Source of the DNA: Klebsiella pneumoniae
Lineage (GTDB): Bacteria > Pseudomonadota > Gammaproteobacteria > Eutrophobiales > Eutrophobiaceae
Reading direction: 5' to 3'
Length of the DNA: 55,048 nt
NCBI GenBank assembly: GCA_945870865.1
Contig: CAMBTO010000004.1
Coordinates: forward strand, 1 to 55,048
This document shows positions 1 through 55,048 of the stretch, piece by piece (within the stretch, counting starts at the first letter, position 1; each line of letters opens with the position of its first letter). Below the pieces are notes generated by a model that saw only the letters and a list, made by a program, of their open reading frames with translations, did no database searches and had not been told where the DNA came from. The position numbers were made by a program, and so were the translations under genes.

Positions 1-371
<371 letters not shown>

Positions 372-394
372 AAGCAGTAAACAGAAGTAATAAA

Positions 395-427
395 CGGCGG
401 CGTTTAAAAAACGCCGCCGATTTTTTT
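395..427 (+). terminator. Intrinsic terminator of katG
   Basis: A perfect 9-bp GC-rich stem (CGGCGGCGT / ACGCCGCCG) with a 7-base A/T-rich loop is followed by a run of seven T. It begins 23 bases after the katG stop. Read from the other strand, the hairpin is followed by TTTATT, so it may also slow transcripts leaving the convergent ferredoxin gene. Confidence 0.9.
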
Positions 428-479
428 ATCAGAGGATAACTCTTATGAGTTACCCGGGTGCAGGCGGGGATATTATCGA

Positions 480-800
480 TTAATACTGTGCAGCCGGTAC
501 CCGTACGACCAGACCATTCAGTGCATCAGTAACCGGTATCTGACAGCTCAGGCGGCCGGTTTCAGCAGGCTCTGCCGCAAATTCGAGCATGTCTTTTTCC
601 AGTTGGGCGGCCGGGGTCAGTTTGAGGTACCAGTTCTTGTCGACGATCACGTGGCAGGTGGCGCAGCTACAGGCGCCGCCGCATTCAGCGACGATACCCT
701 TAATACCGTTATTCACGGCCGCCATCATCAGGCTGACGCCATTTTCGGCATTGATTACGGTTTCGGTGCCATCCGCTGAGATGAAGGTGATTTTTGCCAT
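480..800 (-). CDS. [2Fe-2S] ferredoxin, adrenodoxin/P450-partner type
   Basis: A 106-residue soluble electron carrier. Cys40, Cys46, Cys49 and Cys86 give the C-x5-C-x2-C ... C pattern that binds a [2Fe-2S] cluster in the adrenodoxin/putidaredoxin/terpredoxin group; an extra Cys44 lies inside the loop. The start has a purine-rich Shine-Dalgarno stretch (AGGAAAGAGGA) a suitable distance upstream. The family passes single electrons from an FAD ferredoxin reductase to a cytochrome P450 or another oxygenase. A reductase of exactly the matching family lies about 3 kb away at 3570, but no P450 is visible in the window. A housekeeping role in Fe-S assembly (as for Isc Fdx) is possible, but there are no isc genes nearby and the sequence reads more like the P450-partner group. 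Confidence 0.92.
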   Translation of the reverse strand: MAKITFISADGTETVINAENGVSLMMAAVNNGIKGIVAECGGACSCATCHVIVDKNWYLKLTPAAQLEKDMLEFAAEPAETGRLSCQIPVTDALNGLVVRVPAAQY

Positions 801-914
801 GATTACAATATCCTCTTTCCTGAAATTCGTTCCGGGCCAGCGAGATGTCAGTCCCGCAAAAACCGCGAATTATACGGAACTATCGGGCAGATTAAAGCAG
901 TTTTTGCCGGTTGG

Positions 915-1892
915 CTATGTGGTCAGCACGATCTTGCCGATATGGGCGCTCGATTCCATCAATCGGTGTGCTTCTGCCGCCTCTGTCAGAGGAAAATGCT
1001 TGTAGATCAACGGCCTTATCTGTCCACTGGCCAGCAGTGGCCAGACCTGTTGCAACAGTTTTGTAGCTATCCTGCGTTTGAACGCCACGGGCCGCGCACG
1101 CAGTGTTGAGCCGGTCACGATAAGGCGTTTACGCATGATCCCGAGCAGGTCGGCCTCGACCTTGTAGCCCTTCAGCGCGGCGATGATGACAATCCGGCCT
1201 TCCTCAGCAGCGATACGGATGTTGCGGTTAAAATAATCGCCCCCGACCATATCGAGGATCAGATTGATACCACGCTTGCCAGTCGCCTGCTGGCAGTATT
1301 CAACAAAGTCCTGCTCGCGGTAGTTGATCACATGGTCTGCCCCGAGCGTGAGACAGGCCCGACGTTTGTCCTCATTGCCCACCGTCGTATAAACGGTCGC
1401 GCCGAACGCATGGGCCAGCTGTATGGCCGTGGTACCGATGCCACTGCTGCCGCCGTGGACGAGGAAAGACTCACCCGATTTCAAGCCGCCACGGTCGAAT
1501 ACATTGCTCCACACAGTGAAAAAGGATTCAGGGAGACCGGCTGCCTCTATGTCAGACAGACCGGCCGGTATCGGCAGATAGGTCCCTGCATCGGCCAGCG
1601 TATATTCGGCATAACCCCCACCAGTCAGCAGTGCACAGACCCGGTCACCGACTTTTAGATGGTCAATCTTCCCCTTCATCTTCACGACCTCCCCGGCAAC
1701 TTCTACGCCAGGGATGTCCGAGGCACCGGCCGGGGGAGGGTAAGCACCCATACGCTGCAATATATCCAGCCGGTTTACACCGGCGGCCGCCACCTTAATC
1801 AGGACCTGCCCGGCACGTGGTTCCGGTATGGCGGTCTCGCGCAGTTCGAGTTTTTCAGGCCCGCCCGCTGCGGCTATGTGAATATATTTCAT
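915..1892 (-). CDS. NAD(P)H quinone oxidoreductase, PIG3-like zinc-free MDR family
   Basis: A 325-residue medium-chain reductase of the quinone oxidoreductase/PIG3 group, which reduces quinones or other enone-type substrates with NADPH. The N-terminal GroES-like fold contains GVNRLDILQRMG and the PPPAG segment followed by IPGVEVAG, typical of PIG3. The Rossmann part has VHGGSSGIGTTAIQLA for the cofactor phosphate. No structural or catalytic zinc ligands are seen, as expected for this group. The frame stays open 21 codons further upstream, but the ATG chosen here is preceded by GAGGAGAC at ideal spacing and begins the usual MKYIHI... terminus. It is divergent from bioA, with about 115 bases between them. 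Confidence 0.9.
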   Translation of the reverse strand: MKYIHIAAAGGPEKLELRETAIPEPRAGQVLIKVAAAGVNRLDILQRMGAYPPPAGASDIPGVEVAGEVVKMKGKIDHLKVGDRVCALLTGGGYAEYTLADAGTYLPIPAGLSDIEAAGLPESFFTVWSNVFDRGGLKSGESFLVHGGSSGIGTTAIQLAHAFGATVYTTVGNEDKRRACLTLGADHVINYREQDFVEYCQQATGKRGINLILDMVGGDYFNRNIRIAAEEGRIVIIAALKGYKVEADLLGIMRKRLIVTGSTLRARPVAFKRRIATKLLQQVWPLLASGQIRPLIYKHFPLTEAAEAHRLMESSAHIGKIVLTT

Positions 1893-2007
1893 TACGTCTC
1901 CTCGACATGATGCACAGGATAAAACAAACGGCGGTGTATTGGTCATGCGTTTCAAACAGTAGTAGCATGGTCGGACTATCTGACAGCTGAATCATACTAT
2001 AAGCCCC

Positions 2008-3303
2008 GTGTCTGAACGACCCTCCAAATTCCAGGACCTGCTAGAGCGCGACCGCCGTGTGGTGTGGCATCCTTATGCCACGATGATCGATCCGCCACCG
2101 GTATATCCCGTCGTCTCCGCCTCCGGTGTGCGTTTGCGTCTGGCTGATGGCAGGGAAATGATCGATGGCATGTCCTCATGGTGGTGTGCGATACACGGGT
2201 ATAACCACCCGGTACTGAATGCGGCAGTGACTACCCAGTTAGCGTCGATGGCCCATGTGATGTTTGGTGGATTGACGCATGAACCAGCGATCCGTCTGGC
2301 AGAACAATTACTCGCGATTGTACCGGCCGGGTTGGCCCATGTGTTTTTCGCCGATTCCGGGTCGGTCGCGGTCGAGGTCGCGCTGAAGATGGCGGTGCAG
2401 TACTGGTATGCACAGGGCAAACCCGCGAAGCAGAAATTCCTGACTATCAGCAAGGGTTATCATGGCGATACGATCGGTGCGATGTCGGTATGTGACCCGG
2501 TCACCGGAATGCACAGCCTGTTCAGTCAGATGCTGGCGCAACAGTATTTTGCCGATCGTCCCCGGGTGCGGTTTGGCGCGGACTGGGAGCCGGACGCTAT
2601 CAACGGTTTTGCGGCCTTGATCGAACAGCATCATTCACAGTTGGCCGCAGTGATCCTTGAGCCCGTCGTACAGGGCGCGGGCGGCATGTGGTTTTACCAT
2701 CCCGAGTACCTGCGCGAGGTAGGGCGTTTGTGTGACCAGTACGGTGTGTTACTGATCCTGGATGAAATTGCGATCGGGTTTGGGCGTACCGGTAAATTAT
2801 TTGCCAGTGAATATGCCGAGGTCACGCCGGATATCCTGTGTGTGGGCAAGGCCCTGACCGGCGGTTATATGACACTGGCGGCAACTCTGTCCACACGACA
2901 GATTGCTGAAACGATCTCCGCTCATGGCAGCGGTGCGTTTATGCACGGGCCTACCTTCATGGCGAACCCGCTCGCCTGTGCGGTGGCCGGTGCGAATATT
3001 ACGCTATTGCAGTCCTGGGATTGGCAGCAGCGAGTCAGACAGATCGAACAGCAGATGCGAGAGCAATTGACACCCTGCCTGCAAAATCCCGCCGTGGCGG
3101 ATGTGCGTGTGCTTGGGGCCATCGCTGTGGTCGAATTAAAAACTCCGGTCGATATGCGTACCATCACTGCCGCGTTTGTCCATCGTGGCGTCTGGGTCAG
3201 GCCATTCGGCAAGCTGGTCTACATCATGCCGCCATACATTATCAGCGATGCGGATCTCGCCACATTGACGCAGGCGATGTGCGAGGTGGTCAACGACGCT
3301 TAA
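2008..3303 (+). CDS. bioA: Adenosylmethionine-8-amino-7-oxononanoate aminotransferase BioA
   Basis: A 431-residue class III PLP aminotransferase that makes 7,8-diaminopelargonate from KAPA using S-adenosylmethionine, the penultimate-stage step of biotin synthesis. Diagnostic stretches are HPYATM near residue 21, the [13 protein letters not shown] substrate/SAM pocket near 56-68, [25 protein letters not shown] with PLP-contacting Asp252, and the Schiff-base lysine Lys281 in [11 protein letters not shown]. The length agrees with E. coli BioA. Translation probably starts at GTG; the ribosome site is weak, but no better start keeps the conserved N-terminus. No other bio gene is adjacent, so biotin synthesis genes are scattered in this genome. 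Confidence 0.95.
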
Positions 3304-3312
3304 TCTGATTGG

Positions 3313-3345
3313 ATTCCGGATAACCGCTGAAGCGGTTTCCGGAAT
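3313..3345. repeat. REP-like palindrome downstream of bioA
   Basis: An imperfect inverted repeat: ATTCCGGATAACCGCT, two bases, then AGCGGTTTCCGGAAT (one base missing in the right arm). The outer half ATTCCGG...CCGGAAT followed by GAC resembles the small palindromic repeats that are dispersed between genes in many proteobacteria. It starts 10 bases after the bioA stop, so it may protect the bioA mRNA end; there is no T-run, so it is not a standard terminator. Confidence 0.6.
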
Positions 3346-3465
3346 GACGGGGTGAGATTGGGTGTGTCGCTGGCACGTGATTGTGGCAGATAGTTTCCGG
3401 AATGATATGGAGAGGTTGGGTATGTCGCGGGCATCGAGTTGTGGCAGTTAGTTTCCGCAATGATC
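3335..3465. repeat. 58-bp degenerate tandem repeat, two copies plus a partial third
   Basis: The motif GTTTCCGGAATGA recurs at an exact 58-base step (first bases at 3335, 3393 and 3451; the third reads GTTTCCGCAATGA). The first two units are roughly 78% identical over their whole length, sharing GTTGGGT/ATTGGGT, TGTCGC and TTGTGGCAG blocks. The first unit begins inside the right arm of the palindrome just upstream. The repeat occupies the gap between bioA and the ferredoxin reductase. The function is unknown; a decayed array of palindromic elements is one reading. Confidence 0.75.
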
Positions 3466-3569
3466 TGTTGGAAGTACGTTATCTCGTTAACCGGCAGTTA
3501 CGAATGGAACACTCTCTGTGTAATAATGCCGTTATTCTCAGTTCAAATTTCAGTCAAGGAGCCAGATAA

Positions 3570-4793
3570 ATGAGTCAGACCTGCGTAGTTATTGGAGCCA
3601 GTCATGCCGCTGCCGCGTTTGTTACGGGCCTGCGTCAGGACGGATGGGAAGGCAGGATCCAGGTGATCGGTGATGAGCCGTACATACCCTACCATCGCCC
3701 GCCCTTGTCGAAGGCCTTGCTGGCCGGTGAAAAGACACTGGAAGAGATATACATCCGCCCGCAGGATATCTATACCAAGGCTAATATCGAGTTCATGCTT
3801 GGTGTGCGTGCCGCCCGGATTGATCGTGCAAACAAAAAGGTCATGCTCGAAAACGGTGTCGGGGTCCGTTATGACAAGCTCGCCTTGATGGTGGGGTCAC
3901 GGGTACGCAAGGTGACCGTGCCGGGTCATGATCTCGACGGTATTCATTATCTGCGCGACTTCGGGGATGTGTCCTGTATCAAGACACATGTAAAACCGGG
4001 TGGCAATGCTGTCATCGTCGGTGGTGGTTATATTGGACTTGAAGCGGCAGCGGTATTAAAAAAGCTTGGTATGAAGGTGACCGTGCTGGAGATGATGGAC
4101 CGTGTGTTACAGCGGGTGACGGCGCCGGAGATCTCCGAATTTTATACCCGTATCCATACCGAAGAGGGTGTGACCATCCGTTGCAAGGTCGGTGCGACCG
4201 GCTTTGAAGGTACGGGCAAGGTCGAACGGGTTATCTGTAATGACGGTACCACCCATGCTGCTGACCTGGTCATTATCGGTATCGGTATTATTCCGAATAT
4301 GGAAATTGCCCAGCATGCGGGATTAAAAACCGAAAATGGTATCGTGGTGGATGAGCATGCGCGTACCAGCGACCCGGACATCGTCGCCGCCGGGGATTGC
4401 GCCTGGCATTACAATGCGATTTATGACCGCTGGCTCCGGCTCGAATCAGTCCAGAATGCAAACGATCAGGCCCGTATTGCGGCCTCTACTGTTGCCGGAC
4501 TGGATAAGGCCTACAGTGCGTTGCCGTGGTTCTGGTCAGACCAGTATGATCTGAAATTGCAGATTGCCGGTCTGAACCAGGGATACGAGCAGGTGATCGT
4601 GCGTGGTGACCGTGCCGGTGGTCGCAGCTTTGCGGCCTTTTATGTGAAGAAAAATAACGTTATTGCGGTTGATTCCGTCAACCGCCCGGCTGAGTTCATG
4701 GTTGGCAAACGACTGATCACCGAGAAGGTGGTGATTGACAGCGCCAGGCTCGCCGACGAGTCCGTCAGCATGAAGGACATGATCGTCAAATAG
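3570..4793 (+). CDS. Ferredoxin reductase, putidaredoxin/rhodocoxin reductase type (FAD, NADH)
   Basis: A 407-residue FAD-dependent reductase that moves electrons from NAD(P)H to a [2Fe-2S] ferredoxin. The N-terminal FAD site is VVIGASHAAAAFV, followed by the family signature DEPYIPYHRPPLSKALL. A second Rossmann site VIVGGGYIGLEAAAVL near residue 150 binds the nicotinamide nucleotide, and a TSDPDIVAAGDCA segment near 270 contacts FAD. The C-terminal domain has WFWSDQYDLKLQIAG, characteristic of PdR-like enzymes. AAGGAG precedes the ATG. The ferredoxin at 480 is the natural partner; the two are separated by the quinone reductase and bioA, so they are not one operon. A terminal oxygenase must be elsewhere. 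Confidence 0.93.
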   Translation: MSQTCVVIGASHAAAAFVTGLRQDGWEGRIQVIGDEPYIPYHRPPLSKALLAGEKTLEEIYIRPQDIYTKANIEFMLGVRAARIDRANKKVMLENGVGVRYDKLALMVGSRVRKVTVPGHDLDGIHYLRDFGDVSCIKTHVKPGGNAVIVGGGYIGLEAAAVLKKLGMKVTVLEMMDRVLQRVTAPEISEFYTRIHTEEGVTIRCKVGATGFEGTGKVERVICNDGTTHAADLVIIGIGIIPNMEIAQHAGLKTENGIVVDEHARTSDPDIVAAGDCAWHYNAIYDRWLRLESVQNANDQARIAASTVAGLDKAYSALPWFWSDQYDLKLQIAGLNQGYEQVIVRGDRAGGRSFAAFYVKKNNVIAVDSVNRPAEFMVGKRLITEKVVIDSARLADESVSMKDMIVK

Positions 4794-4805
4794 CGGTTTG
4801 CGCTA

Positions 4806-5513
4806 TCAGGGAGACTTCAGGAAGCGACCGATCTGACCGGCCATGTTGCTGCATGCATTCGACTGGACCCGGGCCAGTAATGGAATCGGCAGGATGACGG
4901 CGGGCATATAAGAAGTGCCCGTGGATTCCGTGCTGATCTTGCCCTCAAGATTCAGTTCCTCAAAATCCCAGATCGTGGCCTCATAATTGGCCTCGTCGTC
5001 CCAGGTCGCAAATCCGAAACAGCCACCACCACCTGGACCCACAGTACACGACATTAGACCGGCCTTGTCGGTGGTCTGGGTATACCCATCGATCCACACA
5101 AAATAACGGATCCGGAATTCTGCCAGCTTGCTTGCAACCTCCGGTGTCTGGACCAGTCGATCCAGATTTTGCACATCCATCGGCGCGGTGCTGGACTCAA
5201 AATAGGGGTACATGCTGTCGAGGAATTCACGTTCGGGAATGATATTGACGCCGTGGAGTCGCCCCTTTAATGATTGCCCGACGCAATCGATAAAATCAAA
5301 TTCGGTTTCGTAACTGGCGTTGTTACGACGTCCGAGCACAACTATCGACTCACCTTCGATAAGGCTGGTGGATAGATTTTCCCGGTATTCATCCACGATG
5401 GTCGAACTTTTGCAGCCGCTGAGGATCAGCAGCACCAACAGTAACGCCAGAGGGAAGTACAGGCCTAGCACAGATGCTTGTATTCTGTGCAGTTGATCTT
5501 GCCGGACAACCAT
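4806..5513 (-). CDS. Predicted lipoprotein, last gene of the 12-gene envelope cluster
   Basis: A 235-residue protein of unknown function. A hydrophobic segment ends in LILSGC, a good lipobox with Cys34, so the mature protein should be lipid-anchored and face the periplasm. The mature part contains five or more cysteines and a glycine-rich stretch (TVGPGGGGCFGF). The open frame overlaps the upstream lipoprotein gene by 49 bases. A GTG at position 5471 would reduce the overlap to 7 bases and give a 20-residue signal, but without the usual basic n-region, so the start is uncertain. I recognise no family. Membership of the cluster rests on strand, overlap and shared envelope location. Confidence 0.75.
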   Translation of the reverse strand: MVVRQDQLHRIQASVLGLYFPLALLLVLLILSGCKSSTIVDEYRENLSTSLIEGESIVVLGRRNNASYETEFDFIDCVGQSLKGRLHGVNIIPEREFLDSMYPYFESSTAPMDVQNLDRLVQTPEVASKLAEFRIRYFVWIDGYTQTTDKAGLMSCTVGPGGGGCFGFATWDDEANYEATIWDFEELNLEGKISTESTGTSYMPAVILPIPLLARVQSNACSNMAGQIGRFLKSP

Positions 5514-6112
5514 TCCCGCATGCCCGGTGCCTTGCGAAAGTCCAGTACGAACCGCGCACCGATATCACGCAGTGCCAGATTGATGGCCTCGTTCAGGCCT
5601 TCCTCTTTGCTGGTAAACATCGCGGTCGGACTCTTGCCATAACCGGTCAGTTGCCATTCGCTGATGATTTTTCCGCCGGGCTCATACAGTTTGATACCGT
5701 ATTTAATCCAGGCCTCATACATGTCCGAGTGGGTCTCCTGCGGCAGCGCAAACTGGGTGTCCATCACCTCAGGCTCCAGCACCAGATCGGCCACGGTACC
5801 CTCCTTGCTGACAGGGGCAACAGCCTGAAACATCGACGGTAATATCTGTTCGAACAAGGCCATGCGCGGTTGCCGGTAATCTATCGACCAACTTTTACGG
5901 GACTTGCTGTCTTCCTTATAGATGTATTCGCGGAAACTATCCGGGTAATTCACGGCCAGCGTCAGGGGAAAGCGGGTGGCGAGCGGTGTGGGTAGTTTGC
6001 CTTCAACCTGCAGATTGATCCCGGACGCGCAGCCACCCGCCAGTATCAGCATAAAATAGAGCAGCACTCGAGGTGTTGGTCGGCAGATTATAAACATGCT
6101 GTTCGATCTCAC
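5465..6112 (-). CDS. Predicted lipoprotein of the envelope cluster
   Basis: A 215-residue exported protein. Residues 14-28 form a hydrophobic segment ending LILAGGC, a plausible though slightly atypical lipobox (Cys28). The mature part begins with a PLATRFPLTLAVNYPDSFREY segment and carries an IKYGIKLYEPGGKIISEW strand pattern, which resembles small periplasmic lipoproteins of the YajG/LptE size class, but I cannot assign it to either. It follows the vWA gene with a 22-base gap and overlaps the next lipoprotein gene. The two lipoproteins may form a pair that recruits an outer-membrane or peptidoglycan partner; this is inference from position. Confidence 0.78.
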   Translation of the reverse strand: MRSNSMFIICRPTPRVLLYFMLILAGGCASGINLQVEGKLPTPLATRFPLTLAVNYPDSFREYIYKEDSKSRKSWSIDYRQPRMALFEQILPSMFQAVAPVSKEGTVADLVLEPEVMDTQFALPQETHSDMYEAWIKYGIKLYEPGGKIISEWQLTGYGKSPTAMFTSKEEGLNEAINLALRDIGARFVLDFRKAPGMREWLSGKINCTEYKHLC

Positions 6113-6134
6113 ATCCGTGGATGAGATAGACAGA

Positions 6135-7133
6135 TTATCTGAATGTATTCAATCCTACAAATGCCCCGCCATTGCGTCGGGTCAGTTCGCGCATCAGGTT
6201 GGCAAAGCGTAGCCCGCCCATCTGCAAGGCGCGGGGATTGGCAAAAAGTACCGGAAATCCAATCGCATGCACACGTACCAGCGCATTTCCCTGCGCGTCC
6301 TTGGGATTAAGCCGGTCCACCGTGTCTATTACTTCCTCGATGGAGCGACCGGTAAAGTCGTCTCCGAATACGTACAGGCTGATTTTTTTATCAGCACTGT
6401 AAAATGTTGAAATTGCGGTAGTTATTCCCTCAACCGGGCTGCTGTTGCTGAACGGGTTCCAGGTACGCAGGCGGCTGACGATCGCCTTGCGTCTGGCCGG
6501 GGTGTCCGGTATCCATTTACCACGGTATTCCGAGTACATGTAACCGCCCTCGTCATCCATGATCTGCAGGCCTTTGACCTGAGGGTAGACATCCAGCGTA
6601 TTGATAATCTGCTCAGTCACCTTGTCCCAGGCGTACTGGAACATACTGCCGGAGGTATCGACGATAAAAATAATATATTCACTATCGATGGGAATGCCGC
6701 CTACTAGATCACTTTTTTGATCAACCTGACTACCGAGCAATCTTTCCATTTCATCGGAAAGGTCCTGCAGCGCGAGCTCCAGTTCACCCTTTATCACCGT
6801 GTTGACAGCGGCCCGTTCGCTGATGCTGGAAATATTCTGTTTGGTGTCGCCCAGTTCCTGGCTCAGACGGGCGACACGGATGTCCCATTCAGACAGTTGT
6901 TCCCGTTTTGCTGTCAGATCACGATTCAGGATTTGTGACTCGCCGCGCAGGGTGAATAGTTCCTCCTGCAATGCACGGATGATCCCTTCGTCCGGCACAG
7001 GAGACGGTTCCAGATTAACAGGGACACCGCTTCTCGAAATGACCAGTAGCAGAATAATCGCGCCAAACCCGCAGGTAATAACATCCAGAAAGGACAGGCT
7101 GATGATTTCAACGGAATCACGCCGTGATTTCAT
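6135..7133 (-). CDS. ExbD-like membrane anchor / coiled coil / vWA domain protein (second of two)
   Basis: A 332-residue protein with three parts. Residues 10-32 read ISLSFLDVITCGFGAIILLLVI, one membrane helix with Asp17 at its start, laid out like the proton-binding Asp and helix of ExbD/TolR. Residues about 52-140 are a heptad-rich coiled coil. From about 150 follows a von Willebrand A domain with an intact MIDAS motif DTSGSM (159-164), which normally binds Mg and a protein partner. Topology would place coiled coil and vWA in the periplasm. It starts with a 4-base overlap with the upstream vWA gene, so the two are translationally coupled. Its likely partner is the ExbB-like channel three genes upstream. 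The specific role is unknown. Confidence 0.85.
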   Translation of the reverse strand: MKSRRDSVEIISLSFLDVITCGFGAIILLLVISRSGVPVNLEPSPVPDEGIIRALQEELFTLRGESQILNRDLTAKREQLSEWDIRVARLSQELGDTKQNISSISERAAVNTVIKGELELALQDLSDEMERLLGSQVDQKSDLVGGIPIDSEYIIFIVDTSGSMFQYAWDKVTEQIINTLDVYPQVKGLQIMDDEGGYMYSEYRGKWIPDTPARRKAIVSRLRTWNPFSNSSPVEGITTAISTFYSADKKISLYVFGDDFTGRSIEEVIDTVDRLNPKDAQGNALVRVHAIGFPVLFANPRALQMGGLRFANLMRELTRRNGGAFVGLNTFR

Positions 7134-8215
7134 GGCCAGTCCCGGGAGGGGCTCATAAATGAACCGTTGCTCAGCTGGGCGAGTTGCCAGTAGGCACCTG
7201 CGGCCATCGGATCACCTTCCATCGGTAACAGGATAATGTTTACCGGAATGTTCTTTGGAAGCTGATTGACCGCATCTTCAAACAACTCAAGCCTGTTTCG
7301 ACCGGAGATGATAGCCTCACGCGGCGCGTTTCTGCCCTGGGTAGGCAGGCCATCGGTAATAAGATAAATGTTATCCGGGGCCGGGTTCATACGGCCAATC
7401 TCGGCAAACGCATTGACCAGGCTGGTGCCCCCCTCCGGCACTATCTTGTCGAGTTCTGATATCGCCAGATTCAACTGTTTCTTGTCGCTGACCGCTAACC
7501 ATTGTCCACGGGTCCCGGAAATCACCGAATCGGTGGTCGTGTTAAACGGAAAAATCTGATACTGGCTTGAGACCGGGAAGCGGGTGCTGAGCCAGCGCAC
7601 CATTTCCAGTGCCTGTTTCCATTTCTCTGACGTCCGCCGTGACTGCTCCGACATGTTGCGACGCCGAATCACATTCACAATGGTGTCATCCATCATGCTG
7701 GCCGACTTGTCAATCAGCACCAGTATACGTTTACCACCGAGTTTCAGACCGGTTAGATACTGGCGATTGCCTTCACCCGTAAAGCTGCGGGTGTCCTGAC
7801 CAGTTTTATCTGTTTCGGCCTCCAGCTGTTGACGTTCAAGTTCGAGGTCTTTCAGTTGCTTTTTAAGCTGTTCAATCTCCGCATCCTCTGCGGCCGAGGC
7901 AAGCGTCTGCTCCTTGCCCGATGTGTCATTCAGTTCATCAGTAATCCTTCTCGCCAGTCCCTGGGCAGTGACAACCCGGTTGTCTATTTCGGCTATGGTA
8001 TTACGTAGCTCGGCAAGGTTTTCCCTGCCTTCAAGGATTTCACGTTCCAGTAACGATACCTCTGACTGTTGATCAACGGTAGGTGTTGCTGTGGCGAGAT
8101 TTGAATTAGCATTATGTTTCATGATCAGGAACAGCAAAATCACAGCACCCAGACCACAGGACATCACGTCCAGAAAAGACAGACTCATGCCACCGATGGG
8201 CGTGCGGTTGGCCAT
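7130..8215 (-). CDS. ExbD-like membrane anchor / coiled coil / vWA domain protein (first of two)
   Basis: A 361-residue paralogue of the following gene with the same plan. The N-terminus SLSFLDVMSCGLGAVILLFLI (residues 11-31) is an ExbD-like helix led by Asp16. A long coiled coil spans about 52-136. The vWA domain has MIDAS residues DKSASM (169-174) and a later YLITDGLPTQG motif that supplies the usual metal-site Asp. The shared N-terminal motif SLSFLDV-x2-CG-x-GA-x-ILL shows that the two vWA proteins descend from a duplication, but their vWA halves differ strongly, which suggests distinct partners. It overlaps the Hsp70-like gene by one base. It is very unlikely to be a soluble chelatase-type vWA protein because of the anchor. 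Confidence 0.86.
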   Translation of the reverse strand: MANRTPIGGMSLSFLDVMSCGLGAVILLFLIMKHNANSNLATATPTVDQQSEVSLLEREILEGRENLAELRNTIAEIDNRVVTAQGLARRITDELNDTSGKEQTLASAAEDAEIEQLKKQLKDLELERQQLEAETDKTGQDTRSFTGEGNRQYLTGLKLGGKRILVLIDKSASMMDDTIVNVIRRRNMSEQSRRTSEKWKQALEMVRWLSTRFPVSSQYQIFPFNTTTDSVISGTRGQWLAVSDKKQLNLAISELDKIVPEGGTSLVNAFAEIGRMNPAPDNIYLITDGLPTQGRNAPREAIISGRNRLELFEDAVNQLPKNIPVNIILLPMEGDPMAAGAYWQLAQLSNGSFMSPSRDWP

Positions 8216-9534
8216 TAATCCGGTGCGACTTCAATCAGGCGTACGACCGTGTCCGCACCGGCGAAACTGACCGTGTCGCCGGTAGTGCCGATCTTCATCG
8301 CCAATAGCCGGTTGCCATTCACAAATACGGTCAGTTCGCTTTCCGGTTTGATCTCTATGCCTGCTGCGGTCCGGCGGAACGAGCAATGTTTGTTGTCGAC
8401 CGCGGAGTCTGACACGATCACACCGCTGGCCGATACATACACGGCGGAGGGGCCAAGTGCGTAGGCACGATGATTGATCAACAGGTGTGTGGCAGCGGCG
8501 GCAACCGGTGCCATTCTGTCAATCTGATGACTTGTGCCCATGCCACTGTTAACAGTTGGTGATTTGCTGGCAGGCAGTCTGGTAATGAAGCTGAGTGACG
8601 TGCCGGCGGTACGGAGATTCATCAGGTTGGTGTTGCAACCCTGGAACACGGCCTGTTCATCCAGCGCAATGGCATTTCCCAGTTGGCCGGAAAATCCAGG
8701 CAGGCCATGCAGGCGGTCGCTGATCAACGGCACGGACGTCCCCGTCAGTTCGCGGTAGATATTTTCGTAATGTGCCTTCAGCTTTTCCAGCAGTGGTTCA
8801 CTGAATATCCGTGCCTGATAACGGTTGTTTTTGAAATTGATCTCCAGCGTCAGTTCACCGCCGGCGCGCAGCGTGCGTAATGCCCCGGGTATCAGGTTAT
8901 AGAGTTCCTGCTCGGTCTGTGCATGGTGCAGCGGATCAAACCGTGACTGATCGATGAACGCATCGGCAAAACTGGCCACACAGATATCGTGTATGTCAGC
9001 GAGCCCGGTATCATTGATAACCTTGACCGAGGTGCGCGATACATGGTCTGTCACCTCCAGCGTGGACACCAGTGCATAATGCAGGTGGATATCCACATGG
9101 TTGTATATGCCTTGTTCCGCAATCGCCGCGACACAGGCGGTGGCCGTATCGACCAGACCCACGGCGGTGAACGGACACGCCTCGACAATACCGAGTAACA
9201 GCGCCAGTTGTTCCCTGGAATAGTTGCCGGGGACGGCGAACACAACTTCCTCCGGTTTGCCGGCCTGCTCATGTATCGCCAGCAGCTGGGCGTAGGCGAG
9301 GTCGGCATGGTGTCTGGCGAGACGGGAAGGCACTAACAGTGAGTCCTGGTTTAGCTGACTCCAGTAGCGGTGATAGGTCTGGCGTGGATTACTGCGTGCC
9401 ATCGCATAGGCCTGCTTGCCGGTCGTAATCCCGGTGTCTGCAAGCACGGCATAACCCGGCTGACGCAGCACGATGTTATCGCCCGTGCCCAGACGGATTT
9501 CACTGTCATTTAATTCAATGATAGCGGTCGACAT
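8215..9534 (-). CDS. Actin/Hsp70-like protein with FHA-like C-terminus
   Basis: A 439-residue protein without signal peptide or membrane helix, so probably cytoplasmic. The first ~330 residues look like an Hsp70/actin-fold ATPase: a first strand-turn AIIELNDSEIRLG, then EEVVFAVPGNYSREQLALLLGIVEACPFTAVGLVDTATA, which mirrors the 'VPA-y...r' and 'EPtAAA' stretches of Hsp70/FtsA proteins. The catalytic phosphate loops are weakly conserved, so ATPase activity is uncertain. The last ~100 residues (ALGPSAVYVS ... HCSF ... TVFVNGNRL ... GDTVSF) have the order of an FHA domain, which binds phosphothreonine. Gaps of 1-3 bases to its neighbours place it firmly in the operon. It may be the cytoplasmic regulatory or assembly ATPase of the complex. 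Confidence 0.65.
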   Translation of the reverse strand: MSTAIIELNDSEIRLGTGDNIVLRQPGYAVLADTGITTGKQAYAMARSNPRQTYHRYWSQLNQDSLLVPSRLARHHADLAYAQLLAIHEQAGKPEEVVFAVPGNYSREQLALLLGIVEACPFTAVGLVDTATACVAAIAEQGIYNHVDIHLHYALVSTLEVTDHVSRTSVKVINDTGLADIHDICVASFADAFIDQSRFDPLHHAQTEQELYNLIPGALRTLRAGGELTLEINFKNNRYQARIFSEPLLEKLKAHYENIYRELTGTSVPLISDRLHGLPGFSGQLGNAIALDEQAVFQGCNTNLMNLRTAGTSLSFITRLPASKSPTVNSGMGTSHQIDRMAPVAAAATHLLINHRAYALGPSAVYVSASGVIVSDSAVDNKHCSFRRTAAGIEIKPESELTVFVNGNRLLAMKIGTTGDTVSFAGADTVVRLIEVAPD

Positions 9535-9537
9535 GGT

Positions 9538-10335
9538 CTAGCGTACCTGCATATAACGGATCAGGTTGCTATCACAATAGGTACGAGTGTCGAGCACCAG
9601 TCGGTCCTGCATCAGCTGCAGTTGGTGGGTCAGGAACATGATCAGGATACTGATAAGCAGGGCAATCAATGTCGAGTTGAAGGCGACACCGAGGCTGGCG
9701 GTCACGCCGGTGATATCGCCCTGTACCGCGGCCTGGGCCTGGCTCAAGGCATCACCGATACCACGCACCGTGCCGATAAAGCCGAAGGAGGGAATGGCCC
9801 AGAGGATATAACGCACCATCGACAGCTCCGAATCCTGACGGTTGGACTCTTCTTCGCACACTTCCTTGACCGCATTGGCCACGTCCTGCACGTTGCGCGT
9901 CGAGCCGAAGCGCTGCAAGGCGGTTAGCAAGGCACGTGGCAGCAGGAAGTTTTGTTCCTGTGGCAGCGCAGATTGCAAGGTACGTACGAACTGGCGGACA
10001 TCTTCCGGCAGGATACTGGTCCCCTCCGGTATATCAAGCAGCGATCTGTTCAGCAAGCGGCGTTCGTGTAGCGCGAGGCGGATCTTCAGGCCGATGATGG
10101 CAATGACCCACAGACCCATAATGACGCAGATTTCCTGCTCCGGGTCTTTCAGGATGATGTAGGCAGACTTGGGCATCTCCGCATCTTCACCGGCCGCCAT
10201 TTTTTCCTGTTGTTGTTGAAACAGGGCGTCCGCATTCGGTCTGATAACGGTGACATAAATGGCGTGGACAATGATGATGGAAAATATCAGTGCAAACAGC
10301 TGATAGATAAACTCGGAAACCTGCGTATGTTTCAT
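9538..10335 (-). CDS. MotA/TolQ/ExbB-family proton channel subunit
   Basis: A 265-residue inner-membrane protein with helices near residues 10-30, 88-106, 167-190 and 210-232. The C-terminal half carries the family signature: IPSFGFIGTVRGIGDAL, then SLGVAFNSTLIALLISILIMFL, matching the 'P..G.lGTv.G' and 'G.A..sTl.aLl' blocks of TolQ, ExbB and MotA. Family members form the ring through which protons pass while an Asp-bearing single-helix partner (ExbD, TolR, MotB) turns or moves inside. Here the only candidate partners are the two vWA proteins encoded just downstream, both with such an Asp. No tolR, tolA, exbD or motB of standard form is present, so this is neither the Tol system nor flagellar. 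Confidence 0.93.
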   Translation of the reverse strand: MKHTQVSEFIYQLFALIFSIIIVHAIYVTVIRPNADALFQQQQEKMAAGEDAEMPKSAYIILKDPEQEICVIMGLWVIAIIGLKIRLALHERRLLNRSLLDIPEGTSILPEDVRQFVRTLQSALPQEQNFLLPRALLTALQRFGSTRNVQDVANAVKEVCEEESNRQDSELSMVRYILWAIPSFGFIGTVRGIGDALSQAQAAVQGDITGVTASLGVAFNSTLIALLISILIMFLTHQLQLMQDRLVLDTRTYCDSNLIRYMQVR

Positions 10336-10359
10336 GTTGATTCCTTCATGGAGTATTCC

Positions 10360-10596
10360 CTAGATGTCTACCGGAAACGGGACCGACAGGTCTTCGGAGA
10401 TGGTTTCGCTCGGCACAAACTGCTCGGCGGGCGGTGTGGATTTTCCCGCTGCCGGTTTTTCTGTTGCGGCGGGTTGCTGCTGCGCTGATGGTTCAGGATT
10501 GGCGGAGGTGGTAGGCGGCACCTGCTGGGCGATCACACCCGGTGGCGTCAGCATCAGTAATAACAGAATAAGACCTGATTTAATAAGTATACTCAT
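10360..10596 (-). CDS. Small secreted Pro/Gln/Ala-rich protein
   Basis: A 78-residue protein with a clear signal peptide (hydrophobic residues 7-22, cleavage likely after VIAQ or GVIA). The mature ~55 residues are rich in Pro, Ala, Gln, Ser and Glu and should be disordered, ending in SVPFPVDI. It overlaps the PEGA/FGE gene by 4 bases (stop-start coupling) and precedes the channel gene, so it is almost certainly translated. I recognise no family. A short flexible periplasmic linker or channel accessory peptide is a guess from size and position. Confidence 0.75.
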   Translation of the reverse strand: MSILIKSGLILLLLMLTPPGVIAQQVPPTTSANPEPSAQQQPAATEKPAAGKSTPPAEQFVPSETISEDLSVPFPVDI

Positions 10597-12686
10597 TCGA
10601 GATAACGTGCAATCCTGAAACCGACATCGTTACGTTTGTCCTTGCCATAATCACGAAACGACAGACGCAGTTCAGTGACCGAACCATGACTCCAGCTGGC
10701 ACCGCGGATCACATGGTGTTCGCCACTGTCCGCACCCAGCGAGTCCAGCGAGGTTGATCCTTCTTCTGCCATATTGATATCATAAAAGTCGTGCGTCCAT
10801 TCAGCCACATTTCCACCGATATCGTACAGCCCTTTCTGGTTCGGTGTAAAACTGGCTACCGGGGCGGTGACGATCGACCCGTCGGTATATTCCGCCTGGA
10901 TAATCGCGAGGATCGGGGCGGCAGACACATCGGCGTAGTTGCCCGATTTCGGTGCGGGTGGAAGCGCATCACCCCACGCAAACTTCAGGTTGATCGTATT
11001 GCCCTGATCGCGCGCTGCCCATTCCCACTCAGCCTCGGTAGGCAGACGATAACCGTTGGCGGCCGGGTTGAAACCGGTCACCTTGTTATCTTTCACCAGA
11101 TAGAACGGTGTTAACGTGGCCTTTTCGCTGAGCCAGTTGCAATACAGTGCCACCTGTTCCCATGTGATATTGACGACCGGTTGTTTGTCGCCGTTCAGAT
11201 CATGGCCCTGGACCTCGCTAGAGGTGTGCTGGCTGTCAAACTGACGAAACTCGGCATTGGTCACCTCGGTCAGTGACAGGTAAAACGGCCGTGTGAACTG
11301 CACATTGCGGATCGTTTCATTGGCGCGTCGTCCCGGTTCACGTCGCGAGGCGCCCATCGTAATGGCAACCGCCTCGAACAGTTTCAGCTTTTGTCCGCCT
11401 GGCGAGCTAATCTCGGTCCGGACGGCGTCCCGTTTAGCCTGTTCAATCGACTTCAAGCGTGCCGAGACTTGCTGCGCAATACCGGGCCGCGGTGTGATCG
11501 TCGTTTTGTAATCGAGATAACCGGCCTTGCGGATCTCGACCGTATGTGGCGTGGTTGACAGTTCCACGGTCTGATCGGCCAGCCCCTGTGGCTTGCCGTC
11601 GATATAGACCTCGGCATCGGCCGGATCGGCCAGGATACGTACCTCTGCGATTTCCTGTTGCAATTCGATGTTGAGTGTTCGGCTGTCACCGGACTTCGCA
11701 TTGATCTTCTGTACTGATTGTGCATAACCCTGACTGAACAGACGGATGGTTGCTGCCTTGCCGGGCGTCAACGCGATCTCCAGTGGTGAGATGCCCTTGT
11801 ATTCGCCGTCCACTGTCACACTGGCGCCTGCCGGCCGGGTATTGATCTGGACGACCGCATCGGCCTGTTCCAGCTGGATGGCGGTCAGTTGCTGAGCCTC
11901 TCCGGCGGTAACACGCACGGCCTTGCGCCAGTCCTTGTAACCGGCCAGCTTGATACGCAGGTTGTGTTCACCCTGCAGGATTTCTGCGGTCAGTGGGGTT
12001 TGTCCGGCGAGTTGATCATCCACATACACATCGGCACCGACGGGCAGTGTCTCCAGCCGGACATCGCCCCAGGCGGCCTTCAATTCAGCGGTCAGGGATT
12101 GTTGCTGGTCCTTGCCTTCGATCGTCACCGCCGTCTCGTAGGGCAGATAGCGATCGGCCAGCACCTCAATAGTGTAGGTTCCGGGTTCGAGCGGTGTGAG
12201 CGTGGTCGGTGTCTGTCCGCGGACAGTATTATCAATCCGGATTTCGGCGGCGATCACCGGGACGGTATCTATTTGCAGATGACCGGGTAAGGGGCGCAGC
12301 GTGTACGCATATTGCTGGTTTTGTTTCTCATTGACAGTCAGTATCTGGTGTAGAGGATGATAGCCCGGGGCAGTTGCCTGCAACTGGTAATCGCCCTCGC
12401 GCAACAGGAAACGGTCGGCCAGTTTTAACTGCCAGCCACCGCTGATTTCGATCTGTGCGTCAGCCGGGTCAGTGCTGAGATACACCGCCTTGCCGGTGAC
12501 GATATACCCGGCCAGTAGTGCACAGACCAGTAGCGCCGCCGAGATGAGCAGTGTACGCGGACGTGCGCGGAACAGTTTACGGCCGCGCTGTAGCTGGAAT
12601 GGTTCAAACCTGACCGGTTCTATCGTCGGGCCCGGGGTAAAACCGGCTGGCGTAAGCGGGAACTCACCTTCAGTTTGATCTTTCAT
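10593..12686 (-). CDS. Membrane-anchored PEGA-repeat protein with FGE/SUMF1-like C-terminal domain
   Basis: A 697-residue protein. A cytoplasmic N-terminus of about 45 residues precedes one membrane helix (46-63). From about 70 to 415 there are around five PEGA-type beta modules, each with a 'G-x-y-x-V/I-x-V-x-A-x-G-Y' turn (e.g. EVLADRYLPYE, RIKLAGYKDW, EIRKAGYLDYK), known from cell-surface anchoring proteins. The last ~270 residues are a formylglycine-generating-enzyme fold: NAEFRQF, PVVNITWEQVALYCNWLSE, YRLPTEAEWEWAAR, GLYDIGGNVAEWTHDFY, VIRGASW, DVGFRIAR. In true FGE the cysteines after RGGSW bind copper; here SHGSVTELRLSFRDYG has none, so the domain is probably structural or binding only. 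Other non-catalytic members (PvdO-like) are known in periplasmic systems. Confidence 0.88.
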   Translation of the reverse strand: MKDQTEGEFPLTPAGFTPGPTIEPVRFEPFQLQRGRKLFRARPRTLLISAALLVCALLAGYIVTGKAVYLSTDPADAQIEISGGWQLKLADRFLLREGDYQLQATAPGYHPLHQILTVNEKQNQQYAYTLRPLPGHLQIDTVPVIAAEIRIDNTVRGQTPTTLTPLEPGTYTIEVLADRYLPYETAVTIEGKDQQQSLTAELKAAWGDVRLETLPVGADVYVDDQLAGQTPLTAEILQGEHNLRIKLAGYKDWRKAVRVTAGEAQQLTAIQLEQADAVVQINTRPAGASVTVDGEYKGISPLEIALTPGKAATIRLFSQGYAQSVQKINAKSGDSRTLNIELQQEIAEVRILADPADAEVYIDGKPQGLADQTVELSTTPHTVEIRKAGYLDYKTTITPRPGIAQQVSARLKSIEQAKRDAVRTEISSPGGQKLKLFEAVAITMGASRREPGRRANETIRNVQFTRPFYLSLTEVTNAEFRQFDSQHTSSEVQGHDLNGDKQPVVNITWEQVALYCNWLSEKATLTPFYLVKDNKVTGFNPAANGYRLPTEAEWEWAARDQGNTINLKFAWGDALPPAPKSGNYADVSAAPILAIIQAEYTDGSIVTAPVASFTPNQKGLYDIGGNVAEWTHDFYDINMAEEGSTSLDSLGADSGEHHVIRGASWSHGSVTELRLSFRDYGKDKRNDVGFRIARYLE

Positions 12687-12701
12687 TCAGGCGCCCACGT
12701 A

Positions 12702-14261
12702 CTACCTAGCAGCGATCTTTTCGACAGCAGAGATAACAACAACCTGTGCAGGCACCTCGGCAGTGACGGTAAACTCAACCCGCACATCACGGTATCCCGG
12801 ACGCGTACCCACAGCGGTATAGTTGCCCGGTACCAGCGCCATACTTTTTTCGCTGAACTTGCCAAGTGCACCGACCCTGACCAACGAGACCTCGGTCAGT
12901 GTGTCCGAGCGAAACAGGATATCGAGTGGAACCGTCGCAATGGCGAGCAGTTTTTCCACCTTTTGCAGCTGGACTGCCAGTCGTGGCTCTGCCGGGTTGA
13001 TTTGACGTGCCTGCTCAAATATCGAACTTGCTTCTGCATGCACCGCGGTATCAGCCAGGCGTTCCGGTTTGGCAATGATCTGTTCGAGCCTGGCATCCAG
13101 CTGGACACGGCTGCTTGCATACTGTTTACCTTCCTGCGCCTGGGCGAGATTCGTATCCAGTGCAAGTGCCTTGTCATAAGCGGCCACTGCCTCACCCCAT
13201 TTCTCTTGCGACTCCAGTGTCGTGGCAGTTTGCAGCAAGGTGGAGATTTCGTCATTGAGCAGGCGTGTATCAATTTGTGCAATCGCCGAGCCTGCCTCTG
13301 CGGCACCGGGTTTCATGCGTCTGGCTTGTTCAAATGTGGCTTTTGCCCGGGTCAGATCATTGTTCTGCAGATGTGCATAACCGGCAGACATCTGCCGGGT
13401 AAATTCCGCCTCACCCAGTCGGGCGTTGACAGCGGCCAGTTGTTGCTTCGCGGTCACCGATTGTTTGTCCAGCGCAAGTGCCTGTTCATAGACGGCCTTT
13501 GCCTGTTTGAGGTCGCCATTCAGTTGCAGATCATTGCCTTCGGTGATCAGCTTCAGCACCTGATCCAGCGATTGCGCACGCATCAGGCCTGCTTTGGCGG
13601 AGCTATCATCTGCTTTCATCACCAGCGCACGTTCAAATGCCTGGCGGGCGGCGATGGCATCTCCGTTATCAATGGCCGTGTTGCCCGCATCGACCGTTGC
13701 TGTAAAGAGAGTATCCATATTATCGAGCAGAGCCGACATGGCTTCCGCTGCATTGTTATAGAGTGTTGCCGAGGTGTTGAAATCCTGCGCCTGATAAGCG
13801 GAATCCCCGTCGGTCGCCAGTTTTAGTATGTTTGCATATTCGTCAGCGGCCCAGGCCTGTACATTTTTTTGTTCAAGCTGGTCCTGCAGTTCCAGCATAT
13901 GCGCCAACAACTCCTGGCTTTTGCTGCGTTGCCTCGCGAGCTGTGCGGTTTGCCAGGGCGCGGCCTCTTTCGGTGCCGTGCTGGCGGCTGTGGCCGTAGT
14001 GTTATTGTCAACACCGGCAGGCATGTCGGTCGCCGCTGTCAGTACCGGTGGCGTAACATACTGTGGCAGCACAATGATCACGCCAGCGGCAATAACGACC
14101 AGCGTGAACAGGGCCAGCCAGATCCATTGCATGGCGGAGGGGGCGGCACGGCCGGCCGGTTTGCCAGGTTCATTGGCCAGCGTGCGGGTCAGTACGATCT
14201 CGGCCGGTCTGATGGCGTTATCGCCGGCGCTGGTGCGTCCATTTTCAGTATTGTCAGTCAT
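12702..14261 (-). CDS. Membrane-anchored TPR protein with PEGA-like C-terminus
   Basis: A 519-residue protein with a short cytoplasmic N-terminus, one membrane helix at about 46-66 and a large periplasmic part. Residues about 110-430 are helical repeats with the TPR spacing, for example DAIAARQAFERALVMKADDSSAKAGL, NGDLKQAKAVYEQALALDKQS and KWGEAVAAYDKALALDTNLAQAQ. The last ~80 residues form a beta module ending VPGNYTAVGTRPGYRDVRVEF, a PEGA-type turn like those of the gene that follows. The gap to the PEGA/FGE gene is 15 bases. TPR arrays assemble protein complexes, so it probably acts as scaffold between the inner-membrane channel and the lipoproteins; that is inference. A long antisense open frame over this gene is a by-product of the repeats. 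Confidence 0.87.
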   Translation of the reverse strand: MTDNTENGRTSAGDNAIRPAEIVLTRTLANEPGKPAGRAAPSAMQWIWLALFTLVVIAAGVIIVLPQYVTPPVLTAATDMPAGVDNNTTATAASTAPKEAAPWQTAQLARQRSKSQELLAHMLELQDQLEQKNVQAWAADEYANILKLATDGDSAYQAQDFNTSATLYNNAAEAMSALLDNMDTLFTATVDAGNTAIDNGDAIAARQAFERALVMKADDSSAKAGLMRAQSLDQVLKLITEGNDLQLNGDLKQAKAVYEQALALDKQSVTAKQQLAAVNARLGEAEFTRQMSAGYAHLQNNDLTRAKATFEQARRMKPGAAEAGSAIAQIDTRLLNDEISTLLQTATTLESQEKWGEAVAAYDKALALDTNLAQAQEGKQYASSRVQLDARLEQIIAKPERLADTAVHAEASSIFEQARQINPAEPRLAVQLQKVEKLLAIATVPLDILFRSDTLTEVSLVRVGALGKFSEKSMALVPGNYTAVGTRPGYRDVRVEFTVTAEVPAQVVVISAVEKIAAR

Positions 14262-14351
14262 TATGCAGTCAGTGTTGAATTAGTTTTACAGCGGGAACGG
14301 TGCGGGATAAACCGCTGTCTGGCGCTGTTCCGGATTCGGATTACCCGGAGG

Positions 14352-15563
14352 TCAGTCCGGATCTGCCGGTACCGTCCCGGGCGGTGTGACCTGCCCCGTC
14401 TCTGTCATATATATCTGTTTGAGAATGGCACGCCACTGATCATACTGCTGATTTACCGTACCGGACAGTGTCACCGTATTATTGTCGAGTTCTATCGTGC
14501 GTGGTTCCAGTTCTGCATTTAGCGAAGTGCCAAGCTCTTCCAGTGCCTGCACATGAATCTTTGCCTCTTCGCGTCGGTCGAGACCTTCCTTTACCAGATA
14601 GGCCCCTGCGCCTATACCAACGATACCGGCGGTATTAATCACTCTGCTGTTACTACCCTGGGCCAGGATGCCGCCGATGACCGCTACCGCGCCGCCAAGT
14701 AATTTTCCCGCTGCATCATTGCGTATTTGTCTGAGGGCAACAGTTTCTTCATAACTCATCCGGCGCCATTCACGGTAGGGTTGTTCCATGCTGGTTTCAA
14801 ACGAGGTGTAATAGTCCTGTAGTGTGTCCACGAACATATTGTCACGCTGGCGTATCTTGCGGATGCGTTCCAGTGTCGGGTCATTTTCGGCGGGCAGTCT
14901 TTTAACGGAGTAGATACCCCGGTTATTGGCCTCAATATGATCGTTAAACGCCTCCGGTGAAAACTGTCTGGCAAACTTCAGCTCGGTAATCGTATTGATA
15001 TTGGCGACATCGGCCGGTTTCAGCTTTTGCATGTAGGCAAGCAGGTCGTTGGCAATGTCGTTATATATTCCCTGGAACGGTTCTTCGCCCCGGCTGCGGA
15101 TACTGTTGTCGTAGGCATACTTGCTCGCCGTACTGTCATAGTCTTTTGCATACCAGGTCTTGCCGGTGGAATCCTGCACCCGGATCCGCAATCCCAGCTT
15201 TTCTCCATCTGACTTGAGGATCTGCCCATCGATCCAGATATCCATTTCACTCTGCCGCCCGGGTACCAGCCTGACCACACCCCAGTTACCGCTGTCTTGC
15301 AGCGTTTTGCCGATCTTCATCGGGAAGAACCGGGATTCGGCATTGCGCACCTGCAGATAGATACCTTCCTTCTCGGCCGTAGCAGGATCCGCTCCCGGAT
15401 TGAACAGATCGATACCCACATCGAGCAGGTCCTGCTCTGCAACGGGTGCGGTATTACGCACGATGGCGTTGTGTTGTGTCGACTTGACCGTGGTCGAGCT
15501 GCATCCTGTGAGCAGTGAGCTGATCATTAACAACAGGACAGCGAGTTTGTTACCGGTGTTCAT
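14352..15563 (-). CDS. Predicted lipoprotein with glycine-rich hydrophobic segment
   Basis: A 403-residue protein. Residues 8-21 end in SSLLTGC (Cys21), a standard lipobox. The mature part has an N-terminal beta/alpha domain with DIWIDGQILKSDGEKLGLRIRVQDSTG, similar in style to LpoB-type or curli-type lipoproteins, though no family is assigned. Around residues 290-335 a glycine-rich hydrophobic stretch (KLLGGAVAVIGGILAQG ... AGIVGIGAGAYLV) looks like a glycine zipper, which in other envelope proteins packs helices or inserts in membranes. The tail is acidic and Pro-rich. It begins with a 4-base overlap with the Ser-rich lipoprotein gene, so the two are coupled. Confidence 0.8.
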   Translation of the reverse strand: MNTGNKLAVLLLMISSLLTGCSSTTVKSTQHNAIVRNTAPVAEQDLLDVGIDLFNPGADPATAEKEGIYLQVRNAESRFFPMKIGKTLQDSGNWGVVRLVPGRQSEMDIWIDGQILKSDGEKLGLRIRVQDSTGKTWYAKDYDSTASKYAYDNSIRSRGEEPFQGIYNDIANDLLAYMQKLKPADVANINTITELKFARQFSPEAFNDHIEANNRGIYSVKRLPAENDPTLERIRKIRQRDNMFVDTLQDYYTSFETSMEQPYREWRRMSYEETVALRQIRNDAAGKLLGGAVAVIGGILAQGSNSRVINTAGIVGIGAGAYLVKEGLDRREEAKIHVQALEELGTSLNAELEPRTIELDNNTVTLSGTVNQQYDQWRAILKQIYMTETGQVTPPGTVPADPD

Positions 15564-16768
15564 TTTTTTACCTGTACTCCTTGTTTGTACTTGCGGTATT
15601 CATCCCAGAGTTTTTCCCGGAGTGCCGGGTCTTTTTCCTGTATTGCTGCCTCGCGTAACTGGCGGGCGACAATATCATCATCCGTGCCATCAGAGATATC
15701 GGCCGGAATGTTTGGATTCCCCGCCCCCTGGTTCTTGTATTCACCCGGGCGATTATCAGACTGCGCATTGGGTAGTTGTCCTGCGGTCTGGTTATTGTTC
15801 GGGTCGCCTGCACCGTTACCGGCCGTCAGTAACGGCGGGGCCGAGCTGCCGCTGTCTCCACTGCTGCCATCACCACCGCCATTGCCGACTACAGTTTGGC
15901 CGGCACCTGTCTCATTTGTTCTGGCGATGGCCTCCTGGCGACGGCTGAGGATCACGCCATCAAACACGCCCATGCTGTTGTTCAGGTCCCGATCCAGCGT
16001 CTCCACCCGTTCCTGTCCGGTGACAACGGCCGGGCTACCATCGATGACAACGACCCGGCGTCCAGCTCCACCATTCGTTGTACCGCCACCTGCGCTTGTT
16101 GCTGTGCCGCCCGCGCTTGTGCCCTGACCCGTAGCACTACCTGTCCTGGCAGTGTTGGTGCCCGCCGGAGTACCCGTACCTTGCTGCCCGGAACTATTGT
16201 CACTGTTGCCTGTTCCGGTAGTACCACCGCTGCCCTGACGGGTACCGGATGCGGTGTTGTCCAGGACGCTTGGGGATTGTTGCGTGCCAGCATTGCCACT
16301 GGTGGAAGTGCCGGATTGTACTGATTTGTTAAATACCTCGATGGCGCCGGACAGCACCTCGTCCTCGGTCTGCACGCCACCGGTGGTCATACCTCCCTGT
16401 TGGGAGGAAGAACCTGTAGCCGCAGGGCTGCCTGTCCCCGTTGTTGTCGACCCGCTGTTTGCCTGGGTTGTCCCTGTCTTACCCTGACTCGACTGGCTGG
16501 TAGAGGGACTGCCCGCTTGGGATGATGATGGCTGCGGAAAATTGGCACCCATCGTCGGTTGCGAATTCCCGGTGCTGGAGGAAGTCGAGCTGGATGACGA
16601 TGGGCTGGAAGGTGATGAACTCGAGGACTGGCTGCCAGAGGACGAGGAACTGGACGACGAACTTGAGCTGGAGCTGCTGGATTGTTGCGATTCCGGCGTT
16701 TTACAGCCGGCGATCAGCGACAGCAGTGATGCAACAAGCAAAAGCCCTGAAATTGTTTTTATTGACAT
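15560..16768 (-). CDS. Serine-rich, low-complexity lipoprotein
   Basis: A 402-residue lipoprotein (lipobox SLIAGC, Cys22). Residues about 30-75 are a nearly pure serine tract with a few Pro and Gly, followed by some 250 residues rich in Ser, Gly, Thr, Asn and Gln that should be extended and disordered. Only short islands look folded: EDEVLSGAIEVFNKSV, a region with RVVVIDGSPAVVTGQERVETLDRDLN, and a charged helical C-terminus (VARQLREAAIQEKDPALREKLWDEYRKY). The serine tract uses all six codons mixed together, so it is not a slipped microsatellite but is kept for its protein property, probably as a flexible spacer from the lipid anchor. Function unknown. Confidence 0.8.
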   Translation of the reverse strand: MSIKTISGLLLVASLLSLIAGCKTPESQQSSSSSSSSSSSSSSSGSQSSSSSPSSPSSSSSTSSSTGNSQPTMGANFPQPSSSQAGSPSTSQSSQGKTGTTQANSGSTTTGTGSPAATGSSSQQGGMTTGGVQTEDEVLSGAIEVFNKSVQSGTSTSGNAGTQQSPSVLDNTASGTRQGSGGTTGTGNSDNSSGQQGTGTPAGTNTARTGSATGQGTSAGGTATSAGGGTTNGGAGRRVVVIDGSPAVVTGQERVETLDRDLNNSMGVFDGVILSRRQEAIARTNETGAGQTVVGNGGGDGSSGDSGSSAPPLLTAGNGAGDPNNNQTAGQLPNAQSDNRPGEYKNQGAGNPNIPADISDGTDDDIVARQLREAAIQEKDPALREKLWDEYRKYKQGVQVKK

Positions 16769-16782
16769 AAGGTAACCCCGGA

Positions 16783-18309
16783 CTATTCCTGAAATGTATA
16801 CACCATTTTAACGTCTTCTGTGGCAATTGGTTGACCGTTTTCCAGACGCGGGCGAAAAGGAGTGATGTTTATCCTCTCCCTGGCCATGCGCCGGAGCCTG
16901 GAATCATCCTCCGGATTTGTCATTATAAACTCAAGATTGCGTACAATTCCGGATGAAGTTACATCAAATTGAACCACTACATAGGCGGTATCCTCCAGTT
17001 CTGCTGTCACCAGTTCCTGCAGGTCTATATCGGTTTTTTCTGACATGTCGATACCCTCAATCGCCCTGGATGGGTCTGTATCCAGTGAGGGGGTGGACAG
17101 ACTGGCAGCCATCATTCTGGGTACATTGAGCGCATCCAGCGAGATCGGCTTTCCAAACAGTTCATCAAGCTCAGTTGACTCTGCCCCTGCACCGGTCAGT
17201 AAGGTATAGGCCTCCTGGTAATAATGGGTAGAGGCATCACGCTTGCTGAAACGCTGGAACCAGTCACCTGTCTGTGTCAGTGCATAGGCATAGGACCGAC
17301 GTGTCAGGTCCGGATGTTTAACGTGGATATCCACTATCTTTTCCAGTGCCGCCCGACCACTGCGGTAGCTGTTCTGGATCAGACTGAGCGAGTCCTTTTC
17401 CACATCAAGCACACGCGCCAGGTAATCACCTCCGTAATTCTGCTGCAGAAAGGTACTACGAAACTCATCGTTGCTGCCGTTCTGGGTGAAGTTACTGGGT
17501 AATAGCAGCATCCCACTAGCACCGATGATCATGTCTATGCCTTCGATGTAGCCGTAAGGTTCTATCAATTTGAAATTGGCATTCACGATGCCATACAGTA
17601 GTCGTATCATGTCAGGATGGTCATCGCCCTTGACCAGTTTGATAATTTCCAGCGATTCGTTATAGAGGTTCGCCGCGACAACCAGATGTCCGAGTGACTC
17701 CGGCATCAGTGTCTTATTGAACGCATCCAGATGCCATTCAGCGATGCGGTCCAGCACGGGCAACATGCGCAGGTCATTCTCCGGGAAATTGCGTTTATAG
17801 ACCCAGAGCATGTAACTGTAATTGTTATTCAACTGGTTATAATCATTCAGCGCGGTATTCGCCTCGATCACACGTTCGAGTATCGGAATCTGCTCGAGAC
17901 TGTGCAGACCATGATTGACCCGGTTGATATGCAAGGCACGCTGATAGACTTTCAGTGCCTCGGCATGTTTTTCGGCATCACTGTAGGCCAGTCCGAGTCC
18001 AATCAGTTGCTCTACCAGGTCGTTGTTATAAGCGCCACTCTCACTTTCAAGATGCTGAACTTCACTGGCGTAAAGTTTTATGGTCTGCTCGATTTGTGGA
18101 TCTATTTCTGACGCGGGTGTATCGGCCACACTGGCCGGATCTGCCATATCGTCTCCGGATTCCGTTGCGGTTTCCCCGGACGATGGGGCGGGTTCATCAG
18201 TGGGGGATGTCAGCGGTGCCAGGTCTGTCTGTTGTGCGGTCACGATGAGCGGCGCGCCGGCAACCAGCGGCAGTAGAATCAGTAGTTGAAGCGGATACAG
18301 GTTTTTCAT
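16783..18309 (-). CDS. Periplasmic TPR-like protein with TonB-type C-terminal domain; first gene of the cluster
   Basis: A 508-residue exported protein. The frame is open 12 codons further upstream, but the chosen ATG begins a good signal peptide (MKNLYPLQLLILLPLVAGAP, cleavage near VTAQ) and has AAAGGA upstream. Residues about 75-180 contain TPR-like helices (LGLAYSDAEKHAEALKVYQRALHINR). The last ~75 residues resemble a TonB C-terminal domain: AYVVVQFDVTSSGIVRNLEFI ... RRMARERINITPFRPRLENGQPI. Unlike TonB it lacks an N-terminal membrane anchor and proline-rich spacer, so it would be a soluble periplasmic adaptor. It is divergent from phaB, and the cluster promoter should lie in the 290 bases between them. 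Confidence 0.82.
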   Translation of the reverse strand: MKNLYPLQLLILLPLVAGAPLIVTAQQTDLAPLTSPTDEPAPSSGETATESGDDMADPASVADTPASEIDPQIEQTIKLYASEVQHLESESGAYNNDLVEQLIGLGLAYSDAEKHAEALKVYQRALHINRVNHGLHSLEQIPILERVIEANTALNDYNQLNNNYSYMLWVYKRNFPENDLRMLPVLDRIAEWHLDAFNKTLMPESLGHLVVAANLYNESLEIIKLVKGDDHPDMIRLLYGIVNANFKLIEPYGYIEGIDMIIGASGMLLLPSNFTQNGSNDEFRSTFLQQNYGGDYLARVLDVEKDSLSLIQNSYRSGRAALEKIVDIHVKHPDLTRRSYAYALTQTGDWFQRFSKRDASTHYYQEAYTLLTGAGAESTELDELFGKPISLDALNVPRMMAASLSTPSLDTDPSRAIEGIDMSEKTDIDLQELVTAELEDTAYVVVQFDVTSSGIVRNLEFIMTNPEDDSRLRRMARERINITPFRPRLENGQPIATEDVKMVYTFQE

Positions 18310-18599
18310 ACGCTCTGGATCGTCCTTTCCGGTATATAGCACCACAAAAAAATCAGCATTCCATCTTAACTAGGATAACGCGGCATTGGTACCTTTCAGT
18401 ATACTTTTTTTCGCACAAATTGTTACAGACTTAAATAGGAATTACGACTAAAAGTTGATAATGTAGGATACAGGTTAGGCACAAATTTGGTGCAGAAAAA
18501 AGTTGATAGTTTTTATGTAGTTAACAGATTCTGTTTTATGCTGTAGAGCAGGGTCTGCTGAGCAAACCAGCAGTGGAAATCTTACGATAGGAGATCGTC
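18310..18599. promoter_or_regulatory. Divergent intergenic region between the envelope cluster and phaB
   Basis: This AT-rich stretch must hold the promoters of both directions. Visible elements are an imperfect palindrome GCACAAATTTGGTGC, several TATA-like hexamers, and a small hairpin CTGCT...AGCAG in the phaB leader. The strong Shine-Dalgarno ATAGGAGATCGTC stands directly before the phaB ATG. I cannot assign individual promoters with confidence. Confidence 0.4.
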
Positions 18600-19322
18600 A
18601 TGGGTAGAATAGCACTGGTAACCGGTGGCACGCGTGGAATAGGTGAGGCAATATCACTGACTCTGAAACGGGCAGGTTTTTCTGTTGTTGCCAACTATCA
18701 CGGCAATGACGATGCGGCGAAAGATTTTCATCAGAAAACCGGTATCCCGGTCTACAAGTTTGATGTGGGTAATTTTCAGGATTGTCAGGCGGCGGTAAAG
18801 AAGATTGAGGCCGAGGTCGGTCCGATAGATGTGTTGATCAACAACGCCGGTATTACCCGCGATTCAACCATACACAAAATGTCCTATGAGCAGTGGAACG
18901 AGGTCATCCAGACCAACCTGACCTCCTGTTTCAACATGTGCCGTGCTGTGATCGACGGTATGCGCGAGCGAGTCTATGGTCGTATCGTCAATATTGGTTC
19001 TATTAATGGTCAGGCCGGTCAGTACGGTCAGGTCAATTATGCAGCGGCCAAGTCGGGTATCCATGGCTTTACCAAGGCGTTGGCACAGGAAGGCGCGGCC
19101 AAGGGTATTACCGTCAATGCGATTGCGCCGGGTTATATCGCAACGGAAATGGTACTTGCGGTGCCTCCGCATATCCTGGACAAGATCGTCGCCAAAATTC
19201 CGGTGGGTCGTCTGGGTGAGGCCTCCGAGATTGCGCGTGGCGTGGTTTTTCTGTCCAGCGATGATGCGGGATTTATTACCGGTTCTACGTTGAGTATTAA
19301 TGGCGGACAACATATGTATTGA
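18600..19322 (+). CDS. phaB: Acetoacetyl-CoA reductase PhaB
   Basis: A 240-residue short-chain dehydrogenase that reduces acetoacetyl-CoA to (R)-3-hydroxybutyryl-CoA with NADPH, the second step of polyhydroxybutyrate synthesis. It has the nucleotide site VTGGTRGIG, NNAG at 81-84, and the catalytic triad Ser134, Tyr147 and Lys151 in NIGSINGQAGQYGQVNYAAAKSG, which matches PhaB enzymes closely rather than FabG. The length and the C-terminus INGGQHMY are typical of PhaB. phaA and phaC are not in the window. A strong ribosome site AGGAGATCGTC precedes the start. Confidence 0.95.
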   Translation: MGRIALVTGGTRGIGEAISLTLKRAGFSVVANYHGNDDAAKDFHQKTGIPVYKFDVGNFQDCQAAVKKIEAEVGPIDVLINNAGITRDSTIHKMSYEQWNEVIQTNLTSCFNMCRAVIDGMRERVYGRIVNIGSINGQAGQYGQVNYAAAKSGIHGFTKALAQEGAAKGITVNAIAPGYIATEMVLAVPPHILDKIVAKIPVGRLGEASEIARGVVFLSSDDAGFITGSTLSINGGQHMY

Positions 19323-19396
19323 TGTTACTCTGCTTAACGATCACAGACTCCCGATCAAGTCATTATCATGGCTCATGAATATAGAGAGGTGATGTT

Positions 19397-21832
19397 ATGA
19401 CGTGTTTGACCTCCATCCTGATTTATCTGGCCGGTGCAGTACTGCTGGCCTTATTCCGCGCCCCCCTGAAAACGGCGGCAATAGCGAACGGTGTCATGCT
19501 GGTTTTTTACCCTGTCATTGGCAATGGTTCCTGGCTGATGTTCCTGTTCTTGCTACTCTCGTTTGTCTTGTTGTTGCTACTGTCTACCGATGATTTTCGT
19601 ATACGTCGAATTACCTCGCCGTTGCTGGCCTGGTATCGCAAGGTATTGCCACCGGTATCACCGACCGAACGGGTCGCGATTGATGCCGGGACGGTGTCGT
19701 GGGAAGGAGAGATCTTCAGGGGCAATCCTGACTGGCAGAAGTTACATGATGCGGGCCAGCCTGCGCTTACGCCGGAAGAACAGGCGTTTCTTGACGGGCC
19801 GGTTGAGCAGTTATGCCAGAAGGTGAATAGCTGGGATATCAATTTCCGCCTGGCAGATATCCCGGATGATCTGGTCGAGTTTATCAAGCAGAACCGGTTT
19901 CTTGGCATGATCATCCCCCGGGAATATGGCGGATTGGAGTTATCCGCGGTCGCCCAGGTGCAGGTGTTGATGCGTATATTCAGTACCGGCAGTGTGGTGG
20001 GTAATTTTATCAGTGTCCCTAATTCACTGGGACCGGGTGAGCTGCTGGTCAGGTATGGCACGGAAGAACAGAAGCAGCATTATCTGCCGCGTCTGGCTGT
20101 TGGAGCAGAGTTGCCCTGTTTTGCACTGACGGCGCCCCTGGCCGGTTCGGATGCGACATCCATACCCGACACTGGGACGGTGTGCCGCGGAGAATGGCAG
20201 GGCCAGCAGATCATCGGCATGCGACTGAATATCAATAAACGTTATATTACGCTCGCGCCGGTGGCGACGCTGATAGGCCTGGCGTTTCGTCTGCAAGACC
20301 CGGAACATCTGATCGGTGAGGTCGATGATTACGGTATTACCTGTGCGTTGATACCGAGAGAGACCGCCGGGCTCGAGATCGGCAGACGCCATTATCCGAT
20401 AGGTGACCCGTTCCTGAACGGCCCAATCCGTGGCAAGGACATCTTTGTCCCGCTCGAATTTATCATCGGCGGCAAGGCAATGGCAGGTCAGGGCTGGCGT
20501 ATGCTGGTCGAATGTCTGTCTACCGGACGAGCGATCAGTTTGCCGACGATTTCAAACGCGATCTCCCGCAACACGCTGGCAGCGACCGGAGCCTATGCAC
20601 GCATACGCCGCCAGTTCGGTTTACCCATCGCCGAATTTGAAGGCGTCCAGAAACCGCTCGCACGCATGGCCGGTTTCAGCTACATCATTAACGCCGCGAC
20701 GTTGCAAACTGCACATGCAATTGTACAAGGCGCACGGCCCGCCGTTGCCGCCTCGATCCTGAAATACCACTGCACGGAGATGGCCAGAGTCGTCATCAAT
20801 GACGGTATGGATATTCAGGGTGGCAAGGCGATCATGAAGGGACCAAAGAACATGTTGTCTGCCGCCTATGAGTCGGTACCGGTCGCGATCACGGTCGAAG
20901 GGGCGAATATCCTCACACGCAGTTTGATGATCTTCGGCCAGGGGGCCATCCGCTGTCATCCGTATGTATTGAAAGAGATGGAAGTGGCCGGCAAGCCGGA
21001 GTCTGCTGCTGTGGTGGCGGAATTTGATAAACTGTTGTTTGAACATGCGGGGAACAGTTGCCATAACGCCGCGCTCGCTCTGACAAGCGCGCTGACCGGC
21101 GCGCAGTTCGTCCAGGGCAAGTTCGCACCGGGTGTTGCACAGTATTACCGGCAGATAACCCGGCTGAGTGCCGCCTTTGCTGTGGTCGCCGATGTGGCGA
21201 TGCTGACGATGCAGGCCGCGCTGAAAAAACGCGAAATGTTATCGGCCCGTCTCGGGGACCTGCTGAGTACGTTGTATCTGGCCAGTATGGTACTGAAGCA
21301 ATACCAGGATCAGGGTAGTCCCGAGAGTATTCGACCGGTCGTCGACTGGTCATGCCAGTATCTGTTGCATCAGTACCAGCAGGCGATGCGCGAACTGTTG
21401 CAGAATCTGCCCAACCGCCCGGCGGCCTGGGCATTGCGTGCATTGACCTTCCCGCTGGGCGGTCATTTTGCGATGCCTGAGGACACACTGGAAAAACAAA
21501 TCGCCGGTTTGATCACCCATGACACCGCCGCACGCAAACTACTGATCGAAGGCGCCTGGCTGACCTCAACCGAACATAATCCGGTGGGCAAGCTTGATGA
21601 GGCACTGGTGATGGCCGATCAGGTAGAGCCATTGATAGCCAGTCTGCGCAAGGCCGTGAAAGAGAAACGCATTCCGGACTTGATTGGCATCGAGCTGATC
21701 AACGCCGCCGAGACAGCCGGTGTGCTGAATCCGGCGTCGGCCGAACGCCTGCGTGTATTTGATGCGGCCATCATGGATATCATCCATGTTGACGATTTTG
21801 ATTTTGACGCGTTCAGTCGTCCGCTAGCGTAA
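19397..21832 (+). CDS. fadE: Acyl-CoA dehydrogenase FadE
   Basis: An 811-residue member of the large FadE branch of acyl-CoA dehydrogenases (E. coli FadE is about the same length), which catalyses the first step of fatty-acid beta-oxidation with FAD. Two membrane helices at residues about 4-25 and 36-56 anchor it. The dehydrogenase core begins near 90 and shows IIPREYGGLELSA, CFALTAPLAGSDATS, the RQFGLPIAEFEGVQKPLARMAG helix and GGKAIMKGPKNMLSAAYESVPVAITVEGAN. The FadE-specific helical C-terminal extension follows (PLGGHFAMPEDTLEKQIA). The ATG has GAGAGGTGATGTT upstream. Its neighbour phaB connects fatty-acid oxidation to polyhydroxybutyrate storage at the level of 3-hydroxyacyl-CoA. Confidence 0.95.
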   Translation: MTCLTSILIYLAGAVLLALFRAPLKTAAIANGVMLVFYPVIGNGSWLMFLFLLLSFVLLLLLSTDDFRIRRITSPLLAWYRKVLPPVSPTERVAIDAGTVSWEGEIFRGNPDWQKLHDAGQPALTPEEQAFLDGPVEQLCQKVNSWDINFRLADIPDDLVEFIKQNRFLGMIIPREYGGLELSAVAQVQVLMRIFSTGSVVGNFISVPNSLGPGELLVRYGTEEQKQHYLPRLAVGAELPCFALTAPLAGSDATSIPDTGTVCRGEWQGQQIIGMRLNINKRYITLAPVATLIGLAFRLQDPEHLIGEVDDYGITCALIPRETAGLEIGRRHYPIGDPFLNGPIRGKDIFVPLEFIIGGKAMAGQGWRMLVECLSTGRAISLPTISNAISRNTLAATGAYARIRRQFGLPIAEFEGVQKPLARMAGFSYIINAATLQTAHAIVQGARPAVAASILKYHCTEMARVVINDGMDIQGGKAIMKGPKNMLSAAYESVPVAITVEGANILTRSLMIFGQGAIRCHPYVLKEMEVAGKPESAAVVAEFDKLLFEHAGNSCHNAALALTSALTGAQFVQGKFAPGVAQYYRQITRLSAAFAVVADVAMLTMQAALKKREMLSARLGDLLSTLYLASMVLKQYQDQGSPESIRPVVDWSCQYLLHQYQQAMRELLQNLPNRPAAWALRALTFPLGGHFAMPEDTLEKQIAGLITHDTAARKLLIEGAWLTSTEHNPVGKLDEALVMADQVEPLIASLRKAVKEKRIPDLIGIELINAAETAGVLNPASAERLRVFDAAIMDIIHVDDFDFDAFSRPLA

Positions 21833-21883
21833 TGTCAGGTATAGTGAATCAACAAAACCGGCATAAACAGATATAACGAGAAC

Positions 21884-22675
21884 ATGCGTAAAGATCAGTC
21901 CCAGCAACAGTTGATGGAGTTCGCCGTTAAAATTGCGATAGCCTCCGGCAATATCGCCCGTAAATATTTTCGCACACCGGTCAGCGTCGATTCGAAGTCA
22001 AAGCAACAGTTTGACCCGGTCACCGTAGCTGACCGTGAGATAGAACAGTTCCTGCGTAATAAAATCCGCAAGCACTATCCCTATCATGGCATTATCGGTG
22101 AGGAACAGGGCGTAACCGTCGGCAACAGCTCAATCTGGGTAATCGATCCGATTGATGGCACCCGTGGCTTCATCTCCGGCACACCGATGTGGGGAACACT
22201 GCTTGGACTACTCAACAATGGCAAGCCGGCACTCGGTTTGATGCATCAGCCCTTCGTACGCGAGACCTTTTATGCCGATCGAAACGCCGCATGGTTACGT
22301 CAGGGCACGACCGTTAGACAATTGAGTACCCGGCCCACCCGTAAACTGGGCGAGGCAATACTATTTTGCACCCATCCGTCCATGTTCGACCAGGCAGCCG
22401 ACCGCAACGCGTTTGCCCGAATCGAGTCCGTCTGTCGCTACTCCCGTTTCGGCAGCGATTGTTACGGCTACTGCCTGCTCGCCTCCGGATTTGTGGACTT
22501 GGTCGTCGAGGCCGATCTCAAGCCGTACGACATCATCCCGCTGATCCCGTTGATAGAATCTGCCGGAGGCGTTGTCACCGACTGGCAAGGCAAGACACCG
22601 ATGAATGGCGGCCGCATTATCGCCGCCGCCAACCGCCGCCTGCACCGTGCCGCACTTGAATTATTAAACGAGTAA
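21884..22675 (+). CDS. hisN: Inositol-monophosphatase-family phosphatase, HisN-type histidinol-phosphatase
   Basis: A 263-residue Mg-dependent phosphatase of the IMPase fold. Metal-binding motifs are GEEQG and DPIDGTRGFISG, and a C-terminal KPYDIIPLIPLIESAGGVVTDW motif supplies the last metal Asp. The SGTPMWGTLLGLL and SVCRYSRFGSDCYGYCLLASGFVDLVVE stretches match the HisN group, which hydrolyses histidinol phosphate in histidine synthesis. Inositol or fructose-bisphosphate specificity cannot be excluded from sequence alone. It begins 51 bases after fadE and may be co-transcribed with it; the ribosome site is weak. Confidence 0.88.
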   Translation: MRKDQSQQQLMEFAVKIAIASGNIARKYFRTPVSVDSKSKQQFDPVTVADREIEQFLRNKIRKHYPYHGIIGEEQGVTVGNSSIWVIDPIDGTRGFISGTPMWGTLLGLLNNGKPALGLMHQPFVRETFYADRNAAWLRQGTTVRQLSTRPTRKLGEAILFCTHPSMFDQAADRNAFARIESVCRYSRFGSDCYGYCLLASGFVDLVVEADLKPYDIIPLIPLIESAGGVVTDWQGKTPMNGGRIIAAANRRLHRAALELLNE

Positions 22676-22704
22676 CTCCCAAACCAGATCAGGAGCATGA
22701 ATAA

Positions 22705-22944
22705 ATGGACAAACCCGAAATAGCACAAAAATCACCGATCGCCATCGACGTAGTCAAAGGTGAAAAATACGCCTGGTGTGCGTGTGGAAAGAGCAAAAAA
22801 CAACCGTTCTGTGACGGCTCACACAAGGGCGGCCCGTTCAGCCCGCTGATCTACGAAGCCACCGAATCCACCAAGAAGTTTTTCTGTTGCTGTAAACAGA
22901 GCATTACCAAACCGTTCTGTGACGGCACCCACAAAACGCTGTGA
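22705..22944 (+). CDS. Small protein with two CDGSH iron-sulfur motifs
   Basis: A 79-residue protein with tandem mitoNEET-like motifs. The first cluster ligands are Cys25, Cys27, Cys36 and His40 (CACGKSKKQPFCDGSH), the second Cys61, Cys63, Cys72 and His76 (CCCKQSITKPFCDGTH). Each CDGSH domain holds a redox-active [2Fe-2S] cluster with 3-Cys-1-His ligation. Dual-motif forms without a membrane anchor are common in bacteria and are thought to act in cluster or electron transfer. AGGAGC lies before the ATG, 29 bases after hisN. Confidence 0.93.
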   Translation: MDKPEIAQKSPIAIDVVKGEKYAWCACGKSKKQPFCDGSHKGGPFSPLIYEATESTKKFFCCCKQSITKPFCDGTHKTL

Positions 22945-23078
22945 GCAGATATGTATAGATAAAACGGAATTACTGCGCCCCGAATGTTGAATAACGTTAT
23001 GTACCGTCTTGCGCAGGGGACACCCGCCCTCGATAAAAAAATTTGTAGAAGGCAGAGCCATAATCCTGATAATTTGAA

Positions 23079-23184
23079 CGAGTAGCCAGTTCGGTTGTGA
23101 AAGACCGTGTGCCGCATGGATGCGGCACCCGAGGCTACATGGACGTATTTACGGCGTGTCTTGAACGACCGAACTGGCTACTCG
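23079..23184. repeat. Variable-stem palindromic element, copy 1
   Basis: A perfect 17-bp terminal inverted repeat (CGAGTAGCCAGTTCGGT and its complement) encloses a 72-base core. The core contains a perfect 7-bp hairpin GCCGCAT-GG-ATGCGGC followed by CACCCGAGG, CTACATGGACGTATTTACG and GCGTGTCTTGAACG. The same core, with two substitutions and a 9-base difference, occurs inverted at 29.2 kb, but there the terminal stem has a wholly different sequence. The element folds into a long hairpin on either strand. Family and function are not known to me. Confidence 0.85.
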
Positions 23185-23261
23185 ACAATCCTCACGGAAC
23201 AGCACCAATCAATCATCGGCGTATTCACGGCATGTCTTCAACGACCAGGACCGGTTACTCG
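23185..23261. repeat. Decayed second copy of the palindromic element, right half
   Basis: The sequence GGCGTATTCACGGCATGTCTTCAACGACC ... CCGGTTACTCG follows the end of copy 1 and aligns with its right half (GTATTTACGGCGTGTCTTGAACGACC ... GGCTACTCG) with scattered substitutions. The left half with the GCCGCAT hairpin is absent or unrecognisable. It looks like an older partial tandem duplicate. Confidence 0.6.
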
Positions 23262-23343
23262 AAGAACCCTGACGAAGCCAAATCAAAAATGCCTGGCTGA
23301 ACCGATATCCTGAGTGAACCTGGATATCAGAAGTTCAGTATTC

Positions 23344-24534
23344 TTACAAAACAGCCAGCACCGAATCCGTCAGATAATCAATATTGTTTTCATTGATGCC
23401 CGCAATATTCACCCGACTACTGTTGACCATATACACACTGTAGTCCTTCTTCAGCCGCTGCACCTGATCCACCGACAGACCCAGCATCGAAAACATTCCG
23501 TACTGTGAACTGACAAAACTGAAATCCTGCTTCGAACCCTTCGCCGCCATCTTGTCCGTAAACAGCTTGCGCATACTGTTGATACGCTGGCACATACCTT
23601 CCAGCTCGGTTGACCAGCTCTGCCTTAGCGCCGCATCAGCCAGGATCATACCAACCACAATCGCACCGTGTGCCGGCGGAACCGAATATAAACGGCGGGC
23701 AACCGACTTCATGTGCGACATAACCGCTGTCGTAGTTGCCGCATTTTTTGTCACGATCTGCAACGCGCCTACGCGATCACGATACAAACCAAAATTCTTC
23801 GAGCAGGAATAGGCAATAATAATCTCGGGCACGGCCTCGGCCAGATAACGCAGGCCCTCGGCATCTGCATTCAATCCACGACCCAGGCCCTGATAGGCCG
23901 CATCAACAAACGGCGTAAAGCCGTTCTTCTGTGCCAGCCGGGTGATTTCCTTCCAGTGGTCCATGTTCAGGTCCGCACCAGTCGGGTTATGACAGCACGA
24001 ATGTATTAACAACACATCATTGCTGCCCAGTTTTGCAATCTGATCCATCATCTCGCCGGTACGGATGCTGTGGCCCTGATTGTCATAATAAGGATATTCC
24101 TTCATCGTCAGACCGGCAGTGCCGATCAACGGGATATGGTTCGGCCAGCTCGGATTGCTGACCCAGACATTCGCGCCTGGCTTCCAGGCATTGATTACCT
24201 CGGCGGCAACACGTAGCGAGCCTGAGCCTCCCGGACCGACAATGGTGCAGGAACGGCCATCACGCAGTGACGGATGATTCTCACCCAGAATCAGCTTCTG
24301 GATCTGTTCGTTGAAAACCGGGTCACCTTCAATGCCAGTGTAGGTCTTCGATTTTTCCTGTTCCAGCTTGAGTGTCTCGGCCTTTTTGACGGCGGCGAAT
24401 ACGGGCGTCCTGCCCTGCGGGTCACGGTAGACACCGACGCCGAGGTCAACTTTCTTCGGATTGCTGTCGGCCTGAAAGGCGGCAGTTAGACCAAGGATCG
24501 GATCATCAGGTAATTTTTCAAATGCTTCGAACAT
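23344..24534 (-). CDS. Aspartate/aromatic-amino-acid aminotransferase (class I PLP)
   Basis: A 396-residue PLP aminotransferase of the AspC/TyrB group, which exchanges amino groups between aspartate, tyrosine or phenylalanine and 2-oxoglutarate. It starts MFEAFEKLPDDPILGL as these enzymes do, has TYTGIEGDP, HSCCHNPTGADL for substrate and PLP binding, PFVDAAYQGLGRG with the PLP-nitrogen Asp, and the Schiff-base Lys246 in YSCSKNFGLYRDRVGAL. The length is the family norm. Sequence alone does not settle AspC against TyrB specificity, so no symbol is given. CTGGAGCC stands before the ATG. Confidence 0.93.
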   Translation of the reverse strand: MFEAFEKLPDDPILGLTAAFQADSNPKKVDLGVGVYRDPQGRTPVFAAVKKAETLKLEQEKSKTYTGIEGDPVFNEQIQKLILGENHPSLRDGRSCTIVGPGGSGSLRVAAEVINAWKPGANVWVSNPSWPNHIPLIGTAGLTMKEYPYYDNQGHSIRTGEMMDQIAKLGSNDVLLIHSCCHNPTGADLNMDHWKEITRLAQKNGFTPFVDAAYQGLGRGLNADAEGLRYLAEAVPEIIIAYSCSKNFGLYRDRVGALQIVTKNAATTTAVMSHMKSVARRLYSVPPAHGAIVVGMILADAALRQSWSTELEGMCQRINSMRKLFTDKMAAKGSKQDFSFVSSQYGMFSMLGLSVDQVQRLKKDYSVYMVNSSRVNIAGINENNIDYLTDSVLAVL

Positions 24535-24696
24535 GGAGGCTCCAGAATACGGTGTTAATATGTCAGTTTTAAACAGAACCAGTCTGCATTAACGGCGCGC
24601 AATAATACACCATATTGGGCGATTATTGTCAGTGGAGATTTCCTCGACAGGCCTTGATAACGCTATAATTAGGGCCAACCCGGCAACCCCGTAACC

Positions 24697-26082
24697 ATGG
24701 ATAGAGACATGAATCAATTACTGGACAAGATCGCGGCAGCTACAGGCCGATCCCTTATTCTGGAAGGCGCAGACATCAGTGAGCGTTATGCCGTGGACTG
24801 GAGTCGGGAAAACCCATGTAAACCTGCCGTCGTCTTACGACCGGTAAACACCCTTCAGGTCAGTACAATCCTGCGTCTATGTAATGAGGCCCGCCAGCCA
24901 CTGGTAACCCAGGGTGGTATGACTGGTCTGGCAGGCGGGGCCACGCCGCAGCCGGGAGAATGGGTACTCAGTCTGGAGAAAATGAACGGCATTGTAGAGC
25001 TGGACGCCGATTCGATGACGTTGACAGCGAAAGCTGGCACGCCACTGGAAACCTTGCAAAATGCGGCACGTGAGGCCGGCCTGATGTTGCCTCTTGACCT
25101 CGGTGCCCGCGGATCCTGCACCATTGGTGGCAATATCGCCACCAATGCCGGCGGTAACCAGGTCATCCAGTACGGTATGACCCGTTCACTGGTTCTGGGG
25201 CTGGAAGCGGTCATGGCTGATGGTACGATCATTTCCTCACGCAACAAACTGTTGAAGAACAATACCGGGTTTGACCTTAAACACATATTTATCGGCAGCG
25301 AAGGTTCGCTCGGTATCGTGACCGAGGCGATATTGCGGCTGTTCCCGGCGACCTCGTCGCGGCAATCGGCCTTGTGCGGGATGGAACAATTCAGCGATGT
25401 GGTGGCACTGTTAAAGATGATGAAACGCAAGTTGCCGGTCATCAGTGCATTCGAGGCGATGTGGGCCAGCTATTTCCGGTATGCGGTTGATGTCATCAAA
25501 TGCAGACGTGACCCGTTTGAGAATCCTTACAACTATTATGTATTACTGGAATCCGAAGGCAATGACCTGGACATGGACGAGGAGCGTTTCCAGTCGGCCC
25601 TGTTTGAAGAACTCGAATCCGGCCTGATAACTGACGCAGTGATATCACGATCGACCCAGGACCGTCAGGACTTCTGGGCAATCCGGGACTCGGTTGGCGA
25701 GATCCTGCACTCACTCCGGCATGAGGCCAATTTTGATATCGGTATACCACTGAGCGAGACCGAGGGCTGTATACGCGAGATTGATACGGAGCTGAACCGG
25801 GTGTTCCCCGGTTTATTCCTGCTGATATTCGGTCATGTCGGTGACGGTAACCTGCATCTGATAGCCACCACGGGCAAACCGGAGGACACCCGCACCATCT
25901 ACGATATCGTCTATCGAATCACCGGGGCGCATCAGGGCGGTATAGCCGCCGAGCATGGTATCGGCATGCTGAAAAAACCGTGGTTGCATCTGTCGCGCAG
26001 TCAGGAAGAGATTGCATTGATGCGCACCTTGAAGGCCGCGTTTGATCCAAACAATATCCTGAACCCCGGACGTGTTATCTAA
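24697..26082 (+). CDS. FAD-linked 2-hydroxyacid dehydrogenase (GlcD/D-lactate/D-2-hydroxyglutarate type)
   Basis: A 461-residue flavoprotein of the VAO/PCMH superfamily. The PCMH FAD-binding half has VLRPVNTLQVSTILRLCNEARQPLVTQGGMTGLAGG, PLDLGARGSCTIGGNIATNAGG and the LKNNTGFDLKHIFIGSEGSLGIVTEA motif. The C-terminal cap has IFGHVGDGNLH, whose His residues bind metal in D-2-hydroxyglutarate and D-lactate dehydrogenases, then AAEHGIGMLKKPWL and the terminal FDPNNILNPGRVI. The substrate is a D-2-hydroxyacid, exact identity open. An ATG four codons downstream (MNQLL) is an equally good start; neither has a strong ribosome site. No glcE/glcF partners are adjacent, consistent with a single-subunit enzyme. 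Confidence 0.9.
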   Translation: MDRDMNQLLDKIAAATGRSLILEGADISERYAVDWSRENPCKPAVVLRPVNTLQVSTILRLCNEARQPLVTQGGMTGLAGGATPQPGEWVLSLEKMNGIVELDADSMTLTAKAGTPLETLQNAAREAGLMLPLDLGARGSCTIGGNIATNAGGNQVIQYGMTRSLVLGLEAVMADGTIISSRNKLLKNNTGFDLKHIFIGSEGSLGIVTEAILRLFPATSSRQSALCGMEQFSDVVALLKMMKRKLPVISAFEAMWASYFRYAVDVIKCRRDPFENPYNYYVLLESEGNDLDMDEERFQSALFEELESGLITDAVISRSTQDRQDFWAIRDSVGEILHSLRHEANFDIGIPLSETEGCIREIDTELNRVFPGLFLLIFGHVGDGNLHLIATTGKPEDTRTIYDIVYRITGAHQGGIAAEHGIGMLKKPWLHLSRSQEEIALMRTLKAAFDPNNILNPGRVI

Positions 26083-26090
26083 ATAGCTGT

Positions 26091-26121
26091 TCCGATATGC
26101 GGGTGGAATCAGGATATCGGA
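26091..26121. repeat. Inverted repeat between convergent genes
   Basis: TCCGATAT and its exact complement ATATCGGA enclose a 15-base loop just after the FAD dehydrogenase stop. There is no T-run, so a role in transcript ending is possible but not shown. Confidence 0.4.
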
Positions 26122-26129
26122 TGAGTTAT

Positions 26130-27044
26130 TTATCCGGCGTTCAGGTGGGGTCCGTATTTTTCGACAAATCTGTCACAACGTTGCAGGAACTCTCTGGTGC
26201 TTATCGGCATCGGGATTCGCGTATTCGCATGGATGATAATCAATGAGGCGCCGTCACGTATCAGCTGTATACCTCTCTCTCCCAGTGCGTATTGTTTCTT
26301 GATACTACCTTCAGGCAGAATTGCATTGGTGGCTGAAATTCGGTCGGATGCGCCGACAAAACGTGGCCAAATCTCGATTATACGTGCATCGGTCCGCATC
26401 GTTTCCGCGGCGAGTTTTGCGCTGTCACCCATTTCCCGGATCGTCGGAACCATGTGAGAGAACATCGGTGACTGGGCAAACATGGAAGAGAGTTTGCTGG
26501 AAATGGCATCGATTTCGTGCATCGTCTGGGCAATCTTGATATAGCGTGAGGCGAGGAATTGTTTGACCGGCATGGTAAATACCTTGAACGGTTCACCCCA
26601 GAGTTCATCCAGCCCTTCCCGGCCCGTCGCTGGCCGGATGTATTTACCGTATTCGAGCGCACCCATAAAACAGCGACCGCATTCCTTGATCAGCTCATTG
26701 TCCGGACTGACCCTGACGCCCATCTCTTCGAGTTCCACCATGTGAGTCAATATGTCAGAACCCCGGTTCAGCATCGCCCCGGCCAGCATGGCAGCGAGTA
26801 CCCGTTTGCGGTACGGATCCTCTTCAGCCTCGTACGCGGTGCGTACCTCGTTCAGGCGATCACTCGGGGTGTTTATTCCCGGTTCGGTATGGTGGAAGAC
26901 GCGGCGGGTAAGCTGGTCGATTAACTGTTTTTTATAGCTGAGGCTGTCAGGCATATCGTAGTAGCGGATCCAGTAGCCATCGTAATACACCCGGTCTTCA
27001 CCATCCATCTTCCTGACCGTACCATTCGCAATTTCTTCAACCAT
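26130..27044 (-). CDS. Conserved-looking protein of unknown function, 304 residues
   Basis: I recognise no family. There is no signal peptide or membrane helix, so it should be cytoplasmic. The sequence is mostly helical, with aromatic-rich VYYDGYWIRYYDMPDSLSYKKQL at the N-terminus, two cysteines close together (KECGRCFMG) in the middle, and an amphipathic region SSKLSSMFAQSPMFSHMVPTIREMG. The C-terminus has LIIIHANTRIPMPISTREFLQRC. AAGGA lies 15 bases before the ATG. It is divergent from the truncated SIMPL-type gene. Codon use looks like that of its neighbours. Confidence 0.75.
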   Translation of the reverse strand: MVEEIANGTVRKMDGEDRVYYDGYWIRYYDMPDSLSYKKQLIDQLTRRVFHHTEPGINTPSDRLNEVRTAYEAEEDPYRKRVLAAMLAGAMLNRGSDILTHMVELEEMGVRVSPDNELIKECGRCFMGALEYGKYIRPATGREGLDELWGEPFKVFTMPVKQFLASRYIKIAQTMHEIDAISSKLSSMFAQSPMFSHMVPTIREMGDSAKLAAETMRTDARIIEIWPRFVGASDRISATNAILPEGSIKKQYALGERGIQLIRDGASLIIIHANTRIPMPISTREFLQRCDRFVEKYGPHLNAG

Positions 27045-27199
27045 GTTTAAACCGGCGCATCCTTAAAATTTTGCGGATCATACTCCAGCATTCGGGCTAT
27101 TTCGACAGGATAATCCGGTTTTGGGTCAATTCGTGGGCAGAGGAGCCATCTGGGGTATACTTGTTTTCATTAAAGACAGTTACCCCGGAGGTAATTGTC

Positions 27200-27478
27200 A
27201 TGCTGCGATTGATGGTTCGGACATTGTTTTTACTGGTATTCCCGCTGATTGTGCTCGCGCAGGAGTCACCGACTTTCAACCAGGTACATCTCGACGCCCA
27301 GGTGGAGCGTGAGGTAGACAATGATCAGCTGGAAGTGGTACTGATGGTACAGGAGGAGGGTGTCAATCCGGATGAAATCGCCACGCGCGTGAATGAAACG
27401 ATGCAGTGGGCGTTAAAGGTGGCGGATGGAAACAAGGATAAGGTTACAGTGTTTTCATCACCGTACGTGCTGCATTGA
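27200..27478 (+). pseudogene. Truncated SIMPL (DUF541)-type secreted protein
   Basis: The start is well defined: GGAGGTAATTGTC stands before an ATG that begins a signal peptide (MLRLMVRTLFLLVFPLIVLAQ). The mature part VHLDAQVEREVDNDQLEVVLMVQEEG ... EIATRVNETMQWALKVA reads like the first strand-helix of SIMPL-domain proteins. Complete members have about 220-250 residues; this one stops after 92, and its last dozen codons overlap the end of hemL on the opposite strand. The remainder of the domain is therefore missing, as if a deletion joined it to the hemL 3' end. A small functional fragment is possible but less likely. Confidence 0.65.
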
Positions 27479-28712
27479 TCGTTGCCTGGATGTGTTCATT
27501 CGTATGGGCTGAGGACACAAAACCGGCCTCGTAGGCGGAAGGTGCGAGATAGATGCCTTGATCGAGCATGCCGTGGAAGAAGTGTTTGAATCGCGGGACA
27601 TTGCAGGCCATTACCTGATCAAACCGGCTGATCGTTTCCTCTTCGGTAAAGAACAATCCAAACATGCCGCCTGATTGTGTCGTCGTAAACGGGATGCCGT
27701 TTTCACGCGCTACATTGCGCAGGCCGTCGAGCAGGCGGCGGGTGGATTGTTCGAGTGCTTCAAAAAATCCCGGTTGGGCGATTGCGTTTAAGGTGGTCAT
27801 GCCGGCGGCCATCGCGACCGGATTGCCAGACAGTGTTCCGGCCTGGTAGACCGGGCCGTCGGGGGCGAGGTGGTTCATGATGTCGGCACGCCCGCCAAAG
27901 GCACCGACCGGCATGCCGCCGCCGATGACCTTGCCGAGGATGGTAATGTCCGGTTTGATCTTGTAAATCGACTGTGCGCCGCCGAGTGCGACACGGAATC
28001 CGGTCATTACCTCGTCGAAGATCAACAGGCTGCCATACTCTGTGCATAACGCGCGCATGCAGTCATGGAACGATTGTGTGGCCGGGACGCAGTTCATGTT
28101 GCCGGCGACCGGTTCGACGATGATGCAGGCGATCTCTGTGCCGATTTGTGTAAACAATTCGCGCAACTGGTCGGTGTTGTTATATGACAGTGTAATCGTG
28201 TGTCTGGCGGAATCGGCGGGTACGCCGGGTGAGGTGGGGACGCCCAGTGTCAATGCACCGGAGCCGGCCTTGACCAGAAGTGAATCGGCATGGCCGTGAT
28301 AACAACCTTCGAATTTCACGATCTTGTCGCGGCCGGTATAACCACGGGCGAGGCGGATCGCGCTCATCGCCGCCTCGGTGCCGGAGTTGACCATGCGTAC
28401 CTTTTCGATGGTCGGCATCAACCGGCAGATCAGTTCGGCCATTTCAATCTCGGCGATTGTAGGTGCGCCAAAACTGAGTCCGTTCGCGGCGGCCTCGGTT
28501 ACCTTGCGTATCACCTCGGGATAAGCATGGCCGAGGATCATCGGGCCCCAGGAGCCGACATAGTCAATATACTGTTTGCTGTTGGTATCAAACACCAGCG
28601 CACCTTGCGCCCGCGCAAAAAATACCGGATCGCCACCGACGCCCTTGAATGCACGCACCGGTGAATTGACGCCGCCGGGGATGACTTGTTGTGCCCGTTT
28701 GAACAGATTCAT
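27444..28712 (-). CDS. hemL: Glutamate-1-semialdehyde 2,1-aminomutase HemL
   Basis: A 422-residue PLP enzyme that converts glutamate-1-semialdehyde to 5-aminolevulinate, the committed stage of the C5 haem pathway. Diagnostic stretches are [17 protein letters not shown], the [35 protein letters not shown] region, [13 protein letters not shown] and the PLP lysine Lys261 in [16 protein letters not shown]. The length is normal and the frame is intact. It sits between a thiD fragment 4 bases upstream and a truncated SIMPL-type gene overlapping its end, so this essential gene survives between two damaged neighbours. hemJ, another haem gene, lies 0.8 kb further along. Confidence 0.97.
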
Positions 28713-28716
28713 ATGT

Positions 28717-28917
28717 TTATGTCTTCGTCATTAGTTGATTGAATGTATGGATGACCGTCGTGCCGGTGTTTTGTGCGGTCAGCGCGGTCAGTACCGACAC
28801 ACACCGGGCGCCATTCCGGTTGATACTCTCAATATCGGCCTGGATACCAGCTGCACCGGACGGATCATGCGCGGAAAACGCGAGTACGATAGGAGGGTGC
28901 GCGTTAAAGGTTTTCAT
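28717..28917 (-). pseudogene. thiD: thiD remnant (hydroxymethylpyrimidine kinase, first ~55 residues)
   Basis: The 66-residue frame encodes IVLAFSAHDPSGAAGIQADIESINRNGARCVSVLTALTAQNTGTT, the start of ThiD including the substrate-binding DPSG-x-AG-x-QADI motif. Real ThiD has about 260 residues and the catalytic and ATP-binding parts are absent here. The frame ends 4 bases before hemL. In many gammaproteobacteria the order is rubredoxin, thiD, thiE, hemL; here rubredoxin is present on the other side, so the missing piece is the rest of thiD plus thiE. This fits one internal deletion. The product is not expected to be an active kinase. Confidence 0.8.
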
Positions 28918-28973
28918 TGCAATCTATTCTACATGGTTAATAATCACGCGGAAAAAAAATAGGAGATCGTGAC

Positions 28974-29141
28974 GTGAAAAAGTATATGTGTGTTATCTGC
29001 GGATATATCTACGATGAGTCACTCGGCTGGCCGGCCGATGGCATCGCCGCCGGCACACGCTGGGACGACGTACCGATCAACTGGAGTTGTCCGGACTGTG
29101 GGGCACGCAAGGAAGATTTTGATATGGTGGAGATGGATTGA
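28974..29141 (+). CDS. Rubredoxin, 55 residues
   Basis: A small gene read directly from the sequence. It starts at GTG with TAGGAGATC upstream and encodes [20 protein letters not shown] ... GTRWDDVP ... [19 protein letters not shown]. The four iron ligands are Cys6, Cys9, Cys39 and Cys42 in the two C-x2-C-G/C-x2-C-G loops of rubredoxins. Rubredoxins carry single electrons to partners such as alkane hydroxylase or oxygen-detoxifying flavoproteins; none is seen here. It is divergent from the thiD remnant, an arrangement found in many gammaproteobacteria. Confidence 0.97.
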
Positions 29142-29463
29142 TCCGGGGCTTCAGGAGGAGGGTTTCCGCATGTTGGGTGGGTTTATCACTGGCTTCGAGG
29201 GGCGTTCCGCAGCCACCCGGCATGCTCGTTCAAGACACGCCGTAAATACATCCATGTAGGCTCGGGTGCCGCATCCATGCGGTTTCACAAGCATGCCGGG
29301 TGGCTGCTCCAGGCTGAGAGGATAGTGCCTTGGTTAAAAAGCGGATATTCAGAATGAGTTAATGGCAAGTCCGGAACTACTTTGATTGCCTACCGGGTGG
29401 CTGGGGAACTTTCCCGAAGCCCGATCAGACGAAATGCACAGCTGCCAAAATCATGTAAGACAT
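29142..29463. other. Gene-free stretch with a palindromic element
   Basis: About 320 bases between rubredoxin and hemJ. It contains copy 2 of the palindromic element; otherwise I see no gene, promoter or terminator that I can support. Confidence 0.65.
29209..29307. repeat. Variable-stem palindromic element, copy 2 (inverted relative to copy 1)
   Basis: A perfect 18-bp terminal inverted repeat (GCAGCCACCCGGCATGCT and its complement) surrounds a 63-base core. On the minus strand the core reads TGTGAAACCGCATGGATGCGG, CACCCGAGCCTACATGG, ATGTATTTACGGCGTG and TCTTGAACG, almost identical to copy 1 at 23.1 kb. The terminal stems of the two copies share no obvious sequence, yet both pair perfectly. 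So the core is conserved by sequence while the stem is conserved only by pairing. Confidence 0.85.
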
Positions 29464-29889
29464 CTAAAATGGCCTGACTACCGCCAGCAGGATAATTGCA
29501 ATCAGGATCAAAACCGGGGCTTCATTAAACCAGCGATACCAGACGTGGCTGTGTTTGTTACGGTCGTGTTTGAAGTCGAGTAGCAGTTTGCCGCAGTAAA
29601 TGTGGTAGATCAGCAGCAGCAGTACCAGTCCCAGCTTCAGGTGTAGCCAGTAAGTGCCGGCATAGGCGGCCCAGCCCATCTGGCCGAGTGTGAGCAGGCC
29701 GAACAGGATGGTCAGTACACCACCCGGTGTGGTGATCCCATAGAACAGTTTGCGTTCCATGATCTTGAAGCGGTCGATACTGGTCTTGTCCTCGCTCATC
29801 GCGTGGTAGACATACAGGCGCGGCAGGTAGAACAGGCCTGCAAACCAGGTGACCATGAAGATCAGATGCAGTGCCTTTAACCAGAGCAT
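29464..29889 (-). CDS. hemJ: Protoporphyrinogen oxidase HemJ
   Basis: A 141-residue membrane protein with four predicted helices. It has the conserved MLWLKALHLIFMVTWFAGLFYLPRLYVYHA start, with the His and the Arg that are essential in HemJ, then KLFYGITTPGGVLTILFG, WLHLKLGLVLLLLIYHIYCGKLL, and the C-terminal WYRWFNEAPVLILIAIILLAVVRPF. HemJ oxidises protoporphyrinogen IX late in haem synthesis in bacteria lacking HemG/HemY. Its start overlaps the end of the thioredoxin-like gene by 13 bases, so the two are co-transcribed. Confidence 0.95.
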   Translation of the reverse strand: MLWLKALHLIFMVTWFAGLFYLPRLYVYHAMSEDKTSIDRFKIMERKLFYGITTPGGVLTILFGLLTLGQMGWAAYAGTYWLHLKLGLVLLLLIYHIYCGKLLLDFKHDRNKHSHVWYRWFNEAPVLILIAIILLAVVRPF

Positions 29890-30497
29890 GCGGGTAAATC
29901 TGTATTGGCCGGGCGGGACGGTACGTGTTTAAGTGTCCCGGTGTTTGTACAGTGAGTTAACGCCTTGTCGTTGGCGGATACTCGTGTGGTCTCCGCCAGC
30001 ATTTGTTTTATCCGCGTGCGCAGTTGACCGAAGTCGAGCACGCCGGTGTGTTGCATCGCAATGCTGCCGTCCGGGGTAATCAGGAACGAGGCGGGAGTGC
30101 CCGGTATGTCGCCGAATGCGCTGACGGCCGCGCCGTTGATATCGAGTGCTATCGGGTAAGGTATCTGCATGTCACGGCTGGTCTCCAGTACCCGGTTGGG
30201 TGGATCGTAGGGCATGGCGACGGCGATGATCTCGAATCCACTGCCAGACAATTCCTGGTAGAGGGCGATCATCTCTGGCATCTCCTTGCGACATTCCACA
30301 CAGGAGGTGGCCCAGAAGGTCACCAGTACCGGTTTGCCGGCCAGGCTGGACAGGGCGAGCTGACGACCGTCGAGCAGGGGGAATGTGATATTCGGGGCGC
30401 GTTGGCGCAGCATACTGTCGGGTACGGCCATATAGATGAGCAGGGCGGCCCACACCACCAGGCCCACACCAGCCAGTCCTTTAATCGCTTTCTGCAT
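29877..30497 (-). CDS. Membrane-anchored thioredoxin-like protein (TlpA/ResA type)
   Basis: A 206-residue protein with an uncleaved N-terminal helix (about 7-25) and a periplasmic thioredoxin fold. The active site is FWATSCVECRKEMPEM with Cys66 and Cys69; CVEC instead of the common CPPC or CxPC changes the redox potential and loses the usual proline. IPGTPASFLITPDG provides the cis-proline loop. Such proteins reduce disulfides in the periplasm, often for cytochrome c maturation. About 45 residues after the fold, rich in Thr, Asn and two Cys, appear to be a disordered tail. It overlaps hemJ, suggesting a link with haem or cytochrome supply. Confidence 0.88.
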   Translation of the reverse strand: MQKAIKGLAGVGLVVWAALLIYMAVPDSMLRQRAPNITFPLLDGRQLALSSLAGKPVLVTFWATSCVECRKEMPEMIALYQELSGSGFEIIAVAMPYDPPNRVLETSRDMQIPYPIALDINGAAVSAFGDIPGTPASFLITPDGSIAMQHTGVLDFGQLRTRIKQMLAETTRVSANDKALTHCTNTGTLKHVPSRPANTDLPACSG

Positions 30498-30617
30498 CTC
30501 CCAATTATAGCGTTATTATCGCTGTAAAGGCACAAATGACCGATTTTATGGCAGGTTCTTCTTTTCCTTGCCGGGATCAGCTCGTATCATACCCGCCACA
30601 CTGGAAGGATGGCTTAT

Positions 30618-31649
30618 ATGATCAAGACTGGAATTGTTGGCGCAACCGGGTATACCGGCGTGGAATTGATGCGCCTGCTTGCACAACACCCACAGGTACA
30701 GCTAGAGGTCGTGACCTCCCGGACCGAGGCGGGCAAGTCTGTCAGCGATTTTTTTCCCTCTCTGCGCGGCATTATTGATCGGGTCTATGTTGAGCCGGAC
30801 GTCAAGGCGTTGGCCACCTGTGATGTGGTCTTTTTTGCCACCCCGAACGGTACGGCGATGCAGAGTGCCCCGGCATTACTGGAGCAGGGTACCCGGATCA
30901 TCGATTTGTCGGCCGATTTCCGTCTGAAAGACGTCGCTGAATGGGAAAAATGGTATGGCCAGAAACATGACTGCCCGCCACTGGTCGCCGAGGCTGTGTA
31001 TGGACTGCCGGAGCTGAATCGTGAATTGATCGGCAAGGCGCGGCTGGTGGCGAATCCCGGTTGTTATCCAACCGCTGTGCAGCTCGGATTTTTACCCTTG
31101 CTGGAGCAGAAACTGGTGCATCCCGGTTCTCTGATTGCCGATGCGAAGTCCGGCGTCAGTGGTGCAGGCCGCAAGATGTCGTTGATGTATCACTATTGTG
31201 AGGCGGCAGATTCGTTCATGGCCTATGCTGCCAGGGGACACCGGCACCTGCCGGAGATCAAACAGGGCTTGCAAGCAGTGACTGACGAGCCGGTCGGTCT
31301 TGTCTTTGTGCCGCACCTGTTACCGATGATACGCGGTATCCATGCCACCCTGTATGCCACGCTGCTCGACCCCTCGGTGGACCTGCAACGCGTGTATGAA
31401 GAACGTTACCGGAATGAGCCGTTTGTTGATGTGATGCCGGCGGGCAGCCATCCTAATACCAGCTCGGTCAGGGGCACCAATATGTGCCGGATCTCGTGTC
31501 ATAAACCGCAAAATGGTAATACAGCTGTCATCCTCGCGGTAGAGGATAATCTGGTCAAGGGCGCTGCTGGTCAGGCGATCCAGAACATGAATATCATGTT
31601 TGGTTTACCCGAGACCACCGGTTTGCTGGCTGCGGCCTGTTATCCTTGA
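30618..31649 (+). CDS. argC: N-acetyl-gamma-glutamyl-phosphate reductase ArgC
   Basis: A 343-residue enzyme of arginine synthesis that reduces N-acetylglutamyl phosphate with NADPH. It begins [21 protein letters not shown] (NADP site), has [24 protein letters not shown], the catalytic Cys149 in [14 protein letters not shown], the KSGVSGAGR loop and GHRHLPEI. The length matches the family. An in-frame ATG three codons earlier exists, but GGAAGG lies at proper distance only for the start chosen here. It opens a block of genes whose order is known from Pseudomonas. Confidence 0.95.
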
Positions 31650-31674
31650 TGTTGTTCAAAGCCGGACAGTTCTG

Positions 31675-32376
31675 ATGCCGCGCCTGATAATCAAAAGTCA
31701 CCGGCCCTGGCAGGGTATTATTTCGGTTACTGCGCTCAGTGTGGTCATCGCCCTGGTCACCTGGCAGATGTTGGATACCAGTTACTGGCGCATTATCAGC
31801 TCGATGACGGGCAGGAATAATGATGAACGCACGCTGATAGACGCAAATCGTCAGCTGCTTGATCAAAATCAGGACCTGAACAGCCGCCTGTTGATGTTGG
31901 AGCAAACTACCAAGGTCGACAAGAATACGGCAGTGATGTTGCAGAAGGAAATGATCGCGCTGCAGGATCAGATCTACAAACTGAAACGTGAGCTGGAGTT
32001 TTACCAGGGTGCGATGGATTCTGCACGTAAAACTGTTGGCATGGACATCCATGGGGTCTATATTGAACCGGCCGGTAGCAGCAACCGATACCTGCTCAAA
32101 CTCGTATTCACCCATGTTGCAAAAAATGATACTGTTATGAAGGGTCGTCTGGCTGTTACCATTGTAGGAACGCAAAACGGTGAACAGCGGCGGCTGGAAT
32201 TGGGCAGCCTGCTGGAAGAAAAGACTGACTTTGGATTCGAGATCAAGAGTTTCAAACGGCTGGAGTATGAATTTGGCTTGGACGAGGACTTTGTCGCAAA
32301 ACAGGTGATAGTCAGGGTCAATCCCACGATCGGGGGCGAACCCCCGCTCAGCAAGACCTATGATTGGCCTATCTAA
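31675..32376 (+). CDS. Single-helix coiled-coil protein of the argC–erpA neighbourhood (DUF6776-like)
   Basis: A 233-residue protein with one membrane helix near residues 15-32, a coiled coil at about 50-115 (LLDQNQDLNSRLLMLEQ ... LQKEMIALQDQIYKLKRELEFYQ) and a periplasmic beta domain of about 110 residues. The layout resembles inner-membrane accessory proteins such as PilO/PilN-type, but no pilus genes are near. A gene of the same plan lies between argC and the bactofilin gene in Pseudomonas (from memory), so I take it as the same conserved hypothetical family. It is 25 bases from argC and 22 bases from the bactofilin, an operon-like spacing. Confidence 0.8.
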   Translation: MPRLIIKSHRPWQGIISVTALSVVIALVTWQMLDTSYWRIISSMTGRNNDERTLIDANRQLLDQNQDLNSRLLMLEQTTKVDKNTAVMLQKEMIALQDQIYKLKRELEFYQGAMDSARKTVGMDIHGVYIEPAGSSNRYLLKLVFTHVAKNDTVMKGRLAVTIVGTQNGEQRRLELGSLLEEKTDFGFEIKSFKRLEYEFGLDEDFVAKQVIVRVNPTIGGEPPLSKTYDWPI

Positions 32377-32398
32377 TTTAATATCGGGAGCCTGAAAC

Positions 32399-32827
32399 AT
32401 GTGGGGCAAGAAGAAAAAACGTAAAACCACCAGGATAGACACGCTGGTAGGCCAGCATACCGTTATCCAGGGAGATATGAAGTTTACCGGTGGACTGCAT
32501 GTCGAAGGCATGATCATGGGTAATGTCTTTGCGGTAGATGACGATGGCAGCTCCATGTTGCAGCTGAGTCATCATGGCCGTATAGAGGGCGAGGTCAATG
32601 TCCCTTATGTTGTACTGAATGGTGAGGTCCGGGGTGATGTCCATAGCAGTGCGCATGTGGAGCTATTGTCAAAGTCCCAGGTCACCGGGAATGTTCATTA
32701 TAACCTGATAGAAATGGCCATCGGTGCCGAGGTTAATGGCAAGCTGGTGCACATCGCCCAACCTGAGCCGCGCAAAGGCGCCCCGCGTACTGATGATGTG
32801 TTTGATATCCCCGAACAAGATACTTGA
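32399..32827 (+). CDS. Bactofilin (polymer-forming cytoskeletal protein)
   Basis: A 142-residue protein with a lysine-rich N-terminus (MWGKKKKRKTTR), which fits membrane contact, and a central right-handed beta-helix of short repeats: TVIQGDMKFTGGLHVEGMIMGNVFA, GRIEGEVNVPYVVLNGEVRGDVHSSAHVELLSKSQVTGNVHYNLIEMAIGAEVNGKL. Bactofilins polymerise without nucleotide and place peptidoglycan enzymes or other partners in the cell. GGGAGCC precedes the ATG. The preceding single-helix protein and the M23 peptidase gene 2.3 kb away make a cell-wall role reasonable, as M23 peptidases and bactofilins are often encoded together. Confidence 0.93.
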   Translation: MWGKKKKRKTTRIDTLVGQHTVIQGDMKFTGGLHVEGMIMGNVFAVDDDGSSMLQLSHHGRIEGEVNVPYVVLNGEVRGDVHSSAHVELLSKSQVTGNVHYNLIEMAIGAEVNGKLVHIAQPEPRKGAPRTDDVFDIPEQDT

Positions 32828-32895
32828 GCAAATCACTTGGTTTTTGGTTACACTGGCCATATCTACAGTAATAACCGTTTCAGGGCAGAAGACAT

Positions 32896-33261
32896 ATGCA
32901 AAGCACTTTTGAAGAAGGCGCCGGTTACGTACCGGATCCGCTTAATTTTACCGATTCAGCCGTCTCCAAGGTCAGGGAACTGATTGAGGACGAGGGTAAT
33001 GCCGGGCTGATGTTGAGGGTTTATATCAGTGGTGGTGGCTGCTCCGGCTTCCAGTACGGTTTTACCTTTGATGAAAAGACTACTGACGGCGATACAGTCA
33101 TCGAACGCGAGGGCGTCAGGTTACTGGTAGACCCGATGAGTATCCAGTATCTTGCCGGCGCTGAAATCGACTATTCCGAAGGACTGGAAGGCGCGCAGTT
33201 TGTCATTCGCAATCCAAATGCCCGCACTACCTGCGGATGTGGGTCGTCCTTTTCTGTCTGA
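32896..33261 (+). CDS. erpA: Iron-sulfur cluster insertion protein ErpA
   Basis: A 121-residue A-type carrier that transfers [2Fe-2S] or [4Fe-4S] clusters to target proteins. The three ligand cysteines are Cys49 in [13 protein letters not shown] and Cys113 and Cys115 in the C-terminal [11 protein letters not shown]. The length agrees with ErpA/IscA proteins; the neighbourhood argC...erpA...anmK and the [14 protein letters not shown] start favour ErpA. A strong terminator follows. Confidence 0.94.
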
Positions 33262-33278
33262 CCTGGGTTGACGGTCTT

Positions 33279-33308
33279 GAAAAAAAAGCGCCGAGGCGCT
33301 TTTTTTTG
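33279..33308 (+). terminator. Intrinsic terminator after erpA
   Basis: The arms AAAGCGCC and GGCGCTTT with a 2-3 base loop (GA) are flanked by eight A on the left and a run of eight T on the right. It lies 17 bases after the erpA stop. Because of the A-run it would also act on the opposite strand. Confidence 0.9.
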
Positions 33309-33460
33309 GTCAGCAGGGCAGCGTTACAGGCCTTAGTTTTTTGTTGCTGTTGATAAAATAGGGGAATATCATCGCTGACGGCAAGTCGGGTGGGCAGATT
33401 TTGTCCGTCACCGACAGTATATAATACAGAACAGGCACTTATTTCAGGGGAGGGGAAAAT

Positions 33461-33934
33461 ATGAAGATGTTCAGGACAATCGCAGTCTCAATAATCGTTT
33501 CCATATTGGGGCTAACGCTGGTAACGGCGCAGGACGCAGAGAAAAAAGAACCCACAAAGGAAGAGAAGGCCGTGAAGGGCCGTCAGGAGTTAATGCATGT
33601 GATAGCGGCCCAGCGCGCTGTCATGCGTGACATGGCCGATGGCAAGCGTCCTACCGATGTGGTTGCGTTTACCCATGCCGCCCATGCGCTGTCCGCACTG
33701 GGCATGGTCATACCTGAGGCATTTACCTTGAATGCGATTGTGGGCGATTCAACTGCCAAGCCGGACGTGTGGACGAATGCGTCTGACTTTGCCGCCAAGT
33801 CGAAGGCCCTGACAGACAAGGGTGCTGCGATTGCTGCACTGGCCGCGACTGATATCGAAGGCGCCAAGGCGATGGCAAAAGACATGAAGGAATGTGGGAG
33901 CTGTCACGACCAGTATCGGGTAGAAGACAAGTAA
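33461..33934 (+). CDS. Cytochrome c' (class II c-type cytochrome)
   Basis: A 157-residue periplasmic protein. A signal peptide (ISIIVSILGLTLVTAQ-like, cleavage near residue 23) is followed by a helical domain with the single haem-binding motif close to the C-terminus, Cys145-x2-Cys148-His149 in KECGSCHDQYR. This location and the all-helical pattern are those of cytochrome c', a four-helix bundle that binds NO or CO and protects against nitrosative stress. GGGGAGGGG precedes the ATG. It has its own transcription unit, inserted between erpA and anmK, genes that are adjacent in Pseudomonas. Confidence 0.85.
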   Translation: MKMFRTIAVSIIVSILGLTLVTAQDAEKKEPTKEEKAVKGRQELMHVIAAQRAVMRDMADGKRPTDVVAFTHAAHALSALGMVIPEAFTLNAIVGDSTAKPDVWTNASDFAAKSKALTDKGAAIAALAATDIEGAKAMAKDMKECGSCHDQYRVEDK

Positions 33935-33996
33935 TATTTGTGTGATTCGGGGCGGCAGGTGAGGTTACACCTGTCGCCCTTTATTTTGTCCAGCCA

Positions 33997-35097
33997 TCAG
34001 GAACAATAAATCGCCCCGAGTATGACCTGTCGACTTGCCCCGGTGACCGCCGGGATATTGGCAGGTAGCTGCTCCAGCCTGCATTTTGCCAGCCAGGCAA
34101 ACGTAACCGCTTCAACTGCATCCGCACTCACCCCGTAATGATCGGTAGGTACGATGGTTCGGTCCGGCATGTATTCTTTCAATCTTTGTAACAGCGCACG
34201 GTTATGCACGCCACCGCCACAAACGAGTACTTCCGTCGTTTCGGCGGCGTTCTGTGCGATTGCTGTGCTGATGGAACGCGCCGTCAGTTCCAGCAGGGTA
34301 GCCTGGACATTGGCAGGCTCAATTTGACGCCCCGTCATGTTCAGTTTGGAGGCGAGCCAGCCCGTATTAAAATCGTCCTTACCCGTGCTTTTCGGCGGAC
34401 GTTTACTGAAGTAGGAATCCGCCAGCATCAGTCCGAGTAATTGCAGGTCGACTTTGCCCGAGGCGGCCCAGGCACCGTCAGTATCAAAGTCACATTGCTG
34501 ATGTAACTGGATCCAGCCATCCATCAGGGCATTGCCAGGACCGGTATCAAACCCGGTGATTTCACGGTCTGACCTTGCAGGTAACACGGTAATGTTTGCC
34601 ATGCCGCCCAGATTCAGCACCACGCGATCCCGCTCTGCAGAGCGAAATCGCCAAGCATGGAAGGCACAGGCCAGTGGCGCGCCCTGACCACCCGCAGCAA
34701 TATCGTTACGGCGAAAGTCGGCCACGGTCGTGATCCCTGTTTTGACAGCAATCCGGGCCGGGTCACCGATCTGTAGTGTGCGGGGGTAAGTGCCGGTGGG
34801 CAGATGCATTACCGTCTGCCCATGACTGCCTGTGGCAGTAATCGCTGCCGGGGTCAGTCCGGAGAGTGCCAGTATGGCACTGACTGCATTAGCAAACAGT
34901 TCACCCAGGATGACGTCAAGTTCGGTTATCTGCTCCAGTGATGTCTGAACAGTGACCTTGCGCACGGCGGTCTGGACGGCGGACGGGATCGGATATTGTC
35001 GATACTGGAGGACGACCAGATTATTGTCGTTAATTTCTACCAGCGCAGTATCAATGGCGTCCATGCTGGTTCCGGACATGAGGCCAATATAATACAC
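33997..35097 (-). CDS. anmK: Anhydro-N-acetylmuramic acid kinase AnmK
   Basis: A 366-residue sugar kinase that phosphorylates and opens 1,6-anhydro-MurNAc released from peptidoglycan, returning it to the cell-wall recycling pathway. The ASKHA fold shows GLMSGTSMDAIDTALVE at the N-terminus (first phosphate loop), ATGSHGQTVMHLP, VVLNLGGMANITVLP, GFDTGPGNALMDGWI with the catalytic Asp region, and VCGGGVHNRALL. The length matches. It starts 2 bases after the end of the M23 peptidase gene, so peptidoglycan hydrolysis and recycling are co-transcribed. Confidence 0.95.
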   Translation of the reverse strand: MYYIGLMSGTSMDAIDTALVEINDNNLVVLQYRQYPIPSAVQTAVRKVTVQTSLEQITELDVILGELFANAVSAILALSGLTPAAITATGSHGQTVMHLPTGTYPRTLQIGDPARIAVKTGITTVADFRRNDIAAGGQGAPLACAFHAWRFRSAERDRVVLNLGGMANITVLPARSDREITGFDTGPGNALMDGWIQLHQQCDFDTDGAWAASGKVDLQLLGLMLADSYFSKRPPKSTGKDDFNTGWLASKLNMTGRQIEPANVQATLLELTARSISTAIAQNAAETTEVLVCGGGVHNRALLQRLKEYMPDRTIVPTDHYGVSADAVEAVTFAWLAKCRLEQLPANIPAVTGASRQVILGAIYCS

Positions 35098-35099
35098 AG

Positions 35100-36602
35100 T
35101 TATTGCTGGAGCGGATCCACTACAGCCGGTGGTGAGTCCAGCAGATCAGGTTCCTTGAGCGCAATCATAACCGGCGTGGAATGGATCGTCTGTTTGTCAA
35201 GTTGGGAGAGCAGGGGCGCTGTGGACTTTTTGAAGTCGGCCATTAATGCTGAGGGGATCGATTCGGCTTTCGGGAACGGCAGGGTGAGTGGATTACGGTG
35301 CACACCTTTCACGCGGAATTCATAATGCAGATGCGGGCCGGTGGCGAGACCGGACTGGCCGACATACCCTATCGTCTGTCCCTGTTTTATGCGCATGCCC
35401 TTTTTCAGGCCTTTTGCAAATTTCGACAGATGGGCGTAAAGCGTACTGTATTCACTGCCATGCTGGATAACGACGGTCCTGCCATAACCACCGTTTGTCC
35501 CTGCCGAGACGATGGTACCGTTTCCGGCCGAATTGACCGGCGTGCCGGTAGGCGCGGCATAATCCACGCCCTTATGTGCCCGTATCCTGTTCAGTACCGG
35601 GTGTTTGCGGCTCAGACTGAAGCCGGAGCTGATACGGGTAAAGTTCAGCGGAGTACGCAGGAACGCCTTGCGCATACTGTCGCCCGTATCCGCGAAATAT
35701 TCTGTGGTCCCGTCCGGCATCTTGAATCTGACTGAACGGAATTTCTTGCCCTGGTTGATAAATTCTGCCGCCAGTATCGGCCCCTCACCGACCTTTTGAC
35801 CTTCCTTGTACTGTTCTTCGTAGATCAGTTTGAAACGATCATCCTTGCGTATGTCCAGTGCAAAATCGATGTCCCAGCCGTAGATAGCCACCAGCTGCAT
35901 AATCAGGTTGTCTGACAGTCCGGCCTTCTGGCCGGCAATAAACAGTGAGCTATCAATGGTGGCGCTGGTCTCCAGTACCTTTATATCGAGGTCAATCTTG
36001 ATAAGCTTGCTGGTATAGGCGCCGTTTTCATGGTTGATTTGCAGCGTAGTGAGCATGTCCTGATCATATTCGAGCGCCTGTAACCGGCCGTCTTTCATCC
36101 TGAACCGGAGTTCCTGCCCGGGTAACAGGAACTTCAGTGCACGGGTGTCCTGCCCGGATGTCATGATGGTGTAAAGTACCGCTGGTGAAATCTTCATGCG
36201 GTCGAAGATAATCGACAGGCTGTCACCCGAGACGACCCTGATTTTCTGCCACTGATCCGACTCGGGAACATCTGCCTGGGCGCGTTTCGTGTTGAAGGGT
36301 TGGCCTACGGGCCGACGCTGCTTGTTGATGTGGATATAATTAAGGTTGGCAGCGATGATCTGTTCAGGATAGAGGCTGTACAGGGCAGAATCCAGATCCG
36401 GGTTGTTAGTCCATTCGGTCGATGGCACCATGGATGATATGATGGCCGCCGTCGCCGATACAAAAAAACCGGTGCAGGCCCAGATAAAACCACGTGTCCT
36501 CAGATACCAAGGACGGTCTGGAATCCAGCGGACAACCGGTTTATAGTCAGATTTTACATAAATTTTGTAAGGCACGATTATTACTGGACAATATTTAGGC
36601 AA
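35100..36602 (-). CDS. Periplasmic M23 metallopeptidase (MepM-like) with LysM-type module
   Basis: A 500-residue peptidoglycan endopeptidase. A membrane anchor or signal lies at about residues 38-57. A LysM/OapA-like module RVVSGDSLSIIFDRMKISPAVLYTIM follows near 120-150, then a second beta domain, and the Zn-peptidase from about 335: RAHKGVDYAAPTGTPVNS gives the first His and Asp, GNGTIVSAG and GPHLHYEF the H-x-H pair. Family members cut peptide cross-links so that the cell wall can expand. Translation would start at TTG in the longest frame; a GTG nine codons in is an alternative, and no clear ribosome site favours either. It is divergent from tyrS with about 100 bases between them. Confidence 0.92.
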   Translation of the reverse strand: MPKYCPVIIVPYKIYVKSDYKPVVRWIPDRPWYLRTRGFIWACTGFFVSATAAIISSMVPSTEWTNNPDLDSALYSLYPEQIIAANLNYIHINKQRRPVGQPFNTKRAQADVPESDQWQKIRVVSGDSLSIIFDRMKISPAVLYTIMTSGQDTRALKFLLPGQELRFRMKDGRLQALEYDQDMLTTLQINHENGAYTSKLIKIDLDIKVLETSATIDSSLFIAGQKAGLSDNLIMQLVAIYGWDIDFALDIRKDDRFKLIYEEQYKEGQKVGEGPILAAEFINQGKKFRSVRFKMPDGTTEYFADTGDSMRKAFLRTPLNFTRISSGFSLSRKHPVLNRIRAHKGVDYAAPTGTPVNSAGNGTIVSAGTNGGYGRTVVIQHGSEYSTLYAHLSKFAKGLKKGMRIKQGQTIGYVGQSGLATGPHLHYEFRVKGVHRNPLTLPFPKAESIPSALMADFKKSTAPLLSQLDKQTIHSTPVMIALKEPDLLDSPPAVVDPLQQ

Positions 36603-36705
36603 ACCATAGCGCCTATGGGCAAATTCGTCAATGCAGGAATGAATAAATAATGCTTTTAAATCAAACTATTTCGACCCCTTCACATCATGCCGGAATGTTA
36701 TCCCC

Positions 36706-37911
36706 ATGAGTAATACAAATGAGGCCATAACACTGCTGAAGCGTGGCACAGACGAGATCATCCACGAGCAGGAATTGATAACCCGGCTGGAGCGTGGCAA
36801 ACCACTGCGGATCAAGGCCGGTTTTGATCCGACAGCACCGGATCTGCACCTCGGTCATACCGTGCTAATCAACAAGCTGCGTCATTTCCAGCAACTCGGC
36901 CACCATATCATGTTTCTGATCGGTGATTTCACGGGGTTGATAGGTGATCCGACCGGGCGCAATGTGACACGCAAGCCGCTGACGCGCGATGAGATCAGGG
37001 CGAATGCACAGACCTATCAGGACCAGGTATTCAAGATCCTGGATCCGGATCGGACCGAGGTCTGTTTCAATTCTACCTGGGGTGAGCAACTCGGTTCCGC
37101 CGGGATGATCAAGCTAGCGGCCCGATCAACGGTAGCGCGCATGCTTGAGCGTGATGATTTCAAGAAACGGTATGCGGCGAACCTGCCTATCTCCATACAT
37201 GAATTTCTCTACCCGCTGATGCAGGGTTACGACTCCGTGGTGATGAAGGCAGATGTAGAGCTCGGTGGAACGGATCAGAAATTCAACCTGCTGGTCGGAC
37301 GTGACCTGCAGCGTGAGGAAGGTCAGGAACCGCAGGTCATCATGACAGTGCCTATCCTCGAAGGCCTTGATGGCGTGCAGAAGATGTCAAAATCACTTGA
37401 TAATTACATCGCTATCAACGAACCGCCAGAGCAGATGTTTGGCAAGGTCATGTCGGTCTCCGATGAGTTGATGTGGCGGTATTATGACCTGCTCAGTTTT
37501 CGTATGACGGGGGATATCGCCGGGCTGAAGCAATCGGTCACTGAGGGCACCAATCCGCGTGATATCAAGATCCTGCTGGCGGAGGAACTGGTGGCCCGTT
37601 TCCACAGCCATCAGGCCGCCGATGCCGCCCGCGAGGACTTTATCAATCGCTTCCGCCATGGACAGATCCCTGACGAAATGCCTGAACACAGATTCACCAG
37701 TGAGGTCGGGAGCAGCGGTATAGCCCTGGTCTTCGTGTTAAAACAGGCCGACCTGACCGCCAGTACCTCTGAAGCCATACGCATGATTAGCCAGGGCGCG
37801 GTGCGGGTGGACGGGGAAAAGGTCAGTGATCGTGATGTCAGACTGTTGCCCGGAAACAGCTATGTGATCCAGATCGGCAAGCGCAAGTTTGCGCGGGTAA
37901 CCGTAACCTGA
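36706..37911 (+). CDS. tyrS: Tyrosyl-tRNA synthetase TyrS
   Basis: A 401-residue class I aminoacyl-tRNA synthetase. The ATP-binding HIGH-type motif is HLGHT in [20 protein letters not shown], the tyrosine site includes [30 protein letters not shown], and the KMSKS loop is intact in [13 protein letters not shown]-terminal S4 RNA-binding domain ([24 protein letters not shown]) is present. The type (HLGHT, with QGYD) is the one called TyrZ in Pseudomonas, where it sits in the same gene order. Confidence 0.96.
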
Positions 37912-37970
37912 AAGCACAACTCTGGTGCAGGAGAACTGTCTTAATTGTTAATGCGTCACTTATTCTTTCA

Positions 37971-37997
37971 TTGTGAATGGCGTGTCAGCCATATAAA
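37971..37997 (+). promoter_or_regulatory. Possible sigma-70-type promoter of the RND efflux operon
   Basis: TTGTGA and TATAAA are separated by 15 bases, shorter than the optimal 17, and precede the adaptor gene by about 35 bases. It is the best candidate in the short gap after tyrS; low certainty. No operator for a TetR- or MarR-type regulator can be recognised. Confidence 0.3.
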
Positions 37998-38029
37998 ATT
38001 GCGCCTGTCCTATTAGGTAGATTATCTCC

Positions 38030-39157
38030 ATGTTAAAAAGACTCTTATGGGTATTGGGTGGCCTGTTGATTGCTTTACCGATCGTTTTCAGTCTGGTCGG
38101 AATCAAGTTAATGCAGTTCAAAGCGATGGGCGATGCCTCCGCACAAATGGTCATGCCACCCGAGACGGTCAACGTTGAAACGGTCCGCGAACACCCATTG
38201 GGAAACAGTATCTCTTCCGTGGGTTCAGTGGTGGCGGTACAGGGGATTGTTGTCAAAAATGAGATGGAAGGCATCGTTCGCAAGATCAGTTTCGAGGCGG
38301 GCACGATGGTGAATGCCGGAGATGTGCTGGTTGAGTTGGATATGGATATTGAACAATCACAGTTGCGTCTGGCGGAGGCGACAGCAGAAGGTGCGGCACG
38401 TATCTTCAAACGGGCACAGGATATATATGCTCGCAAGGGTATCTCCGAGGCAGATTACTCCTCGGCAGACACGAATCTGAAGGAAGCAAATGCACGGCTG
38501 GAAAACATTCGTGCAATGATGGCGAAAAAGGTTATCCGTGCACCGTTTGCCGGCAAGCTCGGCATACGCCGTATCAGTATTGGTCAGTTCCTTGACAAGG
38601 CCAGTGCTGTCGTATCATTACAAAAGGTATCACCGGTCTATGTCGAATTTACCCTGCCACAACAACAGCTGGGTTCGCTGGCAAATGGTCTGAAGATTAT
38701 TGTGACATCCGATTCGTATCAGGGTGAGCAGTTTGCAGGTGAAATAACCGCAATTGAACCGGATGTGGATGTCACGACCCGCAATGTGACGGTCCAGGCC
38801 ACACTGGAAAATGAAGACGGTCGGCTGATACCCGGTATGTTTGTTTCAGTAGAGGTAATGCTGGCAAAAGCGAGTACCGGTCAGTTCATCCCGGCCACGG
38901 GCGTGCAGTATGATCCGTCCGGCAATCTGGTCTATGTTGTTGAAGATGCCGCCAATAATGGCCAGTTGACGGTCCAGCCCCGTCCGGTGACGTTGGGTGT
39001 GGCCCGGGGTGATTTTGTGCAGGTGGTTGAGGGCGTCTCTGCCGGTGAGCGTATCGTCTCAACCGGATTGTTCAAACTGCGTCCAGGCATGAGTGTCGTA
39101 ATTGATACCGCGCTGGCACCGGAGTTTTCGTTTACCCCGACACCGGATAACACCTGA
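38030..39157 (+). CDS. RND efflux periplasmic adaptor (membrane fusion protein)
   Basis: A 375-residue HlyD-family adaptor linking an RND pump to an outer-membrane channel. An N-terminal helix (about 7-27) works as signal or anchor. The lipoyl-type half motifs are VVAVQGIVVKNEMEGIVRKISFEAGTMVNAGDVLVELD and KKVIRAPFAGKLGIRRISIGQF; between them lies the helical hairpin (LRLAEATAEGAARIFKRAQDIYARKGISEADYSSADTNLKEANARLENIRAM). The beta-barrel part carries VTRNVTVQATLENEDGRLIPGMFVSVEV. The style is that of MexH/AcrA-like adaptors for HAE1 pumps. The pump gene follows after 36 bases. No outer-membrane channel gene or regulator is next to them. Confidence 0.94.
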   Translation: MLKRLLWVLGGLLIALPIVFSLVGIKLMQFKAMGDASAQMVMPPETVNVETVREHPLGNSISSVGSVVAVQGIVVKNEMEGIVRKISFEAGTMVNAGDVLVELDMDIEQSQLRLAEATAEGAARIFKRAQDIYARKGISEADYSSADTNLKEANARLENIRAMMAKKVIRAPFAGKLGIRRISIGQFLDKASAVVSLQKVSPVYVEFTLPQQQLGSLANGLKIIVTSDSYQGEQFAGEITAIEPDVDVTTRNVTVQATLENEDGRLIPGMFVSVEVMLAKASTGQFIPATGVQYDPSGNLVYVVEDAANNGQLTVQPRPVTLGVARGDFVQVVEGVSAGERIVSTGLFKLRPGMSVVIDTALAPEFSFTPTPDNT

Positions 39158-39193
39158 TATCACTTTTATGATCCAGCAGCGTAGCCACATCGC

Positions 39194-42100
39194 ATGAAGG
39201 CCTTTACCGATATTTTTGTTACCCGACCGGTACTGGCGATAGTCGTCAATCTGATGATCATCATCGCCGGGTTACAGGCGTGGAACTCGCTCAGTGTGCG
39301 CCAGTATCCACGCAGTGAAAATGCCTCGGTCACGGTGGCGACTGTTTATGTCGGTGCCAGCGCAGAGGTCGTGCGCGGGTTTATTTCAACCGCGATCGAA
39401 CGCGCCATATCTTCCGTTGACGGTATTGATTACGTTGAATCAAAAAGTCTGCTCGGTCTGTCGCTGGTCACCGCACGGCTGAAGCTGAACTATGACCCGA
39501 CCAAGGCGCTGACCGACATTACCGCCAAGGTTAACCAGGTCCGCAATGAATTACCGGCCGAGTCACAGGTGCCGTCAATAAGTTTACAGTCTGCCGATTC
39601 CGAGTTTGCCTCTGCCTACCTGAGCTTTTCCTCCGAGGCGATGTCGCAGAGCGAGATCACCGATTATCTGGTACGCACGGTACAACCACGTCTGGCCGCC
39701 GTAACCGGCGTCCAGAATGCAGAAATACTCGGTGCGCGTACATTTGCGATGCGGGTCTGGTTGAAGCCGCTGGAAATGGCCGCGTTGAATGTCAGTCCCT
39801 CGCAGGTGTATGGGGCGCTGGCGTCAAACAACTACCTTGCAGCGGTGGGCAGCACCAAGGGCGCGTTTGTCCAGGTCAACCTGACGGCAAATACCGACCT
39901 GCATACGGTCGATGAATTCAAAAATCTGGTCATACGCGAACAGAACGGAACCATTATTCATCTGGCAGATGTCGCTGACGTGGAACTCGGCGCAGAAGAT
40001 TATGATACCGAGGTGCGATTCAACGACCAGACCGCCGTGTTCATGGGTATCTTCCCGTTACCGAATGCAAATACCATCGATGTGGTGGCGCGTATACGCG
40101 TTGAGCTGGAGGCTATCAAGAAGGGGCTGCCCCCGGGTCTTGAGGCCTCTATCGGTTATGACGCCTCCGAGTACATCAGTAATGCGATCCACGAGGTTGT
40201 GTTCACCTTGATAGACACGTTGCTGATCGTCATCGTCGTCATCTTCCTGTTCCTCGGCAGTTTCCGCTCGGTGCTGGTGCCGGTGGTTGCCATCCCGGTA
40301 TCACTGATAGGCGGTGTGTTCCTGATGCAGTCATTTGGCTTTACGCTGAATCTGCTGACGCTGCTCGCGATTGTGCTGTCGGTCGGGCTGGTGGTCGACG
40401 ATGCAATTGTTATTGTAGAGAACGTGGATCGACGCATGCGTGAGGGCCAGACGGCATTACAGGCAGCACTCGCTGGCGCACGTGAGCTGATAGGTCCGGT
40501 GATTGCCATGACCATCACGCTGGCGGCGGTTTATACCCCGATAGGTTTACAGGGTGGATTGACCGGTACCTTGTTCCGCGAGTTTGCACTGACGCTGGCA
40601 GGTGCTGTTACGATATCCGGTATCGTCGCACTAACGCTGTCACCGATGATGTCGGCAAAATTATTGCGTGTGTCGGAGAAGGAAGAAGGGTTTTCCTGGT
40701 GGGTCAATTCGCATTTTAATCGTCTGCGTGATTCCTACGCGCACGGACTTGATCGGACATTACATGCACGTCCCGCCGTCTATACCGTGTGGGCGGTCCT
40801 CAGCCTGATGGCGATCCCGATGTATATGTTTTCCCCGACTGAGCTGGCGCCGTTGGAGGACCAGGGTTTTATGTTTGGTATTATCAATAATGCCGCCAAT
40901 GCGACTGCCGATCAGAAGAGCCACTACGGTCGTGCGGTTGAGAATGCCTTTCTGGTCACACCCGAGCGTGACCTGACATTCCAGTTGTTACTGTCGCCAT
41001 CAGATCCGTTTGCGGCAGGCCTCGGTGTCGGTGGGTTCAGCGGTATGGTGGTGAAACCGTGGGACCAGCGTGAACGTTCGATGAAAGAGATCCTGCATGA
41101 AGTACAGGGACGGATGGCACAGATACCCGGATTGCAAATATTTGTGGGTATGCCACCTGCGTTACCCGGTGGCAGTAACTTCCCGATAGAATTCGTCATC
41201 ACCTCGACCGATGCGCCGGAGAAGATGCTGGAGGTCGCACGCCAATTGCAGACGAAGGCGATGGAGAGCGGGATATTCTATTTCCCGCCGGAAATAGATC
41301 TGAAGTTTGATCAGCCGCAGGCCGAGATTGTGATTGATCATAAAAAGGTGGCCGACCTCGGACTCAGCAATGCCCAGGTGGGATCGGATCTCGCCGCCGC
41401 GCTCGGTGGTAACTACGTCAATCGTTTCAATATTGACGGACGCGCCTACAAGGTCATCCCACAGCTGGCCCGCAGTGAACGGCTCAATCCAGAACAGCTC
41501 GGCAACATATACGTGACCGGCCCGAACAACCAGTTGGTACCGCTCAGTACGTTTGCCACGATCAAGAACACCACCGTACCGCGCTCGCTGAACCGTTTCC
41601 AGCAGTTAAATGCGATCAAGTTGTCCGGCATGACCGCCCAGCTGGACGCCGGATTAAAGGTGCTCGAACAGGCCTCTGCCGAGATCCTGCCACCAGGATA
41701 CAGTATTGACTACACTGGCGAATCACGACAGTTACGTACCGAAGGTGGTAAATTCCTTCCAGCGCTCGGTCTTGCTGTATTGCTGATCTTCCTCGTGCTC
41801 GCCGTGCAGTTCAATTCGTTCCGCGAGCCGTTTGTGATCCTGCTCGGTTCGGTACCGCTGGCGATGTTCGGTGCATTGATATTCACCGTGCTGAAATTGC
41901 CGAATCCCGACATGCCTTACTGGACAGATGGCTGGACCACCACGATGAATATCTACGCCCAGGTTGGTCTGGTCACGCTGGTCGGACTGATCGCGAAAAA
42001 CGGTATCCTCATTGTTGAGTTTGCCAACAAGTTACAGGAAAGCGGTCATGACAAGTTTGCGGCGATTCGTGAAGCCGCCATCACCCGTTTCCGTCCGGTA

Positions 42101-42292
42101 CTGATGACCTCGGTGGCGACGATAGCCGGACATTTCCCGTTGACGCTGGTGGAAGGCCCCGGTGCGGCGGCGCGTAATTCGATCGGTCTGGTGCTGGTCG
42201 GTGGTATGGCGGTGGGGACGATCTTCACGTTGTTTGTTGTGCCCTCACTGTATATGCTGATTGCCAGACAGCATGAGAAGGTGACAGCCTGA
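39194..42292 (+). CDS. RND multidrug efflux transporter (HAE1 family)
   Basis: A 1032-residue inner-membrane proton/drug antiporter of the AcrB/MexB class. It begins with TDIFVTRPVLAIVVNLMIIIAGLQAW as TM1; the large periplasmic loops follow TM1 and TM7. TM4 has LLTLLAIVLSVGLVVDDAIVIVENVDRRM with the proton-relay Asp pair, and TM10-11 contains VGLVTLVGLIAKNGILIVEFAN and RFRPVLMTSVATIAGHFPL. Twelve helices can be counted. Family members export dyes, detergents and antibiotics; the substrate here is unknown. It forms one operon with the adaptor upstream and ends 3 bases before the end of the convergent CcoP-like gene. Confidence 0.96.
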   Translation: MKAFTDIFVTRPVLAIVVNLMIIIAGLQAWNSLSVRQYPRSENASVTVATVYVGASAEVVRGFISTAIERAISSVDGIDYVESKSLLGLSLVTARLKLNYDPTKALTDITAKVNQVRNELPAESQVPSISLQSADSEFASAYLSFSSEAMSQSEITDYLVRTVQPRLAAVTGVQNAEILGARTFAMRVWLKPLEMAALNVSPSQVYGALASNNYLAAVGSTKGAFVQVNLTANTDLHTVDEFKNLVIREQNGTIIHLADVADVELGAEDYDTEVRFNDQTAVFMGIFPLPNANTIDVVARIRVELEAIKKGLPPGLEASIGYDASEYISNAIHEVVFTLIDTLLIVIVVIFLFLGSFRSVLVPVVAIPVSLIGGVFLMQSFGFTLNLLTLLAIVLSVGLVVDDAIVIVENVDRRMREGQTALQAALAGARELIGPVIAMTITLAAVYTPIGLQGGLTGTLFREFALTLAGAVTISGIVALTLSPMMSAKLLRVSEKEEGFSWWVNSHFNRLRDSYAHGLDRTLHARPAVYTVWAVLSLMAIPMYMFSPTELAPLEDQGFMFGIINNAANATADQKSHYGRAVENAFLVTPERDLTFQLLLSPSDPFAAGLGVGGFSGMVVKPWDQRERSMKEILHEVQGRMAQIPGLQIFVGMPPALPGGSNFPIEFVITSTDAPEKMLEVARQLQTKAMESGIFYFPPEIDLKFDQPQAEIVIDHKKVADLGLSNAQVGSDLAAALGGNYVNRFNIDGRAYKVIPQLARSERLNPEQLGNIYVTGPNNQLVPLSTFATIKNTTVPRSLNRFQQLNAIKLSGMTAQLDAGLKVLEQASAEILPPGYSIDYTGESRQLRTEGGKFLPALGLAVLLIFLVLAVQFNSFREPFVILLGSVPLAMFGALIFTVLKLPNPDMPYWTDGWTTTMNIYAQVGLVTLVGLIAKNGILIVEFANKLQESGHDKFAAIREAAITRFRPVLMTSVATIAGHFPLTLVEGPGAAARNSIGLVLVGGMAVGTIFTLFVVPSLYMLIARQHEKVTA

Positions 42293-42295
42293 CAG

Positions 42296-43372
42296 TCAAC
42301 TCTTCTGGCGGGTCAACCATGCAACCAGCATACGGATTTGCAGATCATTCAGGCGTCCGGCAAACACCGGCATGACGCCGTTGCGGCCATTGCGTATCGT
42401 TTCAGTCAGTGCAGCATCATCATTACCGTATAACCAGACAGCATCGCTCAGGTTCGGTGCGCCTAGCATTGGATTACCCTTGCCTTCTGCGCCGTGGCAG
42501 CCGACACAGAACTGGTTGTATATCGTTTTGCCGACATCATCCGTCGCACCATCTCCACCTGCACCCAGCGCACGTAGATAGCCAATGACCTGCGCGATCT
42601 TCTGGTCATCCAGACTCGCGCCCCAGGCCGGCATGTTCGCCTTGCGACCCTGACGCAGTGTCTGTTCGATTTGCTCGGCCGAACCACCCCATTGCCAGTC
42701 CGCGTCCATCAGGTTCGGGAAGCGGTTCGCCATGCCGCCACCATCTGGTCCATGACAACCAGCACAGTTGTGGTCAAAGATTCGGCTGGCACTGTTCATA
42801 ACAAACTCATCTTGCTGCATTTCGGCGACAGACAGGGTGAGCGCACTCTCGCGGATGGCATCAAAATTCTCGTGATAATGTTTGTAGCTTTCTTCAATCT
42901 GATGACCTTGCGACCACTTCAGCGCACCGCTGAAGCTGCCAAGGCCCGGGTACAGGATCAGATAAATGACGGTGAATATCATCGCGGAGAAGATTAGCCA
43001 GAACCACCACAGTGGGGCAGGATGGGTGCCTTCATTCAACGTCTCGTCCCAGACCACCGCGCCGTAGGTCGTTGCCATCCACTGTGACACCAGCGCGGTA
43101 CTGACATAGCCAAACAGCAGCGTTACGTAATAGGCAATGCTGATACCAATCAGCGTGCCAGCAGGCAGATAAATCGGCTCAACCGCGCCAAACCGCCAGC
43201 CAAACATACTGGCTCCCAGATAGGCAAACAGCGGCGGAATCAGACCCAGCCAGACCGCCAGCCTGAAAAAAACCGTCGGCGCTGAAATCTCGCGGTCAGC
43301 TACACCGCGCAATACCGCCATCGGATTAAACAGGATCTGGAAGATAAAAAATGGGTGGATGTTAAGGGTCAT
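42296..43372 (-). CDS. Yip1-type membrane domain fused to a cbb3 oxidase CcoP-like dihaem cytochrome
   Basis: A 358-residue protein in two parts. Residues 1 to about 104 carry two or three helices and match the start of Yip1-family proteins: FNPMAVLRGVADREIS, LGLIPPLFAYLGASMFGW, VEPIYLPAGTLIGISIAYYV and QWMATTYGA. From about 107 (VWDETLNEGTHPAPLWWFWLIFSAMIFTVIYLILYPGLGSF) it is CcoP, the electron-entry subunit of cbb3 oxidase, with haem sites CAGCH (203-207) and CVGCH (289-293) and Met ligands in NMPAWGA and VMPVFAG. The normal first CcoP helix is missing and replaced by the Yip1 part. No ccoN/O genes are in the window. An FNR/Anr box lies upstream. It may be an orphan cytochrome or a chimera. 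Confidence 0.88.
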   Translation of the reverse strand: MTLNIHPFFIFQILFNPMAVLRGVADREISAPTVFFRLAVWLGLIPPLFAYLGASMFGWRFGAVEPIYLPAGTLIGISIAYYVTLLFGYVSTALVSQWMATTYGAVVWDETLNEGTHPAPLWWFWLIFSAMIFTVIYLILYPGLGSFSGALKWSQGHQIEESYKHYHENFDAIRESALTLSVAEMQQDEFVMNSASRIFDHNCAGCHGPDGGGMANRFPNLMDADWQWGGSAEQIEQTLRQGRKANMPAWGASLDDQKIAQVIGYLRALGAGGDGATDDVGKTIYNQFCVGCHGAEGKGNPMLGAPNLSDAVWLYGNDDAALTETIRNGRNGVMPVFAGRLNDLQIRMLVAWLTRQKS

Positions 43373-43453
43373 GATCTGATTCAGTACACAGAAGAACGCT
43401 ATCCCGCATCGTTATACATGGCAGGCAGCATATCTGTTTGAATACAGGATGGT

Positions 43454-43467
43454 TTGATCCAGATCAA
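43454..43467 (-). promoter_or_regulatory. FNR/Anr binding site upstream of the CcoP-like gene
   Basis: TTGATCCAGATCAA is a perfect match to the consensus TTGAT-N4-ATCAA. On the minus strand a -10-like TATGCT lies about 40 bases toward the gene, which puts the box near -41 from the expected start, the position of activated class II FNR promoters. The box centre is some 88 bases upstream of the ATG. This predicts induction of the cytochrome when oxygen is low, as is standard for cbb3 oxidase genes. Confidence 0.8.
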
Positions 43468-43571
43468 GAGCTGACGCACATAAGGTAAACACTTGGTTTC
43501 CAGTCGGTAACATACCGGAAACATGAGGGTCATCAGGTAAATCGACTGCCCGGTGATGCAGAAGGAACAGT

Positions 43572-44660
43572 TTACGTATTGCGTTTGTCCTTCTTGGCCG
43601 ACTTGATACTTCGACCAAAGCCCTGATCCTTCTTTCGTTTGTCGGCATAGGACAGGTTGTTGGACCCGGATTCTTCCTTGAGTTTACGAAAATTATCCAG
43701 AGAGTCCTTGCTGACTTCGCCAGTCTGCACGGCTGCGAGGACGGCACAGTCTGGCTCACCAGTATGGCTACAGTCCTGATAGCGGCAGCCAGACGCGAGC
43801 CCGGAGATGACGGCATAGTTACTTGTTATACCGCTTTCCGCGCCGAGGATGCTGAATTCACGCATTCCGGGATTGTCGATGACCAATGCACCGCCTTCGA
43901 GACATATCAGTTCACGACGAACGGTCGTGTGCCGCCCTTCGCCGGATCCGCTGACAGATCTCGTTTCCATCCGATCTCGGCCGATCAACTGATTGATGAG
44001 CGTGCTTTTCCCCACTCCTGACGACCCAACGAAGCAATAGGTCATACCTGGAAGCAGCCGCTGTTTGACTGCATTCAGGCCGTCACCCGTCACATTACTC
44101 AAAGGCACTATCGGTGCGGTAATTCCGATAGACCGGATTTCAGCCAATTGTGCAGCCAGGATAACTGGACTAACCAGGTCTGTCTTGGTCAGCAGAATGC
44201 AGGGCTCGGCACCACCTTCCAACACCATGATGAGATAACGTTCCAGACGCTTCAGATTGAAATCAAAGTGGCAAGATTGCACGACCAGCACATAGTCCAC
44301 ATTCGCCGCAATCATCTGGAACTCTATCTCGTTACCGGCCAACTTTCTGCACAGTGAAGTCCGGCGCTCCAGCAACGTATGTATCACTCCGAATTTATCG
44401 CCGGGCTGCTTCTCCACACAAACCCAGTCGCCCACGCATGGCAACTCCTGGTTCAGGTGATGCTGGTGTAGATAGCGCCCCGACAATTTTGCCCGAAACG
44501 TGCCGCCTTGATCCATCAGTAACATCTGATCACGATCAACCACCGCAACGCGGGCCAGAGTTTCCGTTGGTTTGCAATTGGCCCGCTGCGCAAACCAGTC
44601 ATTCCAGCCGAGTTCATTCAATGCACTGTATTGATTGACCATTTTTATTTCATCAACCAA
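43572..44660 (-). CDS. rsgA: Ribosome small-subunit-dependent GTPase RsgA
   Basis: A 362-residue circularly permuted GTPase that helps the last maturation steps of the 30S subunit. An OB-fold N-terminus is followed by the G-domain in the permuted order: TKTDLV (158-163, base recognition) comes before the P-loop GSSGVGKST (212-220), and DNPGMREF follows. The C-terminal zinc site is Cys292, Cys297, His299 and Cys305. The tail ends in a Lys/Arg-rich stretch, typical for rRNA contact. The length is normal. An ATG seven codons downstream (MVNQYS) is an alternative start. Confidence 0.94.
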   Translation of the reverse strand: MVDEIKMVNQYSALNELGWNDWFAQRANCKPTETLARVAVVDRDQMLLMDQGGTFRAKLSGRYLHQHHLNQELPCVGDWVCVEKQPGDKFGVIHTLLERRTSLCRKLAGNEIEFQMIAANVDYVLVVQSCHFDFNLKRLERYLIMVLEGGAEPCILLTKTDLVSPVILAAQLAEIRSIGITAPIVPLSNVTGDGLNAVKQRLLPGMTYCFVGSSGVGKSTLINQLIGRDRMETRSVSGSGEGRHTTVRRELICLEGGALVIDNPGMREFSILGAESGITSNYAVISGLASGCRYQDCSHTGEPDCAVLAAVQTGEVSKDSLDNFRKLKEESGSNNLSYADKRKKDQGFGRSIKSAKKDKRNT

Positions 44661-44837
44661 TGCATGTACCTGAAACGGGGAATGATCGGGTAATAATTCT
44701 AGTGAGTGGTTGCAAGTTGATGTTGTCTCTTCCCTGGTGGTTTCTACACAGACAGCAGCCAGATTACTTGATTACAGGTTTACGATAGAGTGGATGTGCG
44801 CGTTGTTGGCGCCCATCCAACGTCTGGTAATGTCTAA

Positions 44838-45104
44838 TCATTTTCTGTGTGCTTCCATATATATTCGCAACACGGCATTCATCCTGGTTTGATATCCACC
44901 ACCTTGCTTTCGGAACCACTCCAGTACATCAGCATCGAGGCGCACGGTGATACTCGATTTGCCTGTCGGCATGCGCAACACCGCTGATTTAAAGAAATCC
45001 GGATCGAGAGGTGGAATATCCGAAGTGTCTATATCGGTATCGGATTGAGCCTTGATTTTATGCCAATCGGTCTTTGATCGTTTTTTTGAAGATTTTGCGT
45101 TCAT
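44838..45104 (-). CDS. brnA: BrnA-type antitoxin
   Basis: An 88-residue protein with a basic N-terminus (SSKKRSKTDWHKIKAQSDTDIDTSDIPPLDPDFFKSAV) and a ribbon-helix-helix C-terminus SSITVRLDADVLEWFRKQGGGYQTRMNAVLRIYMEAHRK, both typical of BrnA. The protein neutralises the BrnT toxin and represses the operon by binding DNA. It begins inside the end of the toxin gene (47-base overlap in another frame), so the antitoxin is second, as usual for brnTA. The base composition is AT-richer than the neighbours, which hints at horizontal arrival. Confidence 0.93.
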   Translation of the reverse strand: MNAKSSKKRSKTDWHKIKAQSDTDIDTSDIPPLDPDFFKSAVLRMPTGKSSITVRLDADVLEWFRKQGGGYQTRMNAVLRIYMEAHRK

Positions 45105-45348
45105 GAGTAAGAGCTTTTCTTAAAGAGATGATTCGGGTATTTTTTCCATTGTAACGTTCGGTGAATGCAATGACTGCACAGTCAGTTTCGATAATTCTGA
45201 TACCAATCCAACGCGATTCTTCATATTCAGCTCGTGTATCAAGGTGAACTAACATTGGTCCTTTAAACAGAATCGGGGCATCACGAAAATCAAGTCCGTG
45301 TTTACGAAGATTCTCCTTTCTCTTCTTTTCGTCCCATTCAAAATCCAT
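45058..45348 (-). CDS. brnT: BrnT-type ribonuclease toxin
   Basis: A 96-residue member of the BrnT family, RelE-fold RNases that stop translation under stress. It shows the family start MDFEWDEKKRKENLRKHGLDF, the middle VHLDTRAEYEESRWIGIRI and the end AFTERYNGKNTRIISLRKALTHERKIF, which contains the basic residues needed for RNA cleavage. The toxin gene comes first, with the antitoxin overlapping its end. A long palindrome lies 12 bases upstream of the ATG and is probably the operator. No complete mobile element surrounds the pair. Confidence 0.94.
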   Translation of the reverse strand: MDFEWDEKKRKENLRKHGLDFRDAPILFKGPMLVHLDTRAEYEESRWIGIRIIETDCAVIAFTERYNGKNTRIISLRKALTHERKIFKKTIKDRLA

Positions 45349-45359
45349 ATGAATTTATT

Positions 45360-45380
45360 GTAGTTACATTATGTAACTAC
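45360..45380. promoter_or_regulatory. Predicted BrnA operator
   Basis: Two 10-base arms, GTAGTTACAT and ATGTAACTAC, form a perfect inverted repeat around one central T. It ends 12 bases from the brnT start codon, so a bound ribbon-helix-helix dimer would block transcription or initiation. BrnA of Brucella is known to repress its own operon through a palindromic site; the present assignment rests on position and symmetry. Confidence 0.75.
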
Positions 45381-46034
45381 CACAAGACTAATTGTGATTA
45401 AACATAACGATTTAGCTGATCCGCGCCGCCACAGTGCTTAGCAAGAACAAACTTGCTTTCCTGCGTCGGATTGAGTGCATTTTTAGACGCCGAACTACTA
45501 CATGGAATCAAGGTACTTCTCCAGCGCCACTACGCTGTGGTCCTTCTTGCTTCGAATCACCAGTTGAATATTTCGTCCAGTTCCTGCGTGAGAGCGAACG
45601 TGGCTCTCAAACTCCTCTAAGGGAGGCGACAACGGCGAGATGCTGATTACCTTAGGCGATGTGAAGGTCTTTAACCCAGTGCGTATCTCCCAAAGGGCTC
45701 GTTCTATAGAATCCGTTTCGCCAAAATCTAGTCATTGTGGCCTCGACATTCTTGTACTTCTAACAATATGCTAACCAGACCCTGGCAGGTCTCGTTAATT
45801 CTTTATTATAGTAAGCCAGATGGACGCGGTTATTAGCAGAATATCTGGATAACCGCGCAAAGTATAAAAGCGCACGTCACCGAGCGTGTGTTAATAAGCA
45901 TCGTATTCCCCCCCGGGATATTCACCTTACCTGCAGGGTGGTACTAGGCAGGGAAGATAATGACATTAATATATCAAGTGTAGTGTCCGACAGGCGGTGG
46001 CGTCAATGTAAAGCCGGTTTGTTTTACGGGGGAC
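45381..46034. other. Gene-free stretch between brnTA and the sulfatase-like gene
   Basis: About 650 bases without a gene I can support. It contains a 9-bp inverted repeat CGCGGTTAT ... ATAACCGCG with a 15-base loop (45826-45858), a small repeat GAGAGC ... GCTCTC around 45590-45610 and AGACC ... GGTCT around 45780. Short open frames here have no recognisable motif. The stretch looks like decayed sequence next to the toxin-antitoxin pair. I find no tRNA in it. Confidence 0.6.
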
Positions 46035-47711
46035 TCAGCGCAAAGTGTTGAGCAGATGTGGGGTCAATTCGTACATCTCGCTGATCGGGTTGGGCGACGG
46101 GGTGAGGCCTTCAACAAAGCCGATCTTTAGCAATTCCTCGATGATCTCGTCATTTGCGGTGATTATATGAACCGGGGCGTCCCAGCGGGCGCCTTCGCCG
46201 CTGACACTGGCCGTCGGCTGGTGGTCACCTATGACGATCCAGAACATGTCACGGTCCGCCTGTTGCCGCAGAAACCCGGCGAGATACTGGAGGGTATACA
46301 CCAGCGTACCCGCATAGGACGGTTGCATGTTTGTCCATTCCGGCAGCAACGCCATCGAGGCGGCCACCTCGGCTGCATCATACGGATTCGTATCAAGAGC
46401 CCGCGACCAGTCCGGTTGGTAAGGTGGTGTTGGCCGGAACGGCATATGCGAGCTGATTGCAGTGAACATCAGAAACAGCGGTTTGCGATTCGGCTTGTTC
46501 AATTCCAGCTCTGCGAAACGGGAGATTGAATACTGGTCCGGGATACGCCACCAGCCGAACTCCGGACCGCGATAGTCTATTTCCCTGGAGCCATAGATAT
46601 GCTCGAAGTGGTAGAACACACCTTCCGGCCATTCACTACGCAGACCCGGCATTAGTGCCAGTGATCGGTAACCCAGTGCGGCAAAGCGGGTCGACAGGGT
46701 AGGTTGATTACGTGTCAGTAGTAGGTTATAGGTGCCGTTGTTATCAATATCAAGCGCGGACATGAAGCTGGAGTGGGCGAGCCAGGAACCACCGCCAAAT
46801 GTGGGAGACACCACAAATGCGGAGACAACGCGGCGATGGGTTGCCTTGATCGCCTCGGCCAGTTCAATCCGGCTCGGCTCCAGCGTCGCTGCGATCCCGG
46901 GTGAATCAAACGCAATCGCGCCATACGACTCGACAAAGTGTACGATCACGTCGGCACCCTGCAATTTGGGCAGGGCAAAATTATCGAGCGGGTTCTTTTT
47001 GACCAACGCAGCAAGTTGTTCGTCAGACCCGAGAGCAACCAGGATAAACTCGGCCTGTCCTAATACCATGTGGCTGACCGGTATGGAATAGAGCCGCATC
47101 TTATTGATTGGAATACCGGCAAACCCGCTGAGATAAACAATGAGCAGTAGCGCCGCCAGTCCTCCGACTACACGTTGCTCGTCACGGCGGGTGCAGGCCG
47201 TTGCGACCCGTAACACCGCGAGTCGTAACATCGAATACAACCCACCGAACGCGAGCATGATACCGGCCAGCAGCCCGAGTACCAGCAATGGATGGGCTGC
47301 CTCGATAAGCATCTCGGCGACGTGGGGCAGATATTGCGCGTCCCAGTAAATATTCACCGGGCGGCCGTACAGTGCCGGTGAGGTAACCTCGGCGTACCGG
47401 CCGACAGTCATGATGGTAAGTACAACGGCCAGCACGGATACCAGTCGGGTTGACACAGTTGTACGCCGGCGTAACCACAGCGCGAGCAGTACGAGCAGTG
47501 TGGCTATTTCAATCGACACTTCATGCTGCGTGGTGATCCACAGGGTCGGCCAGACATTATGAAACGTAAGTGCAAAGTTGAGTAAATACAGCGCCAGCGC
47601 AAGTCCACCCCACTGACGTAGTGTTGTCATTTTAATCTGGCCAGGGGCGAACATGGTCATCACATCAAATGACGGGCAGACAACAGGGACAGTCGCCGTG
47701 GCGGTATGCAA
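46035..47711 (-). CDS. Membrane-anchored sulfatase/phosphoglycerol-transferase-like protein
   Basis: A 558-residue protein of the alkaline-phosphatase/sulfatase superfamily. The first ~250 residues hold about five membrane helices, the rest is a periplasmic domain. Metal-site motifs are ADVIVHFVESYG (like IVIFMESF in LtaS), VSPTFGGGSWLAHSSFMSAL with a Ser where LtaS-type enzymes have the catalytic Thr, AISSHMPFRPTPPY and IVIGDHQP (Asp-His pair). Such enzymes transfer phosphoglycerol or phosphoethanolamine to periplasmic glycans or lipids. The longest frame is given; an ATG 27 codons downstream (MTTLRQW), directly before the first helix, looks more natural, but no ribosome site decides. It stands alone. 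Confidence 0.82.
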   Translation of the reverse strand: MHTATATVPVVCPSFDVMTMFAPGQIKMTTLRQWGGLALALYLLNFALTFHNVWPTLWITTQHEVSIEIATLLVLLALWLRRRTTVSTRLVSVLAVVLTIMTVGRYAEVTSPALYGRPVNIYWDAQYLPHVAEMLIEAAHPLLVLGLLAGIMLAFGGLYSMLRLAVLRVATACTRRDEQRVVGGLAALLLIVYLSGFAGIPINKMRLYSIPVSHMVLGQAEFILVALGSDEQLAALVKKNPLDNFALPKLQGADVIVHFVESYGAIAFDSPGIAATLEPSRIELAEAIKATHRRVVSAFVVSPTFGGGSWLAHSSFMSALDIDNNGTYNLLLTRNQPTLSTRFAALGYRSLALMPGLRSEWPEGVFYHFEHIYGSREIDYRGPEFGWWRIPDQYSISRFAELELNKPNRKPLFLMFTAISSHMPFRPTPPYQPDWSRALDTNPYDAAEVAASMALLPEWTNMQPSYAGTLVYTLQYLAGFLRQQADRDMFWIVIGDHQPTASVSGEGARWDAPVHIITANDEIIEELLKIGFVEGLTPSPNPISEMYELTPHLLNTLR

Positions 47712-47874
47712 TGCGGGAATTTCACGATTATTCAGATCAATCCGGAATGTGAGATTTGGCAGTATAACAAGTGTAACGGTAAACTGCTAAATCGCTCCGG
47801 GCAGGTAATTTCACCTGTTGTTCACATGGCTGCATACAGAATAAATGTTTATTACGACAACAGGAATCAAGGTC

Positions 47875-48570
47875 ATGCATGCCCCGCGTGTTTTACTTAC
47901 AAGCCTGATCGGTCTATTGACGGGTCTGATACTGATGACAGTATCGATCGCCGTATTGGCACAGTCCGGTTCGAGCTGGCGTTTTAATGTCTTGTTGGAC
48001 GGGAAACCCGTCGGAGAACACCTGTTTACCGTGACCCCGCAGGGCGGTCTGATACAGGTGCAAAGCGAGGCGAACATGCAGGTAAATATCCTGTTCTTCA
48101 ACGCCTACAGCTATCAGCACCAGGCGCGTGAATTGTGGCAGGCAGGTTGTCTGCTCAGCATTGATGCTGCCACGAACAGTAATAATAAACAGATCGAGGT
48201 GAAGGGCAGGCTGGACGAGGGCAACTTTCTGGTCAGTGCCAGCAGTACTCCCGGTGATACCGCAATGCCGGCCTGTGTGAAATCATTTGCCTATTGGGAC
48301 AGCACATTTCTGAAGGAGAACAGCTTGCTGGACCCGCAGACGGGCAAACTGGTTGCGATTAAGGTCGAGCCTGGCGCCTGGGAGACGATAGACGTTGCCG
48401 GACGTGAGTGGCTGGCACAGCGGTTTACGCTGACCGGCGAGAAGTTGCACATCGACCTGTGGTATGGTCCGGCAGGTGAATGGCTGCGATTAAGTTCACA
48501 ACTGCCCAGCGGCCGCCAGGTCGATTATGAACTGATCGAAGGCGTTGGCTGGAACTCGTTACAGGGTTAA
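47875..48570 (+). CDS. Secreted protein, DUF6134-like
   Basis: A 231-residue exported protein. The ATG chosen has GGAATCAAGG upstream and begins a long signal peptide (LLTSLIGLLTGLILMTVSIAVLAQ). The mature part WRFNVLLDGKPVGEHLFTVTPQGG, NAYSYQHQARELWQAGCLLSI, CVKSFAYWD and AQRFTLTGEKLHIDLWYGPAGEWLRL alternates beta strands and resembles the DUF6134 family of periplasmic proteins of unknown role. The frame is open ten codons further upstream. It is followed by the convergent outer-membrane barrel candidate. Confidence 0.8.
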   Translation: MHAPRVLLTSLIGLLTGLILMTVSIAVLAQSGSSWRFNVLLDGKPVGEHLFTVTPQGGLIQVQSEANMQVNILFFNAYSYQHQARELWQAGCLLSIDAATNSNNKQIEVKGRLDEGNFLVSASSTPGDTAMPACVKSFAYWDSTFLKENSLLDPQTGKLVAIKVEPGAWETIDVAGREWLAQRFTLTGEKLHIDLWYGPAGEWLRLSSQLPSGRQVDYELIEGVGWNSLQG

Positions 48571-48600
48571 TTCATCCCGCAAGTTTTTGCTGTTTATTAA

Positions 48601-49323
48601 TTACCAGCTGGTCTTGATCTCGAAACCGGCACCGATGTTGGTATTGTCGGAACGCCGATAATCATTGATACGATATTCCACCACAGCGTACAGCTGGCGA
48701 TACAGACGTACGCCAATCTGGGTCTCGCTGATCACATTGTCACGGGTAAAGCCGGGGTGAGAGCTCTCATCTATATTGTGATCAAGGAATCCGCCGAGAT
48801 AGAGCCGGTCGGAGATATACGGGAATGTCATCTGGTAGGTATGGGATAGCTGCCAGCCACCGACATCGCGTTGATCGATGCGGGTCGGGAAAATCTGTAA
48901 CGAATAGTTCAGGTTAATTGCCTTCAGAAACCCGGCCAACATCGGCGTGCTATTCAGGCGCCAGCGTACACCGAGATGGATCGTGTCATTGTTATGGCCA
49001 CGACGGATGATGTCCTGGGCTACCAGATCCAGCGGCAGTTTTTCCGATACATTCCAGATCAGGTTCTGTTCGGTCAACAGGAAGTCAGGGTCACCTGACG
49101 ACAGTGTGTCGCCAAAGTTGACGAATCCGAAATACGAAAACCGCGCAGGCAAGGGCATCAGCATAGTGATGGTGAGATCAGTATCTGTCTTTACATCAGA
49201 CAGGTAGGGATACAGATTGAATGCAATCTGGGCGGGTCGGCGTTTTTCCTGCGCGTGGGTGTTAAACGGCAACAACAGGCACAGTGAAAGTATAACCAGC
49301 AACCGGGAAATGCGTGAGCTCAT
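48601..49323 (-). CDS. Predicted outer-membrane beta-barrel protein
   Basis: A 240-residue exported protein (signal peptide LLVILSLCLLLPFNTHA). The mature part has amphipathic strands every 12-20 residues, e.g. QIAFNLYPYLSD, ARFSYFGFVNFGD, IHLGVRWRLN, LNYSLQIFP, LYLGGFLDHN, TQIGVRLYRQLYAVVEYRIND, and ends NIGAGFEIKTSW with a C-terminal aromatic residue as required for outer-membrane insertion. I cannot name a family. It is divergent from the TonB receptor gene. Confidence 0.75.
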   Translation of the reverse strand: MSSRISRLLVILSLCLLLPFNTHAQEKRRPAQIAFNLYPYLSDVKTDTDLTITMLMPLPARFSYFGFVNFGDTLSSGDPDFLLTEQNLIWNVSEKLPLDLVAQDIIRRGHNNDTIHLGVRWRLNSTPMLAGFLKAINLNYSLQIFPTRIDQRDVGGWQLSHTYQMTFPYISDRLYLGGFLDHNIDESSHPGFTRDNVISETQIGVRLYRQLYAVVEYRINDYRRSDNTNIGAGFEIKTSW

Positions 49324-49660
49324 GAGATACCTTTATATCCAGCAGTTAAGGGGGATCGGATCTTTGCAAACAGAGGGTTGCCCGGTGGATGATAAAGACT
49401 GGATGGAGACTCTACAAGCCCCGATTTGATCGAACCACGAATGCCATCTATTCACACCAGGACGGGTGGTCGCAGGGCCTTGGCGTGTCTATTGTTGCAA
49501 TTCGCTTGACAAGATCAGACTTTTTATTTAGTAATGAACATTCAGCAGCCAGAACCGGGTTGCCAGTTTTGATAACACTTATAAATAACTAAAGGGTTTT
49601 TCTATACGAATTAGCAGTTTTGATTTATTTGTCGTTTTACACTGTAAAGGGGGGGTAAGA
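49324..49660. promoter_or_regulatory. Intergenic region upstream of the TonB receptor
   Basis: No gene is supported in these 337 bases. A promoter-like pair TTGCCA (49560) and TAAATA (49582) with a 16-base spacer lies about 75 bases before the receptor start; it is AT-rich around the pair. A purine-rich AAAGGGGGGGTAAG precedes the ATG as ribosome site. No Fur box is recognised. Confidence 0.35.
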
Positions 49661-52600
49661 ATGATTTCGAACAAGAAGTCCAGTAAACCGGCATTACCAA
49701 AACTTCTGGTAATCGCCACTGCCATCGGGAGTTTGTATCCCACCACATCATTGTTCGCACAAGCGCTTGAAGAAATAGTGGTTACCGCGCAGCGTCGCGA
49801 ACAGTCGCTGCAAGAGGTCCCGATCTCGATTGAGACATATAGCGGTGTGGATTTGAAGATGCAGGGTTATCGTAATCTCGATGACATGTCGAAATTTACA
49901 CCGTCGGTCGTGATTAGCAACGGCGTCCAGGAACAGAATGTTTCCATACGCAGTTTCTCCACCCGAGGTAATTCATTGACGCTGGAATCAGCGGCCCCGG
50001 TTTTTCTGGATGGTGTGTACTTTGGTCGTATGTCGATGGTTAAGACGGCGTTTCTGGACGTAGGCAGCATTGAAGTATTGAAAGGACCCCAACCGCTGTA
50101 CTTCGGTATGAATGCGACGGCCGGTGCATTCAATATACGGAGTGCGCGTCCCACGGAAGAGTGGGAAGGATCCGTCTCTGCTGAACTTGGCAATGACGCA
50201 CAAACAGAGGTTAATGGCTCGGTGGGTGGTCCTCTGACCGATACGATCGGTATACGCATTGCCGGTATCTATGAGGGTAGCGATGGCATCGCCATGAATC
50301 GCTATAATCCAGGTGAAAAATTGCCGAAGTTTGACCATAAAGGTGGTCGCATTGCGCTGGAGTGGAAACCCACTGACCGATTGACTGTATTTAATAAGCT
50401 GGATTATTCAAGGCAGCGCAATGGCAGTGAAATCACGCTCGGCTGTCTGACTGGCGCGCCGATTTCCGGGTGGGGCAACACGCCACTGACCGGTGAGACG
50501 GAGTCATTACAGGGCCAGTTTGGTAATGAGCGCTCTATTTTTGCCGCACCCCCGATAGGCGTGGGCGACTCCACCGGCATAATCCAGCCGGAGGTCGCAA
50601 CCGATCCAAAAGACTGTTTCAAGGGTAATCTGGCCTTCGGTCGCGGCGGACCCTACAGGGCGCCACCGGCAAACGTCAATTCGAGCCAGAACAGTAATAC
50701 ATTGACACACGGGTCCGTCGATGGTCGTGGTGTTTTTCAGGCCTTTTATACGACAGACGGCGGGCATGAAGGTATCGGTGGTATCGATATGGGCGGTATT
50801 GAGGGCAAGGATGATATTAATGCCTGGAACAGTGTGCTTGATGTCAAGTATGAGCTCGCGGGTGGTTCCATGCTGACCTCACAGACCGGCTGGGTCAAGA
50901 TGGACAGACAGGCCGCCAGAGATTTTATCCTGAGTCCCTATTTAATGGGTCATCAGCCAAAGTTTGAGGACTATGACCAATGGAGCCAGATGTTCCAGCT
51001 CGACTCGCCTGAAGAGGGCTATGATATGGGTGCCGGTGGAATCAACGTCGGCTACATGGCGCAGTTATTCCATCAGCGTGGCAGCATTGATTTTCACAAC
51101 GGTAACGGCGAAAACGGCTCAATCCGTCGGGCCATGCGTTTTAATACCGGTTGGGAAGATTCAGAATGGTCATCGGCCTCCTGGAACCTGATGTTCAACG
51201 GTATGGATAAACAACTTTCATTAACGGTAGGTGGACGCTACACCGACGTCAAGAAGGACGTTTATGTAAGGGGTTGGGGCGCGCAGTATATCTTTGATGA
51301 AATACCGTGTGATTCTCAGGGTACCGACTCGAATACGGCAACTTGTACGGTTGATCCGAATTTCAAGCGCGTTATCCCGAGTCTCGCGGCCTATACCACG
51401 ATAGATCCAATAACCGGCAGGGGTGGATCAACCAGTCCGGGATTCCGTGCAGACAGACTGGTACGGGTGGACAGTCCGCAATTGCTGCTTCCTAATGCTG
51501 ACATCAACAATCTGTGGACGACCAACTTCTGGAATGACTCCGGAGGTAACCGTACCAGTGTGCCGTTGAATTACCGGGGTGGACTGGTGCCGGCGGTGGG
51601 TCTGACTGCACCGGTATTTGAAAACCAGAGCGGGCCGTGGGCAACCGAGCAACAGGCGGACAATTATTCCAGTCAGGTGGTGCTCAGCTTTACGCCAAAT
51701 GCGCTGGATGGGGACCACACCTTCTACGCCAAGTTTGTTGAGTCGTTCAAGGGCCCCGTCACCGATACCGCGCAAGGAACACTGCCGGAGTCATTGGATG
51801 AAATGACATTTGAACCCGAATATGTTGAGGGTTGGGAAACAGGCGCCAAGGGTATGCTGTACGACAGCCGGATCCGTTACGATGTGACCGCATTCCGCAA
51901 TACCTTCAGCGATTTACAAACGATAGGTGCAGCTCCGGTATTGAACGAGGCTGGTCAGACCTCTGTCAGTCTGAATGCGGGTAAACAACAGGTGGATGGA
52001 CTGGAGTTCAGCTTGCAGGCGGCTGCAACCGAGCAACTGACGCTGAACTTTGCCGGTACCTTACTCGACGGTGTGTTCAAATACTTCGAGGGTGATGGTT
52101 GTTCGGCAAACATCCTTACGGCGGCGGCGATTGATGCAACGACATCAAGTGCACGAGGTGGATCGATGGAAAGCCGGTCAGCAGCGGAAGTCACCGCGGC
52201 CAATACCCATCTGGGCTCGCTGGGTGCGGTTCGTCGCGCTGGTCTGCCGGCACGATCCGAACTACCGGAAGAGTTTTTCCTGGCGGGTGGATGCAGGCTG
52301 GTTCCAGGCGCGGCCCCGGATGGTGCCTTGTATGGTGCGAACACCGTGTCCCGTACCGGCGTTGAACCACCCGATACCCCGAGCTGGAAGTTTGTCGTGG
52401 GTGCGAGCTACAACCGTCCGATCATGGATACCTATTCCTGGTTTGTTGATGTCAGGGGCTTTATCGCCGATGAAAGCAGGAGTGGTCGTTCGAATGACCC
52501 TGCCTCAACGGTTAAATGGGCCAAGGGTCACGGTGATATGAACGTCTCGGCAGGCTTCGGACCGCAGGATGAGCGTTGGAAGCTGGTTGGCTTCGTGCGC

Positions 52601-52729
52601 AATGTCCTGCAGGACAGGGAGACCTACTATCCGGAATACGATCTGATCGATACCGGTCTGGTCACAACAACGGTCAGCGCTTCCAGCTTCAGATCCTATG
52701 GAATACGTGTGGAGTACAACTTCCAATAG
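49661..52729 (+). CDS. TonB-dependent outer-membrane receptor
   Basis: A 1022-residue receptor for energised uptake of a large or scarce ligand. A signal peptide runs to about LFAQA (34), followed by EEIVVTAQRREQSLQEVPISI, the usual plug start. The plug has SIRSFSTRGNS, PVFLDGVYFGRM and IEVLKGPQPLYFGMNATAGAFNIRSARP. The barrel is long and ends FRSYGIRVEYNFQ with a C-terminal region fit for Bam recognition. Its length and plug style match receptors common in marine gammaproteobacteria that take up varied organic compounds; the ligand is unknown. It is followed by a strong terminator and a planctomycete-type cytochrome gene. Confidence 0.95.
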   Translation: MISNKKSSKPALPKLLVIATAIGSLYPTTSLFAQALEEIVVTAQRREQSLQEVPISIETYSGVDLKMQGYRNLDDMSKFTPSVVISNGVQEQNVSIRSFSTRGNSLTLESAAPVFLDGVYFGRMSMVKTAFLDVGSIEVLKGPQPLYFGMNATAGAFNIRSARPTEEWEGSVSAELGNDAQTEVNGSVGGPLTDTIGIRIAGIYEGSDGIAMNRYNPGEKLPKFDHKGGRIALEWKPTDRLTVFNKLDYSRQRNGSEITLGCLTGAPISGWGNTPLTGETESLQGQFGNERSIFAAPPIGVGDSTGIIQPEVATDPKDCFKGNLAFGRGGPYRAPPANVNSSQNSNTLTHGSVDGRGVFQAFYTTDGGHEGIGGIDMGGIEGKDDINAWNSVLDVKYELAGGSMLTSQTGWVKMDRQAARDFILSPYLMGHQPKFEDYDQWSQMFQLDSPEEGYDMGAGGINVGYMAQLFHQRGSIDFHNGNGENGSIRRAMRFNTGWEDSEWSSASWNLMFNGMDKQLSLTVGGRYTDVKKDVYVRGWGAQYIFDEIPCDSQGTDSNTATCTVDPNFKRVIPSLAAYTTIDPITGRGGSTSPGFRADRLVRVDSPQLLLPNADINNLWTTNFWNDSGGNRTSVPLNYRGGLVPAVGLTAPVFENQSGPWATEQQADNYSSQVVLSFTPNALDGDHTFYAKFVESFKGPVTDTAQGTLPESLDEMTFEPEYVEGWETGAKGMLYDSRIRYDVTAFRNTFSDLQTIGAAPVLNEAGQTSVSLNAGKQQVDGLEFSLQAAATEQLTLNFAGTLLDGVFKYFEGDGCSANILTAAAIDATTSSARGGSMESRSAAEVTAANTHLGSLGAVRRAGLPARSELPEEFFLAGGCRLVPGAAPDGALYGANTVSRTGVEPPDTPSWKFVVGASYNRPIMDTYSWFVDVRGFIADESRSGRSNDPASTVKWAKGHGDMNVSAGFGPQDERWKLVGFVRNVLQDRETYYPEYDLIDTGLVTTTVSASSFRSYGIRVEYNFQ

Positions 52730-52747
52730 TCTGAACCTCTACCCTCT

Positions 52748-52790
52748 GCACCCTGTTGTGTCATCTGACACAACAGGGTGCAATTTTTTT
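52748..52790 (+). terminator. Intrinsic terminator of the TonB receptor gene
   Basis: A perfect 16-bp stem (GCACCCTGTTGTGTCA and its complement, 2 bases between the arms) is followed by AA and seven T. It starts 18 bases after the receptor stop, so the next gene needs its own promoter. Confidence 0.93.
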
Positions 52791-52895
52791 CCTGCATATC
52801 AAATCCTGTTTTAACTACACTTTGCTAATGGCAATTCTTGCTGAATAATGCTGTAATCCTGCATTAGAATACGTTAGCTACGGGGGGGTTCGCTG

Positions 52896-55048
52896 ATGTA
52901 CAACGTTGTAAGGATTGCTACCGTTTTTTTCATACTGGCCTGTGCCAGTCAGTCCGGACTGGCGCAACAAAGAGCAAGCCAGACCGGCCCCGCTGCGGAA
53001 CACCGCACCACGATCAACAGTTATTGTATCTCCTGCCATAACGATGCCCTGAAAACAGCCGGTCTGACGCTCGAACATGCGGATATTGAAAAGGTTGGTG
53101 TTGATGGTGCCATCTGGGAAAAAGTACTGCGTAAACTGAAGGCGAAGACAATGCCACCGTCAGGTATGCCACGCCCGGACGACGCTACCTACAGCCGGTT
53201 TGCGGGCTATCTGGAAACCAGTCTGGACAGTTACGCAAGCGAGTTCCCCCATCCTGGCGAACCGGAACTGCGGCGTCTGAACCGGACCGAATATGTGAAC
53301 GCCGTACGTGATCTGCTCGCTGTGGATATCAAGGCAGACGCATTGTTGCCGGCGGACAATGCCCTGTCCGGCTTTGATAATATGGGTGCGGTGCTCACGA
53401 TATCACCGTTGCTGGTCGAGCAGTATGTGGCCGCCGCCCGCAAGGTCAGGATCCAGGCGATCGGTGACCCGGACATGCATCCCGGCTTTGAATATTACTC
53501 CGTATCAAATGAGCTGATGCAGGAAGACCGTATGGGTGAGGAGCTGCCGTTCGGTTCGCGCGGTGGTCTGGCATTTGAACATCATTTTCCGATGGATGGC
53601 GAATATGTCATCAAGGTTGATCTGCTGAAGAACTATCGTGACTATATCCGCGGGCTGGTCAACAAACCGCACCAGCTGGATGTGCGCCTTGACGGTGAAC
53701 GTCTCGGCCTGTTTACCATTGGTGGTGAAAAACACGGCAAGACCGCGCAGCTATTTTCTACCGCGGCGCAGGGAGAGTTTGAGCAGGAGGAATACGAGCG
53801 CTTTGCCGACAAGGCACTGGAGGTGCGTTTCCCGGCGAAGGCTGGCAAGCGACTGGTGACCGTGACCTTTCTGAAAGAGACCACGCTGCCGGAGGATCCG
53901 TTGTATCCAAAGCATACCGTCTATGACTATTCCCAGTACAAGGGTGGTGAGCCGGGTGTGCGCACGGTCGCCATTGGTGGTCCGTTTAAAGCGCAAGGCC
54001 TCGGCACGACGGCGAGCCGCGACCGGGTATTCATCTGCCAGCCGGTGGCCGATGCTGATGAACCGTGTGCGCGCAAGATACTGTCGACACTGGCACACCG
54101 GGCCTACCGCCGTCTGCCCAGCGCTGAGGAACTCGAAGAACTGGTCGGATTTTATCAGCAGGGCCAGCGCGAAAAGGGTTTTGAGAACGGGATCGGTACG
54201 GCGCTAGAACGTATGTTGGCTGGCCCTGAGTTCCTGTTTGTGGCCGAGCGTGTGCCCACAGATACGAAAGCGGACGCGGTGTTCCGTATCTCGGACATGG
54301 AGCTGGCGACACGGCTGTCGCTGTTCCTGTGGAGCAGTATCCCGGATGATGAACTGCTGGCGCTGGCCGAGGCGGGTAAGTTGGGTCAACCTGATGTGCT
54401 CGACGCACAGGTACAGCGCATGCTGGACGACCCTCGCTCGAATGCCATGATCGACAACTTCGCCGCCCAATGGTTAAACCTCGGCAAGCTGAATGTCGTC
54501 GACCCGGACATTGAACTGTTCCCCTATTTTGAGGACAACCTGAGGCAGGCGTTCCAGACCGAGACGAAGCTGTTTTTTGAACATATCTTCCGCAACAACA
54601 GACCGTTGCTGGAGCTGCTCAGTGCCGACTATACCTTTGTGAATGAGCGACTGGCTAAACACTATGGAATACCGGATGTGTACGGCAATCATTTCCGCAA
54701 GGTGTCGCTGCAAAACCTGCCGCGAGGCGGGTTGCTGGGTCAGGGCAGTATCCTGACGGTGACCTCGTATGCAAACCGTACTGCGCCGACCATCCGCGGC
54801 AAGTGGGTACTGGAAAATATCCTCAGTGCACCACCGCCGCCACCGCCAGCGAATGTGCCCGGCCTGCGTGACCGCAATGATGATGGCAGGGTGTTGAACA
54901 TGCGTGAGCGTATGGAACAGCATCGTGCCAATCCGGTCTGTGCCAGTTGTCACAAGGTGATGGACCCGCTCGGGTTCGCGCTGGAGAATTTTGATGCGAT
55001 TGGGAAATGGCGCACGACCGACTCCTCCTCGCGATCAACCATCGATGC
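52896..55048 (+). CDS. Planctomycete-type cytochrome with DUF1587/1595/1592/1588 domains (3' end outside window)
   Basis: The frame is open from the ATG to the right edge (717 codons). A signal peptide (RIATVFFILACASQSGLAQ) is followed by a haem motif CISCH at 44-48. The DUF1587 domain starts near 125 (LRRLNRTEYVNAVRDLLAVDI ... GFDNMGAVLTISPLLVEQY). The middle has AHRAYRRLPSAEELEELVGFY (DUF1595) and DMELATRLSLFLWSSIPDDELL (DUF1592). From about 620, TSYANRTAPTIRGKWVLENIL ... CASCHKVMDPLGFALENFDAIG is DUF1588/1585 with a second CxxCH. These large periplasmic proteins are frequent in planctomycetes and some gammaproteobacteria, often paired with a DUF1552 gene. The exact function is not established. 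The frame begins after a strong terminator. Confidence 0.93.
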   Translation, partial: MYNVVRIATVFFILACASQSGLAQQRASQTGPAAEHRTTINSYCISCHNDALKTAGLTLEHADIEKVGVDGAIWEKVLRKLKAKTMPPSGMPRPDDATYSRFAGYLETSLDSYASEFPHPGEPELRRLNRTEYVNAVRDLLAVDIKADALLPADNALSGFDNMGAVLTISPLLVEQYVAAARKVRIQAIGDPDMHPGFEYYSVSNELMQEDRMGEELPFGSRGGLAFEHHFPMDGEYVIKVDLLKNYRDYIRGLVNKPHQLDVRLDGERLGLFTIGGEKHGKTAQLFSTAAQGEFEQEEYERFADKALEVRFPAKAGKRLVTVTFLKETTLPEDPLYPKHTVYDYSQYKGGEPGVRTVAIGGPFKAQGLGTTASRDRVFICQPVADADEPCARKILSTLAHRAYRRLPSAEELEELVGFYQQGQREKGFENGIGTALERMLAGPEFLFVAERVPTDTKADAVFRISDMELATRLSLFLWSSIPDDELLALAEAGKLGQPDVLDAQVQRMLDDPRSNAMIDNFAAQWLNLGKLNVVDPDIELFPYFEDNLRQAFQTETKLFFEHIFRNNRPLLELLSADYTFVNERLAKHYGIPDVYGNHFRKVSLQNLPRGGLLGQGSILTVTSYANRTAPTIRGKWVLENILSAPPPPPPANVPGLRDRNDDGRVLNMRERMEQHRANPVCASCHKVMDPLGFALENFDAIGKWRTTDSSSRSTID

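Follow-up and report, generated by a model that had tools for sequence, protein, structure and literature searches.

The window (the whole stretch of 55,048 nucleotides that was analysed) carries, between positions 4806 and 18309, twelve co-directional open reading frames (ORFs) on the minus strand (Table 1). The first-pass annotation of this DNA had described twelve same-strand genes with tight junctions, and all 12 ORFs, their strand and their order were confirmed. According to the ORF coordinates, nine of the 11 junctions have a gap or overlap of no more than 24 bp. These are the gaps at g01/g02 (14 bp), g04/g05 (15 bp), g06/g07 (24 bp), g07/g08 (3 bp) and g10/g11 (22 bp), and the overlaps at g02/g03, g05/g06 and g09/g10 (4 bp each) and at g08/g09 (1 bp). 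The other two junctions are a gap of 90 bp at g03/g04 and an overlap of 49 bp at g11/g12, where the start is uncertain.

Table 1 Genes of the cluster and their positions in the window.
Gene	Product and features	Position	Strand	Status
g01	Secreted TPR protein, weak TonB_C-like C-terminal domain	16783..18309	-	accessory
g02	Lipoprotein, long disordered Ser/Gly linker, conserved C-terminal motif	15560..16768	-	
g03	Outer membrane (OM)-type lipoprotein, TolB-N/LptE-like alpha/beta domain and long helical hairpin, Gly-rich hydrophobic tip	14352..15563	-	
g04	Single-TM protein of the inner membrane with periplasmic TPR, C-terminus PEGA-like by eye, IxPAxI/F motif in the cytosolic tail	12702..14261	-	
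g05	Inner-membrane single-TM protein, five PEGA and FGE fold without catalytic Cys pair, cytosolic tail with IxPVxF	10593..12686	-	
g06	Small secreted disordered peptide, near-invariant C-terminus FxPSExISADxxVSFPVDI	10360..10596	-	
g07	Proton channel of the MotA/TolQ/ExbB type with Thr189 and Thr222 in the pore	9538..10335	-	
g08	Cytosolic Hsp70-NBD fold, degenerate nucleotide loops, C-terminal FHA domain	8215..9534	-	
g09 (vWA1)	N-terminal TM pore helix SLSFLDVMSCG (Asp16, Cys20), then a coiled coil and a MIDAS-intact vWA domain	7130..8215	-	
g10 (vWA2)	N-terminal TM pore helix SLSFLDVITCG (Asp17, Cys21), then a coiled coil and a MIDAS-intact vWA domain	6135..7133	-	
g11	Lipoprotein, no fold assigned	5465..6112	-	accessory
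g12	Lipoprotein, no fold assigned	4806..5513	-	accessory

Lipobox-type termini were found on all four lipoproteins (IAGC, LTGC, AGGC and LSGC). The cluster is bordered by genes for an SDR and an acyl-CoA dehydrogenase at one end and by an FAD oxidoreductase gene and bioA at the other; all are oppositely oriented, and congeners have the same flanking genes. Promoter and terminator scans returned site counts no higher than in shuffled DNA, and Rfam gave no match within the window. Most of the domain labels assigned in the first pass held, namely MotA_ExbB, PEGA, FGE, FHA, the Hsp70 fold and, through homology and the MIDAS, vWA. The exception is the TonB_C label of g01, which is only suggestive because its score is under the cutoff (18.2 vs 24.6 bits).

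Conservation and spread of the cluster

Relatives of vWA1 are present in 23 of 58 close genomes, and the gene order around them is kept down to 28–37% identity. The vWA2 profile matched in 28/369 genomes of the class and in 16/398 genomes of the phylum. A scan of named genomes returned at least 444 relatives, from which 80 loci were kept; these come from Pseudomonadota, Acidobacteriota, Thermodesulfobacteriota/Desulfobacterales, Myxococcota, Phycisphaerales (Planctomycetota) and Kiritimatiellae (Kiritimatiellota). Since the order recurs in about 100 further loci it does not reflect chance, and the cluster is a real, widespread and syntenic system. Its conserved core consists of nine genes, g02 to g10, in an order kept across at least six phyla, and g01, g11 and g12 are lineage-specific. 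The complex of twelve genes that had been proposed thus stands as a conserved machine for nine of them and falls for the other three. One of these, g01, heads the putative operon in the window and lies downstream, on the opposite strand, in Steroidobacteraceae.

Presence of each gene was counted only over the named loci where its position is visible. The vWA pair is adjacent in all 77 such loci, and the PEGA/FGE protein was found in 58/60, the TPR protein in 53/56, g03 in 47/51, the Hsp70/FHA protein in 62/70 and the small peptide in 53/67. The first-pass annotation had held that its reading would fail if channel and vWA genes occurred apart in related genomes; they stay together in 65 of the 67 visible loci, and separation is confined to two exceptions. 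One (L145) is an orphan second vWA pair in a genome that also has a complete copy (L194). In the other, a Kiritimatiellae MAG (L153), the cluster is split, with the vWA pair and the g05–g08 part on different contigs.

A tree of g07, g09 and g10 broadly tracks taxonomy, with the window's family next to Cellvibrionaceae, Microbulbiferaceae and Halieaceae. Within that window family, three loci (L050–L052) group as a deep subtype lacking g08. Pairwise distances of seven core genes correlate at 0.61–0.92 over 54 loci, as expected from co-inheritance, a range that shared taxonomy alone would also give.

Predicted motor core and associated proteins

The channel protein g07 matches the Pfam family MotA_ExbB (PF01618) with 51.8 bits, compared to a cutoff of 22.9, and its Thr189 and Thr222 have a conservation of 1.00 in 88 sequences. 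In a weak alignment (48%) with the TolQ of the same genome, the GTV and second Thr positions coincide. A PDB sequence search with the channel profile found nothing at E 0.01. Both vWA proteins begin with the helix motif S-FLD-V-x-x-C-G-x-G. Conservation of the pore-helix Asp is 0.99 in vWA1 (Asp16) and 1.00 in vWA2 (Asp17). In both families the Cys four residues after it reaches 0.99, and the DxSxS and downstream Asp of the MIDAS reach 1.00. Single-sequence Pfam searches placed the vWA of g09 below the cutoff and did not detect that of g10; the two families are homologous (hhalign 99.6%), and it is through the alignment with g09 that the vWA identity of g10 becomes visible. Comparison of vWA2 with the genome's TolR by hhalign did not align the TM/pore helices, and the pore-helix assignment therefore follows from motif and position. 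ExbD/TolR models gave no match among the 12 window genes (g11 and g12 were checked in one library or two). Judged by their sequences, g07, g09 and g10 carry two hallmarks of 5:2 proton motors of the MotA/TolQ/ExbB class, i.e. a putative A-subunit with pore Thr and an adjacent putative B-subunit with a TM Asp.

In two genomes the TGA of vWA2 was considered as a possible recoding or selenocysteine site; this was rejected, as it is the ordinary terminal stop.

The remaining core genes encode candidate load, scaffold and adaptor proteins. The proteins g02 and g06 are mostly disordered, with conservation confined to their C-termini, which carry the motif DDDIVARQLREAAxExDPxLREKLWxEYRKYK in g02 and end in FPVDI in g06. 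The model of g03 comprises an alpha/beta domain followed by a long helical hairpin whose Gly-rich tip is poorly modelled. Its best structural matches are the TolB N-domain and LptE, both partial (TMq 0.17), and a PDB sequence search with g03 gave nothing useful. In g05, the five PEGA and the FGE-sulfatase domain score far above the Pfam cutoffs, and the best NCBIfam match of the FGE domain is GldK/PorK, with 117 bits vs a cutoff of 350. A catalytic FGE enzyme is ruled out, because the active-site Cys pair is absent: among 82 sequences the sole common Cys is Cys516 (YCNW), and none lies in the C-terminal active-site region.

The predicted structure of g08 (pLDDT 91) has an Hsp70 NBD fold, which Foldseek matches to Hsp70 structures with E = 3e-16, and when its profile is aligned to Hsp70 the DLGGGT and GGSTRIP regions are not kept. 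Its C-terminus is an FHA domain rather than an Hsp70 substrate-binding domain; the window protein scores 20.8 vs a cutoff of 20.7 bits, and two orthologues score E = 2e-11 and 4e-11. A short motif, IxP[VA]x[F/I/W], is common to the tails that g04 and g05 extend into the cytosol. The IxPVxF-type motif, a pattern picked after viewing some of the sequences, occurs in 49 of 82 g05 tails and 24 of 74 g04 tails, compared to 1.6 and 0.9 in shuffles. It is found in 55/76 loci with g08 and in 0/10 loci without it. The tree implies only about two losses of g08, which left a phylogenetic test with only two independent pairs, and the co-loss of g08 and the motif is suggestive, not significant. The g05 tail is long in 32 loci and FHA-like by eye, with weak Pfam support in one.

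Relation to known envelope motors

Our literature search, in which preprints and most subscription journals were outside the scope, found no paper on the full cluster, and one study alone came close. Williams-Jones et al. (2025, Mol Biol Evol 42:msaf138, PMC12204202) predicted a TPH-vWA pair as the dimeric partner of a TolQ-like pentamer. According to the text of that paper, the motor consists of a TolQ-like channel and a heterologous TM-tethered vWA pair with a proton-binding Asp and has no TolR/ExbD; it ranges over Proteobacteria and Verrucomicrobia-type bacteria, with Idiomarina (loihiensis) as the reference example. The cluster likewise has the channel next to the vWA pair, a pore-helix Asp and no TolR/ExbD, and by every feature compared with that description it is a member of the TPH-vWA motor class. 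Beyond what this text describes, it has a conserved nine-gene neighbourhood and a wider range of phyla; the same text makes no mention of PEGA, FGE, sulfatase, Hsp70, associated lipoproteins or a peptide. The earlier statement that the cluster matches no known system was therefore partly right: its motor core had been predicted, and the cluster is thus not wholly without known counterparts, while PEGA, FGE and Hsp70 do not appear in the text of the 2025 paper.

What is new here is the nine-gene anatomy, with its near-invariant Asp, pore Thr and MIDAS residues. Also new are the TolB-N/LptE-like OM lipoprotein (g03), the FGE fold without catalytic cysteines (g05), the Hsp70 fold with degenerate loops (g08), the IxPVxF cytosolic motif in two inner-membrane proteins, the FPVDI C-terminus of the secreted peptide, and the M48 protease neighbours described below.

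By analogy, the cluster would work most like Tol-Pal, with which it shares a PMF motor in the inner membrane, periplasm-spanning elements and an OM lipoprotein with a TolB-N-like domain; it differs in having no TolR, TolA, full TolB or Pal. A canonical ybgC-tolQ-tolR-tolA-tolB operon sits on another contig (C1) of the same genome, and the cluster is therefore not a displaced Tol-Pal. The GldKLMN core of T9SS/gliding also combines a motor with an FGE-fold protein. However, the FGE protein of the cluster is inner membrane-anchored with PEGA repeats and scores far under the GldK cutoff, and there is no GldL/M/N. ExbBD-TonB and Zorya ZorAB share the MotA/ExbB-fold channel and an Asp-bearing single-helix partner, whereas the partner in the cluster ends in vWA instead of ExbD-C, TonB or an OmpA peptidoglycan-binding domain, and Zorya effector genes are absent.

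Proposed function and alternative readings

A complex powered by a proton channel and spanning the envelope, as proposed in the first pass, remains the best reading of the cluster. We favour, with moderate confidence, a 5:2-class motor that uses the PMF to transmit force across the envelope, and its parts and neighbours suggest OM maintenance or quality control as the most likely role. In all 15 Halieaceae/Cellvibrionaceae/Microbulbifer-type loci whose downstream sequence is long enough, the gene immediately after g12 encodes an M48 metalloprotease, and several relatives within the window's family have shorter HExxH proteases behind the cluster. An OmpA/Gly-zipper gene lies directly after g10 in three loci (L128, L144 and L159). 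These neighbours, the M48 and OmpA genes being limited to subsets of loci, point to the outer membrane.

In the proposed mechanism, g09 and g10 would form a heterodimeric axle within a g07 pentamer, and proton flow through g07 would rotate or pull it. The periplasmic vWA heads may bind acidic ligands; candidates for the MIDAS are the disordered, conserved-ended g06 (...FPVDI-COOH) and g02 (DDDIVARQLREAA...), a purely conjectural pairing. The load side would be the OM lipoproteins g02 and g03, and the inner membrane-anchored g04 (TPR) and g05 (PEGA and an FGE fold without catalytic cysteines) could provide a static periplasmic scaffold. Through their IxPVxF motif, the tails of g04 and g05 might serve as docking sites for the cytosolic g08. 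Such a machine would spend energy on maintaining the outer membrane or controlling its quality, alongside the separate canonical Tol-Pal.

If this is true, many diderm bacteria have an energised envelope machine without an assigned function or known phenotype, PMF-driven force transduction to the outer membrane extends beyond the Ton, Tol and gliding motors, and vWA/MIDAS chemistry serves as a motor output. A bolder version is possible but doubtful: that this is a third major PMF-powered OM machine beside Ton and Tol-Pal, with a vWA-heterodimer axle, an acidic peptide ligand on the MIDAS metal and an Hsp70-fold/FHA cytosolic adaptor, and that it is of ancient origin and was passed on mostly by vertical descent in several diderm phyla. 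The list of nine core genes and key residues, together with culturable hosts (Microbulbifer, Steroidobacter and Halioglobus relatives), makes the 2025 prediction testable.

Four other readings were weighed against the force transducer. In the first, the cluster is an apparatus for surface-protein export or display like the T9SS/gliding core (GldK FGE-fold protein and GldLM motor), whose motor would drive the secretion or the movement of a substrate at the cell surface. The GldK/PorK match of g05 (117 bits) suggests this, as does an FGE domain that is non-catalytic, like structural FGE, alongside a 5:2-class motor and OM lipoproteins. We consider it unlikely, as that score is far under the cutoff of 350 bits, g05 is anchored in the inner membrane and is not a lipoprotein, the cluster has neither an OM translocon (SprA-like barrel) nor a GldL/M/N homologue, and no substrate gene recurs in the flanks.

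An envelope mechanosensor or regulator, to which we give a similarly low probability, would generate no force; its vWA heads would sense the periplasm or outer membrane and signal via the channel to the cytosolic FHA/Hsp70-like protein. The FHA domain and degenerate Hsp70 fold, joined by the putative docking motif, would suit such a role, and the disordered tethers could serve as gauges. vWA domains are, moreover, classic ligand-binding modules. The near-invariant proton-path residues, however, indicate energy use, and g08 is missing from whole clades that retain the motor.

Slightly less probable again is a module devoted to cell division or cell shape and distinct from Tol, which would duplicate the function of Tol-Pal by pulling on the outer membrane at one particular site. 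The TolQ-like motor, the TolB-N-like lipoprotein and, in some loci, the OmpA-like neighbour recall Tol-Pal logic, but the genome has a canonical tol operon as well, the core is without a Pal-type peptidoglycan-binding domain and no division gene recurs among the flanks examined.

ZorA belongs to the MotA family, and Zorya is a defence system built on a proton motor. The channel family in common with ZorA is what speaks for a Zorya-like anti-phage system, a role which the first-pass annotation had allowed and which we regard as very improbable, given that PADLOC returned no system match for the proteins tested (coiled-coil hits only), NCBIfam ZorA_4 scored 12.9 bits vs a cutoff of 500, no nuclease or helicase effector was recognised in the window cluster, the motor tree broadly tracks taxonomy and the housekeeping flanks are conserved in the genus.

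Pore-helix cysteines and variant clusters

Both proteins of the vWA pair carry a cysteine four residues after the pore aspartate (Cys20 in vWA1, Cys21 in vWA2). Conservation of this cysteine is 99% in each of the two families. L050, L051 and L052, from the same family as the window, represent a deep-branching cluster subtype that lacks the Hsp70-fold/FHA gene g08 and the lipoprotein genes g11 and g12. Peristeroidobacter soli (L145) has a second, orphan copy of the vWA pair, with no channel gene in the 8 kb upstream of it.

N-terminal extension of g05

The inner-membrane PEGA/FGE protein g05 has a long cytosolic N-terminus in the four tabulated loci and about 28 others. Judged by eye, this extension looks FHA-like; a Pfam FHA match was obtained in L124 only (E 0.05).

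Genes next to the cluster and elsewhere in the window

A Gly-zipper/OmpA-family gene lies about 100 bp downstream of g10 in three related loci. Directly after g12, an M48 metalloprotease lipoprotein gene is found in L115, L120, L134, L137-L140, L142, L150, L156-L158, L165, L166 and L169, and in L037, L038, L040, L042, L044, L046 and L048 the cluster has shorter, secreted proteases of the HExxH type downstream of it.

Coordinates of features in the window and related loci
Feature	Locus	Position	Remark
vWA1, vWA2	window	6135-8215	
anmK (anhydro-N-acetylmuramic acid kinase) and adjoining M23 peptidase gene	window	33997-36602	
AcrB-type RND transporter gene	window	39194-42292	
TonB-dependent receptor gene	window	49661-52729	Plug domain
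g05, long N-terminus	L104	3917-6328	
g05, long N-terminus	L113	4060-6501	
g05, long N-terminus	L124	5422-7827	
g05, long N-terminus	L147	5323-7743	
Gly-zipper/OmpA-family gene	L128	11119-11871	same strand as g10
Gly-zipper/OmpA-family gene	L144	11086-11829	same strand as g10
Gly-zipper/OmpA-family gene	L159		same strand as g10
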